From Ignavibacteria bacterium (GTDB taxonomy: Bacteria; Bacteroidota; Ignavibacteria; Tepidaquicellales; Tepidaquicellaceae): DNA of 64,000 nt. Each line of letters begins with the position of its first letter. The first letter of the stretch is position 1. The stretch covers positions 558,001-622,000 of the forward strand of contig DATAJP010000003.1 in NCBI GenBank assembly GCA_036262055.1, read 5' to 3'. The position numbers were made by a program, and so were the translations under genes. The notes beneath the pieces were generated by a model that saw only the letters and a list, made by a program, of their open reading frames with translations, was not told the DNA's origin and made no database searches. Of the stretch, positions 1 through 64,000 are shown in pieces.

Positions 1-1230
1 ATTCGGGTCAGGAAAAGTAATCTCTTTTAAAATCACAGGGTGATTTTTCGTGCTGAGCGTGTTATTAGTATGGGTATCTTTCAATTTAACAACCGCTGCA
101 ATATCTCCTGCAATAACTTCATTAGATTCTTTTCTGTCTTTACCGTTCATTATATAAAGCTGAGCAAGACGTTCTGATTTTCCCGTAGCTTCGTTAATCA
201 AATCAAGTCCTGGAGTTGCCTTCCCTGAATAAACCCTGAAGAATGAAAGCTCACCGATATTTTTTTCAGAAACAGTTTTAAATACAAACAATGTCGGCTC
301 GGTATCTTTCGCAGGATTTACTTCAACTTCCTGTTTTGTTCCCGGTTTGTAAGCAATTTCAGGTTTTCTATCGACAAGAGATTCCGTGTAATCGGAAATA
401 AATTCCAAAATCGGCTTCACGCCGATTCCTTTTTGCGCGGCAGAGCAGAACAATGGAAATATCTGGTGCGTTCTTAAGCCGTCTGTTAACCCCTTTTTGA
501 TTTCTTCATCTGTCAAGCTTCCGTTTTCGAAAAACTTCTCGAGCAATGATTCATCTTCTTCGGCAATGTTTTCAACAAACATCTGATGATACTCATCAGC
601 TTTTGCTTTCAAATGCGAAGGAATTTCTTCTTCTGTATATTCTCCCTTTCCATCAGTTTTGAATTTAAGCAGTTTCATTTTGGCAACATCAACAATTGAA
701 TCAAAGTTAGGTCCCGGGTTTGCCGGAAATTGCATCACAGTAACTTTTGAACCAAAGCTGTCTTTTAACTGATTTACAATTTTATCATAATCAACATTCT
801 CCTGGTCGCATTTATTAATCACAAACATAATGTCATTATGGTAATGATTCGTGTTATGAAAACAAAGCTCCGTTCCGACCTCGCGTCCTTTGATAGCATC
901 CACAAATACAAGCGATGTTTCGGTAACTCTAAGAGCTGATACAACCTCACCGATAAAATCCATAAAACCGGGCGTGTCGATTATGTTTAATTTAATATTT
1001 TTGCCTTCGGAATTTTTGAATACTGTATTCATTAAGGAAGAATTAATCGAAATTTGTTTTTCGACTTCATCTTTATGGTAATCACTTACCGTGTTGCCCT
1101 CTTCAATCTTTCCCATACGATTTATAACACCCGTCTGGAAAAGAACTGACTCAGCGAAAATTGTTTTTCCCGTTCCGCCATGTCCTATGATAGAAATGTT
1201 TCGTATTGTTGATGGAGAATATTCAGCCAT
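1..1230 (-). CDS. fusA: EF-G2-type translational GTPase (C-terminus beyond window)
   Basis: The first 410 residues of a translational GTPase are present; the rest lies beyond base 1. The G motifs are readable: P-loop GHGGTGKT near residue 16, DTPGF (G3), NKCD (G4) and a SAA-type G5, followed by a domain II-like beta region. The P-loop GHGGTGKT differs from the AHIDAGKT of canonical EF-G. Together with the following region it resembles the second EF-G paralogue (EF-G2) known from Thermus. These paralogues are usually weak or conditional translocation factors. The ATG is preceded by a GGAG about ten bases upstream, one of the few such motifs in the window. A canonical EF-G is expected elsewhere in the genome. 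The family call is firm; the paralogue class is by resemblance. Confidence 0.9.
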   Translation of the reverse strand, partial: MAEYSPSTIRNISIIGHGGTGKTIFAESVLFQTGVINRMGKIEEGNTVSDYHKDEVEKQISINSSLMNTVFKNSEGKNIKLNIIDTPGFMDFIGEVVSALRVTETSLVFVDAIKGREVGTELCFHNTNHYHNDIMFVINKCDQENVDYDKIVNQLKDSFGSKVTVMQFPANPGPNFDSIVDVAKMKLLKFKTDGKGEYTEEEIPSHLKAKADEYHQMFVENIAEEDESLLEKFFENGSLTDEEIKKGLTDGLRTHQIFPLFCSAAQKGIGVKPILEFISDYTESLVDRKPEIAYKPGTKQEVEVNPAKDTEPTLFVFKTVSEKNIGELSFFRVYSGKATPGLDLINEATGKSERLAQLYIMNGKDRKESNEVIAGDIAAVVKLKDTHTNNTLSTKNHPVILKEITFPDPN

Positions 1231-1287
1231 AATTATTTGCTCCGTTATTTATTTAAACTATTTATTTAAAATTAAATTTTGAAAATA

Positions 1288-2148
1288 TTATTTTATTACT
1301 TCTACACTTATTGGTTCTTTGCCCCCGCGCACAAACATCGAGCTAATCGGCATATTAATTCCATTCTTCTTTAGTTCGGAACTTATATTCTGCATCAAAT
1401 CGCTCTTCACAAGAAACTGCGAACGGTCAAGCAAATTATTATCAACCCAGTATAAAACTTTCAGAACCACATAACTCGGATTAAACGAATCCATTATTAT
1501 CATCGGCGCCGGTTCCTTAATAATTTCTTTTGTATCATCAACAACTTTTATAATTATATGTGTGGCTTTGCCGATATCAGAACCATAATCTATGTTCACA
1601 AGAAAATCAAACCTGCGTTTGCCGTCTCTTGTGTAATTTATGAGAGGTTTAGTGATTATGTTCGAGTTAGGAATATAAACATCAAATCCCTCAAACGTTT
1701 TCAGATGCGTGTATCTGATATTAAGGTCAACAATGTTTCCTGTAATGTCACCTGAAACAACCGTATCACCTGTTTTGAACGGACGATTGAATGCAAGAAT
1801 AATTCCCGCCAGAAAATTTTCAATTATGTCTTTAAACGCAAAGCCAATAACCAGAGCTGATACTGCCGCACCTCCGACAAATCCGCCAAAGAACGTAGCC
1901 AGACCTACCGTTTTCATAAAGAACATTATACCGATAATTATAACAATCGTCTTAACTATGTTGCTTATAAAAGCAATAAGTAATTTATCTTCAAGCCGTT
2001 TGTTTAACCTGTTTCTTAATATCTTACATACAAAATTGGCAATAAAATAAAAAATAATTAAAATTAAAATTCCGATTATAAGAGACGGAATAAAATTAAT
2101 TAAATTATGCCAATATTCTATTAACTTTTGGGTTATAAGGTCAAGCAA
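1288..2148 (-). CDS. MscS-family small mechanosensitive channel
   Basis: A 286-residue protein with three predicted membrane helices (about 16-38, 60-80 and 85-112). The third is the Gly/Ala-rich pore helix typical of MscS, running into the conserved segment after FAFKDIIENFLAG. A beta domain (GDTV, then IPNSNI) and the C-terminal alpha/beta domain follow. MscS channels open under membrane tension and release solutes on osmotic downshock. The only in-frame start near the N-terminus is TTG at 2148. It lies inside a TATATTTG promoter-like motif (2146-2153, reverse strand), so the true start may be slightly downstream. The gene ends 58 bases from the EF-G2 start and may be co-transcribed with it. 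Confidence 0.92.
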   Translation of the reverse strand: MLDLITQKLIEYWHNLINFIPSLIIGILILIIFYFIANFVCKILRNRLNKRLEDKLLIAFISNIVKTIVIIIGIMFFMKTVGLATFFGGFVGGAAVSALVIGFAFKDIIENFLAGIILAFNRPFKTGDTVVSGDITGNIVDLNIRYTHLKTFEGFDVYIPNSNIITKPLINYTRDGKRRFDFLVNIDYGSDIGKATHIIIKVVDDTKEIIKEPAPMIIMDSFNPSYVVLKVLYWVDNNLLDRSQFLVKSDLMQNISSELKKNGINMPISSMFVRGGKEPISVEVIK

Positions 2149-2304
2149 ATATACCTGATATTTTAAGATTATAACTAAAAGGTAATGTTAAGATAATATT
2201 CATAATCATCATTTTAAAGCTATTTTAAATATAAAGAAAATAAAATTTGAGTAAGGATTATGAACTAAATTATTATTTTAATTATACTTATTTTAGCATC
2301 AATT

Positions 2305-2334
2305 ATGAAAATTAAAAATTCTCTCCTCATCTGA
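2305..2334 (+). other. possible nine-codon leader ORF before the decarboxylase
   Basis: An ATG at 2305 opens a nine-codon frame (MKIKNSLLI) whose TGA overlaps the decarboxylase ATG by one base (TGATG). The arrangement would allow translational coupling. It could equally be chance in AT-rich DNA: there is no clear ribosome-binding site and no attenuator structure was seen. Confidence 0.2.
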
Positions 2335-3287
2335 TGCCTGAACAAAAAAGAATTTTAATTACGGGCGCCGCAGGATTTCTTGGCTCTCATTTATGTGATA
2401 GATTTATTAAAGAAGGATGCAATGTAATTGGAATGGACAACCTGCTCACGGGTTCGATGAAAAACATTGAGCATTTATTCCCTCTCGAATCATTTCAGTT
2501 TTATTTTCATGACGTAACTAAATTCGTTCACGTTCCGGGAAAGCTCGATTACATACTTCATTTCGCATCTCCTGCAAGTCCGATTGATTATCTAAAGATG
2601 CCGATTCAAACTTTGAAAGTAGGTTCGCTTGGAACCCACAATCTTCTTGGACTTGCAAAAGAAAAAAAATCACGGTTTCTAATTGCATCGACTTCGGAAG
2701 TTTACGGTGACCCACAGGTTCATCCTCAGAATGAAGAATACTGGGGGAATGTAAACCCGATAGGTCCGCGCGGTGTTTATGATGAAGCAAAAAGGTTTAT
2801 GGAAGCTATAACAATGGCATATCATACTTTTCACAACGTCGATACAAGAATCGTGAGAATATTTAATACTTATGGTCCGAGAATGCGTTTAGATGACGGC
2901 AGAGTTCTTCCGACTTTAATCGGGCAGGCAATAAGAGGCGAAGACCTTACGGTTTTTGGAGACGGGAAACAGACAAGGTCATTTTGTTACGTAGATGACC
3001 TCATCGATGGAATTTATAAATTGCTTATGAGTGATTACCCTTATCCCGTTAACATTGGCAATCCCGATGAAATTACAATAAATGATTTTGCTGAAGAAAT
3101 CATTAAACTGACGGGCACAAAACAAAAAATTGTTCACGAAGCGCTTCCGCAGGATGACCCGAAGCAGAGAAAGCCGGATATTACCAAAGCCAAAAAGCTT
3201 TTAGGATGGCAGCCGAAAGTATCAAGGGCAGAAGGATTAAAAATTACTTATCAATATTTTTTAAATCAGGTTAACAGCGCCAAATAA
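2334..3287 (+). CDS. UDP-glucuronate decarboxylase (UDP-xylose synthase)
   Basis: An extended short-chain dehydrogenase of 317 residues. The NAD-binding motif GAAGFLGS is at 11-18, the STSEVYGD segment follows, and the catalytic YxxxK pair is Tyr149/Lys153. FNTYGPRM and the C-terminal [14 protein letters not shown] segment are diagnostic of the UXS family, which makes UDP-xylose from UDP-glucuronate with internal NAD recycling. Length matches the cytosolic bacterial enzyme. UDP-glucuronate could come from the UDP-glucose dehydrogenase at 22.2 kb, so xylose may be a building block of the EPS. It is divergent from mscS and followed three bases later by a small membrane protein gene. Confidence 0.92.
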
Positions 3288-3290
3288 ACA

Positions 3291-3857
3291 ATGGGTTCGT
3301 TATTTAAATCCAGAGAAGATAAAAAAATCGAAGAACAGCTCAAGCCGTTCGCTGAGTTGTTTCATCACAGCTTTAGGTCAAAAGAAGAAAAGCTCGAAGA
3401 ATTAATAAAAATTCTTGAACACAGCAACTTCAATTCTGAACAATTAAATTATTATAAAATCAGAATTGAAAAAATACTTCACGAACGGAAAATCAAAGAG
3501 GACATTGAGCATTTTAATGAAATGGATGACCTTCCTTCCGAAAGCGACAGCTCAAAAATGGAATTGCTCGATAATTTCGAGCTTCTGCTTAATTCCTCGG
3601 AACTTACAAGCGAAGATGCTTACAGATACGTTAAGCACAGCAAAACAAAATCAATTGTTCAGATTATATTCGGGATATTATTAATGATTTTAGGACTTGG
3701 AATGATTGTAATGCCTGCTCCCAAAAATTTCGAGGTGTATACTATTTTTTATTTCACCAAAGACGATGGTATCACCGTTATGGATTTAATAGCCGGCTTA
3801 ATAACTGTCGCCGGCATTCTTCTGATTGTTCACACCGTAAAAAAGCATCACCGCTAA
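3291..3857 (+). CDS. small two-helix membrane protein, function unknown
   Basis: A 188-residue protein not assigned to a family. The first about 118 residues are highly charged, rich in Lys and Glu and predicted helical. Two hydrophobic helices follow near 122-141 and 163-182, separated by a short loop, and the protein ends in a basic KKHHR tail. It starts three bases after the decarboxylase stop, so the two are probably co-transcribed. Its stop overlaps by four bases the stop of the convergent PorV-like gene. Confidence 0.75.
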   Translation: MGSLFKSREDKKIEEQLKPFAELFHHSFRSKEEKLEELIKILEHSNFNSEQLNYYKIRIEKILHERKIKEDIEHFNEMDDLPSESDSSKMELLDNFELLLNSSELTSEDAYRYVKHSKTKSIVQIIFGILLMILGLGMIVMPAPKNFEVYTIFYFTKDDGITVMDLIAGLITVAGILLIVHTVKKHHR

Positions 3858-4756
3858 AAACTTACGTTAAACCCAAACTTATTTATATTACCTAAATATT
3901 TATGAGTGTTAAAGCTGTAATCAATTCCAGCGTTCATGTATTTCACACCAATGCCTGCTGAAAATGAATTATACATTGTGCTGAAACCGCTTCTTAAGAA
4001 AAGCATATCGTTGAATAAAGCATATTCGCCGCCGATTGAAAAAATTTCATCCTTGTCGCTTTCAAATACAGCTTCCGGCGCAAGCATTAAGCCTTTAATC
4101 GGCTTATAAACAAATCCGAATTTTACTTTTGTCCTGAATTTATCTTCCTGCTTGTTCAATTTAACGACAGGACCAATCAAATCCTGAAACATTAAACCAA
4201 CCGTCAACTGTTCATTTACGGTAGAGTATAATCCTAAATCCAAACCAAATCCCGTTCCGGAATAATTTGCCATTGAATGATTTATGAACTTCAGATTACC
4301 GCCGATATTAAGATTTTCAAGAAATAATTTTGTATATGAAAGATAAACCGCAGTCTGGTTGTTAGAGAATGTAAGCCCTGTCGGACCCGATTCATTCTCT
4401 ACATAAGGGATATCACCAACATTAAGATATGCAACACCAATTCCGACAATGCCAAAATCAAAATTATGGGCTAATCCAAACGTTCCATAATTTACACCAT
4501 CTACATCGCTGAATAATTTTGAATACATTCCGACTGCTTGAGTGCCTTTTATGTTTATCAAACCGCCCGGGTTATAAAATATTGCAGATGCATCGTCTGC
4601 AATAGATACAAATGACTGTCCCATTGCGGATGCGCGAACACTGAATCCGTTTTTCAAAAATGCTCCAGGTTCACCTCCGTCGCCTGTTTGAGCAAAAGAA
4701 GAAGTTGCTATAAAAATAAAAATGATTATTGCGAGAGTTCTTATATGCTTTTTCAT
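3854..4756 (-). CDS. PorV/PorQ-like outer-membrane beta-barrel protein
   Basis: A 300-residue protein with a signal peptide (about 1-22, ending SFAQ). The following segment, SVRASAMGQSFVSIADDASAI then FYNPGGL, is the hallmark of the PorV/PorQ (UPF0164) family. Repeated amphipathic strands and a terminal aromatic (NVSF) fit an outer-membrane barrel. PorV shuttles type IX secretion cargo to the attachment machinery; family members encoded beside single cargos may be dedicated partners. Its ATG overlaps the TGA of the upstream cargo gene (ATGA, four bases), so the two are translationally coupled. Whether it is the general PorV or a cargo-specific paralogue cannot be told here. Confidence 0.85.
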   Translation of the reverse strand: MKKHIRTLAIIIFIFIATSSFAQTGDGGEPGAFLKNGFSVRASAMGQSFVSIADDASAIFYNPGGLINIKGTQAVGMYSKLFSDVDGVNYGTFGLAHNFDFGIVGIGVAYLNVGDIPYVENESGPTGLTFSNNQTAVYLSYTKLFLENLNIGGNLKFINHSMANYSGTGFGLDLGLYSTVNEQLTVGLMFQDLIGPVVKLNKQEDKFRTKVKFGFVYKPIKGLMLAPEAVFESDKDEIFSIGGEYALFNDMLFLRSGFSTMYNSFSAGIGVKYMNAGIDYSFNTHKYLGNINKFGFNVSF

Positions 4757-7700
4757 CTTGCAACCCCCATCTTTTGATTTTTCTTATATGTATTTCCGTT
4801 GAGCTTTGCTTCGATGAAGAATAAATAAACACCGTTGGCAACTGGAACGTTCTTGCCGTTCTGTAAGTCCCAGGTGTAATCCCAATAAATACCGTTTCTT
4901 ATGAAATCCTTCTTGCTCAGCTCTTTGACAAGTTCACCTCCTATATCGAATATTTTCAAATCAATCTCCTCAACATTCAAAGGTAGTTCTGCACGGATTG
5001 TTGTCCGATCTGTAGTAACGGGATTTGGATAATTAAAAATCTGACCTAATGCATCAGGTTGGTCAGGCGGAATATAATCCGATTCATCCCATCTGGTATT
5101 TCCTAAATTATATCCGAACGAACCCCAATGAATTTTTGATTCCGGATTTGAATTTGGAAATTCATATGTGCGGATAGTTTTATCAAATGAAGCAAGAACT
5201 ATGTCAAGCTTTCCGTTATTATCAACATCACCGATTGCAGGTCCCGAGATTATCCATGAATCAAAAATATCTATTAAATTAGTATTCCTTGAGTCTATAG
5301 CGCCGTCGCTTTCAAAAACAAATGTCACACCTGTCATTGTCGGAACTATAACTTCCGGAAACTCATCGCCCGAAACATCAGCAATAACCGGAGTTGATAA
5401 TATTGTCGCTGTTGAAACCTCCCATTGAGTTTCGAGAGTTTCAGCATTTAATGAAAATACAGTTCCGTCTGTCGATACTACAACTATGTCTTTTGTTCCG
5501 TCTCTGTTTATGTCAAAAACTACCGGAGAAGAAATAAAAGATTCTGCAATTTTTCTTTGCTGGAAAATACTTCCATTTCTGTTAATAACATAAACATATC
5601 CGCCGCTGCTTACAATTATAATTTTATTTGAATTATCCCTAAACTTCGATACAACGGGTGAAGCATAAATGATATTATCAAGTTTTAAAGGAAACCCCGA
5701 TAAATCACTGCCTGTGTTTGAAATAACAAATAATGAACTGTCAATAGTACTGACAATGATTTCTCTTGAACCGTCATTAAATAAATCTGCAGTTGCAGGA
5801 GATGGCAAAATTAACAAACTTCCGAATGTATCAAATGTTTTCTGAAGCTGTCTTGGAAATCCCGGTTGAGTTCGCCCCTGCATATCAAACACAAATAACT
5901 TACCGTTACCTGAATATGCAACAATGTATTTATTCCCGTCATTTCTTAAATCAACAATTGCCGGAGAAGATTTAATTGCACCGTCAGTATTTACCGGAAA
6001 ACCAGGTAAAGATTTTCCGACCTGAGTTACCCCGTATAATTTTCCATCATCGGAACCAAATATAATTGCTTTAATTCCGGGGGCATATGATGTGTCTACC
6101 GCAGCCGTTGACCGGATAATTCCTGCAGTCGGCACGGGGAATCCCGGCATTACATCACCGTTTGAATTGAAAGCATAAAACCGCGAATCAACACAACCTA
6201 CCAAAGCTTCAAGAGTTCCATTATTATCTAAATCAACTAACTTAGGTGAGCCGAAAAATTTGTCGAGAGTATCAATGAAAACCGAAGAACTTAAAGAATG
6301 TTCTTCAAATCGGCTTTTATTCATATCGGTCTGCACATTAAATGTTGATGCATATTTTACATCATCATTTTCAACAATTCTTTTATTCCAGACTTTTGTG
6401 GTATCCGGATAATCATACCAGTCCTGATTCAGAAACTGTCCGCTTATGATAAATTCTTCAAACTGAGGATATGCTACCCATATCGGATAAGCAGGACCTT
6501 CAAGCGGCCATCTCCAGTCATATGGAAGTTTGTACCCTAAATCAAGGAAATATCCATATAATGGAGTATTCATAACAACATTATTATCTACATTCTGTGT
6601 ATTTCCTGCGAGACCTGCAATGGATGCGATATGAATTTCATTTCCGAACTCAGTTATTATATAAGGGTCAAATGTTGAGGCTACAATCGATGATAAAGTA
6701 TTTAAAGTATTATTTAAAATAATCTCAAGCTTTGCTGTATATCCTTTGACAACCCAATTTTGTCCGCTGTATGTATTGGTTGAAAATTGCCCTGTTGCCG
6801 GGGGGAGCGCCTGTTTTGTTGAAGGAAAAATAGTTGTTGTAAATGCTCCGCTTCTTGCCTGGTTTGAAAAGCTTAAATCCGATTTAACATTTCCAAGCGT
6901 ATCATAAACTGTTAATGAAACAGTTGAGTTACCGAGAATATTTACCTTCTGGTAAAATGTATGATTAAACGAAGAGCCTCTTGCAAGCGCTTCATAATTA
7001 AAAACTATTCTTTTTATCCTATTGAGGGAATCTGCTTCCACGGATTGAATAATCGATGATACCCAGTCATTAACTTCCCAATCGTTCCATGCGCTGTTTT
7101 TCAAATCCTCAAATGCAACAATGTATTTTGTTATTTCTGCGTATGAATTACTATTTTTAACCTTAATGCCTGAAGCAGTTTGCGCATTTATGGTGTCGGT
7201 TCCGCTTATTCCGTTGAAAGCTGATGGAAACTGAAATGTAGTTCCGCTTTGTATCGCAGAACCGTTCGCATATAAGCTGTTTGCTGTTACGGTAAGACTG
7301 AATTTAACACTGTCAAATAAATTAAAATTAAATCCTTGCCAGGTTACTGACTTTTCTCCATCTCCTAAATTGGCAACAGTCCCCTGTCCTAAATTTCCCT
7401 GTGACGGAGTATTTAAATTGGAAGTAACATAATTAAATCCGTCGGGTATATTTATTGTTAGTTTTCTTGTCGTAAAAGTATAACCGTCATTATATGCATA
7501 CCCCGTTAGAATAGCATTTGAACCGGAATAAACAGAGTCAACATTAAAATCAGAACCCATTGTTACACTATTTGGAATAACCTCTGTTGCATAAGACATC
7601 CAGCTGTCATACCAGTTTGTAACCGATGCTACTATTGGCTGAGTCGATGTTATCGCAATGTAAGGTTGGCGTGAACCCGATGTCAAAGATGCATACTTTG

Positions 7701-8988
7701 TTGTATTAACTTTAAAATCCTTATATCTTCCGGCATCAACTGTGAAGCTTGTATCTATAATACCTCCGTTAGTCGGCACATCCTTAAAAGTTACTGCTGT
7801 ATTATATGCCGAATAAACAAAAATATGCGACCAAAGTGCCGTAAAATTTGCTCCCGTAAAGGGGTCTCTGCAGCTGCGCTGGTCACCGGGATAAGGAAGC
7901 CATACATTAAAATAAGTTGCTGCCTGGTCACCTTTGTTTGAAGGAGCAAAATTATACATATCCGACTTCCCATCAGAGCCGGTTTCAAGGTCATTTCCTT
8001 CAAAAATAGTAACCTTACCTCCGGTTACTGTTGCTCTAAACAGACTTATCTGACTTGTGGAAATCCAATTTGCATTCTGATATTGGCTAAGATTATAATT
8101 TCCGAAATTAACCCAGTTGCCGCTGCTTAATTGATCAACTTTAACATTTACACCATTATTAAAACTTACAATTCTTAGTTCCTGTTCATTGCTTTTTTCT
8201 GCTGGTATCCCGAAATAATAAAAATTGTCAAGCGTTGAACCGTTCGTCCCCGGTACAAAACTTCCGCCGTCTCTTGTTGCTCCGTTAAGTGAACCAATCT
8301 GGACTGTTACCGGTTTATTGGCATATAAAAGATAACTTTTGCCGTTTACTAATTTGTTTCTTCCTATGGAAGAGGATACATTGATTAAATCTTGTTTTGT
8401 ATTCAATGTTATGCTGAAAACCTGGGGGGGATTATTTAGATTAACTCTCGCAATGCCTGTAGAAGTCTGGGTATTTGCCGATATATCATACAAGTATATT
8501 GTTGTATTATCCTGATATACAAAAGCATTTATGTCAAGCTTATTTGTAGATACCGGGGTAAAAATTTTAAAGAAATTTCCTTTCATAGTGTTGTTGATGG
8601 AAGGAATGAAGTCATGAGAATTTTCGGACTTAGTATATTGACCGACAATGACAGGCTTTGTTGCTGTAATTACAAAATAATCTCCGTCTTCTTTTCCGCC
8701 TTGGTCATCATTAACCGTGCCGTCTTTAATAAACCGCAGATAAGTCTCACCATGTCTGAGCATTCCCGTAAATGAATCATCATTGTCACCATCTGCATTA
8801 TCGTCTGTTAGTGTAATGTAGGTGGAATCACTTGTAGCGGTAATATATATTTGAACATAACGGCTGCTGGAATATGCATTTGGAGGAACATATATCTGAA
8901 ACTTTGTCCCGATACCTGAGGCGAGTGTTTCTTTGTTAATCCCTAAAACAAATAAAATTAAAAAAACAAAAAGGGTATATTTCTTCAT
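4753..8988 (-). CDS. large T9SS-secreted protein with FG-GAP propeller and type A sorting domain
   Basis: 1411 residues with a signal peptide (about 1-24). The N-terminal part resembles the IgGFc-binding-type domain seen in many secreted Bacteroidota proteins, and Ig-like beta regions follow. Residues about 910-1305 hold at least six FG-GAP/VCBS-type repeats, each with a DxDxDG-like calcium loop such as DLDNNGTLEALVG, DINRDGTKDIVV and DVDNNGKLDIVL; these fit a calcium-binding beta-propeller. The last about 100 residues start with a YPNPV motif and end in a KKNQKMGVAR tail, the pattern of type A T9SS sorting domains, which are cleaved on export. Surface attachment or matrix binding is likely but the ligand is unknown. 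The partner PorV-like gene overlaps its stop. Confidence 0.88.
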   Translation of the reverse strand: MKKYTLFVFLILFVLGINKETLASGIGTKFQIYVPPNAYSSSRYVQIYITATSDSTYITLTDDNADGDNDDSFTGMLRHGETYLRFIKDGTVNDDQGGKEDGDYFVITATKPVIVGQYTKSENSHDFIPSINNTMKGNFFKIFTPVSTNKLDINAFVYQDNTTIYLYDISANTQTSTGIARVNLNNPPQVFSITLNTKQDLINVSSSIGRNKLVNGKSYLLYANKPVTVQIGSLNGATRDGGSFVPGTNGSTLDNFYYFGIPAEKSNEQELRIVSFNNGVNVKVDQLSSGNWVNFGNYNLSQYQNANWISTSQISLFRATVTGGKVTIFEGNDLETGSDGKSDMYNFAPSNKGDQAATYFNVWLPYPGDQRSCRDPFTGANFTALWSHIFVYSAYNTAVTFKDVPTNGGIIDTSFTVDAGRYKDFKVNTTKYASLTSGSRQPYIAITSTQPIVASVTNWYDSWMSYATEVIPNSVTMGSDFNVDSVYSGSNAILTGYAYNDGYTFTTRKLTINIPDGFNYVTSNLNTPSQGNLGQGTVANLGDGEKSVTWQGFNFNLFDSVKFSLTVTANSLYANGSAIQSGTTFQFPSAFNGISGTDTINAQTASGIKVKNSNSYAEITKYIVAFEDLKNSAWNDWEVNDWVSSIIQSVEADSLNRIKRIVFNYEALARGSSFNHTFYQKVNILGNSTVSLTVYDTLGNVKSDLSFSNQARSGAFTTTIFPSTKQALPPATGQFSTNTYSGQNWVVKGYTAKLEIILNNTLNTLSSIVASTFDPYIITEFGNEIHIASIAGLAGNTQNVDNNVVMNTPLYGYFLDLGYKLPYDWRWPLEGPAYPIWVAYPQFEEFIISGQFLNQDWYDYPDTTKVWNKRIVENDDVKYASTFNVQTDMNKSRFEEHSLSSSVFIDTLDKFFGSPKLVDLDNNGTLEALVGCVDSRFYAFNSNGDVMPGFPVPTAGIIRSTAAVDTSYAPGIKAIIFGSDDGKLYGVTQVGKSLPGFPVNTDGAIKSSPAIVDLRNDGNKYIVAYSGNGKLFVFDMQGRTQPGFPRQLQKTFDTFGSLLILPSPATADLFNDGSREIIVSTIDSSLFVISNTGSDLSGFPLKLDNIIYASPVVSKFRDNSNKIIIVSSGGYVYVINRNGSIFQQRKIAESFISSPVVFDINRDGTKDIVVVSTDGTVFSLNAETLETQWEVSTATILSTPVIADVSGDEFPEVIVPTMTGVTFVFESDGAIDSRNTNLIDIFDSWIISGPAIGDVDNNGKLDIVLASFDKTIRTYEFPNSNPESKIHWGSFGYNLGNTRWDESDYIPPDQPDALGQIFNYPNPVTTDRTTIRAELPLNVEEIDLKIFDIGGELVKELSKKDFIRNGIYWDYTWDLQNGKNVPVANGVYLFFIEAKLNGNTYKKNQKMGVAR

Positions 8989-9047
8989 GTAAATTTCATT
9001 TTTAATTTATTTTTTCAGGGGTTTTAATTTATTTCCAAACTTCTTTG

Positions 9048-9076
9048 GGAATAATATTTTGCTAAATCATTATTCC
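9048..9076 (-). terminator. possible terminator after the EPS cluster
   Basis: An eight-base inverted repeat (GGAATAAT / ATTATTCC) with a 13-base spacer lies in the 247-base gap between the last EPS gene and the T9SS cargo gene. A short CCAAA-CTTC-TTTGG palindrome sits just beside it at 9035-9048. The stem is AT-rich and weak, so termination is only a suggestion. The promoter of the cargo gene must also lie in this gap or upstream; no clear motif was found. Confidence 0.25.
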
Positions 9077-9235
9077 ACTAAAAATTGCAAATTATTGTAT
9101 AATTTATAATGGAATTTTTTTGTCCATAAAGTTATGTTTTTATACTGATTTCTTTTACATTACCGAGTAAACATCATTATAGCCCTACAATAAAATAATA
9201 ATATCTATTCAATAATTCGCTGGTAATCGGTTTCA

Positions 9236-10105
9236 TTAATTAATAGGATGATGGTGTTTTACTTTCTTGCGAAAAACATATTCTGTAATCTTTGTTTTTT
9301 CTCTTCCAAGCCGTTTAAAAATTGTTCTTATGATTCCTCCGTCTTTCACCATTTTTCTTGGTACTGTCCAGACTTTAGTTTTTTCTGTTTTTAATAATTT
9401 AATCTGTCCTATTTGAGCGAGCTGCATTGCCATCCATCCGTCAGACCAGAATTTTCTTCCGGTATTAAATCCACCAACTTTCAGTCCGTCTTCTTTTCTG
9501 AAAGCAAAATTAAATCCCATAACATTCAAGAAATCCCTGCGCTTTCGCCGCAATTTAAATAGAAGATTTGAAAATATTTCATACGCTGCCAATTGTCTGC
9601 GTGTCATTCCTTCATGCGGAACGAATGAATATTCACCATATACGCAAGTTACATCCGGGTTTTTTAAAGCGTCAACTAATTCATCGACCCACGTAGTAGG
9701 ATATATGGTATCAGAGTCAGCGCATAAATGATATTTGCCTTTTGACACTTCTAAACCCATTTGTCTTGTCAGGCTTATGCTTTGCTCCGGCTGAAAAAAT
9801 GATTTCACTCCAAGCTTATCCAGTATATATTGAGTCTTGTCAGTTGAATTATTATTTATTACTATAATTTCAGTCTCATAATTTGTTTCCAATTTTGATA
9901 GAGAACTTAATGTTCTTAAAAGATTTTTTTCTTCATTCCAAGCAGGTATTACAATTGAAACTTCCGGATTATCAGAGTTAAACCGCTTTAATTTATTTCG
10001 CAAAAAATCATAAAATTCCGTGTTATGTTTTTCAATACGTTCGAACTTAATAAAGTGTTCCTTTATCCATTCAGGAACACTGAAATCCGTTTTTAATATT
10101 TTCAT
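9236..10105 (-). CDS. family 2 glycosyltransferase (EPS cluster, paralogue of next gene)
   Basis: A 289-residue soluble GT-A transferase. The nucleotide-sugar fold starts at VSIVIPAWNEE, followed by INNNSTDKT and a DSD metal-binding motif within CADSDTIYP. WSDGWMAM is the likely acceptor/catalytic region. It lacks membrane helices and probably works on the cytosolic face on a lipid-linked oligosaccharide. It is clearly a sister of the gene at 10126-10965, sharing the same N-terminal extension and most motifs, so the pair looks like a tandem duplication. The 20-base gap between them contains an eight-base inverted repeat (ATTAACAA / TTGTTAAT). Donor and linkage are unknown. Confidence 0.88.
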   Translation of the reverse strand: MKILKTDFSVPEWIKEHFIKFERIEKHNTEFYDFLRNKLKRFNSDNPEVSIVIPAWNEEKNLLRTLSSLSKLETNYETEIIVINNNSTDKTQYILDKLGVKSFFQPEQSISLTRQMGLEVSKGKYHLCADSDTIYPTTWVDELVDALKNPDVTCVYGEYSFVPHEGMTRRQLAAYEIFSNLLFKLRRKRRDFLNVMGFNFAFRKEDGLKVGGFNTGRKFWSDGWMAMQLAQIGQIKLLKTEKTKVWTVPRKMVKDGGIIRTIFKRLGREKTKITEYVFRKKVKHHHPIN

Positions 10106-10125
10106 ACCAATATTAACAATATTTG

Positions 10126-10965
10126 TTAATACTTAATTTCTTTCTTGAAAATATATTCTCCTATTCTGGTGCTTTCTTTTTTAATTCTTTTTATAAATGA
10201 TTTTCTTAAACCGCCATCTATGATTAATCTTCTTGCAAGCGTCCATGTTTTTGATTTATCCGATTTGATAACTTGAATTTTTCCTATTTCCCCAAGCTTC
10301 ATTGCCATCCATCCATCTTCCCAGATTGTTCTTTCAAGATTGAATCCTCCGACTTTCAATCCGTCAGATTTTCTGAATCCGAAATTAAATCCCATAACAT
10401 TAAGATAATTTCTTCTGCGTCTTCTCAGAGCAAATAATGTATTTGTAATCATTTCGTAAACCGCCATTGTAAACCGTGAGGTTTTGGGAGGCGGAATAAA
10501 AGAATATTTTCCATAAGCGCAAGTTACCTCCGGGTTTGCAAGAGTTTCTACAAAACCATCAACCCAAGTCGGCGGATATAATGTATCCGAATCGGCGCAA
10601 AGAATAATTCTTCCTTTTGCTTTCTCAAGCCCCATCTGCCTGGTGAAACTAATACCTTGAACCGGCTGAAAAAAAGATTTTACTCCGCACCTGTCGAGCA
10701 GTTCCTGAGTTTTGTCGGTTGAGTTGTTGTTCACAACAATAATTTCAACTTTATGCGGGCTCTCAATATAAGATAATGAATTTAGAGTACCCGCGAGATT
10801 ATCTTCTTCGTTCCATGCAGGTATAACAATTGAAACATCAGGATTTTCCGGATGAAATTTTTTAAATCGTTCGGAAATATCTTTATAAAATTCCTTTGAT
10901 AATCCGTCAACGCCTTTATACTCAAACAAACATCGCTTAACCCATGCCGGAACTGTAAAATCCAT
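10126..10965 (-). CDS. family 2 glycosyltransferase (EPS cluster, tandem paralogue)
   Basis: A 279-residue GT-A transferase with VSIVIPAWNEE at the start of the Rossmann-like half, VNNNSTDKT, and a CADSDTLYP metal-binding motif, closely matching the downstream sister gene. WEDGWMAM replaces WSDGWMAM, placing an acidic residue where GT2 enzymes often have the catalytic base; the sister has Ser there. This may mean different activity of the two copies. The ATG lies ten bases after the end of the polymerase gene, consistent with co-transcription. Confidence 0.88.
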   Translation of the reverse strand: MDFTVPAWVKRCLFEYKGVDGLSKEFYKDISERFKKFHPENPDVSIVIPAWNEEDNLAGTLNSLSYIESPHKVEIIVVNNNSTDKTQELLDRCGVKSFFQPVQGISFTRQMGLEKAKGRIILCADSDTLYPPTWVDGFVETLANPEVTCAYGKYSFIPPPKTSRFTMAVYEMITNTLFALRRRRRNYLNVMGFNFGFRKSDGLKVGGFNLERTIWEDGWMAMKLGEIGKIQVIKSDKSKTWTLARRLIIDGGLRKSFIKRIKKESTRIGEYIFKKEIKY

Positions 10966-10975
10966 TACGCTTTAT

Positions 10976-12478
10976 TTAAAGTTTTTGCTGTCTTGCTTCA
11001 TCAAACTGACGGCATTTATTTACAATCGCTATAGCAACAAAGAAAAGTAAGCTTATTGGGTACTGCCCTATTGCTTCCTGCGGAAAATTCGCGAGGGCAA
11101 GACAATATATGACCGTAAGCATCCCCAAAGCATAACTCTTTAATAACTTATCTCTGATTCTGAAATAATCTTTTATACCGACATACAACACAATAAAGAT
11201 CATCAACAATTGTAAAAACAATCCCACCCATCCCATTTCAACAGCGGTTCTTATATATCCGCTGTCAGGAGGGAAATTTGCAAGCGGAGACCATGGCGAA
11301 AATTTCTTGCCCCATTCACCTGTGGCACCCATTCCTCCGCCGAACGGATGAGTCTGTATATACGGCTGAATGAATGCCTGGTTTTTTACTCGCACCTGAT
11401 ATGACGGGTCATCAGCCGGACTAAAAGCTGATTGAAATCTTACAAGCTCAGGATTACTTGAAGGTATTTGCAGTAGAATGATGCCAATGAAAATCGTTCC
11501 TAACCCAAATATCACTAATTTTTTATTTAATGTAATTATTGTAATAAACAACAAAGAGGCAACAGGAAGAATAAACGCTGCGCGTGTGCTTGAAAAAAGC
11601 ATACCATATAGCATAAATATTCCCATCAAAATATACATAACTTTTTTAAATCGAGAAATAGGTCCCGTTGCAAGCACAAAACAAAGCATACTCGTGAACG
11701 CAAGTGTAAACCCGAACACAAGCGGGTCACTGAAAAAAGAAAACTTTTTAAATTTTCCTGCCTGATATAAAAGCGCATACCGCTCTGAGGTTTCCATTAC
11801 CCATCTCATCTCGAACGGCGCAAGCCCCACAAATTCCTGAATATAGCCGTAAATGGTGGCAAGCATCACTAAACCAATCCAGAGATAAATAAGAATAGTA
11901 ATGAATTTTTTGGAATTGATTGCATACATCAGCATAAAATAAAATACCATAATTCCCGCCGCGCTTCTTATTGTATATAGCCATGCCATTGTGGACTCGG
12001 AGCTCGGATTTCCTCCCTGAAACAAATTATAGCAAATCCATATTAAAATTATTTTGCTGATTGGATTATCCGCGAAAGACCAATCTTTTTCATGTATCTG
12101 TTTAATGAACATTCCAAAAAACAAAATCACAATCAAAACGTCCATCAGAACGCCAAGCTGAACATCACCTGCAAGACGTTTTACTCCAAGTACAAAAAAA
12201 GATGTAATTATTGCTATAACAACCCCGACGCGCAAATTAAATAACGATGCAAACGCAAGAGGAACACCAATTATCAAAATTGTGAGAGCGACTGAAACTT
12301 CAAATCCTGTTTTGCCTATTGCAACACTCGTAAGAACAGTCAGCGCAAGAAGAATTAAAATCCCGAACCAGTTAAATAATCTTTCAAGTACAATTCTCTC
12401 ATGAAGCCATTTCTTAGCTTTATCATATAAAGATAAATCTTCGTAACCTGTTCCTATTTTGACTGTAAAATCTTTCAT
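10976..12478 (-). CDS. Wzy/O-antigen ligase-like polysaccharide polymerase
   Basis: 500 residues with roughly ten to twelve membrane helices. A large loop in the second half contains the Wzy_C/O-antigen ligase-type region (SSTRAAF at its entry, later HPFGGGMGA and PDSGYIRTAVEMG). Proteins of this type join lipid-linked repeat units into polymer, or ligate glycan to an acceptor, on the periplasmic side. Together with a flippase and a Wzc-like gene in the same cluster, a Wzy role is the better guess. The N-terminal about 40 residues are cytosolic and charged. It starts six bases after the upstream GT2 stop. Confidence 0.85.
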   Translation of the reverse strand: MKDFTVKIGTGYEDLSLYDKAKKWLHERIVLERLFNWFGILILLALTVLTSVAIGKTGFEVSVALTILIIGVPLAFASLFNLRVGVVIAIITSFFVLGVKRLAGDVQLGVLMDVLIVILFFGMFIKQIHEKDWSFADNPISKIILIWICYNLFQGGNPSSESTMAWLYTIRSAAGIMVFYFMLMYAINSKKFITILIYLWIGLVMLATIYGYIQEFVGLAPFEMRWVMETSERYALLYQAGKFKKFSFFSDPLVFGFTLAFTSMLCFVLATGPISRFKKVMYILMGIFMLYGMLFSSTRAAFILPVASLLFITIITLNKKLVIFGLGTIFIGIILLQIPSSNPELVRFQSAFSPADDPSYQVRVKNQAFIQPYIQTHPFGGGMGATGEWGKKFSPWSPLANFPPDSGYIRTAVEMGWVGLFLQLLMIFIVLYVGIKDYFRIRDKLLKSYALGMLTVIYCLALANFPQEAIGQYPISLLFFVAIAIVNKCRQFDEARQQKL

Positions 12479-12483
12479 TTATT

Positions 12484-13458
12484 TTATGAAACTTTTATAA
12501 AACTTGCACCGCTAAAATGCCATTTTAAAGTTTTAGTATAAACTTCAAGCTGATTTTTATCTTCTTCGGTTGATTTACCTGTCAGCTTGTGAATCAAAAA
12601 CATTAGCGAATATTTTGCTATCCACAAAAACATATAAACATAAGTTCTCAATCTATATAAGTAATAAGTCATCAATGAGTAATGTTTTTTCAGAAACAAA
12701 TAAAAACTTTTATAATTCTGAATGAACATTTCTGCTCTTCTTTGACGCGAGCTTGATTTTCCATAATGAATAATCTCAACATCAGGCAGGAACACTGCTT
12801 TAAACCCTGCCTTCTTCACTCTCATGTAAAAATCCATCTCCTCTGCATAAATCCAGAATTTATCATCAAGCATCCCGACTTTATCTGCAACTTCACGCGT
12901 GTATAAAAGAACAGCTCCGTATGCCCAATCAATTTCACGTTCTTCATTATGGTCCCAGAACGACATAAACGCATTCTTAGTGCTGTATTTACTTAAAAAA
13001 TCTGCAAAGAATCTGTTCTCTATAAATGAACGCCATAAATTAAAAAAACTGTTCACGGATTTTTGAAGTGATAAATCATCATTCAACAGCTTGCATGTTA
13101 AAATTCCAACTCCTCTGTGTTGATTTGCAAAAATATAATCGAGCATTTTATCTATTGCGTTTTCAATAACAATCGTATCAGGATTTAACAATAAAATATT
13201 TTTTCCTTTTGCAATTTCAATTCCCTGGTTATTTGCAGGAGCAAAGCCGTTGTTTGTTTTATTTGCAATCAGTATTACTTCCGGAAATTCTTCCGCAACC
13301 ATGTCAGCTGATTTATCAGGAGAATCATTATCAACAACGATTATCTCAAAAGAATATTTCTTTGCTTCATCATAAATCGACTTCAGACAATTTCGCAATA
13401 AAGCTTTCGTATTCCAGCTTACAATAATAATCGAAACGTCAACATTCGAACCTGTCAT
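12484..13458 (-). CDS. family 2 glycosyltransferase, rhamnosyltransferase-like
   Basis: A 324-residue GT2 starting VSIIIVSWNTK, with VDNDSPDKS and a LLNPDT motif typical of the WbbL/rhamnosyltransferase branch. DWAYGAVLLY and a DEKFWIYAEEMDFYMRVKKAG-like acceptor region follow. The C-terminal third is hydrophobic and helical, suggesting membrane association. RfbA and RfbC in the same cluster make a dTDP-sugar donor such as dTDP-rhamnose plausible, but specificity is inference. Its ATG (13456-13458) abuts the stop of the 46-residue upstream peptide with no gap. Confidence 0.87.
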   Translation of the reverse strand: MTGSNVDVSIIIVSWNTKALLRNCLKSIYDEAKKYSFEIIVVDNDSPDKSADMVAEEFPEVILIANKTNNGFAPANNQGIEIAKGKNILLLNPDTIVIENAIDKMLDYIFANQHRGVGILTCKLLNDDLSLQKSVNSFFNLWRSFIENRFFADFLSKYSTKNAFMSFWDHNEEREIDWAYGAVLLYTREVADKVGMLDDKFWIYAEEMDFYMRVKKAGFKAVFLPDVEIIHYGKSSSRQRRAEMFIQNYKSFYLFLKKHYSLMTYYLYRLRTYVYMFLWIAKYSLMFLIHKLTGKSTEEDKNQLEVYTKTLKWHFSGASFIKVS

Positions 13459-13599
13459 TTAAAAAAATAAAATTTTTATAAATAACCCAAAACATGTCAA
13501 GAAGCACAACCCGATTGCAAGATTTTCCCGAAGCTTATCCTGCGGTGACAACGGCTCCTCTTCGGTTTTAATTTTCTTTTTATTTACTTTTGGTTTCAT
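13459..13599 (-). CDS. 46-residue single-helix membrane peptide
   Basis: A short gene filling the space between the acyltransferase and the GT2 exactly: its ATG is one base after the acyltransferase stop and its TAA abuts the GT2 ATG. The product has a basic N-terminus (MKPKVNKKKIK), an acidic stretch (TEEEP), then a hydrophobic segment from about residue 28 to the end, giving one membrane helix with the N-terminus probably inside. No family is recognised. The perfect fit between neighbours argues that it is translated. A small helper for the membrane polymerase or flippase is conceivable but unproven. Confidence 0.6.
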   Translation of the reverse strand: MKPKVNKKKIKTEEEPLSPQDKLRENLAIGLCFLTCFGLFIKILFF

Positions 13600-13600
13600 A

Positions 13601-14224
13601 TTATTTAGTCAGAACTTTTTCCCATTGTTTGGTTTCAAAATTATACTGCTTCAATAGTTTAGCTGGATTACCGCCGACAATAGAATATGGCGGGACATTT
13701 TTTGTTACCACGCTTCCGCCGGCAACAACCGAATGCTTCCCAACTGTTACACCCGCAACAATAACAGAGTTTGCGCCAATCCATGAATCATCTTCGATAA
13801 CAATCTCAGCAGTCGTAACCGGCTGGTCGAGTATTGGAACATCCGGGTTTTCATAAACATGATTCAATCCGGACAGCACAATATTTTGCGCAAACATAAT
13901 GTTATTTCCGATTTTCACAGGACCAATAATCACATTCCCCAATCCGATTCTTGTTCTGCTTCCTATTATCACATCACCGACACCATTATTCACCGTTGCG
14001 AAATCCTCTATAGTTGAATAATCTCCCAATTCAAATTTATTAAAAGGCAAAACATCGACTCGAGTCATACTGCAAATCTTCGAGCCCTTCCCTTTTTTGT
14101 GCTTAAAAGGATTTACAAACCATTTAACCCATAAGCGGGGACGCGCCTGTCCCTTAGGAATAAGCATCTTGTGAGCAAGTTTTTTCATTCCCGGATTTGA
14201 ATCTAATTTTTCCTTTAAGCCCAT
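13601..14224 (-). CDS. hexapeptide-repeat acyltransferase (WcaF/NodL-like)
   Basis: 207 residues with a left-handed beta-helix built from hexapeptide repeats: IGSRTRIGLGNVIIG, then IEDDSWIGANSVIVAG and VGKHSVVAGGSVV. The family motif IVGGNPAKLL lies near the C-terminus. The catalytic His of this fold is probably within SGLNHVYENP. Such enzymes O-acetylate or otherwise acylate sugars using acyl-CoA, and in EPS clusters they decorate repeat units. The first about 60 residues are a basic, less conserved extension. It starts one base before the end of the upstream GT4 gene and is surely in the same operon. Confidence 0.9.
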   Translation of the reverse strand: MGLKEKLDSNPGMKKLAHKMLIPKGQARPRLWVKWFVNPFKHKKGKGSKICSMTRVDVLPFNKFELGDYSTIEDFATVNNGVGDVIIGSRTRIGLGNVIIGPVKIGNNIMFAQNIVLSGLNHVYENPDVPILDQPVTTAEIVIEDDSWIGANSVIVAGVTVGKHSVVAGGSVVTKNVPPYSIVGGNPAKLLKQYNFETKQWEKVLTK

Positions 14225-14225
14225 A

Positions 14226-15443
14226 TTATTTTTTACCTCTCAATTCATACACAAGGTTAATGGCTTTGTAAATTTCCTTAACATTATTTTCCCACGTATG
14301 CGATGATGCAAACTCTCTTCGCGCTTTTCCTTTTTCTTCATTATCTTCTTTTAATGCAAGTTCAATAAGTTTTACATACTCTTCTTTTGTTTCGGCAAGA
14401 TAAGTATGGTTTGCAAAAATGCTCATTGCGACCGTTTTTGTTGCAACAGTTGGTTTTTCCATTGCAAGATATTCATCAATTTTGCGAGGATAATTTCCAA
14501 TTGTAACCTCGTTCAGTAATTGCGGATTGATGCAAACATCAAAATAATTTATATATGATGGCAGCAAGCTTCCGTCTTTCGAACCAAAAAAATGAACGTT
14601 CTTCATTCCATGTAACTCGCTGTTTAAAAATCCATCGTCTTCAGGTCCGACTAAAACAATCTGCCAATCGGGTTTTGTTTTTGCAATGTAACTCAATATA
14701 TCAATGTCTAATCTCAAAGTAAATATAGCACCGACATACCCGATTCTCGGATGCGGAATGTCTTTTAAATCCTTAGGCTCTTCCTTAATCAGATTTTTAT
14801 CAAACAAACTTAAATCGCATCCCTGCCCGACATAAAAAGAATTTTTATTAAACTGTCTGCAGTAGTCAGCAAGATAAGTCGAATTCGCAACGGCAGCATC
14901 TGATTTTTCTATTAGCTCCGCTTCAATTCTTATTCCGTGAGCTTTCCAATAATCAACAGCAATCAGATTGTCCCTGCTGTAATAAATGCTGACCTCGGGT
15001 TTCAAATATTCCTGAAAGTAAAAACTTCTGAACATATCGCTGTCATTGAACAAAATAATATTTTTAAATCCAAGCTTATCCATTGCCCGTTTAACTTCTT
15101 TAGTGAAAATTGCATTATTTCTTTTATTAAAAAAATCAAAAAGCCAGTCGAATTTTATCCAATTAATTGATTTTATTTTTTTTCTCGGATTAAATTCCCA
15201 TATATTCTCACCAACTTTTGCCAAATCTTTTTCCTGACCATCAATTATTCTTAGCCGTTTCTGAACTTTTTCATCATTCTTTCCCTTCAATACCGTTATT
15301 GTATCAAGCGGAGAATTAACATACAACACACGATTTTGCTTTGCAAACTCAAGTGCAATATTAATGCAGTTGCTGCCAATGGCATTATCCCACGCCTGAA
15401 GCCCCGTAACAACAATATCTCTTCCTTTTATTATATCGTTCAA
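14226..15443 (-). CDS. GT-B glycosyltransferase, TuaH-like
   Basis: A 405-residue GT-B fold protein. The N-terminal domain carries DIVVTGLQAWDNAIGSNC and YYSRDN, as in TuaH-like teichuronic acid transferases. The C-terminal donor domain has PRIGYVGAIF, IVLVGPED, and a late acidic motif in INPQLLNEVTIGNYPRKIDEYLAM that replaces the EX7E of GT4 enzymes. It has no membrane helices. Donor and acceptor are unknown; by context it adds one sugar to the lipid-linked repeat unit. One base separates its start side from the flippase gene. Confidence 0.85.
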   Translation of the reverse strand: MNDIIKGRDIVVTGLQAWDNAIGSNCINIALEFAKQNRVLYVNSPLDTITVLKGKNDEKVQKRLRIIDGQEKDLAKVGENIWEFNPRKKIKSINWIKFDWLFDFFNKRNNAIFTKEVKRAMDKLGFKNIILFNDSDMFRSFYFQEYLKPEVSIYYSRDNLIAVDYWKAHGIRIEAELIEKSDAAVANSTYLADYCRQFNKNSFYVGQGCDLSLFDKNLIKEEPKDLKDIPHPRIGYVGAIFTLRLDIDILSYIAKTKPDWQIVLVGPEDDGFLNSELHGMKNVHFFGSKDGSLLPSYINYFDVCINPQLLNEVTIGNYPRKIDEYLAMEKPTVATKTVAMSIFANHTYLAETKEEYVKLIELALKEDNEEKGKARREFASSHTWENNVKEIYKAINLVYELRGKK

Positions 15444-15444
15444 C

Positions 15445-16800
15445 TTAATCCTTATTGTGATTTTTTCTTTTAAAAAGTTTATTCAGCACCATATTAAAGC
15501 CATCGATATAAAATCTATACATATAAATAAATGTGTGATGCGTTTTTACTCCGATTTCTCTTTTAAGAATTATCTGATTAATAATCAAAAATATTACCAG
15601 AGCTGTGAACGTTCCGAACGCCGCACCTATTAATCCGAAATAAGAAATATATAAATAGTTCGATAAAATATTTACAAGCATTATAATTACAAGCAGAATA
15701 AAATTTACTCTCGGCTTCCCGATTGAGTCCATCACAACCCCAAATTGTCTCCCGAAAGGTTGCAACAGTGTTGCAAGAATAATTACTTGCAATATTGGAA
15801 CTGCGCTTAAATACTGTTCGCCCGCAATTATGATTATTATTTCTTTTGTAAATAAAAGAGTAACAATCGTAACGGGTAAAATCATTGCAAGTAAGAGTCC
15901 GACCGAACGTTCATATAAATAACATACCGCTTCTTTGCCGTCAGTTTCGATTCTTTTTGCACTTTGCGGGAATACAATTGCCGAAACAGACGACAACGGA
16001 ACTTCAACAAAGTTTGTTACACGCTGAGCAACATTAAACACTGCAACAGATGGAGGTCCTAATAAAATACCCAACATCATCTGGTCAACGCTTGTGTAAA
16101 TCATCGAGCTGATATTAGTTCCGAAAACATATTTACCATAATGAAATAATTTTTTCACCCAATTCCACTCTATCTTTTTTGAAATCCTGAAAAACTTTTT
16201 TACAAATGGATATGATGTTAATGTTCCAAGTAAAGCCCCCGCAGTCATAAGCCATACAATTTCTGTTAACTCAATTTGATAACCGATTATCAATGCTACT
16301 AATATTCCCGTGAAAAATAAACCCTGCCTTACAAGACTGCTGTAAAAAATTCCCTTAAAATCCAGATTCGCCTGCTGAATAAAATTAAACTGATAAAAAG
16401 GAACAAGTACTAAAGTAGTTATCACATATAAATAAAACATCGGTTCAAGCGACGGAGAGCTCCAAAGGATGCTCAAAGGTTTTGCAGCAATAAATAACCC
16501 GGCAACTAAAATCAAAGCAATTAATAAATTCAAAGAGAACGAAGCGCTCAAGATTTTCGGATACTCTTCCGGAGTTGCTGATGCGCTATACTTTATTTGA
16601 GCGTTTTGTATCAGCCCGTTCTTGCTTACCTCAATTAATGCCGTCACTGTAAGGAACAATGCATACTCCCCCATTTGTTCTTTGGGAAGCATACGCACTA
16701 AAATATAAAAACTTCCGAATCCTGTCAGCAAAGTCGTTACTCTTTGCAGAACTGTATATATTCCAGATTTCAACCAATATGAATCTTTTGCAAATGCCAT
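15445..16800 (-). CDS. Wzx-like polysaccharide flippase (MOP superfamily)
   Basis: A 451-residue protein with about 12 to 14 membrane helices and the fold pattern of the polysaccharide transporter branch (RfbX/Wzx) of the MOP superfamily. The first helix starts in GIYTVLQRVTTLLTGFGSFY and residues such as FPQSAKR between helices 6 and 7 are typical. Flippases move undecaprenyl-linked repeat units across the inner membrane to the Wzy polymerase, which is five genes downstream. The C-terminal tail is basic. It starts nine bases after the GT2-GT4 fusion stop. Confidence 0.9.
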   Translation of the reverse strand: MAFAKDSYWLKSGIYTVLQRVTTLLTGFGSFYILVRMLPKEQMGEYALFLTVTALIEVSKNGLIQNAQIKYSASATPEEYPKILSASFSLNLLIALILVAGLFIAAKPLSILWSSPSLEPMFYLYVITTLVLVPFYQFNFIQQANLDFKGIFYSSLVRQGLFFTGILVALIIGYQIELTEIVWLMTAGALLGTLTSYPFVKKFFRISKKIEWNWVKKLFHYGKYVFGTNISSMIYTSVDQMMLGILLGPPSVAVFNVAQRVTNFVEVPLSSVSAIVFPQSAKRIETDGKEAVCYLYERSVGLLLAMILPVTIVTLLFTKEIIIIIAGEQYLSAVPILQVIILATLLQPFGRQFGVVMDSIGKPRVNFILLVIIMLVNILSNYLYISYFGLIGAAFGTFTALVIFLIINQIILKREIGVKTHHTFIYMYRFYIDGFNMVLNKLFKRKNHNKD

Positions 16801-16809
16801 TAACTCTTG

Positions 16810-19143
16810 TCAAGAATTATAAATTTCATCATACGCTTCCTCATTTTTTCTGACAAGCACATTTATGTCAAATTTTTCCAAAACTGTCTTTCTTGCATTC
16901 TCACAAAACATATTAGCTAACTTTTTATCGGTATAAACTTTTAAAATACTATCAGACAAAGCACTATGATTATGCACAGGTATGGATAATCCGTTATAAT
17001 TATTTATCAATGCTTCATTAGTTCCGGGTATATCCGTAGCAATGCAGATTTTTTCCATCGACATCGCTTCAAGCAGCCCAAGCGGAATTACCTCCCACAG
17101 TGACGGCAAAACAAAAACATTAATTGCATTCAGAACAGTTTTGACATCATTCGTGAACGGCATAAACTTTAATGAATCTCCGATGTTCAATTTCTCAGCA
17201 AGCTTAATGCATTTTTCTTTTAACTCACCTTCCCCGAACATTATAAATTTTATTTCAGGATATTTCTTAATGGCTTCAGGTATTGCTTTCACAAAAGTCT
17301 CAGGGGCTTTCTGATATGTAAATCTTGCTATGAAGCATACAATAAAATCAGTTTCGTTATAGCCCAGACATTTTCGATAGCTGTTATCCGAATCAAACGG
17401 CTTATATTCTTCCGCATTTATACTGTTATATATCAACTCAAAATCTCCGTCCTCATACAAACTCTTGCCGACGTTAATATCATTATGAGAGCCGCATATT
17501 GTCAAATTTGAGTTTTTAATTAGAAACCTCTCTGAAATCTGTCTGAGTTTATATGAAAGCATATTTATCCCCGAATGGAATGAAAATCCGTGAACGGTAT
17601 ATATTCTTTTTTTTTTACTCCACATGGCAGGTATAAGTGAATTAGTTCCTGCCCGCGTTCCGTGAATATGAAGGATGTCAATGCCTTCACGTTCCAAAAT
17701 TTTTTTGACCCTGCTGTAAATAAAAAAATTAAATGGCTTAATGGTTTTAATTATAAAGGTGTTATAACCTTTTTCTTTAAGCTGATTAATCATATTACCC
17801 TCGGTAAAACTCAATATATAGGGTTCATATTTGGTTTTATCTATTTGGGTAACAAGATTGTAAAGATAGGTTTCACCTCCGCCGTAATCGCCCTGTCTTA
17901 TTGTTGCAAGTATCCTGATTTTTCCATCCATTCTGATTTTTTTATCGGCAAGCACTTCATCAATTGTTAAATATTTAGTATGGACGGTTTCCATAAATTC
18001 TTTGTTTGAACGCTTGATGCGGAAAAGTGCAAGAATCTGATTGAACATAAACAATGGAATACCCCAGATTGATTTCCATACTTGCGGTTCAACCCTGCTT
18101 AATGCAAGAACAAAGAAAATATTCAACACGAATACTGTAAATGCTCCCGCAAAAATTAAAAAGAAATCAAAATTTAAAAAGAAATTTAGTGCCGTGAAAA
18201 AAAATGTCATCAATATCAAAATGAATAATGGCGGTATGAGGGTGCTTAAACCAAAATACATCTTGTTCCAGTTAAGGCTGAACAGACCTTTCAGCATTAT
18301 GCTTGCGGCAGTTTTTGCATAAAGAAAATAAGAATTAATCCATCGTGTTCTTTGTCTTTCCACCTGTGACGCCGTTGAAACTTTTTCATCATAAACAATT
18401 GCATCACGCGCAAACGCAATAATGTTTCCGTCTTCAACCAAATCCGCCTGAAGAATTTTATCCTCCGCAACTATTACTCCGCCCTTGGCGTTTTCTTCTT
18501 CAAGCTTTCTCAGATTATTGAGATAGAGTTCCGTTTCAATTGTCATTCCCGAGCCTGCAATCGTAGCTGACGAGCGAATTTTATATGGCAAATATTTCAC
18601 AAGATAATTATAGTAATATTCACTCATTGCATCGAGACATGCATAAATCGAATCTAAATTTTTTGGAGCTCTTCGTCCCTGCACTGCTTTATATCCGTTG
18701 TTCAGAAATTTGTTGGTAACTCCTAAAAATTTCGGGTGGGCAAGATTATCAGGATCAAAAATCGTTACATACTGATGCTGTCTTTTGAAGTTATCAATAG
18801 CATAAAGAATAGATTTAATCTTCGAACCAAGCTTGGATTCTGGTTTAAGAACAACGACTCTTTCATCATCAAATTTCAGCTTAGATACGTCGCATTCATC
18901 TGCGACAAGATATATCAGATAATTATCATAGTTTTGCTTGAGTAATGAATCGACTAAAGGAAGTGTTATTTCGGTTTCTTTATAGGCAGTAATGATTAAA
19001 CCAAAGTCAAATTTTTGATTTATTTTGTTTTTTAAGCGCGGCTTTCTAAATAACAGAGATAGTATGACACTGAGGAAAGGGAATAATAAAAAAAATAGAA
19101 TTAAAATCTGGACAGCATAAAATAAAACGGAGAGAACCCCCAT
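16810..19143 (-). CDS. GT2-GT4 two-domain glycosyltransferase fusion
   Basis: 777 residues containing two complete glycosyltransferases. Residues 1-400 are a membrane GT2: an N-terminal helix, FGLIITAYKE, metal motif FDPDN, AEDKILQADL, a QRTRW motif, then two or three membrane helices near 290-360. Residues from about 404 start a second Rossmann fold (RILATIRQGDYGGGETY) typical of GT4, with HIHGTRAG, FIARFTYQKAP and the EX7E motif in SLWEVIPLGLLEAM. One gene thus likely provides two successive additions. The reading frame is continuous, with no sign of a sequencing join. Gap to the Wzc-like gene is 22 bases. Confidence 0.9.
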   Translation of the reverse strand: MGVLSVLFYAVQILILFFLLFPFLSVILSLLFRKPRLKNKINQKFDFGLIITAYKETEITLPLVDSLLKQNYDNYLIYLVADECDVSKLKFDDERVVVLKPESKLGSKIKSILYAIDNFKRQHQYVTIFDPDNLAHPKFLGVTNKFLNNGYKAVQGRRAPKNLDSIYACLDAMSEYYYNYLVKYLPYKIRSSATIAGSGMTIETELYLNNLRKLEEENAKGGVIVAEDKILQADLVEDGNIIAFARDAIVYDEKVSTASQVERQRTRWINSYFLYAKTAASIMLKGLFSLNWNKMYFGLSTLIPPLFILILMTFFFTALNFFLNFDFFLIFAGAFTVFVLNIFFVLALSRVEPQVWKSIWGIPLFMFNQILALFRIKRSNKEFMETVHTKYLTIDEVLADKKIRMDGKIRILATIRQGDYGGGETYLYNLVTQIDKTKYEPYILSFTEGNMINQLKEKGYNTFIIKTIKPFNFFIYSRVKKILEREGIDILHIHGTRAGTNSLIPAMWSKKKRIYTVHGFSFHSGINMLSYKLRQISERFLIKNSNLTICGSHNDINVGKSLYEDGDFELIYNSINAEEYKPFDSDNSYRKCLGYNETDFIVCFIARFTYQKAPETFVKAIPEAIKKYPEIKFIMFGEGELKEKCIKLAEKLNIGDSLKFMPFTNDVKTVLNAINVFVLPSLWEVIPLGLLEAMSMEKICIATDIPGTNEALINNYNGLSIPVHNHSALSDSILKVYTDKKLANMFCENARKTVLEKFDINVLVRKNEEAYDEIYNS

Positions 19144-19165
19144 AAGTTAAAGATTAAAAATAATT

Positions 19166-21445
19166 TTAAGAGACGGATGTATCCTTCAACTTCTTTTTAG
19201 AAAGGTTTCTTTTGATGATGCTTTTAGTAACCCTTCTTGCCCAGCTTCGTTTCTTGTAAAAATCCCCGTAAATTTCTTCAATATATTCAGTCGATAAATT
19301 ATTCAAAATTGCCCCGATGAATTTAGGATCCATTGAATTAAGAATTTCAATTGAGTTTTTATCCGACTCTTCAATGACATTATTTGCAGAGAATACTGAG
19401 ATTACTGCATCGGAAATATTCGAGAGCTCTTTTGAATCAGAATATTTATTTAATGCCGCACCTTCCATAAAAACTATGTCATAACCTTTAGCAAGCTCAT
19501 GAATCTTTTTATTTAGATTATCGATTCCTCCAATTTCATCCGGAGAATATGAACCTCCCTTGCTGCCTGCAATATCGATATTTCCCATTGTTGTTCTTGA
19601 AATCACTTTATCTGCGGGTAAAGTTTCTTCAAGATATTCTTCAAACACAGGTGAAGCATTAAAGCTTGAGGTCAACGAAGGATGAGAGAAATTTGTATCA
19701 ATTAATAATACTCTTTTATTAATCAGCGCCAGAGAGTATGCAAGACAGGAAATTATAAGAGATTTGCCTGCACCTTTTTCGGTGCTTGTTACAAGAATTA
19801 TTCTTTTGCCATTCAATTTTTTCAGTATTTCAAATCTCAATGACCTCAATAACTGTTTAAACAATTCCGAATCTCCGTCAAGTTCTCTGTCACTAAATAA
19901 CTCTCTTAAATTTATCTGAGATTTTTTAAGACGGTTCAAAGTTCCAAGAAGTTCAATATTCGTAAGCTTGAGAAAATGCGCAGGACTTTTTATTGTCTGG
20001 TCTAAATATTCGATTACGAAAATTAAAATTACCGTCATTAAAAGACTAACTACTCCAGCAAGTATAACCGTAAGCATCTTTTTTGATGCTTCCGGCTTAT
20101 TTGCCGGTTCGCCGTATTCGGTTTGCTTTAATGAATTTCCAAGATTCATTGTATCGAATCTTGAAAGATTGAGACGGTTCAAAACCATTAGATATACATC
20201 TGATGCAACCTGAATCTCTCTTTCATATGCAGCTATTTCGGCTTCCTTAGGGGCGTAACTTTGAACCTGAGCATCCAACCTTGCAAGTTCTTTGTCCATC
20301 GACTTGGTGCTGTATCTTGCAATTTCCAGATCAACTTCATATCCTATTCTTCGAGTTACAAGTTCATTCTTTGAGGTGTTAGGGTCGAGCAGAAAATCAT
20401 CAGCACCGCTTACAATTTCAACCTCAAGCTGTTTTTTGGTTGCTTCAATTTCATCCTTTAGTGCCTGGTTAGTATATCCCTGAGTAATTAAATCATCGGT
20501 TAGTCTTTTAATCTTATCTTTAAGTTCAACGATTCGCGCATTATACGTTCTTGAGTTTGCTTCGTAATATAATTTATCTTTATTTGTAAATTTATTATTA
20601 ATTAATTTTATTGCTTCCTGAAGAGCAGGAATTTTTTTGTTTTCCTCTTCCCTTGCAATTTCAAGCTCTGCCTTCTGGTCAACTAATGATTTTGTCTGTT
20701 CATAAAGATTGATAACCCCATTCGCCATTTTGTACCTTTTCAGTTCATCGACTTTTTCATCAAGTTCTTTTTTCTTTTGCTCGGATAAATCCGCAAAGAA
20801 ATTAATAGTTGCATCACTTTTTACTGCAGTTAATTGCTTATAATATCTTATAAACTCTGTAACTTCCTCGTTTACTACATAAGCAGACAGGTCAGGGTTT
20901 TCGGATTCAAATTCAATTTTAATAAAATCGCTTGTTCCTTCCCTGTTTATTTTTAATTTGTTATACAATGCAGAATAATCATACTTCATGCTTTCAAGAA
21001 GCGCAATAATTCCTCTTTCATCTTCAATAGCATTTGTCAGGGAAGCCATTGAATCAATTTTTTCATTTAAAATTCTGATAACATTATTCTTTGCTTCCTG
21101 ATTTAAAGTCTGCATTAACTTGCTCGGCTCGCGGAATGGAGGAGAGCTGGTTAAATCATGCCGCAATAATTTGTAACCAACTAAATCAACAACTTTTTTT
21201 GAGTTCATCAACTCAATCAAGTTGCCGAATTTATTCTGAATGTCGAATTGCTGTATTGCCTGACCTTCTGTTGTAAGAGAGAGTTTTGTCTCGTCTGTTA
21301 TGCCTGTTGAAAGCTGAGCAGACGACTTATAAACATCAGGAAGATTTTTTACAAGAAGATATGTTATGATTACTGCAATTGACGGCAGAACAATCAACAA
21401 TAGCTTTCTTCTCAATAAAACTTTTATGAAGTGTATTAAATCCAT
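19166..21445 (-). CDS. Wzc-like chain-length regulator with tyrosine-kinase-like domain
   Basis: 759 residues. The Wzz-type region has a first membrane helix near 14-32, long coiled coils through the periplasmic part, and a second helix near 455-478. The cytosolic ATPase has a Walker A (STEKGAGKS) near 555 and a Walker A-prime (LLIDTNF). In place of the usual Walker B Asp it has FMEGAA, and there is no dense Tyr tail, only three tyrosines in TEYIEEIYGDFY. Wzc-like proteins set polymer length and couple it to export by autophosphorylation cycles. The atypical ATPase may mean weak or absent kinase activity. Its start overlaps the TolC-like stop by one base. Confidence 0.88.
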   Translation of the reverse strand: MDLIHFIKVLLRRKLLLIVLPSIAVIITYLLVKNLPDVYKSSAQLSTGITDETKLSLTTEGQAIQQFDIQNKFGNLIELMNSKKVVDLVGYKLLRHDLTSSPPFREPSKLMQTLNQEAKNNVIRILNEKIDSMASLTNAIEDERGIIALLESMKYDYSALYNKLKINREGTSDFIKIEFESENPDLSAYVVNEEVTEFIRYYKQLTAVKSDATINFFADLSEQKKKELDEKVDELKRYKMANGVINLYEQTKSLVDQKAELEIAREEENKKIPALQEAIKLINNKFTNKDKLYYEANSRTYNARIVELKDKIKRLTDDLITQGYTNQALKDEIEATKKQLEVEIVSGADDFLLDPNTSKNELVTRRIGYEVDLEIARYSTKSMDKELARLDAQVQSYAPKEAEIAAYEREIQVASDVYLMVLNRLNLSRFDTMNLGNSLKQTEYGEPANKPEASKKMLTVILAGVVSLLMTVILIFVIEYLDQTIKSPAHFLKLTNIELLGTLNRLKKSQINLRELFSDRELDGDSELFKQLLRSLRFEILKKLNGKRIILVTSTEKGAGKSLIISCLAYSLALINKRVLLIDTNFSHPSLTSSFNASPVFEEYLEETLPADKVISRTTMGNIDIAGSKGGSYSPDEIGGIDNLNKKIHELAKGYDIVFMEGAALNKYSDSKELSNISDAVISVFSANNVIEESDKNSIEILNSMDPKFIGAILNNLSTEYIEEIYGDFYKKRSWARRVTKSIIKRNLSKKKLKDTSVS

Positions 21446-22137
21446 TATTTAAATATTTCCTCCCATTGTTTGCCTAAAATTTCTTCGAGTGCAGCTTTAC
21501 TCGAATACATTTCCGAAAGCGATACAATCTGCTTTTCCTGGCTGTCTGTATATGCGGTTAATGCAGAATTATATTGTTCAAGTGTTACCTCGCCGTTTTC
21601 ATATCTGTATCTCACAAGCACTAATGACGATTGCACGTCATTCATAGCATCCGTTCTGATTCTGAGCATCGAAATATTTTGTTTAAATACCCAATACCTT
21701 TGAATTACTTGGGTTCTTATGTATAATCTATGAGTCATTAAATTCGCATCTGCAATTTTTACTTCTTCCTCAGACTGTCTTATCACACTCGGAACTCTGA
21801 AAAGCATTCCAAGATTTACCGTTAAACCGACCCCGAATCTCTGTGATTTATCCTGTGAATTTGTTGTTGTGCTTGTTACGCTCGGATCAAAAAGATACGC
21901 AAAGTTAATTGCATCCAGCCATGACCATTTTGATTGATGAAGTTCTTCCTCCGCCTGAACTTTTTTACTCCTGTATGTCTGCGGCATAGGGTTATTTAGC
22001 CATGCAATATTAACAAGGTAAGCAACGGTATCTGTGATAGGTGGATTTGGGGGAATGATTTTATTGGTATCCAATTGAGAAAATGCGGTATTTGCACAAA
22101 ACAAAAAAACAATAAAGACAGTAAAGTAAAACTTCAT
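21445..22137 (-). CDS. half-length TolC-like outer-membrane protein
   Basis: A 230-residue exported protein: signal peptide about 1-20 (cleavage after AFS), a Pro-rich stretch, and then the TolC-type pattern of two long amphipathic helices flanking beta strands (GVGLTVNLGMLFRV, then EEVKIADANLM and VLVRYRYENGEVTLEQYN). TolC proteins normally have two such repeats in 420-480 residues; this has one. It sits directly upstream of the Wzc-like gene, and no Wza-type polysaccharide export gene is present in the window, so it may form the outer-membrane exit from more subunits than a TolC trimer. That role is inference. Confidence 0.8.
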   Translation of the reverse strand: MKFYFTVFIVFLFCANTAFSQLDTNKIIPPNPPITDTVAYLVNIAWLNNPMPQTYRSKKVQAEEELHQSKWSWLDAINFAYLFDPSVTSTTTNSQDKSQRFGVGLTVNLGMLFRVPSVIRQSEEEVKIADANLMTHRLYIRTQVIQRYWVFKQNISMLRIRTDAMNDVQSSLVLVRYRYENGEVTLEQYNSALTAYTDSQEKQIVSLSEMYSSKAALEEILGKQWEEIFK

Positions 22138-22169
22138 ATTTTTTTAAATTTCGTTTTGCAATTTCAATT

Positions 22170-23495
22170 TTACAATTGAGCGTTTCTGCCGATACTGTAA
22201 TAAGTAAAGCCGGCTTCCTTCATTTTTTCAGGAGCAAAAATGTTTCTTCCGTCAAATATCAACGGTGACTTTAAATCTCTTTTAACATCTTCCAAATCGG
22301 GATTCCTGAATTCATTCCATTCTGTCAATATTAATAAAGCATCTGCATTCTTTAAAGCATCCATTTCGTTATCCATATATTTTATTGTATCTTTCAGATA
22401 AAACTTTGCAGTTTCATTCGCCGCAGGGTCATACGCAGAAATCGTTGCGCCATTCTTTAAAAGCTCATTTATAATAACTACTGAAGGAGCTTCTCTCATG
22501 TCATCTGTATTGGGTTTAAACGCAAGTCCCCACACTGCAAAATGTTTTCCTTTGATGTTGCCGTTGTAATACTTCATTATTTTTTCAACAAGAACCTGTT
22601 TCTGTTTTTTATTTACCTTATCAACTTCAGTCAGCAATGTCATCTCGGAATCATTTTCCATCGATGTTTTTATTAAAGCATTAACATCTTTAGGGAAACA
22701 AGAACCGCCATAACCGATTCCTGCGAACAAAAACCTTTTACCAATACGATTGTCCGCACCCATTCCTTTTCTTATGAGGTCTATGTTTGCACCTGTCTGT
22801 TCACAAAAATTAGCAAGCTGATTCATAAATGTAATTCTCATCGCGAGATATGAATTTGCTGCATACTTTGTTACCTCCGAGCTTGCGGTATCCATTTCAA
22901 TTATTGGATTCCCCTGACGGACAAACGGCTCATATAACTCTTTCATTATTGAAAGAGCTTTTTTATCACTGCTTCCGATTACGATTCTGTCCGGCTTCAT
23001 AAAATCCTCAACAGCATAACCTTCTCTCAAAAACTCCGGATTAGATACAATCGCAAAGTTATTAATTCCGTGCTTGCTTATTTCACCGGCAACCTTGCCT
23101 GCTGTTCCAACAGGAACAGTGCTTTTATTAACTATTACTTTAAAATCTTTAATTTTTTCATCAGCCATTATCTTTCCGATGTCATCGGCTACTTTCATAA
23201 CATATTGCAAATCAGCCGAACCGTCTTCACCTTGCGGGGTCGGCAAACAAAGAAAAATAACCTCGCATTCCTTGACAGCTTTCTTAAGGTCATCAGAAAA
23301 GGTTAACCTTTTCTTTTCTATGTTTCTATGAAACAAAAGCTCAAGTCCGGGCTCATATATTGTAACTTCTGAGTTTCTTAGCTTCTTTAGTTTTTCTGGC
23401 GAGTTATCAATGCACAAGACCTGATTACCCATTTCTGCAAAGCAAGTTCCGGATACTAACCCGACATATCCGGTTCCAATAATTCCTAAATTCAT
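22170..23495 (-). CDS. ugd: UDP-glucose 6-dehydrogenase
   Basis: 441 residues with the GTGYVGLVSG NAD-binding motif at the N-terminus, VNKSTVPVGTA, NPEFLREG and the catalytic Cys266 in GGSCFPKD, then a C-terminal UDP-binding domain (WGLAFKPNTDDMREAPS). The enzyme oxidises UDP-glucose to UDP-glucuronate with two NAD. All key residues are present. The product can be used directly by the EPS transferases or passed to the UDP-xylose synthase at 2.3 kb. A TATTTTTG motif lies 28 bases before the ATG, so the distal part of the cluster may have its own promoter. Confidence 0.96.
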   Translation of the reverse strand: MNLGIIGTGYVGLVSGTCFAEMGNQVLCIDNSPEKLKKLRNSEVTIYEPGLELLFHRNIEKKRLTFSDDLKKAVKECEVIFLCLPTPQGEDGSADLQYVMKVADDIGKIMADEKIKDFKVIVNKSTVPVGTAGKVAGEISKHGINNFAIVSNPEFLREGYAVEDFMKPDRIVIGSSDKKALSIMKELYEPFVRQGNPIIEMDTASSEVTKYAANSYLAMRITFMNQLANFCEQTGANIDLIRKGMGADNRIGKRFLFAGIGYGGSCFPKDVNALIKTSMENDSEMTLLTEVDKVNKKQKQVLVEKIMKYYNGNIKGKHFAVWGLAFKPNTDDMREAPSVVIINELLKNGATISAYDPAANETAKFYLKDTIKYMDNEMDALKNADALLILTEWNEFRNPDLEDVKRDLKSPLIFDGRNIFAPEKMKEAGFTYYSIGRNAQL

Positions 23496-23523
23496 ATTTT
23501 AGCTATATCCTGTAGTTTGTTCA

Positions 23524-23531
23524 CAAAAATA
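23524..23531 (-). promoter_or_regulatory. possible TAnnTTTG promoter element upstream of ugd
   Basis: On the minus strand the motif reads TATTTTTG, matching the Bacteroidota minus-7 consensus TAnnTTTG, 28 bases before the ugd ATG in the 55-base gap after rfbC. No matching minus-33 TTTG was identified. In AT-rich DNA such matches occur by chance. Confidence 0.3.
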
Positions 23532-23550
23532 TCTGTTTTTTATTTAATTA

Positions 23551-24102
23551 TCAGTTAAAATAAAAATCTTTTTCTATTTCTTTGAATTTTTTTGATTCAG
23601 AATCTTTCTTTGAAAGATTTAATGCTTCAACTTTCCAATCAATGTTCAAATCTTCATCGTTGAAAATTATGCTTCGTTCATCTTTCTTACTGTAATATGC
23701 TGTGCATTTGTACATAAAAATTGCCTCATCGGATAAAACTGAAAACCCATGAGCAAATCCTTTTGGTATCCAGATTTGTTTATGATTTTCTTCATTCAAT
23801 TCTATTGCATAATGCTGTCCGAATGTCGGAGAACCGAATCTTATATCAACCGCAACGTCAAGCACTCTTCCGAGCAGCACCTGGCAAAGCTTTCCTTGCG
23901 CATTTTCGCCGATTTGGTAGTGTAAACCCCGTATTGTTCCTTTCGTTGACTTTGAAATGTTATCCTGAATAAATTTTTCATTCATCCCTGCTTCGCTATA
24001 TTTTTTCTCGGAATAACTTTCGAAGAAAAATCCTCTGTTATCATTGAAAACATCCGGTTCAATTATCAAAACATCTTTTAAGTTCGTTTCGATTATTTTC
24101 AT
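23551..24102 (-). CDS. rfbC: dTDP-4-dehydrorhamnose 3,5-epimerase-like protein
   Basis: 183 residues with the RmlC cupin fold: DNRGFFFESYSEKKY, the TIRGLHYQ motif holding the active-site His, DVAVDIRFGSPTFG, and IPKGFAHGFSVL. Length equals the family norm. RmlC epimerises C3 and C5 of dTDP-4-keto-6-deoxyglucose on the route to dTDP-rhamnose. The 4,6-dehydratase (RfbB) and 4-reductase (RfbD) genes are not in this window, so the final sugar is not certain. Its ATG overlaps the rfbA stop by one base. Confidence 0.93.
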   Translation of the reverse strand: MKIIETNLKDVLIIEPDVFNDNRGFFFESYSEKKYSEAGMNEKFIQDNISKSTKGTIRGLHYQIGENAQGKLCQVLLGRVLDVAVDIRFGSPTFGQHYAIELNEENHKQIWIPKGFAHGFSVLSDEAIFMYKCTAYYSKKDERSIIFNDEDLNIDWKVEALNLSKKDSESKKFKEIEKDFYFN

Positions 24103-24968
24103 TAACCAACATCATTTAAAAATTTTTCAAGATAAGACCTGTATAAAGAATTTGGCATGCCGGCAATTAATTTTTCAAGCTGTGTTCTATCAATAAAATT
24201 ATTTCTGTAAGCAATTTCTTCAAGGCATGCGACTTTTAAACCCTGCCTGTCCTCAATGACACCGAAGAAATTCGATGCCGCAAGCAATGATTGAGGCGTC
24301 CCCGTATCGAGCCATGCTAATCCTCTTCCGATTTTTTCAACCCGAAGCATTTTTCTTTTCATGTATTCCTTATTCACGTCAGTAATTTCAAGTTCTCCGC
24401 GAGCAGATGGTTTCAGACTTTTAGTAATTTCAACAACATCATTATTATAAATATATAAACCCGGCACTGCGTAATGTGATTTTGGCTTTTCTGGTTTCTC
24501 TTCTATTGAAATTACGTTTCCTTCCTTATCAAATTCAACTATGCCGTATCTCTCCGGGTCATTGACCTGATAACCAAATATTGTAGCACCATGATTATTC
24601 TTCAACGCATGATAAAAGAAATCCAGCCGTCCATAAAAAATATTGTCTCCCAAAATCAAAGTTACACTGTCATACCCGATGAATTTTTCTCCAAGAATAA
24701 ATGCTTCAGCAATTCCATTTGGTGCATCCTGAACTGCATAGCTGATTGATATTCCCAAATGCTTCCCGTTGTCAAAAAGTTTCTCATATAAGGGAATGGT
24801 TTCTTTATTAGAAATGATAAGTATGTCAGTAATTCCTGCAAGCATCAAAATCGACAATGGATAATAAATCAACGGTTTGTCATAAATTAATGTTAATTGC
24901 TTACTGTAAATTTTTGAAACAGGATACATCCTCGAACCTGCTCCTCCTGCAAGCACAATTCCTTTCAT
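24102..24968 (-). CDS. rfbA: glucose-1-phosphate thymidylyltransferase
   Basis: 288 residues with the nucleotidyltransferase signature GGAGSRMYPVSKIYSKQL, LGDNIFYG, EEKPEKPKSH, and the C-terminal GRGLAWLDTGTP. This is the RmlA/RfbA pattern: dTTP plus glucose-1-phosphate gives dTDP-glucose. All metal and substrate motifs are intact. It is flanked by the nucleotidyltransferase fusion upstream (overlap one base) and rfbC downstream. Confidence 0.95.
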   Translation of the reverse strand: MKGIVLAGGAGSRMYPVSKIYSKQLTLIYDKPLIYYPLSILMLAGITDILIISNKETIPLYEKLFDNGKHLGISISYAVQDAPNGIAEAFILGEKFIGYDSVTLILGDNIFYGRLDFFYHALKNNHGATIFGYQVNDPERYGIVEFDKEGNVISIEEKPEKPKSHYAVPGLYIYNNDVVEITKSLKPSARGELEITDVNKEYMKRKMLRVEKIGRGLAWLDTGTPQSLLAASNFFGVIEDRQGLKVACLEEIAYRNNFIDRTQLEKLIAGMPNSLYRSYLEKFLNDVG

Positions 24969-26776
24969 TAAATTGCTCCCTCTCTCTTCACAACAGATTT
25001 AAATGTTTCGAATAATACTTTTAAATAACCTTTATATGTTTTAAACTCACCATACTCCCCGAGATATTCCTTATCCTTATAATCAATATTTTCCATTACG
25101 GACTGCATTGTATCGTGCAATGCTCTTTCTTCTGCAGTGAGATTTGAACGCCCTCTTGCCTGCCAGAATCCTGCCAAGCCAAGCTTACCCTGAAACCGCA
25201 CCTGCGCGGTATCTGATAAATCAAGTTCCCCGTCGCCTTCGGAAGTTTTTAAACCTTTAATTAATAATTCATCTGCTTCATAAGTCGGTAATGCCCAGAT
25301 TCCGACTAAACTCATTTGCCCTTTAAGAACATTCCAGAATAGCGGCAATTCATCAATAGATGTTTTTCGTAAAAACCTTCCTACCTTTGTAACTCTGGGA
25401 TCATTTTCTATTTTTCTGAACGGACCTGAATCATATTTATTTTTTAAATCTGCAATTCTCTTGTCCGCATCGGTGTACATTGTCCTGAATACATAATATT
25501 TCACCGGCTTTTCTTTGAAGAAAACATACCAGTGGCTTCCTTTTTTTTCTATCTCAGGAGATTTTAATCTTTTTGAGACATAAAAAACCGGACCCTTTGA
25601 ATCAAGTTTAATTAAAATTGCGACAATCAGAAACAAAGGAGACAAAATCAAAAGCATAAAAAATGCCACTACTCTGTCGGTTGCATTAATCAAAAATAAA
25701 TTGATTTTTGTCTTTGTCGGGACAATGTAATGCGACATTAAGACTTTGTCATCATCAATGAATACACCAAAATTATTTGGGATGCTTAAATGATAATTCT
25801 GATTAACGACAGATTCTTTCAGCTCAACATCTTTACCTACATAAGTATTACTTAAGATTACCGACTCCTGAATTTTTGCTTTTTCATCTATGCACACTTC
25901 ATCACCAATTACTAACGGACCGACCAGCTCAACGCCATCGCGTATCTCACAATTCTTGCCGATTAAAACGCTTCCCTTTGCGTTTTCATAAACTCTTCTG
26001 TTTATTTTTGTCGAAGGGTCAATTTTTATGTTTCCCTTAACCGTAAAGTCATCGAACCCATATCCCGGCACTTTTCCTGAAACAGCATCGAGATTCACTT
26101 TCCAATACTCGCTTAAACTTCCTATGTCGCTCCATATGCAATCCGTCGGATAAGCATAAAATGGTGTATTTAATTCAAGCAATTTCGGAAAAAGTTGATA
26201 ACCAAAATCGTATTCAACTTTTGGAGGAATTAAACCAATAATTTCAGGCTCGAGTATGTAAATTCCTGTGTTAATTAAATTTGATTTTGCTTCCTCTTTC
26301 TTTGGTTTTTCCTGAAAACTTATTATTTTATTTTCCTTATCCGTAACAACTACACCAAATTTTGAAGGGTCATCGACTTTTTTTGTAGCAATAGTAACTT
26401 TGGCTTTTTTCTCGCGATGAAACTTCAGCATCTCTGTTAAATCAATATTCGTGAAACCGTCACCGCTTAAAATCACAAATGTCTCATCAAAAAAACTTTC
26501 TGTTCTTTTTATTGCTCCTGCAGTTCCAAGCAATTTTTTCTCAATAGAATATGAAATATCTACGCCGAATTCTTTTCCGTCTTTAAAATATTTATCGATT
26601 GCCTCAGGAAGATAAAAAAGATTAATTTTTATTTTGGAAATATTATGTCTTTTGCAGAGATTAATAATATGCTCTAATGCGGGCTTGTTAACTATCGGAA
26701 GCATTGGCTTGGGGATGGTCAAAGTCAGTGGCACTAATCTTGAACCGATTCCTGCAGCTAGTATGAATGCTTTCAT
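24968..26776 (-). CDS. sugar nucleotidyltransferase fused to EPS-initiating phosphoglycosyltransferase
   Basis: 602 residues in three parts. Residues 1-235 are a sugar-1-phosphate nucleotidyltransferase (LAAGIGSRLVPLT, SGDGFTNIDL, EKPKKEE). About 245-345 is a short left-handed beta-helix (NCEIRDGVELVGPLVIGDEV). From about 358 a membrane-entering helix leads into a bacterial sugar transferase (polyprenol-phosphate phosphoglycosyltransferase) with FRTMYTD, the catalytic Asp-Glu pair in TSIDELPLFWNVLKGQMSLVG, and GLAGFWQARGRS. The usual PRP after SLVG is replaced by IWA. Such enzymes transfer phospho-sugar from a nucleotide-sugar to undecaprenyl phosphate, the first step of repeat-unit assembly. 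The fusion would let one protein make and use its donor. The start overlaps the RsbW-like stop by four bases. Confidence 0.92.
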   Translation of the reverse strand: MKAFILAAGIGSRLVPLTLTIPKPMLPIVNKPALEHIINLCKRHNISKIKINLFYLPEAIDKYFKDGKEFGVDISYSIEKKLLGTAGAIKRTESFFDETFVILSGDGFTNIDLTEMLKFHREKKAKVTIATKKVDDPSKFGVVVTDKENKIISFQEKPKKEEAKSNLINTGIYILEPEIIGLIPPKVEYDFGYQLFPKLLELNTPFYAYPTDCIWSDIGSLSEYWKVNLDAVSGKVPGYGFDDFTVKGNIKIDPSTKINRRVYENAKGSVLIGKNCEIRDGVELVGPLVIGDEVCIDEKAKIQESVILSNTYVGKDVELKESVVNQNYHLSIPNNFGVFIDDDKVLMSHYIVPTKTKINLFLINATDRVVAFFMLLILSPLFLIVAILIKLDSKGPVFYVSKRLKSPEIEKKGSHWYVFFKEKPVKYYVFRTMYTDADKRIADLKNKYDSGPFRKIENDPRVTKVGRFLRKTSIDELPLFWNVLKGQMSLVGIWALPTYEADELLIKGLKTSEGDGELDLSDTAQVRFQGKLGLAGFWQARGRSNLTAEERALHDTMQSVMENIDYKDKEYLGEYGEFKTYKGYLKVLFETFKSVVKREGAI

Positions 26777-27348
26777 ATAAAGTCTTTAACGCTTTTCTTT
26801 AACAAAAAGGTATCAACACCTTCATTTGTTCTTTTATATGAAAAATGTTTTGAAAGCGATGTTATCAGTAAAATGCCGTAATGTTCCGGAATATTGTCAA
26901 GTGATTCTTCTTCAGAGTTAACTTTTTTATGGAAAAAAAATAACTCTTTTTCACCAAGCACTTTGCACAACACCTGATTTTCAGGGTCGTTATATAAAAT
27001 AAATTCTTTACCGTGAATTTTTTGGGGATAAGGAGGGTAATAATTATCTATTTCTTCTCCGCTTGTACTTTTGACGGGTTTAATCATAAATCCTTTACCT
27101 TTCATCTCCATCTCGATTATCATATGCTCATCTTCAAGTCCGTAAGTAACTTTTATGTTATCGGTATATCCGTGGAGAACACAATTGGAAAAAAGTTCAT
27201 ACATTATCAGCTTCACATCATTCATAAAATCAGCTTCCAGTTTCTTGTTTCCGAAGGTGATTATTGACCTTGCAAAGGATTCGGTAACATCGCTTACGAA
27301 ATGCACATTGTCTATTGATGACGGAACGTATAGAATAATTTTATCCAT
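26773..27348 (-). CDS. RsbW-like HATPase (anti-sigma/serine kinase family) with atypical ATP site
   Basis: 191 residues with a GHKL ATPase fold as in RsbW/SpoIIAB. The N box is intact: Glu51, Asn55 and His59 in ELFSNCVLHGY. The G1 box, normally DxGxG, reads MKGKG at 82-86, so the adenine-binding Asp is missing, and the expected G2 glycines are reduced to HYGILL near 160. There is an insert of about 60 residues between the boxes. In the family these proteins bind and phosphorylate a STAS partner and sequester a target. The STAS gene lies 21 bases upstream and a PP2C phosphatase two genes further, so the partner-switching set is complete. Kinase activity is doubtful; a binding-only role is possible. 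Confidence 0.8.
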   Translation of the reverse strand: MDKIILYVPSSIDNVHFVSDVTESFARSIITFGNKKLEADFMNDVKLIMYELFSNCVLHGYTDNIKVTYGLEDEHMIIEMEMKGKGFMIKPVKSTSGEEIDNYYPPYPQKIHGKEFILYNDPENQVLCKVLGEKELFFFHKKVNSEEESLDNIPEHYGILLITSLSKHFSYKRTNEGVDTFLLKKSVKDFI

Positions 27349-27369
27349 CAGTAGTAGTTAGGATTATGC

Positions 27370-27708
27370 TTAGAAACTGTTTATTGCATCCTGTTTATTA
27401 TCAAAAATCTCAAACACTTTATATAATCTTGTCAATTCAAACATAGCTCTCACAGGCGCTTGTAACTCAACAACTTTTATGTCTCCTTTTATTGCAGTTA
27501 CTTTTTTTAAGCCGGAGACAACAGCTCCGAGAAATGAACTGTCAACAAATTCAACGTTTGATAGGTCAAGAATTATTTTTTTCTTCTGGTCGTTATCAAT
27601 AAGATTAAACAAGAAGTTTTTAAAATCTTTAACTACGTCAACCGTTGCCCTTTTAAGATTTACCTTGATAATGGTTACTCCATTTTCTTCGGTAACTTCA
27701 TAATTCAT
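27370..27708 (-). CDS. STAS-domain anti-anti-sigma factor-like protein
   Basis: 112 residues forming a single STAS domain as in RsbV/SpoIIAA. The segment IILDLSNVEFVDSSFLGAV holds the expected phosphorylation site, Ser57 after Asp56, in the usual loop. Unphosphorylated STAS partners bind the RsbW-like kinase and free its target; the PP2C phosphatase resets them. It is placed between a GT2 and the RsbW-like gene. It has the clearest Shine-Dalgarno in the region (AAGGAG, five bases before ATG), which suggests a higher translation rate than its neighbours, as is common for the stoichiometric partner. Confidence 0.92.
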   Translation of the reverse strand: MNYEVTEENGVTIIKVNLKRATVDVVKDFKNFLFNLIDNDQKKKIILDLSNVEFVDSSFLGAVVSGLKKVTAIKGDIKVVELQAPVRAMFELTRLYKVFEIFDNKQDAINSF

Positions 27709-27713
27709 TGAAT

Positions 27714-27719
27714 CTCCTT
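27714..27719 (-). promoter_or_regulatory. strong Shine-Dalgarno of the STAS gene
   Basis: AAGGAG on the minus strand, five bases before the STAS ATG. Most genes in this window lack such a motif, so it stands out as possibly setting the expression ratio of the STAS protein to its kinase partner. Confidence 0.65.
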
Positions 27720-27741
27720 TTTGATTTTATTTATTGTAAGC

Positions 27742-29178
27742 TTAAACTCTTTGGACTTTTTCCCACACAACGTTCTGTCTGCCTTTTTTATATCTCATAA
27801 AACCTGCAATTGCCGCAACGTTCATCATTGTCAGCACAAAAGGCAGATAAAAAACTTTGATCTTAATTCTTCTTTGTTCCAGAAAATATCCTATAAGTGC
27901 CAGTGCATAAAATACTATTTGAAGCAATAAAATATAAGTATAAAATAAAGAATTATTAAACGTAAGAATGACATTGATTAAAAAAATAATCGGCAGCAGA
28001 AATGGAACAACCGCCCATCTCAGAACACGATGAGAGATATATTCAAACGAAAGCACTCCGAACTTAAAAGGATTAAGTAATGGTCTTAACCAGTTAATAG
28101 ACTGAAATCCCCCCGCAGCAATTCTAACACGACGTTTATATTCTGATTGAACATTCAAAGTCGGGTCTTCCTCTGCATAAGCATCCGGTTCATATACAAC
28201 TCTATAACCGCGTTCGGCAATCTGCATGGATAAAACAAAATCCTCGATGATTGCATTATGCTGAGCTCCTTCTCCCCAAAGTTCTTTTCTGACCGCAAAA
28301 ATTTCTCCCGCTGCGCCGACTGCGGAATAAACATCGGAGTCCATTTTTTTCAAGTAAGATTCGTATTTCCAATACAATCCTTCGCCTTCACCGCTCGTTG
28401 ATTTCTCGTTAGTCTTAACTCTCTTTTCACCTGCAACACAGCCGACAGACTTATCTCTGAAATGTCTTGTGAGATTTGTTAAAGATTCTTTATTGAACAT
28501 CGAATTTGCATCGGAGAAAACAAAAATCTCACCCGTTGCAGTTTTTACAGTCCGGTTAACCTGCGAAATTTTTCCTTTGCGTTCGATGTCTTTTGTTACA
28601 AACACACGCAGTTCATTTTCAGATTCACCTTTGAACATACTATCCATCTTTGATTTTGCCCCGGGGGTTATTCCTTCAGAAGAAAATTCAGACATTTCAA
28701 GTTTTTTTGTCAGCTCATCGAGATATTTTTCTTTCGATTTTATATCTGCTTCATCAAACTGCATAAAGTGAACATATAGCTCTTCATCCTTTGATGTAAT
28801 ATCCTTAAAATTTATTTCCTCAAGGAAATTGTCATAATATTCATTTATTGTTTCATCATTTATATCACCTTGCTCAAATGCAACTGCGAAAATTACTTCG
28901 AGCTTGTCTTTTGGATAATCAAGATTATATGTATTAATAATTTTCTCTCGGATAATTTCGCTTGTTTCACCCGATGCGGAAATTATCATACTGACAGTCG
29001 GATAATATTCCTCGTTTTCAGAAACAAGAAATTCCTGTTTAATTGAATTATACGGTTTAGGAAGAATTTTTTTAAGAAAGGAAACTTTTGAAATGAGAGT
29101 TATTAGAATTCCATAACCTATGTAAGAATAAAAAACTATGATAAGAAAAAACCAGAATAGAATTTCTAATATAATCAC
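27742..29178 (-). CDS. membrane family 2 glycosyltransferase
   Basis: 478 residues: an N-terminal membrane helix (about 3-28), a cytosolic GT2 domain and two or three helices near 385-455. The GT-A domain has VSMIISASGE, the FSDANSMF metal motif, EDFVLSMQIAERG and a YKRRVRIAAGG region in place of the QxxRW of processive enzymes. An unusually acidic insert near 115-200 (KDITSKDEELYV onward) separates the first strands from the DxN motif. It starts three bases after the phosphatase stop, so it is co-transcribed with the partner-switching genes. The sugar is unknown. Confidence 0.87.
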   Translation of the reverse strand: MIILEILFWFFLIIVFYSYIGYGILITLISKVSFLKKILPKPYNSIKQEFLVSENEEYYPTVSMIISASGETSEIIREKIINTYNLDYPKDKLEVIFAVAFEQGDINDETINEYYDNFLEEINFKDITSKDEELYVHFMQFDEADIKSKEKYLDELTKKLEMSEFSSEGITPGAKSKMDSMFKGESENELRVFVTKDIERKGKISQVNRTVKTATGEIFVFSDANSMFNKESLTNLTRHFRDKSVGCVAGEKRVKTNEKSTSGEGEGLYWKYESYLKKMDSDVYSAVGAAGEIFAVRKELWGEGAQHNAIIEDFVLSMQIAERGYRVVYEPDAYAEEDPTLNVQSEYKRRVRIAAGGFQSINWLRPLLNPFKFGVLSFEYISHRVLRWAVVPFLLPIIFLINVILTFNNSLFYTYILLLQIVFYALALIGYFLEQRRIKIKVFYLPFVLTMMNVAAIAGFMRYKKGRQNVVWEKVQRV

Positions 29179-29181
29179 TAT

Positions 29182-30750
29182 TTAATTATGATTAGTCCTT
29201 TGAATTCCAATCAATGTAATATCATCGTCAAAAACATTCTGAGTATATTTCATAAACGAATCTTTCAGCTGGTCGAATTTTAATCCATTCGTTGATTTGC
29301 CTTTTAATGTTTCAATTACCTGGCTCATTCCGAATGCCTTGCCGTCCTTGCTTCTGGAATCCGTGATGCCGTCAGTAAAAATAATCATTTCATCTTCAGG
29401 TTCCATCTGTATTTGTATGTTATCATATTCACCATCCTCGGAGATTCCCAACAATAAACCTTGAGACTCAAACTGGTCAACATTACCTGTTGCAGCACGA
29501 TGAACAAGAATCGATAAATCACCTGCCCCTGTATATTCGGCAGTATAATTTTTTCTGTCAAGAATCACGCAGGTTACTGTGCTGAATATTTCAGATACCT
29601 TAGCATCTTTGTATATTGCTGCATTTACATTTTTCATTACATCACCTGCATTGAGAACATTGATACTATTGATTGCAACTCTGATTGCACTTCTTATGTA
29701 TCCTATAAAAGAAAAAGTAAAAAACCACGCCCCCCATTGCTTGCCCATAACGTCGCCTACAATAATCACCATTCTGTCATCATCGACAGGAATATAATCT
29801 AAAAAATCACCGCCGGGCATTCCTTTGTATGGAATGTGGAGCTGTTTAATGAAAAATCCATCGAGCTGTCTCGGCTTTTCAGGAACTACTTCAATTGAAA
29901 TCGACGAAGCAACCTGCTGAAGCTCAAGAACGGATTTTCTTCGTTCCTTATTTATAGTGTCTAAAACATTCTTAACTTTTATCCCAATTACTTTAGGATT
30001 TTGTGCTTTAGAAATAAAATCTTTTATGTCTAAATCGTATCCTTCGATTATGGAGCTTTCTTCTTCAACCGAAGTGAGAAACACGAATGGGATTTCACTT
30101 AGAATCGGATCTTTCAAAAGCATCTTCCTGAATTCGAAACCGCTTATGTCCGGCATAACCAAGTCCGATAAAATTAAATCCGGTTTTACCTGTTTAACTT
30201 TTTCCATTGCCTCAGTAACGTTCATAACACTCACACATTCAAGACCTTTTTTCTCTAAAGTTTGAGTAAGAACTTTTTGGAGTACAGGATCGTCATCAAG
30301 AATTAATATTTTATATTGTTCGTCAGTAAGGTTAGCATTGATTTTCTGTCTGACACTGAATTGTTTATAAATTTCAACGCGTTTTAATAAAGACTGAACT
30401 TTCAATAACAAATTATCAACATCAATGGGTTTTGTTATATAATCATCTGCACCCAAGCTCAATGCTCTTGCTCTGTCTTCAGGAGAATCTTTCGAAGAAA
30501 CGAATATAAACGGCAGTGCTTTATATTTTTCTTCCTGACGCACGTTGTTGCAAAACTCAAATCCGTCCATGTCATCCATTACAATATCACATAAAACCAA
30601 ATCAATATCATTTTCATTAAGAAGCCTCATTGCATCTGAAGCTTTATCGGTTTCAATAACATCATAACCGTTTTTTTCTAAATTTTTAATAATGATTTTT
30701 CTGGTAACTAAATCGTCGTCTATTAAGAGTATATCTTTATTCGAAGGCAT
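29182..30750 (-). CDS. REC-REC-PP2C (SpoIIE/RsbU-type) response-regulated phosphatase
   Basis: 522 residues with two receiver domains followed by a SpoIIE-type phosphatase. REC1 has Asp55 in LVLCDIVMDD and YITKP; REC2 has Asp196 in LILSDLVMPD and a Lys in FISKAQ. A helical linker (about 270-300) leads to the PP2C domain with MPGGDFLD, VGDVMGKQ and a final DDDITLI, supplying metal-binding acidic residues. By family knowledge it dephosphorylates the STAS protein when its receivers are phosphorylated. No histidine kinase is encoded nearby, so the input signal is unknown. It is the first gene of the EPS cluster and 38 bases from the end of the E1 gene. Confidence 0.93.
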   Translation of the reverse strand: MPSNKDILLIDDDLVTRKIIIKNLEKNGYDVIETDKASDAMRLLNENDIDLVLCDIVMDDMDGFEFCNNVRQEEKYKALPFIFVSSKDSPEDRARALSLGADDYITKPIDVDNLLLKVQSLLKRVEIYKQFSVRQKINANLTDEQYKILILDDDPVLQKVLTQTLEKKGLECVSVMNVTEAMEKVKQVKPDLILSDLVMPDISGFEFRKMLLKDPILSEIPFVFLTSVEEESSIIEGYDLDIKDFISKAQNPKVIGIKVKNVLDTINKERRKSVLELQQVASSISIEVVPEKPRQLDGFFIKQLHIPYKGMPGGDFLDYIPVDDDRMVIIVGDVMGKQWGAWFFTFSFIGYIRSAIRVAINSINVLNAGDVMKNVNAAIYKDAKVSEIFSTVTCVILDRKNYTAEYTGAGDLSILVHRAATGNVDQFESQGLLLGISEDGEYDNIQIQMEPEDEMIIFTDGITDSRSKDGKAFGMSQVIETLKGKSTNGLKFDQLKDSFMKYTQNVFDDDITLIGIQRTNHN

Positions 30751-30788
30751 AAATGAGTAATGTGTAAAATACCTGTTTTAATATTAAA

Positions 30789-32897
30789 TTAGTAACCTAA
30801 TAATTGGTTGAAAAACTTTGCAACTTTTTCTGCACTCGGCAGCATTTCTTTTTCAAGTCCCATATTTAAAGGAACAGCAGGAACGTTAACCGAACCCATA
30901 AACTCAACCGGTGCATCCAGATACTGAAAACATTCTTTTGCAATTCTTCCGGCAAGTGATTCGGCAAATGAATTCATAATTTGTTCCTCAGTCAAAACCA
31001 GACACTTTCCGTGTTTTCTAACCGATTCATAAATTGCTTCTTCATCCAGTGGATTTAAAGTTCTTAAATCCAGAATTTCAATGTGTCCCGGAAAATTCTT
31101 TGCGGCATTTAATGCCCAATGAACTCCCATCCCATAAGTAACCACGACAAGAGATTCACCTGATTCAATTTTTTTATCATCTGCTTTCAAAAAAATTCTC
31201 GCCTTACCAAACGGCACAATATAATTCTCATCCGGCTCGATTGATTTTGCAGCATCCGTTCCGGGAACTTTGCTCCAATAGAGACCTTTATGTTCAAACA
31301 TCAAGACAGGATTCGGGTCATAAAACGCCGCTTTCATCAATCCCTTCATGTCAGCTGAGTTGCTCGGATATGCAATCTTAATACCGCGAATCGGCAGATA
31401 ACTCGACTCAACGCAATCGGAGTGATAAGGTCCGCCACCGCCGTATGCCCCAACGGGAATCCTTATGATGCTCGACACAGGAAACTTCCCACAGGTTAAA
31501 TAACAGGACTTTGAAAGCTCAACCACGAGCTGGTTCATACCCGCCCAGCTGTAATCAGCAAACTGAATTTCAACAATCGGCTTTATTCCGACTGCGCTCA
31601 TTCCCGCAGTCGAGCCGACAATATATGCTTCTTGAATCGGAGTATTGAATACACGATTATCACCATACTTCTGCGCAAGAGTTGCTGCTTCTCTGAATAC
31701 GCCTCCCAATCTTCTGCCTACATCCTGTCCGTATAAAATCGCTTCAGGATGTTTTTTCATTAGCTCATCGATTGCATGCAAAGCAGAGTCAACCATAATA
31801 ACCGGCTCAGCACCCTTTGGCTCGCGCTCACCTTTTTCTTCAGTCACGGGAGTTTCTGCAAACTCATACATAAACAAAGTTTCAGCTGCAGGGTCTTTTG
31901 CTTTCACTGCTTTATCAAAATCACTCTTTGCTTTTTCAGCCGCATCATTTTCAATTTTTGAAATTTCATCTTCACCTATTCCCAAATCAACCAATACCTG
32001 TCTTAACTTCGGAATCGGGTCGTCTTTATAATGCTCCGTCAAATCTTTTTCTGTTCTGTACCATTCTTTGCGCACGCCTGATGTATGATGCCCCAGCAAT
32101 GGAACAGATGCATGAAGCAATACCGGACTTCTTTTCTTGCGAATGTATTCAAAAATATCTCGAACTTTCTGATACGACTTAATAAAATTCGAACCGTCAA
32201 CTTTCTCACGTTTCAATCCTTTGAATCCCGCAGCAAATTCATAAGCATCCATCGCGCGCATTTCATCTGCATAAGCGGATATTCCCCACTTGTTATCCTG
32301 AATCAGATAAAGTATAGGAAGCTTTTTTAGCACTGCCATTTGAAACGCTTCCGAAACTTCACCTTCTGTAATCGAGCCGTCACCAAGCGAACAAACCACG
32401 ACAGGTTTGTTTTTGCTTTTGCCCTTTAGATTTTTTTCCGATTCAATATATGAAATTCCATGAGCCATTCCAGTTGCAGGAATTGCCTGCATGCCCGTTG
32501 CACTTGACTGATGCGGAATTGTCGGATAGCCGGGTTTTTTAACCGACGGATGATTATAATAACTTCTCCCTCCTGAAAAAGGGTCATCTCCTTTTGCAAG
32601 TAGCTGAAGCATAAGCTCATAAGGTTCAAATCCAAGCCCGAGCATTATCGACTCATCACGATAATAAGGACTTAAATAATCATACTCTTTTAACTGAAAT
32701 CCAACCGCAAGCTGAATTGCTTCATGTCCTCGCGACGTTGAGTGCACATACTTGCAAATCTGCCTGTTGTCATCGTATATCTGTGCCATGTTTTTTACAA
32801 GACACATTTTATAATACGCCTTCATCAAAAGGTCATTATCGATGCCGTCTGATTTTTCTGTTTTCTCTTTTTTTATTTCTTCTTCAACTTCAAGCAT
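30789..32897 (-). CDS. fused alpha-beta E1 subunit of a 2-oxoacid dehydrogenase complex
   Basis: 702 residues. Residues about 20-345 are the E1-alpha type (TSRGHEAIQLAVG, thiamine diphosphate motif GDGSITEG then NKWGIS). About 365-702 are E1-beta type (AIDELMKKHPEAILYGQDVG, PIQEAYIVGSTAGMSAVG, EIQFADY). The single-chain layout is common in Bacteroidota for branched-chain or other 2-oxoacid dehydrogenases. It decarboxylates the 2-oxoacid and passes the acyl group to a lipoyl-E2, not encoded here. Substrate cannot be told from sequence alone. Its ATG shares one base with the permease stop (TAATG). Confidence 0.92.
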   Translation of the reverse strand: MLEVEEEIKKEKTEKSDGIDNDLLMKAYYKMCLVKNMAQIYDDNRQICKYVHSTSRGHEAIQLAVGFQLKEYDYLSPYYRDESIMLGLGFEPYELMLQLLAKGDDPFSGGRSYYNHPSVKKPGYPTIPHQSSATGMQAIPATGMAHGISYIESEKNLKGKSKNKPVVVCSLGDGSITEGEVSEAFQMAVLKKLPILYLIQDNKWGISAYADEMRAMDAYEFAAGFKGLKREKVDGSNFIKSYQKVRDIFEYIRKKRSPVLLHASVPLLGHHTSGVRKEWYRTEKDLTEHYKDDPIPKLRQVLVDLGIGEDEISKIENDAAEKAKSDFDKAVKAKDPAAETLFMYEFAETPVTEEKGEREPKGAEPVIMVDSALHAIDELMKKHPEAILYGQDVGRRLGGVFREAATLAQKYGDNRVFNTPIQEAYIVGSTAGMSAVGIKPIVEIQFADYSWAGMNQLVVELSKSCYLTCGKFPVSSIIRIPVGAYGGGGPYHSDCVESSYLPIRGIKIAYPSNSADMKGLMKAAFYDPNPVLMFEHKGLYWSKVPGTDAAKSIEPDENYIVPFGKARIFLKADDKKIESGESLVVVTYGMGVHWALNAAKNFPGHIEILDLRTLNPLDEEAIYESVRKHGKCLVLTEEQIMNSFAESLAGRIAKECFQYLDAPVEFMGSVNVPAVPLNMGLEKEMLPSAEKVAKFFNQLLGY

Positions 32898-34558
32898 TAA
32901 ACTGCTATCCTTTCATTTAAATATTTTCTTGTTATGTAAACTGTAATTATTACAAATGCAAATAATAAAATTCCATAAACTGCTCCCGCTCCTGTGTTAT
33001 ACATTCTTAACTGCGAATAAATTTCTATCGAGACTGTTCTTGTTGCATAGTTATAAAGCAAAATTGTTGATACAAACTCTCCCATCGAGTTAATAAACAC
33101 AAGCAATGAACCGTTTATTATCGAAGGAAGTATTAACGGAAAAATTATTTTCCTGAATGTATAAAATTTATTAGCCCCAAGCGAATATGACGCTTCTTCA
33201 AGTGACTTATCTAAATTATTCAATCCTGAAATCGTCGATTGCGTGAACAAAGGAATATTCCTGATTGTATATGCAATCGGCAAAATGATAAACGTTCCAA
33301 CCAGCGGTGCAATCGTTATCCAGTTCGGTGTATTAAAGCTCAAAATTAATGTCAAAGCTATGACCGTTCCCGGTATTCCATAAGGAAGCGAAATGAATAT
33401 TTCCGTAATCTTCGAGAAAAATGATTTCCCTTTTGTGATTTGCAGAGATGCAATCAATCCGATTAACATACATAGTGCAACAGTTACCAAAGCCATTTTA
33501 AAGCTATTAAGAAACGGTGTATATATCGCCGGGTCTTTAAACAAGTTTATATAGTTAGCCAGCGTCAATGATTCTTTAAAAATATTTCTCAGCAATGCGC
33601 CTTCAGGAATCAATGATAAATATAATAACGCAAGCAAAGGAAGCAGAATAATCGTAATCATTAATGTTACTAAGCCAATGTTCAACGCTCCTGCGTTTTC
33701 TTTTGATTGCTCACCTTGAATTCTTATCGTTCCTTTAGATGATAACTTATAATCGGTCTTTTTTCTGAATTTTGTAAAAATAATTAATGAGATTAAAGAA
33801 ATTATTACTAATAATAATGAAAAAAGAGATGAAACAACTGTGTCGCCATTTATTTTATTGTAATAAATCGAAGTTGTTATGAATTTTAAATTACCTCCAA
33901 AAATGAAAGGTGCAGAAAATGAAGCCATGCTTGCCATGAACACCAAAAGTGATGCTCCGATTATTGCCGGAAACAAATGCGGTAATATAACACTAAAAAA
34001 AGTTTTTACTTTATTAGCCCCCAGAGTATAAGATGCTTCTACTAAGCTATGATCTAATTTTTTCAATGATGCCGATAAAAACAAATAAAAAAATGCATAG
34101 AATGAATACAAATGAACAATAATTATTGCAGTCCATCCGTCAAGAGAAGGAATGATCTTCGAACCTGCTATTAATTCTGATAATCTTATCAAAATTCCGT
34201 TATCACCGACAAGATACAAAAACGCAACTGTTCCAATAATAGGCGGTGTGGCAATGGGAATTAAGATTAATGAAGAAATTATTGATTTATTTTTCAGTCT
34301 TTTAAAATGAATAATATACGCTAAATAAGTCCCAATAATACAGCTTCCAATAACCGAAATGACTGAGAGCAACAAAGTATTTGTAATGGATTCAATGGAA
34401 GTAAAATTATACAGTATAAAACCAACTGCAAACCAACTTTCTTCCTGGAATAAACTTTCTTTTACCAAAATTATCAGCGGGTAAATAATATATCCCGCTA
34501 TGAAATAAATCAAAAGCAGGTATAAAATAACCGAACCGATTAAAGAAGCTTTACGCAA
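32897..34558 (-). CDS. ABC importer permease with two fused membrane domains (ferric-iron/FbpB type)
   Basis: 553 residues with about twelve helices forming two binding-protein-dependent permease domains. Both carry an EAA loop: VEASYTLGANKVKTFFSVILP in the first half and EEASYSLGANKFYTFRKIIFP in the second. Two-domain permeases of this size are typical of Fe(III) and some phosphonate, thiamine or putrescine-like importers (FbpB type). It overlaps the ATPase gene by eight bases and is followed by the E1 gene. Substrate is inferred only from the class of the binding protein. Confidence 0.9.
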   Translation of the reverse strand: MRKASLIGSVILYLLLIYFIAGYIIYPLIILVKESLFQEESWFAVGFILYNFTSIESITNTLLLSVISVIGSCIIGTYLAYIIHFKRLKNKSIISSLILIPIATPPIIGTVAFLYLVGDNGILIRLSELIAGSKIIPSLDGWTAIIIVHLYSFYAFFYLFLSASLKKLDHSLVEASYTLGANKVKTFFSVILPHLFPAIIGASLLVFMASMASFSAPFIFGGNLKFITTSIYYNKINGDTVVSSLFSLLLVIISLISLIIFTKFRKKTDYKLSSKGTIRIQGEQSKENAGALNIGLVTLMITIILLPLLALLYLSLIPEGALLRNIFKESLTLANYINLFKDPAIYTPFLNSFKMALVTVALCMLIGLIASLQITKGKSFFSKITEIFISLPYGIPGTVIALTLILSFNTPNWITIAPLVGTFIILPIAYTIRNIPLFTQSTISGLNNLDKSLEEASYSLGANKFYTFRKIIFPLILPSIINGSLLVFINSMGEFVSTILLYNYATRTVSIEIYSQLRMYNTGAGAVYGILLFAFVIITVYITRKYLNERIAV

Positions 34559-35552
34559 TTAAAACTTTCCTGTTTAAATTTTGCGGAATGGAAATTCCGA
34601 CAGCATCACCGATTTTAAAATGGTTTCCTGATTTAGAAACCATAAACGATCTGAAAAACTTATCACCGTATTTAATGAAATACTCCGTTGTTAAACCGTT
34701 GAACTGAATATCTGAAATAATCAAATCTTGATTAACATTTTCATTCGATAAAAATAATTCCTCGGGAAGCACAACTAAGTTTTTATTGTTCTCTATGTTT
34801 AATCCAAAAAACTTATTGCTCTCTTCCGCATTAAAAAAATTCGCATGGCATATAAAATCAGCTACAAAATAATTAACAGGATTATAATATACATCAATAG
34901 GATTTCCCAACTGTTGTAGCACACCTTTGCTCAACACCGCTATTCTGTCACTCAATGCAAGCGCCTCTGATTGGTCATGCGTAACATAAACCGAAGTAAT
35001 CCCGGTTTCTTTTTGAAGCCGTTTTATTTCTCCGCGAGTTTCCAAACGCAGAATATAATCAAGATTTGAAAGCGGCTCATCGAACAAAATTACTTTCGGT
35101 TCAATCACAATTACGCGCGCAAGCGAAACTCTTTGCTGTTCACCTCCGCTAAGATTTGTTACTCGAACATCAGTTTTATCAGTAAGCTTAACTTTTTCAA
35201 GAACGTCATAAACTTTTTTTCTTATCGTCTCCTTAGATTCTTTCTTAATCTTCAATCCGTATGCAACGTTTTCAAATACAGTCATGTGCGGAAACAACGC
35301 ATAGTTCTGAAAAACAATCCCTATATCTCTTTCTTGCGGAGATTTTTTAGAAATGTTTTCACCGTTCAGCACAATATCCCCGCTTGTTGCAGTTTCAAGT
35401 CCCGCGATTATCCTGAGAAGCGTCGTCTTCCCGCATCCGCTCGGTCCGACTATTGAAAAGAACTCTCCTTTGTTTATACTGAGAGAAATATTATCAAGAA
35501 CTTTTTTTGTTTCGAAGCTTTTGTTGACATTTTTTATCTCTAAAAACGACAT
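34551..35552 (-). CDS. ABC importer ATPase (FbpC/PotA-type)
   Basis: 333 residues. Walker A GPSGCGKTT at about 37-45, Q-loop in VFQNYALFPH, signature LSGGEQQRVSLARV, Walker B ILFDEPLSNLD and switch His in YVTHDQ are all present. The C-terminal about 90 residues are a TOBE-like regulatory domain as in MalK/FbpC. Energises uptake with the permease downstream and the binding protein five bases upstream. Confidence 0.94.
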   Translation of the reverse strand: MSFLEIKNVNKSFETKKVLDNISLSINKGEFFSIVGPSGCGKTTLLRIIAGLETATSGDIVLNGENISKKSPQERDIGIVFQNYALFPHMTVFENVAYGLKIKKESKETIRKKVYDVLEKVKLTDKTDVRVTNLSGGEQQRVSLARVIVIEPKVILFDEPLSNLDYILRLETRGEIKRLQKETGITSVYVTHDQSEALALSDRIAVLSKGVLQQLGNPIDVYYNPVNYFVADFICHANFFNAEESNKFFGLNIENNKNLVVLPEELFLSNENVNQDLIISDIQFNGLTTEYFIKYGDKFFRSFMVSKSGNHFKIGDAVGISIPQNLNRKVLIA

Positions 35553-35557
35553 CGATG

Positions 35558-36592
35558 TTAGTTGCCTTTGCCTTTAATTTCGCTGTCCCATTTTTTCATC
35601 CATTCGGATTCTTTTTCGGAAATCATTTCCCAATCAAGTTGCATTTCCTTATACTTCGCATTTTGAATCCAATCAGGAAGCTTATCTTTCGGAATATCCG
35701 TCCTCGACGGAATCCTGTAAAACTTATTCGCCTGCAAAATCATTGCTTCCTGCGAAGTAACAAACTCATAAACTTTTTTTGCATCCTCGGGATTTTGTGA
35801 ATTTGCAACCAGCGCTATTCCATCCACGGCAACTACAGTTGATGGCTGTGGAAAATTATAATCAAAAGGATAATTATACAACTTCGATTGCAAAATTATA
35901 TCGGGCATATTCCAGAGCGTAACAGGTGTTTCATTGCTCGAAAGTTTCAGATACATTTGTGTCGGGTCGGCAGCATAAGAACCTGTATTTCTGTCCAGTG
36001 CTTTAAGCCATTCAAAACCTTTAACATCACTGCCCGTTTGCTTAACAGAATTTTCAACCATTGCAGAATAAATTATTCTCATCGTTCCCGATGCCATCGG
36101 ATTTCTAATTACAAACTTATTATCCCATGCAGGCGCAATAATTTCTTCCCAGCTTTTCGGAGCGGTCTCTTTTGTTAAAACTTTATTGTTGAAAGAAATC
36201 ACCTCGGGAGTTAAAAAAGTCCCGTACCAAAAATTATTTTTGCTTTTATGATTTGCTGAAATTGAACTGCTCCAGCTTGGTGTATACTGTGCAAGCAAAT
36301 TTTCTTTCTCCGCTTTCATAAACAACGTTGACGGCGACCCCCACCATATATCCGCCTGCGGATTCGCGCTTTCATTGCGGACCCTGTCATAAACTTCCTG
36401 CGAACCCATATCCAACCACTGAACATCGATTTCAGGATTTGCTGTTTCAAACTGTTTCTCAAACTCAGCAAGCATTTCCTTGCCGTGAGGAGAATATACC
36501 ACAACTTTTCTTTTAGAATCACCGCAACTTATTAGCGAAGTGGTGAGCAGTGAAATGGTAAATAGAAATATTATATAAAATCTAGTTTTCAA
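35558..36592 (-). CDS. substrate-binding lipoprotein of the ABC importer
   Basis: 344 residues starting at a TTG codon one base after the deacetylase stop. The signal peptide ends in a lipobox (SLISC, Cys23), so it is membrane-anchored. The mature part, starting VVVYSPHGKEMLAEFEKQFE, is of the FbpA/AfuA type 2 periplasmic binding class, with ADIWWGSPS and YAADPTQMY-like ligand segments. The family binds ferric iron, phosphonates or similar small anions. The Tyr residues that coordinate iron in FbpA cannot be confirmed by eye, so iron is one option among several. Confidence 0.88.
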   Translation of the reverse strand: MKTRFYIIFLFTISLLTTSLISCGDSKRKVVVYSPHGKEMLAEFEKQFETANPEIDVQWLDMGSQEVYDRVRNESANPQADIWWGSPSTLFMKAEKENLLAQYTPSWSSSISANHKSKNNFWYGTFLTPEVISFNNKVLTKETAPKSWEEIIAPAWDNKFVIRNPMASGTMRIIYSAMVENSVKQTGSDVKGFEWLKALDRNTGSYAADPTQMYLKLSSNETPVTLWNMPDIILQSKLYNYPFDYNFPQPSTVVAVDGIALVANSQNPEDAKKVYEFVTSQEAMILQANKFYRIPSRTDIPKDKLPDWIQNAKYKEMQLDWEMISEKESEWMKKWDSEIKGKGN

Positions 36593-36593
36593 T

Positions 36594-37496
36594 TTATTCC
36601 TGATATTCTTTTTTCTTATAAGTTACTTCTTTTAATTTTTCAAATAGCTGTCGCGTCTGCTCGACTTTACTCTTATCATTCATGTCAAAGAAATAATATT
36701 TTTCATAATCACCATAGTTCATTCCCAATTGCATAGTTCCTTGTGATTTGTGTTCGGCAATCAGCCAGTTCACAATTATTTTGTAATTCAATCTATCATT
36801 AAATCCAAACGGTGTTGTTCTGTCAAAAGTAAAAATCAAATTATCATCAGTAAAACTCGTAAGCGGAAATTCTTTCAATCCCCTATATACAAAATTCGTG
36901 GTATCATTTATATTTTGCCCTCGTCCTCCAAGCACAACAGGTCTTTTTTCAATCGGCATTTCATTTACAGTTTCCAGCATCAAAATTCCAACCGAACTGT
37001 GATGCGCATGAGTTGTTTCCGTCGGAATCAAAACAAAGACATAATCATATCCTTCTCGTTCGATTAATTCTTTCATCTGACTCTTGACATAAGGGACATT
37101 CCATACGCTGTCCAGCACTTCGCGAATATTGTTTGTGTATTTATGGTCTTTTTGTTCTAAGAAATAATAATTTTTCACCCCGATAATATCCCCGCCGTTT
37201 TTCAATTCCTTTTTTCTGATTTCCGGCAAAAATTTTCTTCCGACTTCTTCGTCAGTAAGCTCCAAGCCATATATATCTTCCGACAAAGTTGAATATTTAT
37301 AACCACCCTCGCCGTTTGTAACTAATAAATAATCAACCTGACCTTTTAAATCATGTGTGATTTTATAGACTGAAGCGGCAAAAGTCGCATCATCATCAGG
37401 ATGCGCAATTGCAACCAGAACTTTGGGAGAATTTTGAGGAAAAATTTGAGCAGAAAAGCTAAAAAATATAAAAAAAATGAGGAGTAATTTTCTCAT
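36594..37496 (-). CDS. secreted PIG-L/LmbE-like N-deacetylase
   Basis: 300 residues from the ATG at 37496. An upstream in-frame TTG at 37514 would add six residues before a typical signal peptide and lies on the promoter-like motif, so the ATG is preferred. The signal peptide spans about 1-21. The Zn-binding motif AIAHPDDDATF follows, then VTNGEGG and a THAHHSS segment that supplies further metal ligands. The family removes N-acyl groups from GlcNAc-type or related substrates. Being exported, it may act on surface glycan or peptidoglycan-like material. It heads an operon with the ABC importer, perhaps linking deacetylation with uptake of a released product. Confidence 0.88.
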   Translation of the reverse strand: MRKLLLIFFIFFSFSAQIFPQNSPKVLVAIAHPDDDATFAASVYKITHDLKGQVDYLLVTNGEGGYKYSTLSEDIYGLELTDEEVGRKFLPEIRKKELKNGGDIIGVKNYYFLEQKDHKYTNNIREVLDSVWNVPYVKSQMKELIEREGYDYVFVLIPTETTHAHHSSVGILMLETVNEMPIEKRPVVLGGRGQNINDTTNFVYRGLKEFPLTSFTDDNLIFTFDRTTPFGFNDRLNYKIIVNWLIAEHKSQGTMQLGMNYGDYEKYYFFDMNDKSKVEQTRQLFEKLKEVTYKKKEYQE

Positions 37497-37501
37497 AATG
37501 A

Positions 37502-37509
37502 CAAAATTA
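37502..37509 (-). promoter_or_regulatory. TAnnTTTG promoter motif five bases before the deacetylase ATG
   Basis: Minus strand reads TAATTTTG, then TCATT, then ATG. The match to the Bacteroidota minus-7 element so close to the ATG implies a leaderless or nearly leaderless transcript. No minus-33 element was seen. Confidence 0.45.
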
Positions 37510-37570
37510 CTCAATAATTTTATAATAATTTAGTCTATTTAATGGAATGTTATGGCATGAAAAACATACA

Positions 37571-37607
37571 TCCCGCGTATAACCCCCAACCCATCGTATA
37601 CGCGGGA
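37571..37607 (-). terminator. GC-rich hairpin after the NtrC-like gene
   Basis: An eleven-base perfect inverted repeat (TCCCGCGTATA / TATACGCGGGA) with a 15-base loop, just beyond the stop of the NtrC-like regulator read on the minus strand. It is followed by a short T-rich stretch (TGTATGTTTTT). A rho-independent terminator for the regulator is likely; the loop is rich in G on that strand. Confidence 0.55.
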
Positions 37608-37619
37608 CATTATGGAGGA

Positions 37620-39020
37620 TTAATAATACGAGTTCAATTTAATGCCTTTAAACTCCTTTGGATTAATTCCAAGTCTTATGATTTTCTGCCGCAACGTTAC
37701 CGGATGAAAATTAATGTCTCTTGCTGTGGCAGTAACATTACCGCGGTTAATGCGCAGAAATTTCTTTATGAAATTCATTTCGAAATCGCGAACACGTGCA
37801 CGTTTGTTTTTATTAAAATCATTTGACGCAACCGCTTCTTTATATTCACGTGAGTAACTAAGTCTTTCCGGTAGATAATCGGTAGTGATTTTTTCACCCT
37901 CACAAAGTATAGTGCATCGCTCAGCAACATTTTTCAATTCCGTTACATTACCGGGCCAGCTGTAGCTTAAAAGAATTTTTTTAACTTCAGGAGAAATATC
38001 TTTTATCGTTTTACCGTTTTTTTCTGAAAATTCTTTTACAAATCTTTTAAAATAATAAATAATGTCATCAGGTCTTTCTCTCAAAGGAGTCAGGAAGAAA
38101 TCAAATACATTTATCCTGTAGTATAAATCCTGAATAAACTTTCCATCTTTTATCAGATTTTCAAGATTATCACTTGTAGAAACAATTATTCTCGCATTCG
38201 TTGTCTGAGTTTTTGAATCTCCTATTCTCGTGAACTGCCTGTCTTTTAATACTCTCAGGATTTTTATCTGAACCAAGGGGTCAATTTTTCCGATTTCATC
38301 AAGAAATATCGTTCCGTTATCTGCAATTTCAAAATAGCCCTTGTGGTCGCGAATTGCTCCTTCAAATGAACCTTCAATGTGTCCGAACAATTCTGATTCA
38401 AGTGATTGTTTCGGAATCGATGCGCAGTTCACCACAACAAAATGCTGTTTTCTTCTCGGAGAATTTTCGTGGATGTATTTTGCAAGCAATTCTTTTCCTG
38501 TTCCGTTCTCGCCTGAAATCAAAATTGTCGAATCCGAACTAGCAACTTTTTTCACTTCACCTAAAAGCATTCTTAACTGTTCGTTGTCGGTCAGAAATTC
38601 GGTTTTGTCTTCGACTTTATCCAACTCATATTTCAATAATAAATTTTCTTTTATTAGCGCTTGGTGCTCCATGCCTTTATCAATTGAAAGCAGCAATTCT
38701 TTTTTATCAACCGGTTTTGTTAAATAATCATAAGCACCTATTCTTATAGCTTCAACTGCAGACTTAATTGTTCCGTATGCTGTAATCAAAATAATCATAA
38801 TATCCGGGTCAATCTCAAGAGCTTTTTTCGTAAGCTCAATACCGTTCATGTCCGGCATATTTAAGTCGGTAACAATTACATCATATTTTACTTTCTTCAT
38901 TTTCGTCAGCGCCTCAAAACCATCCGAAACAATGGTTACGTCATTCTCTGCGCTTTCTAAAACTCTTTTGATGATTTGTTGAGAGGTATTTTCATCATCA
39001 ACTACTAAAATTTTTTTCAT
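37620..39020 (-). CDS. NtrC-family response regulator with altered sigma-54 loop
   Basis: 466 residues: receiver domain with phospho-acceptor Asp52 in VTDLNMPD, AAA+ domain with Walker A GENGTGKE near 173 and Walker B TIFLDEIGK, and a C-terminal Fis-type helix-turn-helix (FIKKFLRINRGNVTATARDI). The loop that normally reads GAFTGA and contacts sigma-54 is GSFEGA at about 217-222. Replacement of the critical Thr by Glu is known to weaken or abolish sigma-54 activation in model activators, so this protein may act on another polymerase form or only bind DNA. The second activator at 61.3 kb has the normal loop. No partner kinase is adjacent. Confidence 0.92.
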   Translation of the reverse strand: MKKILVVDDENTSQQIIKRVLESAENDVTIVSDGFEALTKMKKVKYDVIVTDLNMPDMNGIELTKKALEIDPDIMIILITAYGTIKSAVEAIRIGAYDYLTKPVDKKELLLSIDKGMEHQALIKENLLLKYELDKVEDKTEFLTDNEQLRMLLGEVKKVASSDSTILISGENGTGKELLAKYIHENSPRRKQHFVVVNCASIPKQSLESELFGHIEGSFEGAIRDHKGYFEIADNGTIFLDEIGKIDPLVQIKILRVLKDRQFTRIGDSKTQTTNARIIVSTSDNLENLIKDGKFIQDLYYRINVFDFFLTPLRERPDDIIYYFKRFVKEFSEKNGKTIKDISPEVKKILLSYSWPGNVTELKNVAERCTILCEGEKITTDYLPERLSYSREYKEAVASNDFNKNKRARVRDFEMNFIKKFLRINRGNVTATARDINFHPVTLRQKIIRLGINPKEFKGIKLNSYY

Positions 39021-39247
39021 AGTCTATTTGCTATTATTAATTTCGATTTAAGTTAATCGGCTTTTATTTTTAAACATTAGCCAAAATCCCTAATTAAAAA
39101 GAATATAGCAACTACTTTTTTTTATAATATATGAGTAAAAAAACTTCTATTGTATGTTTTAAAACTAAAAGTTAGCAAATTCATAGTATTTTTTAAACAT
39201 TTGGCATTTCAAATAATGAAAAAAATTAAGTAAATTTATATATTATT

Positions 39248-40153
39248 ATGAAAATTATATTTTTAATATTGATTGTTTTTATTTCGTCACCTGACAACTC
39301 TTTCTCTCAACCCCAATATTTCAAATTAAAAGAAGCTTATAATGATAATTCAAAATTACAGCTTTGGAATTTTTTTTTGCAATGGCATAAAGAAATTCCG
39401 ACAATTACGGAAGAAGAATTTAATCAGCTAAATGATACATTAAAAAATGCTTATCTCGCTTTTAAGGAATTTTACCAGCCACAAGATTTAAAAAAAATTG
39501 GCAATCCGGAGTTTGGCTTTCATACATATGATAGTGTAAGATTTTTTCTTGTTCAGAATTATATAAGAATTTATTTTGCAGACAAAGTATATTTCAATGA
39601 TGCAGAAGTTGATTCTGCTATAATTGCTTATATCTATGAAATTGAAGATAATGATTCGGTAAGAGCAATGCTTCTGAAAAGAGAAAATGGCAAGTTTTCC
39701 CAAAGAGTAATAGATATGTGGGGTCCTTATTCCATGCTATTTGATCTGAAAGAAAAATTAACTGACTCAATCACAAACTTCCGTCCTCAAGTTGTTTCAA
39801 AAAATTTTGCTATTCCTGTTTATCTCAATGAAAAATATGAAATGATATTGAATAAATTTTTAGGTAGTGACCATGTTTCTTTAGGAGAGAATAATATTAT
39901 GATGCCGGCTTATTCTGTAGAAGAAAGTGCAGAAAGAAAAAAATTCTTGGAAAACTTTGTTAAAATCTTCTATGGTCATTGGGGCGGTTACTGGCAATTA
40001 GATACATATCCGGTAGGGTCTATTATATTTGATAAAAATATGGAGTATGCAAAAATTGATTTCAGGATGATTTATCAAGGAGGTCACGCCTTTCTCAGAA
40101 ACAATAACGGCAAGTGGGAATTAATTTTTTCAGAACTTACTTGGATTGAATAA
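39248..40153 (+). CDS. exported protein of unknown function
   Basis: 301 residues with a signal peptide (about 1-20, ending NSFS) and no family recognised. The mature part is rich in aromatic and acidic residues. The last about 60 residues (YGHWGGYWQLDTYPVG onward, then ISFD-like strand pairs and GKWELIFSELTWIE) look like an NTF2/SnoaL-like or lipocalin-like beta sheet, a weak suggestion only. It stands alone, in the opposite direction to the NtrC-like gene across a 227-base gap and 62 bases before the serine gene. Its coding sequence looks more AT-rich than the neighbours. Confidence 0.7.
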   Translation: MKIIFLILIVFISSPDNSFSQPQYFKLKEAYNDNSKLQLWNFFLQWHKEIPTITEEEFNQLNDTLKNAYLAFKEFYQPQDLKKIGNPEFGFHTYDSVRFFLVQNYIRIYFADKVYFNDAEVDSAIIAYIYEIEDNDSVRAMLLKRENGKFSQRVIDMWGPYSMLFDLKEKLTDSITNFRPQVVSKNFAIPVYLNEKYEMILNKFLGSDHVSLGENNIMMPAYSVEESAERKKFLENFVKIFYGHWGGYWQLDTYPVGSIIFDKNMEYAKIDFRMIYQGGHAFLRNNNGKWELIFSELTWIE

Positions 40154-40215
40154 ATTTCTTAAATTTTCCATCCTTTCAGACTAATATTTCATCTTTTAAT
40201 TTCCGATTTTTGCTA

Positions 40216-42111
40216 ATGCCTGAAAAAAAGCAATATTACATAATTGATTTTGACAGCACTTTCATAAAAACAGAAGCCCTTGAAGAGCTCTTTGAAGTGT
40301 CACTAAACGGTATAAAAAACAAAGATAAGGTTCTTCAAAAAATTTCCGCACTTACCAAAAAAGGAATGAATGGCGAGTTGTCAATCTCAAAATCTCTCGA
40401 AGAACGCATGGCTTTACTTGATGCCGATAAAGCTCACATAGATAAAGCTGTTCATAAAATCAAAAAAAGAATTTCCGAATCTATAAAACGCAACAAACCT
40501 TTCTTCAAGAAAAATTCAGATAATATTTATATAGTTTCATCCGGCTTCAAAGAGCTGATTCTCCCTATCATTAAAGATTTCGATATTAAAGAAGAAAATA
40601 TTTTTGCAAATACTTTTAAGTTTGATAAAAAAGGAAAGATAACCGGCTTTGATAAAAAAAACCTTCTAGCAAAAAATAACGGCAAGATTAACGTAATAAA
40701 AAATCTGAAGCTTAAAGGTGATGTTTATGTAATCGGTGACGGTTACACAGACTATGAGCTAAAAAAATCAGGTGTCGCAGAAAAATTTTATGCCTTCACC
40801 GAGAACGTTTCTCGTGATAAAGTTACAAAAAAAGCTGACCACGTTACGCCAAGCTTTGATGAGTTCTTATATGTAAATAAGCTGCCGATGGAAATTTCTT
40901 ACCCTAAAAATCGCCTCAAAGTATTATTGCTCGAAAAAATAAACGATAATGCAATAAAAATTTTCAAGGATGAAGGTTTCCAGATTGAAGATTTGAATCA
41001 CAGCTTATCTGAAAAAGAGCTGAAAGAAAAAATTAAAGATGTTGCCATTCTCGGCATACGTTCGAAGACCAACATTACAAAATCAATTTTGCAAAATGCA
41101 AACCGTCTCGTTACAATCGGAACGTTTTGCATAGGTACTACCCAGGTTGATTTAGATGAAGCAATGAACAAAGGAATTGCAGTTTTTAACGCTCCTTTCA
41201 GCAATACCCGCAGTGTTGTTGAGCTTGCCCTTGGCGAGATGATTATGCTAATCAGAAGAATTTTTGATAAGTCTTCCGCTCTTCATAAAGGCATCTGGGA
41301 TAAATCATCTGCACACAGCTATGAGCTTCGCGGAAAAACCCTTGGCATAATCGGTTACGGGAAAATCGGCTCCCAGCTTTCCGTTCTCGCTGAAGATTTA
41401 GGAATGACCGTCATCTATTACGACATTATCGAGCGTCTTTCGCTCGGCAATGCAAAACGATGCCTGACCTTGAAAGAGCTTTTGAAAAAATCTGATGTAG
41501 TTTCATTGCACATAGACGATAACCAGCAGAACAAAAATTTTATTGGGGAAAAAGAATTCAAGCTGATGAAAGACGGTGTGATTTTCTTAAACCTCAGCCG
41601 TGGGTTTGTTGTCGATATGAAAGCTCTTAAGAAAAATATTGAGTCAGGGAAAATCCTCGGCACAGCAATTGATGTTTTTCCTTATGAGCCGCACAGCAAT
41701 AATGAAAAATTCATTAGCGAGCTTCAGGGACTTCCGAATGTTATCCTAACTCCTCACATCGGCGGCAGCACCGAAGAAGCTCAGATTGACATTGCAAAGT
41801 TTGTCTCGACAAAGCTCATCGATTTCATAAACAAAGGCGATACTCAGTTCAGCGTGAACTTCCCTAACCTGCAACTACCTGAGCTTCGTAATTCGCACAG
41901 ATTGATTCACATTCACGAAAATGTTCCAGGCATACTCGCAAAGATTAACAATATTCTCGGTGAAAGAAAAATTAACATCGTCGGGCAGTATCTTAAAACA
42001 AATGAAAACATCGGTTATGTTATCACCGACATTTCAAAAAAATACAATCCAAAGGTTCTCGACGAGCTTAAAAAAATCGAACATACAATAAAATTCAGAG
42101 TTCTTTATTAA
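40216..42111 (+). CDS. serA: SerB-SerA fusion: phosphoserine phosphatase + D-3-phosphoglycerate dehydrogenase
   Basis: 631 residues from the ATG at 40216; a TTG six bases upstream is also in frame but less likely. Residues 1-205 are a HAD phosphatase of SerB type: IDFDST (motif I), VSSGF (motif II) and GDGYTD (motif IV). From about 230 comes a SerA dehydrogenase: NAD motif GYGKIG near 380, NLSRG, DVFPYEP and the catalytic His in TPHIGGST. The C-terminus from about 560 is an ACT domain (LIHIHENVPGILAKI), usually the serine feedback site. One chain thus carries the first and last steps of serine synthesis. The gene for the middle step lies 276 bases downstream. Confidence 0.94.
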   Translation: MPEKKQYYIIDFDSTFIKTEALEELFEVSLNGIKNKDKVLQKISALTKKGMNGELSISKSLEERMALLDADKAHIDKAVHKIKKRISESIKRNKPFFKKNSDNIYIVSSGFKELILPIIKDFDIKEENIFANTFKFDKKGKITGFDKKNLLAKNNGKINVIKNLKLKGDVYVIGDGYTDYELKKSGVAEKFYAFTENVSRDKVTKKADHVTPSFDEFLYVNKLPMEISYPKNRLKVLLLEKINDNAIKIFKDEGFQIEDLNHSLSEKELKEKIKDVAILGIRSKTNITKSILQNANRLVTIGTFCIGTTQVDLDEAMNKGIAVFNAPFSNTRSVVELALGEMIMLIRRIFDKSSALHKGIWDKSSAHSYELRGKTLGIIGYGKIGSQLSVLAEDLGMTVIYYDIIERLSLGNAKRCLTLKELLKKSDVVSLHIDDNQQNKNFIGEKEFKLMKDGVIFLNLSRGFVVDMKALKKNIESGKILGTAIDVFPYEPHSNNEKFISELQGLPNVILTPHIGGSTEEAQIDIAKFVSTKLIDFINKGDTQFSVNFPNLQLPELRNSHRLIHIHENVPGILAKINNILGERKINIVGQYLKTNENIGYVITDISKKYNPKVLDELKKIEHTIKFRVLY

Positions 42112-42177
42112 ATGTGAATTTGTGAAATAGCGAAGTTGTGAAAGGTCAGAGGAATGAAAGAGAATATAAGTTTTAAT

Positions 42178-42309
42178 CCGCATTTGAAAAATTGGCGTTA
42201 AAATTATATAATAATTGCGTCAATAAAAATTCGCTGTCTGACGAACGCAGTGAGGAGTTTGAATTTTTATAGCAATTATTTTATAATTTAGACAATTTTT
42301 CAGAAGCGG
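42178..42309. repeat. long imperfect inverted repeat element
   Basis: Two arms of about 50 bases (42178-42232 and 42261-42309) are imperfect reverse complements, sharing the blocks TGAAAAATTG, ATAATTGC and TAAAAATTC. They enclose a loop (42233-42260) containing CTGTCTGACGAACGCAGTG. The element fills most of the gap between the two serine genes. The loop sequence resembles short intergenic repeats I have seen in Bacteroidota-type genomes, so this may be a dispersed MITE- or REP-like element. Copy number cannot be judged from one window. Confidence 0.6.
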
Positions 42310-42323
42310 AAGATTTTTCTTTG

Positions 42324-42355
42324 GTTACTTTCTTTTCATCTGAAAAGAAAGTAAC
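42324..42355. terminator. perfect 14-bp hairpin upstream of serC
   Basis: GTTACTTTCTTTTC and its exact reverse complement are separated by four bases (ATCT), a very stable hairpin in this AT-rich setting. It lies 15 bases beyond the long inverted repeat and 33 bases before the serC-like start. There is no T-run after it on the plus strand. It may be part of the repeat element, an mRNA stabiliser, or a terminator of the upstream gene. Confidence 0.45.
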
Positions 42356-42387
42356 ATTAAAAATTTAATTTAATAATTTCAATAAAT

Positions 42388-43455
42388 TTGAAAAGTATAT
42401 ACCTCACACCCGGACCGACGGAGCTTTATCCTGTAGTAAAAAAATCTATTGCCGAAGCAATCGATAAAGATATTTGCTGTTTGAGCCATCGTTCTCAGCA
42501 GTTTATGGATATTTACAAGCATACTTTTGATAACCTAAAGCAGCTTTTAAATATACCCGATAATTTTCACATGCTTTTTGTCAGCTCTGCAACCGAATGC
42601 ATGGATGTAATCCTGCGTGGATGCGCCCGCGAGTATTCATATCATTTCGTCAACGGAGGTTTTTCAAAAAGATTTTTTAATATCGCCAACGAAGTCGAAA
42701 AAAAAGCAAAAAAAATCGACGTTCCTTACGGACAGGCATTTTCTGATTTAAATGATATTGATATCCCCGGCAATCCCGAACTTATCGCCATTACCCAGAA
42801 TGAAACAAGCACGGGAGTTGCAATCCAATCCGATTACATTACAAACATAAAGAAAAAATTCCCCGATTCCATTCTTGTAGTCGATATCGTAACCGCAGCT
42901 CCTTATATGAAGCTTGATTACTCCGGCATTGATGCGTCGTTTTTTTCCGTGCAAAAAGGATTCGGAATGCCTTCAGGACTTGGCGTTCTGTTTGTAAATG
43001 AAAAAGTCATCGAGCGAAGCGCAAAGTTGAGGTCGGAGAAAGTTCACATCGGAGGATTTCATAACATGATTTGGCTTCATGAAAACGCAATCAAATTTCA
43101 GACAAGCGAAACGCCAAACGTTCTCGGAATTTACCTCATTGGAAAAGTCGCCGAGCATCTGAATAATTATGGAGTAGATAAAATGCGCAAGGAAACTGAA
43201 GAGAAAGCAAAACTGTTGTATGATTTTTTTGATAATTCGGAGTTCAAGCCGTTTGTGAAAAACAAACAAGACCGCTCACAGACAGTTATTGTTGTCGATA
43301 CCCCAAACCCAAAAGAAATAAAAGATAAGTTAGCCAAACACGGTTACATAATCGGCTCCGGTTATGGCGACTACCTAAATTCCCAAATCCGCATCGCCAA
43401 CTTCCCTATGCATAAAATTGAATGGATGGAGGAGATAATAAGTTTACTTAAATAA
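42388..43455 (+). CDS. serC: class V aminotransferase, probable phosphoserine aminotransferase
   Basis: 355 residues starting at TTG; no ATG or GTG occurs between it and the upstream in-frame stop (42358). PLP-enzyme features: TPGPTELYP at the N-terminus, SSATECMD, QNETSTGV, VVDIVTAAP and the PLP lysine in FFSVQKGFGMPSG. It resembles the alanine-glyoxylate/phosphoserine group used as SerC in many Bacteroidota. Placement after the SerB-SerA fusion makes the phosphohydroxypyruvate step the likely role. Confidence 0.85.
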   Translation: MKSIYLTPGPTELYPVVKKSIAEAIDKDICCLSHRSQQFMDIYKHTFDNLKQLLNIPDNFHMLFVSSATECMDVILRGCAREYSYHFVNGGFSKRFFNIANEVEKKAKKIDVPYGQAFSDLNDIDIPGNPELIAITQNETSTGVAIQSDYITNIKKKFPDSILVVDIVTAAPYMKLDYSGIDASFFSVQKGFGMPSGLGVLFVNEKVIERSAKLRSEKVHIGGFHNMIWLHENAIKFQTSETPNVLGIYLIGKVAEHLNNYGVDKMRKETEEKAKLLYDFFDNSEFKPFVKNKQDRSQTVIVVDTPNPKEIKDKLAKHGYIIGSGYGDYLNSQIRIANFPMHKIEWMEEIISLLK

Positions 43456-43463
43456 AAATGCTT

Positions 43464-43514
43464 GGTACGACAGGCATTCCTGCCTGTCGGGACAGACAGA
43501 ATGTCTGTCCTACC
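43464..43514. repeat. dispersed-type inverted repeat between convergent genes
   Basis: GGTACGACAGGCAT at the left is repeated inverted as ATGTCTGTCCTACC at the right (12 of 14 matching), with nested CCTGCCTGTC/GACAGACAG motifs between. It occupies almost the whole gap between serC and the convergent threonine aldolase gene. The form is that of short intergenic palindromes and it could also serve as a two-way terminator. Confidence 0.5.
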
Positions 43515-43516
43515 CT

Positions 43517-44530
43517 TTAACTCAAAAACTCTTTCTTCGCCTTCTTCATATCCTCTTCACTCACATCTTTGTGAAAAATAATTCTCAGCCAGTCGTAACT
43601 GCCTGAGGAGACGAGGATGCCCCTTTCTTTCATCATTGTGATGAAATCTTCTTTGGTGTGTTTCTTGGATTTGAATATTACGATGTTGGTCTGAACTTCA
43701 CTTGAAAGCTCATAGTTACCTGAGTTCTGAAGCTCTTTTGAAAAATTTTTTGCGCGGTCGTTATCGGTTTTGAGGCGTTCGACATTATTTTCCAGAGCAT
43801 AAAGTCCGGCAGCAGCAAGAATCCCTGCCTGCCGCATTCCTCCGCCTATAATCTTGCGCCATTTTCTTGCAATGGCAATAAATTCTTTGCTTCCACATAT
43901 AATCGAGCCAACCGGCGCTCCAAGTCCTTTTGAAAAACAAAAAGCAATCGAATCAAAATATCCCGCATACTCCTTCAATGAAATTCCTGTCTCAACTACC
44001 GCATTAAAAACCCTTGCGCCGTCGAGATGCATTTTGATGCCGTTCTTTTTTGCGAACCCTGAGACGTCTTTTATGCTGTCAATCGGAAGTATGACCCCGC
44101 CTGCGCGGTTGTGCGTATTCTCAAGACAGATTAATCTGGTAGCCGGAAAATAATATTCTTTTGAGCGGACAAACTGCGCAATATCCTTCGCATAAAGAAC
44201 TCCATTAGTTCCTCTTACAGGCAACAATTGAACACGCGAAATTACAGCCGGAGCAGCAGTCTCATAGTTTAAAATATGAGATTCAGCTTCAACAATTACT
44301 TCATCTCCATCTAGCGTATGTGCTTTAATGGAAAGCTGATTAGCCATCACACCTGTAGGAACAAATAAAGCATCTTCCTTGCCTGTGAGCTTTGCGCATT
44401 TCTCCTGAAGAGCATTAACAGTCGGGTCTTCTCCATAAACGTCGTCGCCAAGAACCGCCGACATCATTGCATCAAGCATCGGCTTATCCGGTCTCGTAAC
44501 AGTATCGCTTCTTAAATCAATATATTTCAT
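43517..44530 (-). CDS. ltaE: low-specificity L-threonine aldolase
   Basis: 337 residues of the PLP fold-type I threonine aldolase family: SDTVTRP at the N-terminus, GDDVYGEDPTVN, ENTHNRAGG, HLDGARVFN and the PLP lysine in FCFSKGLGAPVGS. It splits threonine or allo-threonine to glycine and acetaldehyde. Next to the serine genes it completes a small serine/glycine group. It is convergent with serC. All main motifs are intact and length is normal. Confidence 0.94.
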   Translation of the reverse strand: MKYIDLRSDTVTRPDKPMLDAMMSAVLGDDVYGEDPTVNALQEKCAKLTGKEDALFVPTGVMANQLSIKAHTLDGDEVIVEAESHILNYETAAPAVISRVQLLPVRGTNGVLYAKDIAQFVRSKEYYFPATRLICLENTHNRAGGVILPIDSIKDVSGFAKKNGIKMHLDGARVFNAVVETGISLKEYAGYFDSIAFCFSKGLGAPVGSIICGSKEFIAIARKWRKIIGGGMRQAGILAAAGLYALENNVERLKTDNDRAKNFSKELQNSGNYELSSEVQTNIVIFKSKKHTKEDFITMMKERGILVSSGSYDWLRIIFHKDVSEEDMKKAKKEFLS

Positions 44531-44540
44531 ATAAATTTTT

Positions 44541-44626
44541 GACGCTGATTTGCGCAGATTTAATTAAGAATTTCTATGAACAAATCATAATCATCAGCGT
44601 TGTTCAGCGTCTAAATAATCTGCGTT
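44541..44626. repeat. CGCTGATTTGCGCAGATT-type intergenic repeat
   Basis: GACGCTGATTTGCGCAGATT on the left is mirrored by ATCAGCG, TTCAGCGTC and AATCTGCGT on the right, filling the 104-base gap between gyrA and the threonine aldolase gene. This family of palindromic intergenic sequences is widespread in bacterial genomes; here it appears once. Confidence 0.45.
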
Positions 44627-44634
44627 GAGAAAAA

Positions 44635-47100
44635 TTAAAATATTTTTTCCTGTCCGGATTTATCGTCTTCAAGTATATTTGCAACCGCAGAAATCGTATC
44701 GCCCTCTTTTATTCTTATCAATCTAACGCCCTGCGCATTTCTTCCCATCACGCGGACATCTTTCATTCGTATTCTAATAAGAATTCCTTTGCTTGTGATA
44801 ATCATCAAATCATCATGGTCGGTAACTTCTTTAATCGAAAGAAGCTTTCCGTTCTTATCACTGGTTTTGACCGTACGAACACCTTTACCTCCGCGGTTTG
44901 TTACTCTGTAATCATCAAGGTCGCTTCGTTTACCGAATCCTTTATCCGTAACAACAAGAATCGTAGCGCTTTGTCTGGTCACAGCAACTAACCCGACAAC
45001 AAAATCCCCTTTCGCAAGATTCACACCGCGAACACCCGTTGCGGTTCTGCCCATGTCTCTTACTGTGGATTCATTAAACCTGATTGCCTGTCCGTCGTGA
45101 GTTCCGATGAGAAGCTCCTGGCTGCCGTTTGTCAAGCGAACGTCAACAAGTGAATCGCCTGAGTTAAGGTTAATCGCAATGATTCCGTTTCTTCTTATGT
45201 TGGAATAATTCTCGAGCTTTGATTTTTTTATCACACCCTGTTTCGTAACCATAGTTACAAAAAGCGGCTCCGCAAAATCCTTCACCATCACAAACGCATT
45301 AACTTTCTCATCTTTATCTTTTTCAATGAGGTTCAAAATCGATTTACCTCTCGATGTTCTGCTTCCTTCAGGAATATCATAGACTTTCAGCCAGTAACAT
45401 TTCCCTTTGTCGGTGAAGAACATTATATACTGATGCGTCGAGCCAATGAACATATGCTCGATAAAATCTTCTTCAGTGCTTCCCGTCGATGCTGCCGTAA
45501 TTCCCTTTCCACCTTTTCCTTGTGCTTTATATGAAGTAACAGGAATACGCTTTATGAAACCTTTGTTCGAAATCGTAATAACAACGTCTTCTTCCTTCAC
45601 GAGCTCTTTTAGCATGTCATCATCTGACATCTTTTTGGCATCATAAATTATCTGAGTTCTTCTCTCATCACCGAATTTTTCCTTTAATGCTTTCAATTCA
45701 TCCGTAATTATCTCTCTTCTCAACTGGTCGCTTGCAAGAATTCTTTTTAAACGCTCGATTGTTTTTAAAATCTCTTTATATTCATCTTCGATTTTCTTTC
45801 TTTCAAGCCCTGTCAATCTTTGCAAACGCATATCAAGTATTGCCTGCGATTGAATTTCAGAAAGCTTAAACTTTTTCATCAAAGCCGCTCTTGCATCAGG
45901 CGCGTCTTTGGATTTTTTGATAACTTTGATTACTTCATCGATATTATCTAGAGCAATAATATACCCTTCGAGTATATGTGCGCGTCTTTCGGCAGCTTCA
46001 AGCTCATATTTTGAACGCCTTATGATTACTTCCAGACGATGCTTAATAAAATACTCCATCATCTGCTTCAGGTTAAGAACTTTCGGAATACCATCAACAA
46101 GCGCAAGCATAATGATACCAAACGTCACCGACATTTGCGTATGTTTATAAAGATTATTCATAATCACGTTTGCATTCGCATCTCGTTTCAAGCCAATCAC
46201 GATACGCATACCGTCCCTATCGCTCTCATCATTTACTGAAGCAATGTCTTCAAGCTTTTTATCACGCACAAGGTCGGCAATGTTTTCAATCAATGCAACT
46301 TTGTTCACCTGATAAGGCAATTGAGATACGATAATACTTTGTCTGCCGTTCTTTTCAGTCTCAATGCTTGCAACTGCGCGCAGGTTTATTTTTCCTCTTC
46401 CTGTATTGTATGCTTCGATGACCGGGTCATAACCATAAATCATGCCTCCTGTCGGGAAATCAGGAGCAGTAACGTATTTCATAAGCTTCTTAATATCAGC
46501 ATCAGGATTTTTTATCAGATAAGAAATTCCATCAATAACTTCATTTAAGTTATGCGGAGGAATATTTGTTGCCATACCAACCGCGATACCGTTTGAACCG
46601 TTCACAAGCAAGCTTGGTAAAACAGATGGCAATACTGCCGGCTCGGTAAGAGTATCATCGAAGTTCGGAACGAAGTCAACCGTATTTTTTTCTAAGTCTC
46701 TTAAAAGCGTTTCGGATATTTTTGCAAGACGCGCTTCAGTATAACGCATTGCTGCGGGAGAGTCACCATCAACCGAACCAAAGTTTCCCTGACCATCCAC
46801 CAACGGATAACGCAAAGAAAAATCCTGCACCATTCTTACCATAGTATCATAAACTGCTTTATCACCGTGCGGGTGATACTTACCTAAAACCTCCCCTACT
46901 ATCCTTGCTGACTTTTTATAAGGTCTGTTCGGAGCAAGCCCAAGTTCGTTCATGCCGTAAAGCACTCTTCTGTGAACGGGTTTTAAGCCGTCACGAACAT
47001 CAGGAAGTGCGCGAGATACGATAACAGACATGGAATAGTCAATATAAGACGACTTCATTTCGTCTTCTATATTGACGGGAATGATTTTTTCATTTGGCAT
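44635..47100 (-). CDS. gyrA: DNA gyrase subunit A
   Basis: 821 residues. The N-terminal breakage-reunion domain has the catalytic Tyr120 in [12 protein letters not shown], and the C-terminal domain has six beta-pinwheel repeats with the gyrase-specific GyrA box QGKGGKG near 525, which separates it from ParC. Gyrase introduces negative supercoils using GyrB, encoded elsewhere. In the quinolone region [10 protein letters not shown], the residue equal to E. coli Ser83 is Lys81, while Asp85 (E. coli Asp87) is kept. The Lys would remove one anchor of the quinolone metal bridge. It is oriented like the threonine aldolase gene downstream. Confidence 0.96.
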
Positions 47101-47235
47101 TTTACTTATGCGTATTTAATTTTTTTGTAACTGAAATGTTAATAAATTTCCTGTAGAATTGTATTAACAAAAATAACAAAATTTTTTAGCTTTTTCAATG
47201 AATAGACTGATATATTTTACTAAAAAATCAGGAAT

Positions 47236-47922
47236 TTAGAGGAAGCGACTGAGGTTTAGAGAAGTATCAAACGAGTTACATTTTTCATCAATAAAATCAA
47301 TGACTTTACCCGTTTCTTTATTGATAATTACTGCAGATAATTTATTAAAATAAACACAGCCGGTATCGATATTAACGTAATGATGCCGCTTGTGGTCCGG
47401 ACTTTTTTTCGGCGTATGTCCGAAAACCTGAAGCTTGTTTTCAAGCTTCTTTGGCTTTTCGCGATTCCATAAAATATATTCCTTATCTTCATAGCTGAAA
47501 AATCCCGCATGCGAAATCATTATTGTTTCAAGCTCGATATAAAGCGGAAGGTTCTTAAAATAATAAAGATGTTTTGTTTGAATCAAAGCATCGAGATAAT
47601 CCTTGAATGTCGCATCCACAAGATTTCCAAGATAAGAATGAAAAGTTTTTTTCCCGCCATTGTTAAAATGCAGATGAATAGTTTTTTCATTAGGCTTTTC
47701 GACAGCATTGATGAGCATGTCCTCATGGTTCCCCCGCACGCACAAAATTTCATTCTTAATGCAGAACTCCACAACCTCTTTTGAAAAATTTCCCCGGTCA
47801 ACGAGGTCGCCAACTGAATAAATTTCCGTCGTAAAATTTATTATCTTCTCATATAATGCTCTGAGGGTGTTTATACATCCGTGTATGTCCCCAATCACAG
47901 CAATAGTATTATCAGAAACCAT
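47236..47922 (-). CDS. PP1-like metallophosphatase
   Basis: 228 residues with the three calcineurin-type motifs in order: GDIHGCINTL (start), GDLVDRGNF and RGNHEDML, then HTPKKSPDH and a late NIDTGC. This is the bacterial serine/threonine protein phosphatase (PrpA/PrpE) or symmetrical Ap4A hydrolase-like group; the two are not separable by eye. It is monocistronic, with 134 bases to gyrA and a 205-base gap to the divergent addA. Confidence 0.88.
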   Translation of the reverse strand: MVSDNTIAVIGDIHGCINTLRALYEKIINFTTEIYSVGDLVDRGNFSKEVVEFCIKNEILCVRGNHEDMLINAVEKPNEKTIHLHFNNGGKKTFHSYLGNLVDATFKDYLDALIQTKHLYYFKNLPLYIELETIMISHAGFFSYEDKEYILWNREKPKKLENKLQVFGHTPKKSPDHKRHHYVNIDTGCVYFNKLSAVIINKETGKVIDFIDEKCNSFDTSLNLSRFL

Positions 47923-48032
47923 TAATTAATTTATAGGGTATAATAATTGTTATCCGACTCACAGTTTTACAAAATATAGTAACCTTTAAAAATTTAAAAG
48001 CCAAAAACAAGTTTTGCATTTAGCCAACTCTT

Positions 48033-48060
48033 GGGATTCCCGCTTTCGCGGGAATGACTT
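48033..48060. repeat. ATTCCCGC-TTTC-GCGGGAAT palindrome
   Basis: A palindrome (48036-48055, ATTCCCGCTTTCGCGGGAAT) in the divergent gap before addA. This sequence is a familiar short dispersed palindrome in many bacteria and belongs to the same type as the one at 57819-57903, with AT-to-GC changes in the stem. Confidence 0.5.
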
Positions 48061-48070
48061 CGATTGAATT

Positions 48071-48089
48071 ATTCTAAATTTTTTAGAAT
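48071..48089. repeat. short AT-rich hairpin upstream of addA
   Basis: ATTCTAAA and TTTAGAAT flank three T residues, an eight-base perfect stem 38 bases before the addA ATG. It may be an operator or only low-complexity sequence. Confidence 0.25.
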
Positions 48090-48127
48090 ATAAATGCATT
48101 TTAATTATTTATTTTTACATAAATTAA

Positions 48128-51100
48128 ATGACAAGCAGTTTAACCGTATATAGAGCTTCAGCAGGTTCTGGAAAAACCTTTAACCTCGTTTTGCAATATC
48201 TCACCATTGCATTGAAGCGTCCTCACGAGTTCAAGAATATTCTCGCCATAACCTTTACCAACAAGGCAACTGAAGAGTTTAAAAGAAAGTTGTTCAGATA
48301 TTTGCACGGTATTTCAACCAATACCGACGCCGAGAATGTTAAGGGGATGATTAACGAGCTTAAGAAAAATGGTTTGGATGAAAAAACCATTAAGCAAAAC
48401 TCACCTGTTTTGCTTTCAATGATGCTTCATAATTTTTCCGATATTTCTATAATGACTATAGATGCTTTCTTCAGCAGGATACTGAAGTCTTTTTCGCTTG
48501 AGCTGAATCTTAATATCGGTAATGAAATAGAAATTAATACGACTCAGGTATTAAATGATATAATTAATGATTTTTTAAATAATCTCGAAGAAGACCAATT
48601 TGAGACTGAAATTTTACAAAAGTTTTTGCTCAAAAATATTTCAGAAGCAAAATCCCGAAACATAGAACGCCAAATTTTATCCGTCAGCAAAGAAATCTTC
48701 AAAGACCGTTATAACCTGCTTCATAAAAATGAAAACACTCAGAAAGATGAAAAAGATTATCTGAATTTTATAGAATCTCTTGAAAACTATAAAAAGAATT
48801 TTGAACAAAACTTGCTGCGCTTATGCAAAGAAGCAGTTGCGTTTATGGAAAGCCATGGTTTAGATGAAAAAGATTTCAGAAAAAGTTTTATAAAATACAT
48901 AAATAAGCATCCGAAAGATTTTTATAAAGCAAATTTTGTAATTGCAGATACTTTTTTTAATGTATTAGAACAGAATCAAGGATGGGCTTCATCAACTACT
49001 AAAAAAGATAAATCTTCGATTGAAGACTGCATAAACAGCGGTTTGCTTGACAAATTAATTTCAGTGAAAAATTATCACAGCTTGGAATATGAAAAATATA
49101 TTTCTACAAATATAGTTCTTAATAATATTTACTCCGTTGCTCTTTTAAAAATACTCAAGGAATTGCTTTACAAATACCAGTCGGAGAATAATGTTACATT
49201 AATTTCAGAGCTTAATATTATTATTTCAAAATTGATGTTTGAGCAAGACATTCCGTTTTTATATGAAAAGACAGGGACATTTTATAAATATATCCTCATT
49301 GATGAATTTCAGGATACTTCCCGTCTTCAATTTGAAAACCTCAAACCGTTAATAGAAAATTCATTAAGTAACGGTAATGAAGTTTTTTTTGTCGGCGATG
49401 AAAAACAATCAATTTACAGGTTCAGAGATGCTTATCCTGAAACATTGATTGAAATCGAATCTCATTTTGTTCACCCTATTAATCTGAAAGAACTAACGGA
49501 AAATTTCAGAAGCCGTGAGAATATTGTGAATTTTAATAATGAATTTTTCTCATCTGCTCTCGTTGAACTGCAAAACGATTATCTACACAAAGCTTACACA
49601 AAAATAAGACAGCAAGCTCGACCAAAAAATACAGATGGATATGTTTCAGTTGAATTCATTGATAACCAAAACAGCGGGAGAAAAGAGCTTTGGAAAAACA
49701 CAGCAAAACAGAGATTATATGAAATCATTAATGAGCAGATTGCTTTGGGCTACAGCTATAAGGATATATTAATACTTGTTGATAAAAATAACGAAGGAAC
49801 GGAAATTATAAAGTTTTTAAAAAACGAAATGAAAAATGATAGGATTAGCTATGAGATTATATCCTCTGAATCTTTAAAATTAAAATATTCATCCGAAGTT
49901 AATTTTCTTCTCAGCTTAATGACATATCTCAATGATTTCAATAACAACATAGCTGCTTATAGCATATTAAATTTTTATTCGGAACATATTGATTTACTAA
50001 ATAAATCTACTGCGTCAAATTTGCACATTGATGATGCGTCAATTTTAATTGAGAAACTCCTTCCTGAAGAATTTATCAAACACCGTGTTGCTTATTTAAA
50101 ACTTCCAATTGCCGAGCTTGTTTTAAAGCTTATAGAGATTTTTGATTTATATAAATTCTCAGGAAACTTTTTGAGCAAATTTATCGATGTTGTTTCGGAT
50201 TATTCATCCCGGTATAGTTCCGATATCGATGGATTCCTTAACTGGTGGGACGAAGTAACAAATGATGAATCTAAAGATTTTTCCATTGCCGTTCCTGATA
50301 ACTTGAATGCAGTCGAAGTCATGACAATTCACAAAGCAAAAGGTCTCGAAAAAGAAATTGTGATAATTCCTTTATGTGATTACCCGCTAAACCCTGAAGG
50401 GACTAAGGACACCTTATGGACAACGTTTAATTCTGATGACATTAAGTTAAATGTTCTTATAAAAGCAGTCAAAGACTTATCAAATACGCCCTTTGCTGAA
50501 GAATATTCCATTGAGTCTAATAGAATTATGCTTGATAAGCTCAATAAATTATATGTTGCTTTCACACGCGCAAAAGAAAAATTATTTGTTTTGACGAAAT
50601 TACCGTCTGAATCAACAAACAAACCAAAGGATACGGAAGATGAAAAGAGGATAAGTATTCATTCACTTTTACATAAAACAATTTCCGCAAGTTCGTTCCC
50701 ATTTCTTGCACACTGGAATCAACCGAACAATAAATTTGAACTTGGCGAAAATAAATATTTTGACACAATTCGGTCAGATGTATCAGCTTCAGTGCAAATA
50801 AATAATTATAAAAATATAGACTGGCGAAAAGAAATTATTATTAAAAATTCTATTGACACTGATAAGCTCCTGAACGAAAATATTCAGACAAGTTTAATCG
50901 AAGGTAATATTATTCACAAAATATTTTCTAATATGTATTTTATTGAAGATTTGGAACCGTCAATTAATAAAATTCATTATGAGGGATTAATCAGTACAGA
51001 ACAAATTGATATGATTAAAAATGATATAACTGAGCTATTACAAATCAAGGAAGTTAATTCGTGGTTCACTGAAGAAGAATCTTTGATTTACAATGAAAAA

Positions 51101-51316
51101 GAAATTGTCTTAACAAACGTCGAGATAATAAGACCTGATAAAATGATTGTTAAAAATAATGAGATAAAACTTATAGAGTTTAAATCGACTACGACCATAC
51201 TATCTGAACATAAAAAACAAATGGAAGCTTATGAAAATGCTTTGACAGGAATGAATTTCAAAAATATCAAAAAATTTGTTTTATACACTAGATTAAAACA
51301 GCTCAAAAGTTACTGA
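48128..51316 (+). CDS. addA: AddA/RecB-like helicase-nuclease
   Basis: 1062 residues of a UvrD-type helicase with a C-terminal nuclease. Walker A ASAGSGKT is at 10-17, ILIDEFQDTSR (Walker B) near 389, GDEKQSIYRFRDA follows, motif V/VI includes VMTIHKAKGLEKE and YVAFTRAKEKLF. The C-terminal PD-(D/E)XK nuclease shows IRPDKMIV, then IEFKS with a following QMEAYENAL. The complex with AddB resects double-strand breaks and stops at a recombination hot spot, feeding RecA. The spacing of 11 bases to addB supports co-translation. The gene looks AT-rich throughout. Confidence 0.92.
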   Translation: MTSSLTVYRASAGSGKTFNLVLQYLTIALKRPHEFKNILAITFTNKATEEFKRKLFRYLHGISTNTDAENVKGMINELKKNGLDEKTIKQNSPVLLSMMLHNFSDISIMTIDAFFSRILKSFSLELNLNIGNEIEINTTQVLNDIINDFLNNLEEDQFETEILQKFLLKNISEAKSRNIERQILSVSKEIFKDRYNLLHKNENTQKDEKDYLNFIESLENYKKNFEQNLLRLCKEAVAFMESHGLDEKDFRKSFIKYINKHPKDFYKANFVIADTFFNVLEQNQGWASSTTKKDKSSIEDCINSGLLDKLISVKNYHSLEYEKYISTNIVLNNIYSVALLKILKELLYKYQSENNVTLISELNIIISKLMFEQDIPFLYEKTGTFYKYILIDEFQDTSRLQFENLKPLIENSLSNGNEVFFVGDEKQSIYRFRDAYPETLIEIESHFVHPINLKELTENFRSRENIVNFNNEFFSSALVELQNDYLHKAYTKIRQQARPKNTDGYVSVEFIDNQNSGRKELWKNTAKQRLYEIINEQIALGYSYKDILILVDKNNEGTEIIKFLKNEMKNDRISYEIISSESLKLKYSSEVNFLLSLMTYLNDFNNNIAAYSILNFYSEHIDLLNKSTASNLHIDDASILIEKLLPEEFIKHRVAYLKLPIAELVLKLIEIFDLYKFSGNFLSKFIDVVSDYSSRYSSDIDGFLNWWDEVTNDESKDFSIAVPDNLNAVEVMTIHKAKGLEKEIVIIPLCDYPLNPEGTKDTLWTTFNSDDIKLNVLIKAVKDLSNTPFAEEYSIESNRIMLDKLNKLYVAFTRAKEKLFVLTKLPSESTNKPKDTEDEKRISIHSLLHKTISASSFPFLAHWNQPNNKFELGENKYFDTIRSDVSASVQINNYKNIDWRKEIIIKNSIDTDKLLNENIQTSLIEGNIIHKIFSNMYFIEDLEPSINKIHYEGLISTEQIDMIKNDITELLQIKEVNSWFTEEESLIYNEKEIVLTNVEIIRPDKMIVKNNEIKLIEFKSTTTILSEHKKQMEAYENALTGMNFKNIKKFVLYTRLKQLKSY

Positions 51317-51327
51317 TAAAATATTCA

Positions 51328-54189
51328 ATGCAGGATAAGTTTTTATATAAATTAGCAAACGAAATAGTAAGCGAAAAAACTGATTTCGATAAATTGTGCG
51401 TGGTATTTCCTACTAAACGCGCAGGTTTATATTTAAAAAAATATTTATCCGGTATACTTCAAAAGAATTTTTTTCCACCCAATATTCTAAGTATACAGGA
51501 TTTTATTGAATCTCATTCCGATTTAATTCTTGCCGATAATCTAGTGCTTGTATATGAATTGTTTGAACAATATAAAGAGATTTACAGCAAAGATTTTGTC
51601 TTTGAAAAATTTTATTCATTCGGAAACCTGCTCATTAATGATTTCAATAATATCGATAAAGCTCTGACTCATACGGAAAGATTATTCGGATTAATTAAAA
51701 ATTACAAAGAAATTGACTTCAAATTTACTCACCCGCTTGAAGATGAGGAAGCGCTGAAAGAATTTTTTAAAAACTATGACAATTATCTTTCTAATTCCAA
51801 AAATGATTTTTTCAAAGAATTCTGGAATAAAATTGATGATTTATATAACTCATACAAAGCCCGTTTAACAGCGAAAAATATTGGTTATGAAGGAATGATT
51901 TATAGAAATTTTGTTGATAAAATTTCAGAATCAGGCTTAGAAAATAAATTTGAAAAAATCATTTTTGCAGGATTTAATTATCTAACTAAATCCGAACTCG
52001 CGATATTTAGGTACTATAAAGAAAAAAACATTGCCGAATTTTATTTTGATGCTGATTCATATTACTATTCTAATGATAACATTAAAAATCACGAGGCAGG
52101 GGGGTTCATACAAAAAGATGTTAATATACTCAGACTTAACAGTAAAAATTTAAAATGGATTGACAACAACTTTGAAACCGGCACAAAAAATATTTCTGTT
52201 TACTCGGTTGCGTCTGATTCCGGACAGTCAAAACTTGCATCTCAGCTTATCAATGAAAAAAAATATGATGCGGGTTCAACTGTTTTAATTCTTTCTGATG
52301 AAAATTTGCTCATGCCAGTTCTTAATTCCCTTCCTGAATCATGCAAAGAGTTTAACGTCTCAATGAGCTATCCACTTTATCTAACCCCGGTTAAAAGTTT
52401 CATAAACGATATTATATCTCTTCATAAAAATAAAAAATATTTCGATAGCATAATTCATTTTAACACCGAAGATTTTCAAAAAATCATTCTTCAACCTTAT
52501 TTTAAATTTTTAAATACGGAAGTAATATATAATATAAAATTTAATATTACGAAAAATAAACTATTCTATATTTCATATAATGAAGTAAAATCTTTTTTTA
52601 CAAAATCTAAAGTCGACCTCAGTATTTTTGAATTATTGTTTGCAGAAATTAAATCTGTTTCGGATATTGTTAATTTAATAAAAAACATTTTTACGGAAAT
52701 AATTAACAATTTAAAAAAATATGAAATTAATTCTATTGAAATAGAATTTTTATATAAAACAATTTTATGTTTGAATAACCTTGGTGATATTTTGAAAAAG
52801 AACCAATATGAAATGGATTATACTGCTTTTGCAAATTTAATCACCGAGCTTATTTATAACGAAACCGTTCCTTTCACAGGCGAACCGCTGAAAGGTCTGC
52901 AAATCATGGGATTATTTGAAAGCCGCCTTATAGATTTTGAAAACGTAATTATTCTTTCTGCAAATGAAGGCAAGTTTCCACCTATGCCATCACATCAAAG
53001 CATAATCCCATATAATCTACGCAAAGCATTCGGAATGACTCTGCCTGAAGATATGGAGAAAAATTACGCGTATCTTTTTTACCGGCTTATGCAAAAAAGT
53101 AAAAACATTAACCTGCTTTATAATTCTGATTTATCATCCGAAAGCAAAGAAAAGAGCAGATATATTTATCAGATTGAATATGAGCTTTCAAGAAATTCAA
53201 ACATAACCATTAAAAATGAATCCGCAATTTTTGAAGATAAATATGTAGAGCCTGGTGAAATTACTGTTGAAAAATCCGACTCGATTTTAACCGGCATGCA
53301 AAAATATGATTTTGATTACCCTGACACCAACGAAGACAAAAAATATTTCTCAGCAACTTCTTTAAATAAATATATAAACTGTCCTCTTCAATTTTATTTT
53401 AAAAGCATTATTGAGCTTGAAGAACCCGAGACACTTGCGCTTGATGTCGATGCAGGATTATTCGGAACTTTGCTTCACAATGCTATGCAGGAACTATATA
53501 GCAAAGCACAAGAACAAAACATTGAAGTAACGGAAGATTATATTAATTCTTTAAAAGCTAAGATCGATGATCTCATAAATAAAATTTTAACTCAAAAATT
53601 TAAAAACATTGAACACAAAGGAAGATTCATTCTTATAAAGAGAACTCTAAAGTTTTACATCGATAAAATTCTCAACATGGACATTGCTCATGCTCCGTTT
53701 AGAATCTATGCTCTTGAGAAAAAAATTATTCAAGCGGTAAAAATTCCCGGTTATGATAAACCCATTAGCTTAAAAGGAGCAATCGACCGTATTGATTATA
53801 CCGATAAGATTGTCCGAATAATCGATTATAAAACAGGGGAAGTAAAAATTTCAAAAACACCTGATGAAATTTATTCCAATCCTGATTATTCCACTGAGTT
53901 TCAATTGATGTTTTACAGCTATTTGCTAAAAAATGACGACGAGTTAAAAAAACTGCTCGAAGGAAAATCATTAAGAACAGGATTTTATTCAATGAGATAT
54001 TTTGCAAATGAAGCAGTGATTTCACGCGAGGAATTTTCAGATGAAGATTATAAAAATGCATCTGAAAATATTACGACTATTCTTAATAACATTTTCGATA
54101 AATCAATACCGTTTACACAAGCAACTGATATGAAAAGATGCAAGTATTGTGACTTCAGAATAATCTGTCATCGCCTCGAAGAGAAATAA
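51328..54189 (+). CDS. addB: AddB-like PD-(D/E)XK nuclease subunit
   Basis: 953 residues. The N-terminal half is a degenerate helicase-like region starting VVFPTKRAGLYLKKYL, where a Walker A would be expected but is absent. The C-terminus has a nuclease motif with GAIDRIDYTDK and IIDYKTGEV (about 818-845). Cysteines in YINCPLQF near 683 and in RCKYCDFRIICH near the end match the AddB iron-sulfur cluster that staples the nuclease domain. This lacking of ATPase motifs is common in Bacteroidota AddB-like partners. It lies directly after addA. Confidence 0.88.
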   Translation: MQDKFLYKLANEIVSEKTDFDKLCVVFPTKRAGLYLKKYLSGILQKNFFPPNILSIQDFIESHSDLILADNLVLVYELFEQYKEIYSKDFVFEKFYSFGNLLINDFNNIDKALTHTERLFGLIKNYKEIDFKFTHPLEDEEALKEFFKNYDNYLSNSKNDFFKEFWNKIDDLYNSYKARLTAKNIGYEGMIYRNFVDKISESGLENKFEKIIFAGFNYLTKSELAIFRYYKEKNIAEFYFDADSYYYSNDNIKNHEAGGFIQKDVNILRLNSKNLKWIDNNFETGTKNISVYSVASDSGQSKLASQLINEKKYDAGSTVLILSDENLLMPVLNSLPESCKEFNVSMSYPLYLTPVKSFINDIISLHKNKKYFDSIIHFNTEDFQKIILQPYFKFLNTEVIYNIKFNITKNKLFYISYNEVKSFFTKSKVDLSIFELLFAEIKSVSDIVNLIKNIFTEIINNLKKYEINSIEIEFLYKTILCLNNLGDILKKNQYEMDYTAFANLITELIYNETVPFTGEPLKGLQIMGLFESRLIDFENVIILSANEGKFPPMPSHQSIIPYNLRKAFGMTLPEDMEKNYAYLFYRLMQKSKNINLLYNSDLSSESKEKSRYIYQIEYELSRNSNITIKNESAIFEDKYVEPGEITVEKSDSILTGMQKYDFDYPDTNEDKKYFSATSLNKYINCPLQFYFKSIIELEEPETLALDVDAGLFGTLLHNAMQELYSKAQEQNIEVTEDYINSLKAKIDDLINKILTQKFKNIEHKGRFILIKRTLKFYIDKILNMDIAHAPFRIYALEKKIIQAVKIPGYDKPISLKGAIDRIDYTDKIVRIIDYKTGEVKISKTPDEIYSNPDYSTEFQLMFYSYLLKNDDELKKLLEGKSLRTGFYSMRYFANEAVISREEFSDEDYKNASENITTILNNIFDKSIPFTQATDMKRCKYCDFRIICHRLEEK

Positions 54190-54219
54190 CCATTCATTTA
54201 TATACTCATCCAAATTCGG

Positions 54220-54227
54220 TATCTTTG
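54220..54227 (+). promoter_or_regulatory. TAnnTTTG motif three bases before the metG ATG
   Basis: TATCTTTG followed by TAT and then ATG. The motif matches the Bacteroidota minus-7 consensus and ends three bases before the start codon, arguing for a leaderless metG transcript. The same arrangement recurs at the sigma-54 activator gene. Confidence 0.5.
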
Positions 54228-54230
54228 TAT

Positions 54231-56252
54231 ATGTCCAAAGAATTATCAAAAGAACAACCAAAATCTCAAAAATATATTGTAACCTCAGCGCTTACTTATG
54301 CCAATGGAGATACACATTTAGGTCATATTGCCGGTTCAATTTTACCAGGTGATATTTATGCGCGTTACCGCCGTTTAAGAGGTGATGATATTATTTATGT
54401 CTGCGGCTCGGATGAATACGGCACCGCAATCGAAATGGCTGCGATAAAAGAAAATATCACTCCTCAGGAAGTTATCGACAAATACCATACCGCAAATAAA
54501 AAAGCTTACGAAGATTTTGGAATCTCGTTCGATGTTTATTCCAGAACTTCGCTTGATATTCATAAACAAACCGCCCGTGATTTTTTCCTGAATCTTTATG
54601 ACAAAAACATTTTATATACTAAGACCGAAAAACAACTTTACTCTATTAAGCTCGATACATTCTTAGCCGACAGGTTTGTTGAAGGAACTTGCCCCATATG
54701 CGGATACGAAGCCGCACGTGGCGACCAATGCGAAAATTGCGGCAACAGCTTAGACCCGCTTCAATTGATAAATCCGGTTTCAAAAATTTCAGGTGATGTT
54801 CCGATTGTTAAGGAAACTTCTAATTTTTATTTTCCGCTTACAAAATTTCAAAATGATTTACAAAAATGGCTTGATACTAAAAAAGACTGGAAGCCGAATG
54901 TCGTAAATTACGCAAAAGGTTTATTCAAAACAGGACTCGTTGACCGTTCCGTTACACGAGACTTAAAATGGGGCATACCTGTTCCCGTTCAGGGATATGA
55001 GAATAAAGTAATTTATGTATGGATTGAAGCTCCCGTCGGATATATTTCTGCAACTAAAGATTTGTTCATACAAAGAAACGAACCTGATAAATGGAAAGAC
55101 TATTGGTTAGATAAAAATACAAAGCTCATTCATTTTCTCGGCAAGGACAACGTTATTTTTCACGCAATCATTTTCCCGTCTATGTTGATGGCTCACGGTG
55201 ATTTTGTTCTGCCTGATAACATTCCGGCAAATGAATATCTGAATATCAGCGGAGCAAAATTTTCAAAAAGCAAAGGCATCGGTGTGCTTGTTAAAGATGT
55301 CGTTAAAGAATTTAATCCTGATGTTATACGCTATGCAATGGCTTCTAACATGCCCGAAAACAAAGACTCTGAGTTCAGTTGGGATGATGTTTACAACAAA
55401 AACAATTCCGAGCTTTCCGATATTCTTGGCAACTATATAAACCGTGTGTCTGTTTTTGCAAAATCAAAATTCGATAACAAAATTCCTGCCAGAATTGAAA
55501 ACGGAAACGATGAGATTCTTAATGAAGTTAAAAAACAAGCTGAATTAATTTCTTCTCATTATGAAAAATATCGCTTCAAAGATGCATTAGCCGAAACAAT
55601 GAACATGGCTCGCCTTGCAAATAAATATTTCAACGACAGCGAACCCTGGAAAGTTATCAGAGAAGATAAAGACAAATGCGGTCACATAATAAATAACTGT
55701 CTGCAAATAAGCTACAGTCTTGCAATTGCGATTTCAACCGTACTTCCTTTTACTTCAGATAGAATTATTAATATTTTAAATACAGATAAAAAATATTTCA
55801 GCTGGGAAAGAATCGGAGAAATAAATTTAATATCAGGAAATTCTCTCGGCGAGAATGAAATCCTTTTTCCTAAACTTGAAAAACCTGTGCAAGAAGAAAA
55901 CAAAGAACCCGTTATTAACCAAAAAGATAATCTCATCGATATAAATGACTTCAAAAAAACCGAATTAAAAATTGCCAAGATAATTGAAGCAGAGAAAGTT
56001 CCTAAAAGCAAAAAACTTCTTAAGCTGAAAGTAAGAACAGGTGATAAAACCAAGCAGATTGTCTCAGGCATTTCAGAACATTATACCCCCGAAGAGCTTA
56101 TCGGTAAGTCAATAGTTATCGTAGATAATTTGAAGCCGTCGAAATTAATGGGAATCGATTCTGAGGGAATGCTTCTCGCAGCAAAGAAAGACGGCAAGCT
56201 TCGTATTGTGACCGTTGATAATGAAATCGATGACGGCGCTGAAGTAAGTTAA
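54231..56252 (+). CDS. metG: methionyl-tRNA synthetase with C-terminal tRNA-binding domain
   Basis: 673 residues from the ATG at 54231; an in-frame TTG at 54225 is rejected because it falls within the promoter motif. The HIGH-type motif HLGH lies in the first 30 residues, four zinc-binding cysteines in CPICGYEAARGDQCENCG, the KMSKS-type motif KFSKSKG near 343, and an EMAP/TRBD domain from about 566 (LIDINDFKKTELKIAKI). It charges tRNA-Met for initiation and elongation. Downstream folP starts ten bases later. Confidence 0.96.
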   Translation: MSKELSKEQPKSQKYIVTSALTYANGDTHLGHIAGSILPGDIYARYRRLRGDDIIYVCGSDEYGTAIEMAAIKENITPQEVIDKYHTANKKAYEDFGISFDVYSRTSLDIHKQTARDFFLNLYDKNILYTKTEKQLYSIKLDTFLADRFVEGTCPICGYEAARGDQCENCGNSLDPLQLINPVSKISGDVPIVKETSNFYFPLTKFQNDLQKWLDTKKDWKPNVVNYAKGLFKTGLVDRSVTRDLKWGIPVPVQGYENKVIYVWIEAPVGYISATKDLFIQRNEPDKWKDYWLDKNTKLIHFLGKDNVIFHAIIFPSMLMAHGDFVLPDNIPANEYLNISGAKFSKSKGIGVLVKDVVKEFNPDVIRYAMASNMPENKDSEFSWDDVYNKNNSELSDILGNYINRVSVFAKSKFDNKIPARIENGNDEILNEVKKQAELISSHYEKYRFKDALAETMNMARLANKYFNDSEPWKVIREDKDKCGHIINNCLQISYSLAIAISTVLPFTSDRIINILNTDKKYFSWERIGEINLISGNSLGENEILFPKLEKPVQEENKEPVINQKDNLIDINDFKKTELKIAKIIEAEKVPKSKKLLKLKVRTGDKTKQIVSGISEHYTPEELIGKSIVIVDNLKPSKLMGIDSEGMLLAAKKDGKLRIVTVDNEIDDGAEVS

Positions 56253-56261
56253 TCTAAAACC

Positions 56262-57107
56262 TTGATATACAAATTCCGAAATTTTATTTATAATTTTTCC
56301 GAACGGACTTTTTTAATGGGCGTGATCAACATTACTCCCGATTCATTTTCCGATGGCGGCAAATATTATTCCGAAACCGCTTTAACTGAAAAAGCTGTTG
56401 CCGACGCGATACAAATGGAAAAAGATGGAGCGGATTTCATTGATATTGGCGGTGAGTCAACCCGTCCCGGTGCTGAAACGGTTTCACTTAATGAAGAATT
56501 AAATCGTGTCATTCCTGCAATTTCGGAGCTTTCAAAAAAAATTAGAATTCCCATTTCAATTGATACATATAAATCCCAAGTTGCAGAAGAAGCTTTAAAA
56601 AACGGTGCAGAGATTGTAAATGACATTAGCGGATTTAAGTTTGATAACAAAATGACAGATATTACTGCGAAACACAATGCTTCATGCATTTTGATGCACA
56701 TCAAAGGAACGCCTAAAGACATGCAGAAGAATCCCGAATATGAAAATGTTATTAAAGAAGTTTATGATTATTTAAATGATTCAATTAACATTGCAAAGAA
56801 TGCCGGTGTAAAGCAGATTATTACCGATGTCGGCATTGGTTTCGGCAAGTCACTCGAACATAACACGGTCTTATTAAAAAATCTGAATTATTTTCAGAAA
56901 CTTGGTCATCCCATTTTGCTTGGTGTTTCAAGAAAAAGTTTTATGAATAAAATTTTTCCTGTTGAAATGAACGAACGTCTTGAAGGAACTATTACCGCAA
57001 ATACAATCGGTATTATGAACGGCGCAAATATCCTGCGGGTTCACGATATAAAAGAAAATTTACGTGCGGTAAAAATTGCAGACTACATAAAATATAAAAC
57101 AGCTTGA
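56262..57107 (+). CDS. folP: dihydropteroate synthase
   Basis: 281 residues beginning at TTG (no upstream ATG). The two family signatures are LMGVINITPDSFSDGG and DFIDIGGESTRPGAE; downstream are ISIDTYKS, VNDISGF, and the C-terminal GVSRKSFM and RVHDIKE. It joins para-aminobenzoate to dihydropterin pyrophosphate in folate synthesis and is the sulfonamide target. All motifs are present and length is normal. It sits between metG and a methyltransferase, with one-base spacing to the latter. Confidence 0.95.
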   Translation: MIYKFRNFIYNFSERTFLMGVINITPDSFSDGGKYYSETALTEKAVADAIQMEKDGADFIDIGGESTRPGAETVSLNEELNRVIPAISELSKKIRIPISIDTYKSQVAEEALKNGAEIVNDISGFKFDNKMTDITAKHNASCILMHIKGTPKDMQKNPEYENVIKEVYDYLNDSINIAKNAGVKQIITDVGIGFGKSLEHNTVLLKNLNYFQKLGHPILLGVSRKSFMNKIFPVEMNERLEGTITANTIGIMNGANILRVHDIKENLRAVKIADYIKYKTA

Positions 57108-57108
57108 T

Positions 57109-57816
57109 ATGTCCATAGAGAAAGCAAAAAAAGCAGATAAAGTTGACTTTGACCAATATGCTGATGTTTATGAAAAAACTCTCGAAGATGATTTAAAATT
57201 TTTCGGTGAAGAAAATTCTTATTTTGCAGAATACAAAATCAAGCTCGTCGAAGAATTATTAAGCTCTCCTTCAAAAAATATTCTGGAATACGGCTGCGGT
57301 ATAGGTCGCAATGTCAAATTTTTTAAGCAGTATTTTCCTAACGCAAATGTCGAAGCTTGTGATATTTCTGAAAAAAGTCTGGAAATAGCAAAAAAAGAAA
57401 ACCCTGATGTGAAGTTTAACTTAATAAGCGATGAGTTTGTAAATCAAAACGCTGGTAAATTTGATTTAATTTTTGTCTCCTGTGTATTTCATCACATCGA
57501 ACCTTCCTTGCGCCATGGAGCAATAACAAATATTTCAAAGCTCTTAAAAAGCAAAGGTAAGTTGTTCATATTTGAACACAATCCTTATAACCCTGTTACT
57601 TTGAAAATCGTAAAAGACTGCGTATGGGATGCAGATGCGATTTTGTTAAAGCCGCAAGAAACAAAGGAGTTAATTTCTTATGCAGGCTTAAAGCTCGATA
57701 AAATGAATTACACACTCTTCTTCCCTGCTTTTTTAAAGTCCTTGAGATTTATGGAAAATTATTTGAGGTTTATTCCGATGGGTGGTCAATACTTCGTTAT
57801 GGCAAGTAAAAACTAA
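57109..57816 (+). CDS. SAM-dependent methyltransferase of unknown target
   Basis: 235 residues with a class I fold: a leading helix region, motif I in ILEYGCGIGRN, acidic loop VEACDISEKS, then FDLIFVSCVFHHIEP (motif IV) and LLKSKGKLFIFEH (motif post II/III). The target may be a small molecule, as in UbiE/COQ5-like or Methyltransf_11 enzymes, but no diagnostic signature was found. It starts one base after folP and ends the operon, so any folate link is only by position. Confidence 0.82.
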   Translation: MSIEKAKKADKVDFDQYADVYEKTLEDDLKFFGEENSYFAEYKIKLVEELLSSPSKNILEYGCGIGRNVKFFKQYFPNANVEACDISEKSLEIAKKENPDVKFNLISDEFVNQNAGKFDLIFVSCVFHHIEPSLRHGAITNISKLLKSKGKLFIFEHNPYNPVTLKIVKDCVWDADAILLKPQETKELISYAGLKLDKMNYTLFFPAFLKSLRFMENYLRFIPMGGQYFVMASKN

Positions 57817-57818
57817 TT

Positions 57819-57903
57819 TGTCATTCCAGCGAAGGCTGGAATCCAAACTAAAATATCAAAGAAATACATTACATTGACTCAGAAACAAGTTCAGGGTGAC
57901 AAA
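57819..57903. repeat. dispersed-type repeat with TGTCATTCC ends
   Basis: A palindrome ATTCCAGC-GAAG-GCTGGAAT (57823-57842) followed by GACTCAGAAACAAGTTCAGGGTGACAAA. The outer ends TTTGTCA and TGACAAA are inverted repeats. The pattern resembles dispersed intergenic elements found in multiple bacteria and is related in shape to the palindrome at 48 kb. It fills the convergent gap after the methyltransferase. Confidence 0.5.
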
Positions 57904-57909
57904 ATAATT

Positions 57910-58662
57910 TTAAGACTTAGACATTTTCTTCTTCTCTAATTCTTTCTTATACACTTTCCTAAATTCCATCACTTCTTTAATAGTTCTAATTATAACAGAA
58001 GGTCTTGCTCCTGTTGATATACCATCAAGGCGAGGCAAATGTTCAACCCCCATTTCAGTAACACGGTAATCCAGCAAATTCGCTTTCAGCATAATCTCCG
58101 CATCAATAAAAGCATCGATCGAATCAATGTTTATTTTTTTGAAAAGGTCAGCTTTGAAAAGCTTAAAAGCGCAATCTATATCCCAGTAATGAATATCAAA
58201 CAACAATCTCAATAAATAATTATAACACAACGATGTAAATTTCCTGTAGAGAGAGTATTGTTTGTGTTTTCTGTAACCCACAATAATATCCGTGAACGGA
58301 ATCAATGCAACAAATTTTTTCAACTCATCCAAGTCAAACTGATTGTCACCATCCGAATAAAAAACATAATCCATTTTTGCATTTAAAAAACCATCCTTTA
58401 GAGTTGCGCCGTAACCCATATTTTTCTTATGATGGATTACTTTGACCTTCTCATATTTTACAGCAAGCTCATCTGCAACTTCCCCGGTTTTGTCAGGACT
58501 TCCGTCTTCGATGATAATCACTTCATAGTCTTTCAGTTTCAATGATTCAAGAACCTCAACGGCTTTAGAAACGACTTTACCGATATTTCCTTCATCATAA
58601 TACGCAGGGAAAAATGCAGTAATGGAGATTTTTGAAGTATCTAAGATTGGAGAGCTTTGCAT
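57910..58662 (-). CDS. polyprenol-phosphate glycosyltransferase-like GT2 (DPM1/GtrB-like)
   Basis: 250 residues from ATG at 58662; the in-frame TTG just upstream at 58665 is not needed. Motifs are FFPAYYDEGNI, IIEDGSPDKT, YSDGDNQFDLDEL and WDIDCAFKLF, the pattern of dolichol/polyprenol-phosphate mannose synthases. It has no C-terminal membrane helices. It probably loads a sugar on undecaprenyl phosphate for the GT-C enzyme two genes upstream, through a shared lipid donor. The C-terminus is Lys-rich. Confidence 0.85.
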   Translation of the reverse strand: MQSSPILDTSKISITAFFPAYYDEGNIGKVVSKAVEVLESLKLKDYEVIIIEDGSPDKTGEVADELAVKYEKVKVIHHKKNMGYGATLKDGFLNAKMDYVFYSDGDNQFDLDELKKFVALIPFTDIIVGYRKHKQYSLYRKFTSLCYNYLLRLLFDIHYWDIDCAFKLFKADLFKKINIDSIDAFIDAEIMLKANLLDYRVTEMGVEHLPRLDGISTGARPSVIIRTIKEVMEFRKVYKKELEKKKMSKS

Positions 58663-58672
58663 CAAATAAACA

Positions 58673-59617
58673 TTAACTATTATTCACAAAAAAATTATAA
58701 GTATTTTTTATTCCTGTCTCAATTGAAGTCTGAGGTTTCCAGTTATAAGCTTTTTTGATGAGTGAGATATCGAGAATATTCACCGGCACATCAATGACTC
58801 TTCCCTCTTCATATTTTACTTTAATTTTTTTCCCTGAAATCTTTTTCATGAAGTTCAGTAATTGCTTCAGACTGTACCCTTTGCCTGAACCAACATTAAA
58901 AATTTTAAGCTTATTATCAATATCGATTCCTTTTGCTATCGCCTCAACAGCATCCTTAATGTAAATATAATCACGAATAACGCTTCCGTCTCCCCAGATT
59001 TCTATTTGCTGATTATGAATTATCTTATGCAAAAAAACTGCAATAGCTCCCTGAGCAACAAGCGGGTTTTGCCTTTCTCCATAAGGGTTTGCAAGACGAA
59101 AGACAGTATAATCAAGTCCGTAAAGCTTGTTGAACATAAACAAATAATCTTCAATCGTATTTTTTATTATCGCATATGAAACAATCGGATGACGCGGATG
59201 ATTTTCGTTCACAGGCAAATATTGCGGGTCGCCGTAAACTGTTCCTCCCGAAGAAACAAAGATTACTTTTTCAATTTTGTTTGCAACGCACTCTTCAAGC
59301 AAGCGCAAGGAAGAAACAAGGTTAGTCTCTGCATCATAAATCGGGTTTGTGTTTGAACTCGCGGGTAAAGTAGAGCTCACAAGATGAAAAACATAATCAA
59401 TGTTTTTTAAAGAATTTTTTATGTCAATCTCGTTATTAAAATCACCTTCGATTATTTTAACTTTTTTCCCTAAATGAGAAATATTATTTCTCGAAAAATT
59501 CAGCTTGTCAAAAATAGTAACACTATGCCCTTTCTCGATAAGCGCATCTGCAAGATGTGAGCCGATAAATCCGCCGCCGCCGTATATTATGCACCTTTTA
59601 TTTTTTTTCAAAGACAT
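58673..59617 (-). CDS. NAD-dependent sugar epimerase/dehydratase (GalE-like)
   Basis: 314 residues of an extended SDR with IYGGGGFIGSHLAD, HLVSSTLPA, VFVSSGGTVYGDP, the catalytic YxxxK in SYAIIKN and RLANPYGERQ. This resembles GalE or UDP-glucose/GlcNAc 4-epimerase-type enzymes. Substrate cannot be resolved. It overlaps the GT-C gene by 20 bases, so it is likely co-translated with it. Confidence 0.88.
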   Translation of the reverse strand: MSLKKNKRCIIYGGGGFIGSHLADALIEKGHSVTIFDKLNFSRNNISHLGKKVKIIEGDFNNEIDIKNSLKNIDYVFHLVSSTLPASSNTNPIYDAETNLVSSLRLLEECVANKIEKVIFVSSGGTVYGDPQYLPVNENHPRHPIVSYAIIKNTIEDYLFMFNKLYGLDYTVFRLANPYGERQNPLVAQGAIAVFLHKIIHNQQIEIWGDGSVIRDYIYIKDAVEAIAKGIDIDNKLKIFNVGSGKGYSLKQLLNFMKKISGKKIKVKYEEGRVIDVPVNILDISLIKKAYNWKPQTSIETGIKNTYNFFVNNS

Positions 59618-61196
59618 ATGCTATAAATCTTCTATCCGCAGCAGGAAATTGTTTTAACAAAACATAATCAGGATTATTCTGGAATGTTTCGATGTTGACG
59701 TCACTTCCCCACTCAGGTCTGTATCCGTAATGATTTTCCCAAACGATTATGGAACCGCTTGGCAGTTCATCCAAGCTCTTTTTGTTAATCGAACTGAAAC
59801 TGTTCGGATTAAACTTTAACTGTGATGAATAAAATTGAAGAATTGAATGATTAGATAAAATCTTTTTTGACTTTGCATCAGGCAGCGTGTTAATAAATTC
59901 AGAAACTTCTTTGACCGAAACATTTTCAGCGGATAATTTTTTAGGTTGAAAAATTAACAGCAAAGAAATTAATGCCAACACAAGGTAACTCAATGACAAA
60001 TTATTCAGATACTTTACTTTTGACTTATTTGAAAACATGAACGCTAATGCAATCAAAGCAACAGTTATCAACAAATTTGAATAACTGCTTTCATCAGTCA
60101 GCACAAACCCATCCGTTGCTTTAGACAAGAACATCAGCACAATAAAAGCAAAAATTCCGGCAATGATTATTCCTATTTTTTTGAAATTTTCAATTACAAG
60201 ATTGTTCAATCCAAGCGTTGCAAAAACCGCACAAATAGGCGAAATATGTAATAAATAACGCCAGTTCCCCGGGTTTGGTCCATCATTTATCATCGTCAGC
60301 ATCTGCACAACAAATATAGAGATGAATGTAATATACAGCAGCAAATATTTTTTTATGTATGCCGAATAATTATTTTTATTCTGAAAAAATCCAAAAAACC
60401 CCAAAAGAAATAACGTCAAGCTCACAGGACCGACAATGTAAATATAAACAGCAAAGTAATGCATCAATCCTTGCGACTTGTAATTCAACCCTGCTACTTT
60501 CTGCATCTCGGTCAGCACAAACAATATATCACCTGTCTTTATAAACCCTAATAGGTTGTATAAAACCGGAAATACCGCCAAGCAAATAGCAGCAATAAAT
60601 TTTTTATCTTTAATGAACAGAATAAAAAATACAATGATTAATAACGCAAGTTCTTGTCTGATTGTAAATACATATCCCATCAGTAATGCGCTCAACACAA
60701 AATTCTTTCTCAGATAAAGCATCAGCACAGATACAAGACACAACGCAGTAAAAATTTCAGAATACGATCTGAATGATAAATCAAAAAATAACGGCTGCAA
60801 TCCTAAAAGTATTGCTCCGAAAAAAGCATAATTAATATCGTAAGCTTTTATCAGAAGATAAGTCATATAAACCGTTACCGATGCAATTAACGCATTGACC
60901 AATAGCACTGCATCATAACTTATCAGTGCAGGCAGAACAAGAAAAATTTTATATCCCGGTTTCGGATTGTTCCCCAAAATCACTCCCGGGTCATTCCAGA
61001 ACTGCACCATATTCAGATACTGCGCAATCTCATCATCCTGATAAAATCCGACTGAATACTTGCTCATTATAAAATAAATGGCAGCAAACATGGGAATGAC
61101 CAGCCAGAAATATTTATTCAGTAACTCGTTTTTGTCTAAAGGAATAGTTTTATCCGTTTGGATATGAGAAGTGGTTTTCGCTTTTGTTTTACTCAA
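59598..61196 (-). CDS. GT-C polyprenol-linked glycosyltransferase-like membrane protein
   Basis: 532 residues starting at TTG, with about ten to twelve membrane helices. The first periplasmic loop has YQDDEIAQYL, the Asp/Glu motif of GT39/ArnT/PMT-like GT-C enzymes that use polyprenol-phosphate sugars. The first 30 residues are hydrophilic; the C-terminal domain after helix 11 is soluble and periplasmic. With the GT2 two genes downstream it can form a lipid-donor pathway that glycosylates a surface lipid or protein. The acceptor is unknown. Confidence 0.82.
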   Translation of the reverse strand: MSKTKAKTTSHIQTDKTIPLDKNELLNKYFWLVIPMFAAIYFIMSKYSVGFYQDDEIAQYLNMVQFWNDPGVILGNNPKPGYKIFLVLPALISYDAVLLVNALIASVTVYMTYLLIKAYDINYAFFGAILLGLQPLFFDLSFRSYSEIFTALCLVSVLMLYLRKNFVLSALLMGYVFTIRQELALLIIVFFILFIKDKKFIAAICLAVFPVLYNLLGFIKTGDILFVLTEMQKVAGLNYKSQGLMHYFAVYIYIVGPVSLTLFLLGFFGFFQNKNNYSAYIKKYLLLYITFISIFVVQMLTMINDGPNPGNWRYLLHISPICAVFATLGLNNLVIENFKKIGIIIAGIFAFIVLMFLSKATDGFVLTDESSYSNLLITVALIALAFMFSNKSKVKYLNNLSLSYLVLALISLLLIFQPKKLSAENVSVKEVSEFINTLPDAKSKKILSNHSILQFYSSQLKFNPNSFSSINKKSLDELPSGSIIVWENHYGYRPEWGSDVNIETFQNNPDYVLLKQFPAADRRFIAYVFEKK

Positions 61197-61312
61197 ATTT
61201 TATAAATGTAGCCGTTAAAATTATCGTGCAAACACTAAAAATATCACAATTAAACGTGAATTTCAAAGTAATTAACATTATTAATTAACTTTAATAACGC
61301 AAAGGTAAACGT

Positions 61313-61320
61313 TATATTTG
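61313..61320 (+). promoter_or_regulatory. TAnnTTTG motif three bases before the sigma-54 activator ATG
   Basis: TATATTTG then TAT then ATG, the same arrangement as before metG. It suggests a leaderless transcript from a housekeeping-type promoter. Confidence 0.5.
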
Positions 61321-61323
61321 TAT

Positions 61324-62430
61324 ATGAATTATAAGTTATTAGGCGATTCGGTTCAGATAAAAGAATTAAATGAAACCATTAAGCAGGTTGCGCCGACAAA
61401 TATCAGCGTTTTAATTACTGGAGAAAGCGGCACAGGTAAGGAAGTTGTCGCGAATTTAATTCACAGTTTAAGCAAACGGAAAACAAAACCTCTCATAATA
61501 GTTAACTGTGGTGCAATACCCGAAGGCATAATCGAAAGCGAATTATTTGGACATCAGAAAGGAGCGTTCACGGGAGCAATTGAAAGCCGAGAAGGTTTTT
61601 TTGAAATGGCAGATGGCGGAACGATTTTTTTAGATGAAATAGGTGATATGCCTTTGAAAACTCAGGTAAAGATTCTTCGAGTTCTTGAAAACGGAGAATT
61701 CATGCGCGTTGGTGGAAATAAAAACATCAAAGTCGATGTCCGTGTAATCGCCGCAACGAATAAAGATTTGCTGTCAGAAGTTCAGAATAAAAACTTCCGT
61801 GAAGATTTATACTTCCGTCTTAAATCGATTAACCTTCACATTCCTCCTCTTCGCGAGCGCAAACAGGATATAAAACTGCTTTTTTATTATTTCGTTCAGC
61901 AATTTACGAGAGATAACAACATAACGTTCAACGGCATCAATGATGATGCAATGGAATTCCTTATGAATTACGTTTGGACGGGTAATGCACGGGAGCTTAA
62001 AAATTTTGTTGAAAGTATTTTGGTTTTAAATGCAGGCAAGAAATTAACTTTGGACGATGTAAAGAAACATCTTCATATTGAGACATACAATTCCGCTCTT
62101 CCGGTTCTCGTAAATAAAACCGGAGATAATTACGATAAGGAATTTTTTATACGTGCATTAATTGAATTAAAATCTGATATTATTGATGTAAAAAATTTCC
62201 TGAACAAGCAGGAGATTTCAAAAATTCAGAACACATTTAATGAAGATGATTTTATTATCCCCAAAGAACAGGTTATGCATATGAACATCGATGAATTTGA
62301 AAAAGAATATTTGAAATATTTACTCAGAAATAATAACTGGGACGTAAAAAAAGTTGCTGCAATCCTTAATCAATCTTTAAGAAGCGTCTATCGCAAAGTA
62401 AAAAAATATGAGATACGTTTCGAAGATTAA
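61324..62430 (+). CDS. receiver-less sigma-54-dependent activator
   Basis: 368 residues from the ATG at 61324; the in-frame TTG at 61318 overlaps the promoter motif and is rejected. It starts directly with the AAA+ domain: Walker A GESGTGKE at about 33-40, intact GAFTGA loop at 80-85, Walker B GTIFLDEIGD, and a C-terminal Fis-like helix-turn-helix (NNWDVKKVAAILNQSLRSVYRK). With no N-terminal sensory domain it resembles PspF-like activators, which are controlled by other proteins or expression level. It overlaps the LptE-like gene by 23 bases, which suggests a link with the cell envelope. Confidence 0.94.
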   Translation: MNYKLLGDSVQIKELNETIKQVAPTNISVLITGESGTGKEVVANLIHSLSKRKTKPLIIVNCGAIPEGIIESELFGHQKGAFTGAIESREGFFEMADGGTIFLDEIGDMPLKTQVKILRVLENGEFMRVGGNKNIKVDVRVIAATNKDLLSEVQNKNFREDLYFRLKSINLHIPPLRERKQDIKLLFYYFVQQFTRDNNITFNGINDDAMEFLMNYVWTGNARELKNFVESILVLNAGKKLTLDDVKKHLHIETYNSALPVLVNKTGDNYDKEFFIRALIELKSDIIDVKNFLNKQEISKIQNTFNEDDFIIPKEQVMHMNIDEFEKEYLKYLLRNNNWDVKKVAAILNQSLRSVYRKVKKYEIRFED

Positions 62431-62923
62431 TTTATTAATTCCGGTATTGCTTTTGTTTCTTTTCAGCGGGTGCGGAGTTTATGGTTTTCGCGGCAACAAC
62501 CCTCCTGAGGGAATAAAGAGCATTAATATTCCTCTTTTCGAGGATGTTAGCGGGTTTTCACAACCGGGTGTGAAAGAGAGGTTTACCGAAACTCTGAAAA
62601 ATCTTGTTATTTCTGATAATACTTTTCAATTGACCGATAGAACTTTAGCAGACGGTTTAGTAAGCGGAACAATAAAAACCATAACCGATGACCCTTTGGT
62701 AATTTCAGGAAATGAAACTGTTACGAAAAGAAAAATTACCATTACAGTTGATGTGAATTTTCAGAATATTAAAAAACAAAGAAGCATCTGGAATAAAACT
62801 TTCTCGAACTTCGGCGAATATAATTCAGACAACACAGGGTTTTCAAATCGCGATGCCGGCGTTATCGAAGCAACTAATAAAATATGTCAGGATATATTGA
62901 ACGACTTAACCTCAAACTGGTAA
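62408..62923 (+). CDS. lptE: LptE-like outer-membrane lipoprotein
   Basis: 171 residues with a lipobox (LFSGC, Cys22) after a hydrophobic signal, then GVYGFRGNNPPEGIKSINI, the opening typical of Bacteroidota LptE (LPS-assembly lipoprotein). LptE plugs the LptD barrel and helps LPS insertion in the outer membrane. The ATG is inside the activator gene, in a different frame, so translation is probably coupled. Strand pattern and length fit. Confidence 0.85.
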   Translation: MRYVSKINLLIPVLLLFLFSGCGVYGFRGNNPPEGIKSINIPLFEDVSGFSQPGVKERFTETLKNLVISDNTFQLTDRTLADGLVSGTIKTITDDPLVISGNETVTKRKITITVDVNFQNIKKQRSIWNKTFSNFGEYNSDNTGFSNRDAGVIEATNKICQDILNDLTSNW

Positions 62924-62933
62924 GCCACAATTA

Positions 62934-64000
62934 ATGAAGATTGAATCCATAATTTTAATTGTTTACATAGTCTCTCTTACCATACTTTTCTTTTTCAGCA
63001 CGCACGGCTTCTCAATGATTTATCATTATTTCAGAACTTTCCGCAAACGGACTGAAGACTTGAATCCCGAAGATTTTGATCTTAAAGAATTTCCTTTAAT
63101 AACAATCCAGCTCCCTCTCTACAACGAGCGGTATGTTATTTTGAGATTAATCAATGCAGCGATACGAATGGAATACCCCAAGGATAAAATTGAATTTCAA
63201 ATCCTCGATGATTCAACCGACGACACCACTGAAATAATTGCAGAACATATAAAGCCATTGATTGCCGAAGGATATGATATAAAACTTCTTCACAGAAAAG
63301 ACCGCAGTGGTTATAAAGCCGGTGCTTTAAAAGAAGGATTGAAAACTGCTAAGGGAGAGTTCGTTGCAATCTTTGACGCCGATTTTATTCCCAGAAAAAA
63401 ATTCTTATTAAGAACCATTCCTTATTTTTATAAATACCCAAAGCTTGGTCTTGTGCAAACAAGATGGGAGCACCTCAACCGTGATTACTCAATACTGACC
63501 AAAACGCAGGCAGTTGCTCTTGATGGACATTTTGTAATCGAGCAGGCAGTCCGCAACCGCGCAGGATTTTTTATAAACTTCAACGGCACCGCAGGCATCT
63601 GGCGCAAAGAATGCATATTCGATGCAGGTAACTGGGAAGCTGATACATTGACAGAAGACCTTGACCTGTCTTATCGCGCGCAGATGAAAGGATGGAATTT
63701 CAAATATCTAGTTAATTTCACTTCACCGGCAGAGCTTCCAGCGGAGATTAATTCACTGCGCTCCCAACAATTTCGCTGGACTAAAGGTGCAATTGAAACA
63801 GCAAAGAAAATTTTCCCAAAAGTTTTGAAATCCGACATGTCTGCAAAGTTAAAGTTTCAATCATTTGTCCATCTTTGCAGCAACATTGCTTACCCGTTCA
63901 TACTTTTATGCGCTCTTCTGCAGGTACCGGTTTTATTGATTAAACTAACCGGAGATTATGATGAAGTTTTTAAATTTATGTCGATTTTCATTTTTGCTTT
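62934..64000 (+). CDS. cellulose-synthase-like membrane glycosyltransferase (C-terminus beyond window)
   Basis: The first 355 codons are visible. After an N-terminal helix (about 5-30) comes a GT2 domain with ITIQLPLYNE, ILDDSTDDT, FDADFIP (DxD), TEDLDLSYR and the processive motif QQFRWTKG. A membrane helix begins near 320. This is the CESA/BcsA-like or ceramide glucosyltransferase-like class that makes beta-linked glycans or glycolipids. It starts ten bases after lptE and belongs to the same transcription unit. Confidence 0.9.
   Translation, partial: MKIESIILIVYIVSLTILFFFSTHGFSMIYHYFRTFRKRTEDLNPEDFDLKEFPLITIQLPLYNERYVILRLINAAIRMEYPKDKIEFQILDDSTDDTTEIIAEHIKPLIAEGYDIKLLHRKDRSGYKAGALKEGLKTAKGEFVAIFDADFIPRKKFLLRTIPYFYKYPKLGLVQTRWEHLNRDYSILTKTQAVALDGHFVIEQAVRNRAGFFINFNGTAGIWRKECIFDAGNWEADTLTEDLDLSYRAQMKGWNFKYLVNFTSPAELPAEINSLRSQQFRWTKGAIETAKKIFPKVLKSDMSAKLKFQSFVHLCSNIAYPFILLCALLQVPVLLIKLTGDYDEVFKFMSIFIFA

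Follow-up and report, generated by a model that had tools for sequence, protein, structure and literature searches.

We think it fairly likely that a half-length TolC-like protein, with a one-repeat OMF-type fold, takes the place of Wza (OPX) in a Wzx/Wzy-type polysaccharide system, as its conduit through the periplasm and the outer membrane. Its gene is an intact open reading frame (positions 21445-22137, minus strand, 230 aa, ATG start) in the window, i.e. the whole stretch of 64,000 nucleotides that was analysed (C3:558001-622000). The protein was assigned as TolC/OMF-like from PF02321, an AlphaFold2 model and its half-length homologues. As the original prediction had stated, it contains one TolC-type repeat: a single, complete match to PF02321 (OEP), in which residues 42-222 cover positions 5-187 of the 187 positions of the profile (8.6e-19), with a score of 68.5 bits versus a cut-off of 22. 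For TIGR01844, the score was 30.7 versus a cut-off of 225 bits. A signal-like hydrophobic stretch at the N-terminus precedes the OEP repeat, and neither a Poly_export nor an SLBB domain was found in the protein with Pfam. The predicted one-base overlap with the wzc-like gene could be read directly from the DNA; base 21445 is common to the stop codon of the half-length gene and the ATG of the wzc-like gene, in the form TAATG. A Shine-Dalgarno-like stretch for wzc, read by eye (GGGAGGAA, 21457-21464, minus strand), is located within the final codons of the half-length gene.

The AlphaFold2 model of the half-length protein, obtained from nine sequences (pLDDT 80.7, pTM 0.58), consists of a helix (residues 51-76), two strands (77-83 and 101-107), a 72-residue helix (109-180) and a further helix (186-221). 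With middling confidence, which applies to both the model and the Foldseek results, the predicted structure can be read as one complete OMF repeat. A passage of PMC8277102 describes the repeat of an OMF protomer as a pair of transmembrane strands together with a long helix and two in-line helices. The best Foldseek matches in the PDB were OMFs (OprM, TolC, VceC, SilC and CusC; best 2.0e-4), and the superpositions on OMFs had TM values by query of 0.47-0.59 and an rmsd of 7-12 Å. A single-sequence search with the half-length protein yielded no PDB relatives of note, and a PDB profile search recovered OMFs weakly (best 0.00041). The VIA-align results added little, since OMFs and unrelated helical proteins had similar Z values in them. 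In 35 half-length sequences, hydrophobic columns alternate with small or polar ones in both strands, and 33 of the 35 have retained the Gly of the H3/H4 tip. This strand pattern fits a membrane-type β-hairpin and a closed 12-stranded barrel, and the protein probably inserts into the outer membrane. Because it has one repeat where the family is defined by two, the half-length protein is no plain OMF member despite its OMF fold.

With the score cut between the half-length family and other sequences set at the visible gap, after the scores had been seen, a search with the single protein identified strong homologues in seven of 59 genomes (its own included). These homologues occupy frames of 230-249 codons, and the matches of lower strength (E ≥ 4.3e-6) occupy frames of at least 409 codons. 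A profile of seven sequences matched 13 of 391 class genomes at E ≤ 3.6e-51 (frames of 224-326 codons), and the next class matches had E ≥ 3.2e-17 and frames of 419-462 codons, aside from a contig-start fragment in G005. A profile of nine gave 22 matches at E ≤ 1e-20 in the 395 phylum genomes, each in a frame of 227-326 codons; three of these 22 genomes also belong to the class set. An initial scan of the collection with the 230-aa protein as single query gave no match. The titled records among the homologue matches were Ignavibacteria, Bacteroidetes and Balneolia metagenome assemblies. Other OEP frames shorter than 300 codons in 15 related genomes were, among the matches listed, two adjacent pieces on one contig (G004) and one contig-start frame (G005). 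Every strong homologue found was also half-length, and hence the half length is more than chance. Full-length homologues that would mark this copy as truncated, a sign named in the original prediction, were sought among the class and phylum genomes and not found.

The half-length profile favours the C-terminal repeat of full-length OMFs of the class. In all 15 full-length hits of the class (L060-L074), the half-length profile scored 48-65 bits on the C-terminal repeat versus at most 16.3 bits on the N-terminal repeat. On OMFs of the source genome, the contrast was small or the scores were weak (L006: N 21.9, C 21.1; L005: N 2.8, C 24.9). In a tree of 56 repeats, which includes 20 of the 35 half-length genes and all of the 15 full-length hits but L068 and L072, the half-length group formed a single clade (100/98) that fell on the C-repeat side (80/84). 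An alternative topology that unites the C repeats in a single clade was not rejected (AU p 0.267). Judged by score, loss of the N repeat appears to be the favoured origin of the half-length family, which may instead have retained an older, one-repeat state.

The gene neighbourhood was inspected in 35 cases, of which 16 came from the class panel and titled-record matches and 19 from the phylum panel. A wzc-like gene abuts the half-length gene in 29 of the 35 cases and is located within 8 kb in 33. In the first set, wzc-like was the next gene in 16 of 16 cases, at a spacing of -4 to +6 bp. In the second set, it abutted in 13 of 19 cases (spacing of -1 to +15 bp) and was present in the same locus, no more than 8 kb away, in another four (G531, G428, G396, G685). 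No wzc was found in the 20 kb taken from G501, where Wzy-like and Wzx-like neighbours are present, and the 19 kb taken around the half-length gene of G419 contained no genes for polysaccharide. The Wzc subfamily and the half-length family co-occurred in an identical seven of 59 genomes (E ≤ 1.7e-201; next genome 1.2e-29) and in an identical 13 of 391 genomes (E ≤ 2.1e-261; next genome 3.6e-70), with the subfamily cut placed post hoc at the score gap and with related genomes that are not independent.

According to Pfam, NCBIfam and Foldseek, the partner gene (19166-21445, minus strand) encodes a Wzc-like co-polymerase of 759 aa with a fused kinase-like domain and without a Tyr-rich tail. The protein matched PF02706 (Wzz) at 1.4e-5 (25.7 bits versus a cut-off of 25.5) and the NCBIfam family eps_fam at 2.7e-18, below the cut-off of the latter. 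Its model had a pLDDT of 79.0 and a pTM of 0.40, and the best Foldseek matches were Wzc and Wza-Wzc structures (8.4e-24). The last 35 residues contained only 0-2 Tyr in all 14 partner sequences (from 13 class genomes or panel mates, plus L048) and 0-3 Tyr in nine wider partners. Four of four other Wzc proteins, from three of the same genomes, had 9-10 Tyr in this region. In the source genome, the two Wzc proteins other than the partner are of this Tyr-rich type, with counts of 9 and 10. The Walker A lysine was retained in all 14 partners. In Walker B, Glu was found in 12 of 14 by pattern and in L031 by eye (YDLVMMEGAAL), and Asp in L048; the Walker patterns were self-made and missed some sequences (Walker B of L031, and several unmatched A' motifs). 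EcpK, a protein of the PCP-2 type, is reported in a passage of PMC12004946 to be phosphorylation-independent and to lack Walker motifs. As far as EcpK/EpsV (PCP-2 with BY pseudokinase) are described there, the partner Wzc resembles them in the lack of a Tyr-rich tail and in its Lys/Arg-rich C-terminus. It differs from EcpK/EpsV, however, in joining the co-polymerase and the kinase-like domain in one chain, and from EcpK, as presented in the same part of PMC12004946, in retaining the Walker A lysine.

The surrounding locus (approximately 9236-30750) holds, according to Pfam, parts of a Wzx/Wzy-type system, all on the minus strand. Beyond the wzc-like gene are a fused family-2-type and group-1-type glycosyltransferase of 777 aa (16810-19143), whose counterpart in G238, G198 and G351 is two separate genes, a Wzx-type flippase (15445-16800; PF13440, 1.1e-23), a glycosyltransferase (14226-15443; PF13692, 1.2e-8), a hexapeptide acyltransferase-like protein (13601-14224; PF00132, 3.2e-12), a family 2 glycosyltransferase (12484-13458; PF00535, 6.8e-22), a candidate Wzy-type polymerase (Wzy_C, 10976-12478; PF04932, 2.9e-13) and two more family 2 glycosyltransferases (9236-10105 and 10126-10965; PF00535, 5.5e-25 and 3.6e-24, respectively). 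The upstream neighbour of the half-length gene encodes a UDP-glucose/GDP-mannose dehydrogenase (22170-23495; PF03721, 1.2e-60), followed by a dTDP-sugar epimerase (23551-24102; PF00908, 8.9e-71), a nucleotidyltransferase (24102-24968; PF00483, 5.7e-66) and a nucleotidyltransferase fused to an initiating sugar transferase (24968-26776; PF00483, 3.4e-55 and PF02397, 3.3e-36). Furthermore, Pfam matches identified an HATPase_c_2 protein (26773-27348), a STAS protein (27370-27708), a glycosyltransferase (27742-29178) and a response-regulator/SpoIIE phosphatase (29182-30750); this set of genes (26773-30750) stays beside the locus in several other genomes. A Pfam scan of the 21 proteins between 3291 and 30750 revealed no OPX, SLBB or periplasmic adaptor domains, and no adaptor or pump genes were present among these same 21. 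In sister loci, a protein of 812-828 aa suspected to be Wza-like was found by Pfam to be a carbohydrate phosphorylase.

In the mechanism that we propose, the Wzx protein would flip lipid-linked repeats and the Wzy protein would polymerise them, under control of the tail-less Wzc-like co-polymerase. From the periplasmic cage of Wzc, the polymer would then enter a homo-oligomeric ring formed by the half-length protein. In OMFs such as TolC, three two-repeat chains form a 12-stranded barrel and a helical tunnel. With two transmembrane strands and a helical hairpin expected from each half-length subunit, six copies would rebuild such a 12-stranded barrel with its tunnel. By analogy with the 12-strand OMF barrel, the ring probably has six copies, a point that we rate below the outlet role itself; another ring size is possible, e.g. 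eight, which would match the octameric Wzc. A more specific version, a Wza-less and adaptor-less exit with a one-repeat OMF docked on a tail-less pseudokinase-type Wzc, perhaps as a wider, 16-stranded octamer matching the Wzc octamer, is conceivable but has a rather small chance of being correct. Outer-membrane insertion, docking on Wzc and polysaccharide as cargo would all be properties of the half-length protein in the proposed mechanism.

Wza (OPX) is the exit component in the Wzx/Wzy systems of E. coli. The original prediction held that the window contains no Wza-type gene, and this is the case, as the only Poly_export match of the genome lies on contig C1 and the window on contig C3; nor did C3 contain an SLBB match. 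The C1 gene encodes a protein of 570 aa with three SLBB stretches, it adjoins a gene for a 380-aa Wzz-type co-polymerase, and the ORFs that come next resemble, by eye, Wzy, Wzx and glycosyltransferases. A search of the rest of the genome, as had been suggested, thus did reveal a Wza-like gene, but one that belongs to a separate polysaccharide system with its own co-polymerase. Of 11 Poly_export genes in 10 class genomes, nine directly adjoin a co-polymerase gene of their own, one is one gene off and one is at a contig end. In none of 32 genomes did a Poly_export match share the contig with the half-length gene at a distance of up to 100 kb; among the 13 class genomes, the contig of the half-length gene carried an SLBB match only in the single-contig G198, more than 500 kb away. 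Given this absence of Poly_export and SLBB near the half-length genes, Wza is no part of the half-length loci.

In genomes that have one, a Wza could act in trans. An OPX/Wza or SLBB protein from elsewhere would then be the true exit, with the half-length protein as a periplasmic accessory of Wzc (a sleeve, adaptor or assembly factor), a reading to which we give perhaps one chance in several. It is favoured by the fact that 29 of the 32 genomes contain Poly_export genes (10 of the 13 from the class, and all 19 wider genomes with at least one gene each) and that all 13 class genomes encode SLBB proteins. In contrast, three of the 13 class genomes, G003, G351 and G363 (97, 100 and 98% complete, respectively), had no Poly_export match anywhere; the Wza-like gene of the source genome sits in a separate locus, as described above; and the half-length protein retains a predicted membrane-type β-hairpin, which argues against a purely periplasmic accessory. 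As read from the genomes, the outlet role of the half-length protein seems well supported, and we hold it to be the likelier reading: the idea of an EPS outlet gains from the single repeat, the Wzc pairing, the lack of a Wza gene in the loci of 32 genomes and the three genomes without Poly_export, and loses from the Wza-like gene elsewhere in the genome, from G419 and G501, and from the pTM and the OMF superposition rmsd given above.

It is unlikely that a separate Wzp-like β-barrel, e.g. the 300-aa protein encoded at 3854-4756, is the outer-membrane exit, which would leave the half-length protein as periplasmic tunnel only. Wzp porins act in this way with short OPX proteins in Myxococcus, according to a passage of PMC9603273, and the 300-aa protein has a relative close to the locus in G003 and one close to the half-length gene in G399. 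Yet no such relative was seen in the stretches beside the loci of G006, G018, G238, G198 and G351. Moreover, the 1411-aa neighbour of the barrel carries a secretion tail, so that the barrel may serve this protein as its cargo. Slightly less likely still is a role of the half-length protein in mixed channels with full-length TolC, or in efflux unrelated to polysaccharide. The source genome does encode five full-length OMFs as potential partners, and full-length TolC of Sinorhizobium meliloti is said, in a passage of PMC2912261, to be necessary for exopolysaccharide secretion; however, the nearest full-length OMF on the same contig is ~413 kb away, the locus has no adaptor gene, and the half-length family is strictly paired with the Wzc subfamily. 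A truncated, decaying or frameshifted TolC gene, to which length only would point (230 aa against 472 ± 30 aa for OMFs in the available text of PMC4827864), is ruled out by half-length homologues kept across genomes, with half length and gene order preserved in 35 genes, by purifying selection (dN/dS ~0.03 between two close relatives, by Nei-Gojobori values with dS saturated) and by the lack of room for a second repeat before wzc.

A search of titles and abstract openings in a library of open-licence papers found no description of a half-length TolC in a polysaccharide locus. How polysaccharide leaves across the outer membrane without a membrane-spanning Wza is raised as an open question in a passage of PMC9603273. 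If the half-length protein is indeed the outlet, it would be a further polysaccharide exit beside Wza and Wzp, it would connect the TolC family with the Wzc family, and it would offer a natural one-repeat TolC fold for probing how large the ring is and how the TolC duplication arose. Surveys seeded with OPX proteins, such as the one outlined in part of PMC9603273, would miss the half-length loci.

The half-length protein shares features with three known systems. Like the OMFs (TolC, OprM, CusC; PF02321, TIGR01844), it has one full repeat with a β-hairpin, a long helix and an in-line helix pair. Unlike OMFs, which are 472 ± 30 aa long according to the available text of PMC4827864, it has 230 aa and one repeat instead of two, and its gene adjoins a Wzc gene rather than an adaptor or pump gene. 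Like Wza/OPX proteins (Poly_export PF02563, SLBB), it is encoded beside a Wzc-type co-polymerase and the same role is proposed for it, whereas it has neither a Poly_export nor an SLBB domain and its fold is unrelated. Finally, it would resemble the Wzp porins of Myxococcus, as they are described in part of PMC9603273, in providing a polysaccharide exit where Wza cannot span the outer membrane. In contrast to Wzp, which the same passages describe as a barrel of 18 strands that acts together with an OPX protein, the proposed exit would be a multi-subunit OMF-type barrel, encoded in a locus without an OPX gene.

In the window, two glycosyltransferase domains are fused in one chain of 777 aa (16810-19143), of which the counterpart in three related genomes (G238, G198 and G351) is a pair of adjacent genes. 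The nucleotidyltransferase gene of the related genome G003 is broken into two overlapping frames (positions 7105-8018 of its stretch L031), either by a frameshift or through an error in the assembly. Three relatives (G018, G006 and G011; stretches L032, L033 and L035) have in their polysaccharide locus a carbohydrate phosphorylase, 812-828 aa long, which is missing from the locus in the window.

Two sets of neighbouring genes recur near the locus. STAS, HATPase and response-regulator/SpoIIE genes (26773-30750) form a partner-switching-like set, which adjoins the polysaccharide locus in several other genomes too. A 1411-aa protein with matches to DUF4842 and beta-propellers, and to a secretion tail that is weak and under its cut-off, adjoins a 300-aa barrel-like protein of no clear family (3854-8988). 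This pair also lies near the polysaccharide locus in G003, and in G399 it adjoins the half-length gene and wzc.

Directly upstream of another Wzc gene of the window's own genome (contig C2 near 962 kb) is a 173-aa protein that looks secreted (L120:12164-12685; L124:11170-11691 is given as a second place). The Pfam scan detected a single SLBB domain in it, and Poly_export was absent. This protein is possibly a minimal OPX; G198 has an ORF of 173 aa at the equivalent position. Upstream of the third Wzc gene of the window's genome is a 235-aa protein (L121:11955-12662; contig C2 near 169 kb), which has no Pfam match and, judged by eye, the look of a small beta-barrel.

The kinase-like domain of the co-polymerase in the window (19166-21445) and of its homologues lacks a Tyr-rich tail, and in most of its relatives the Asp of Walker B is replaced by Glu. 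In this the co-polymerase type is unlike the remaining Wzc proteins that these genomes encode.
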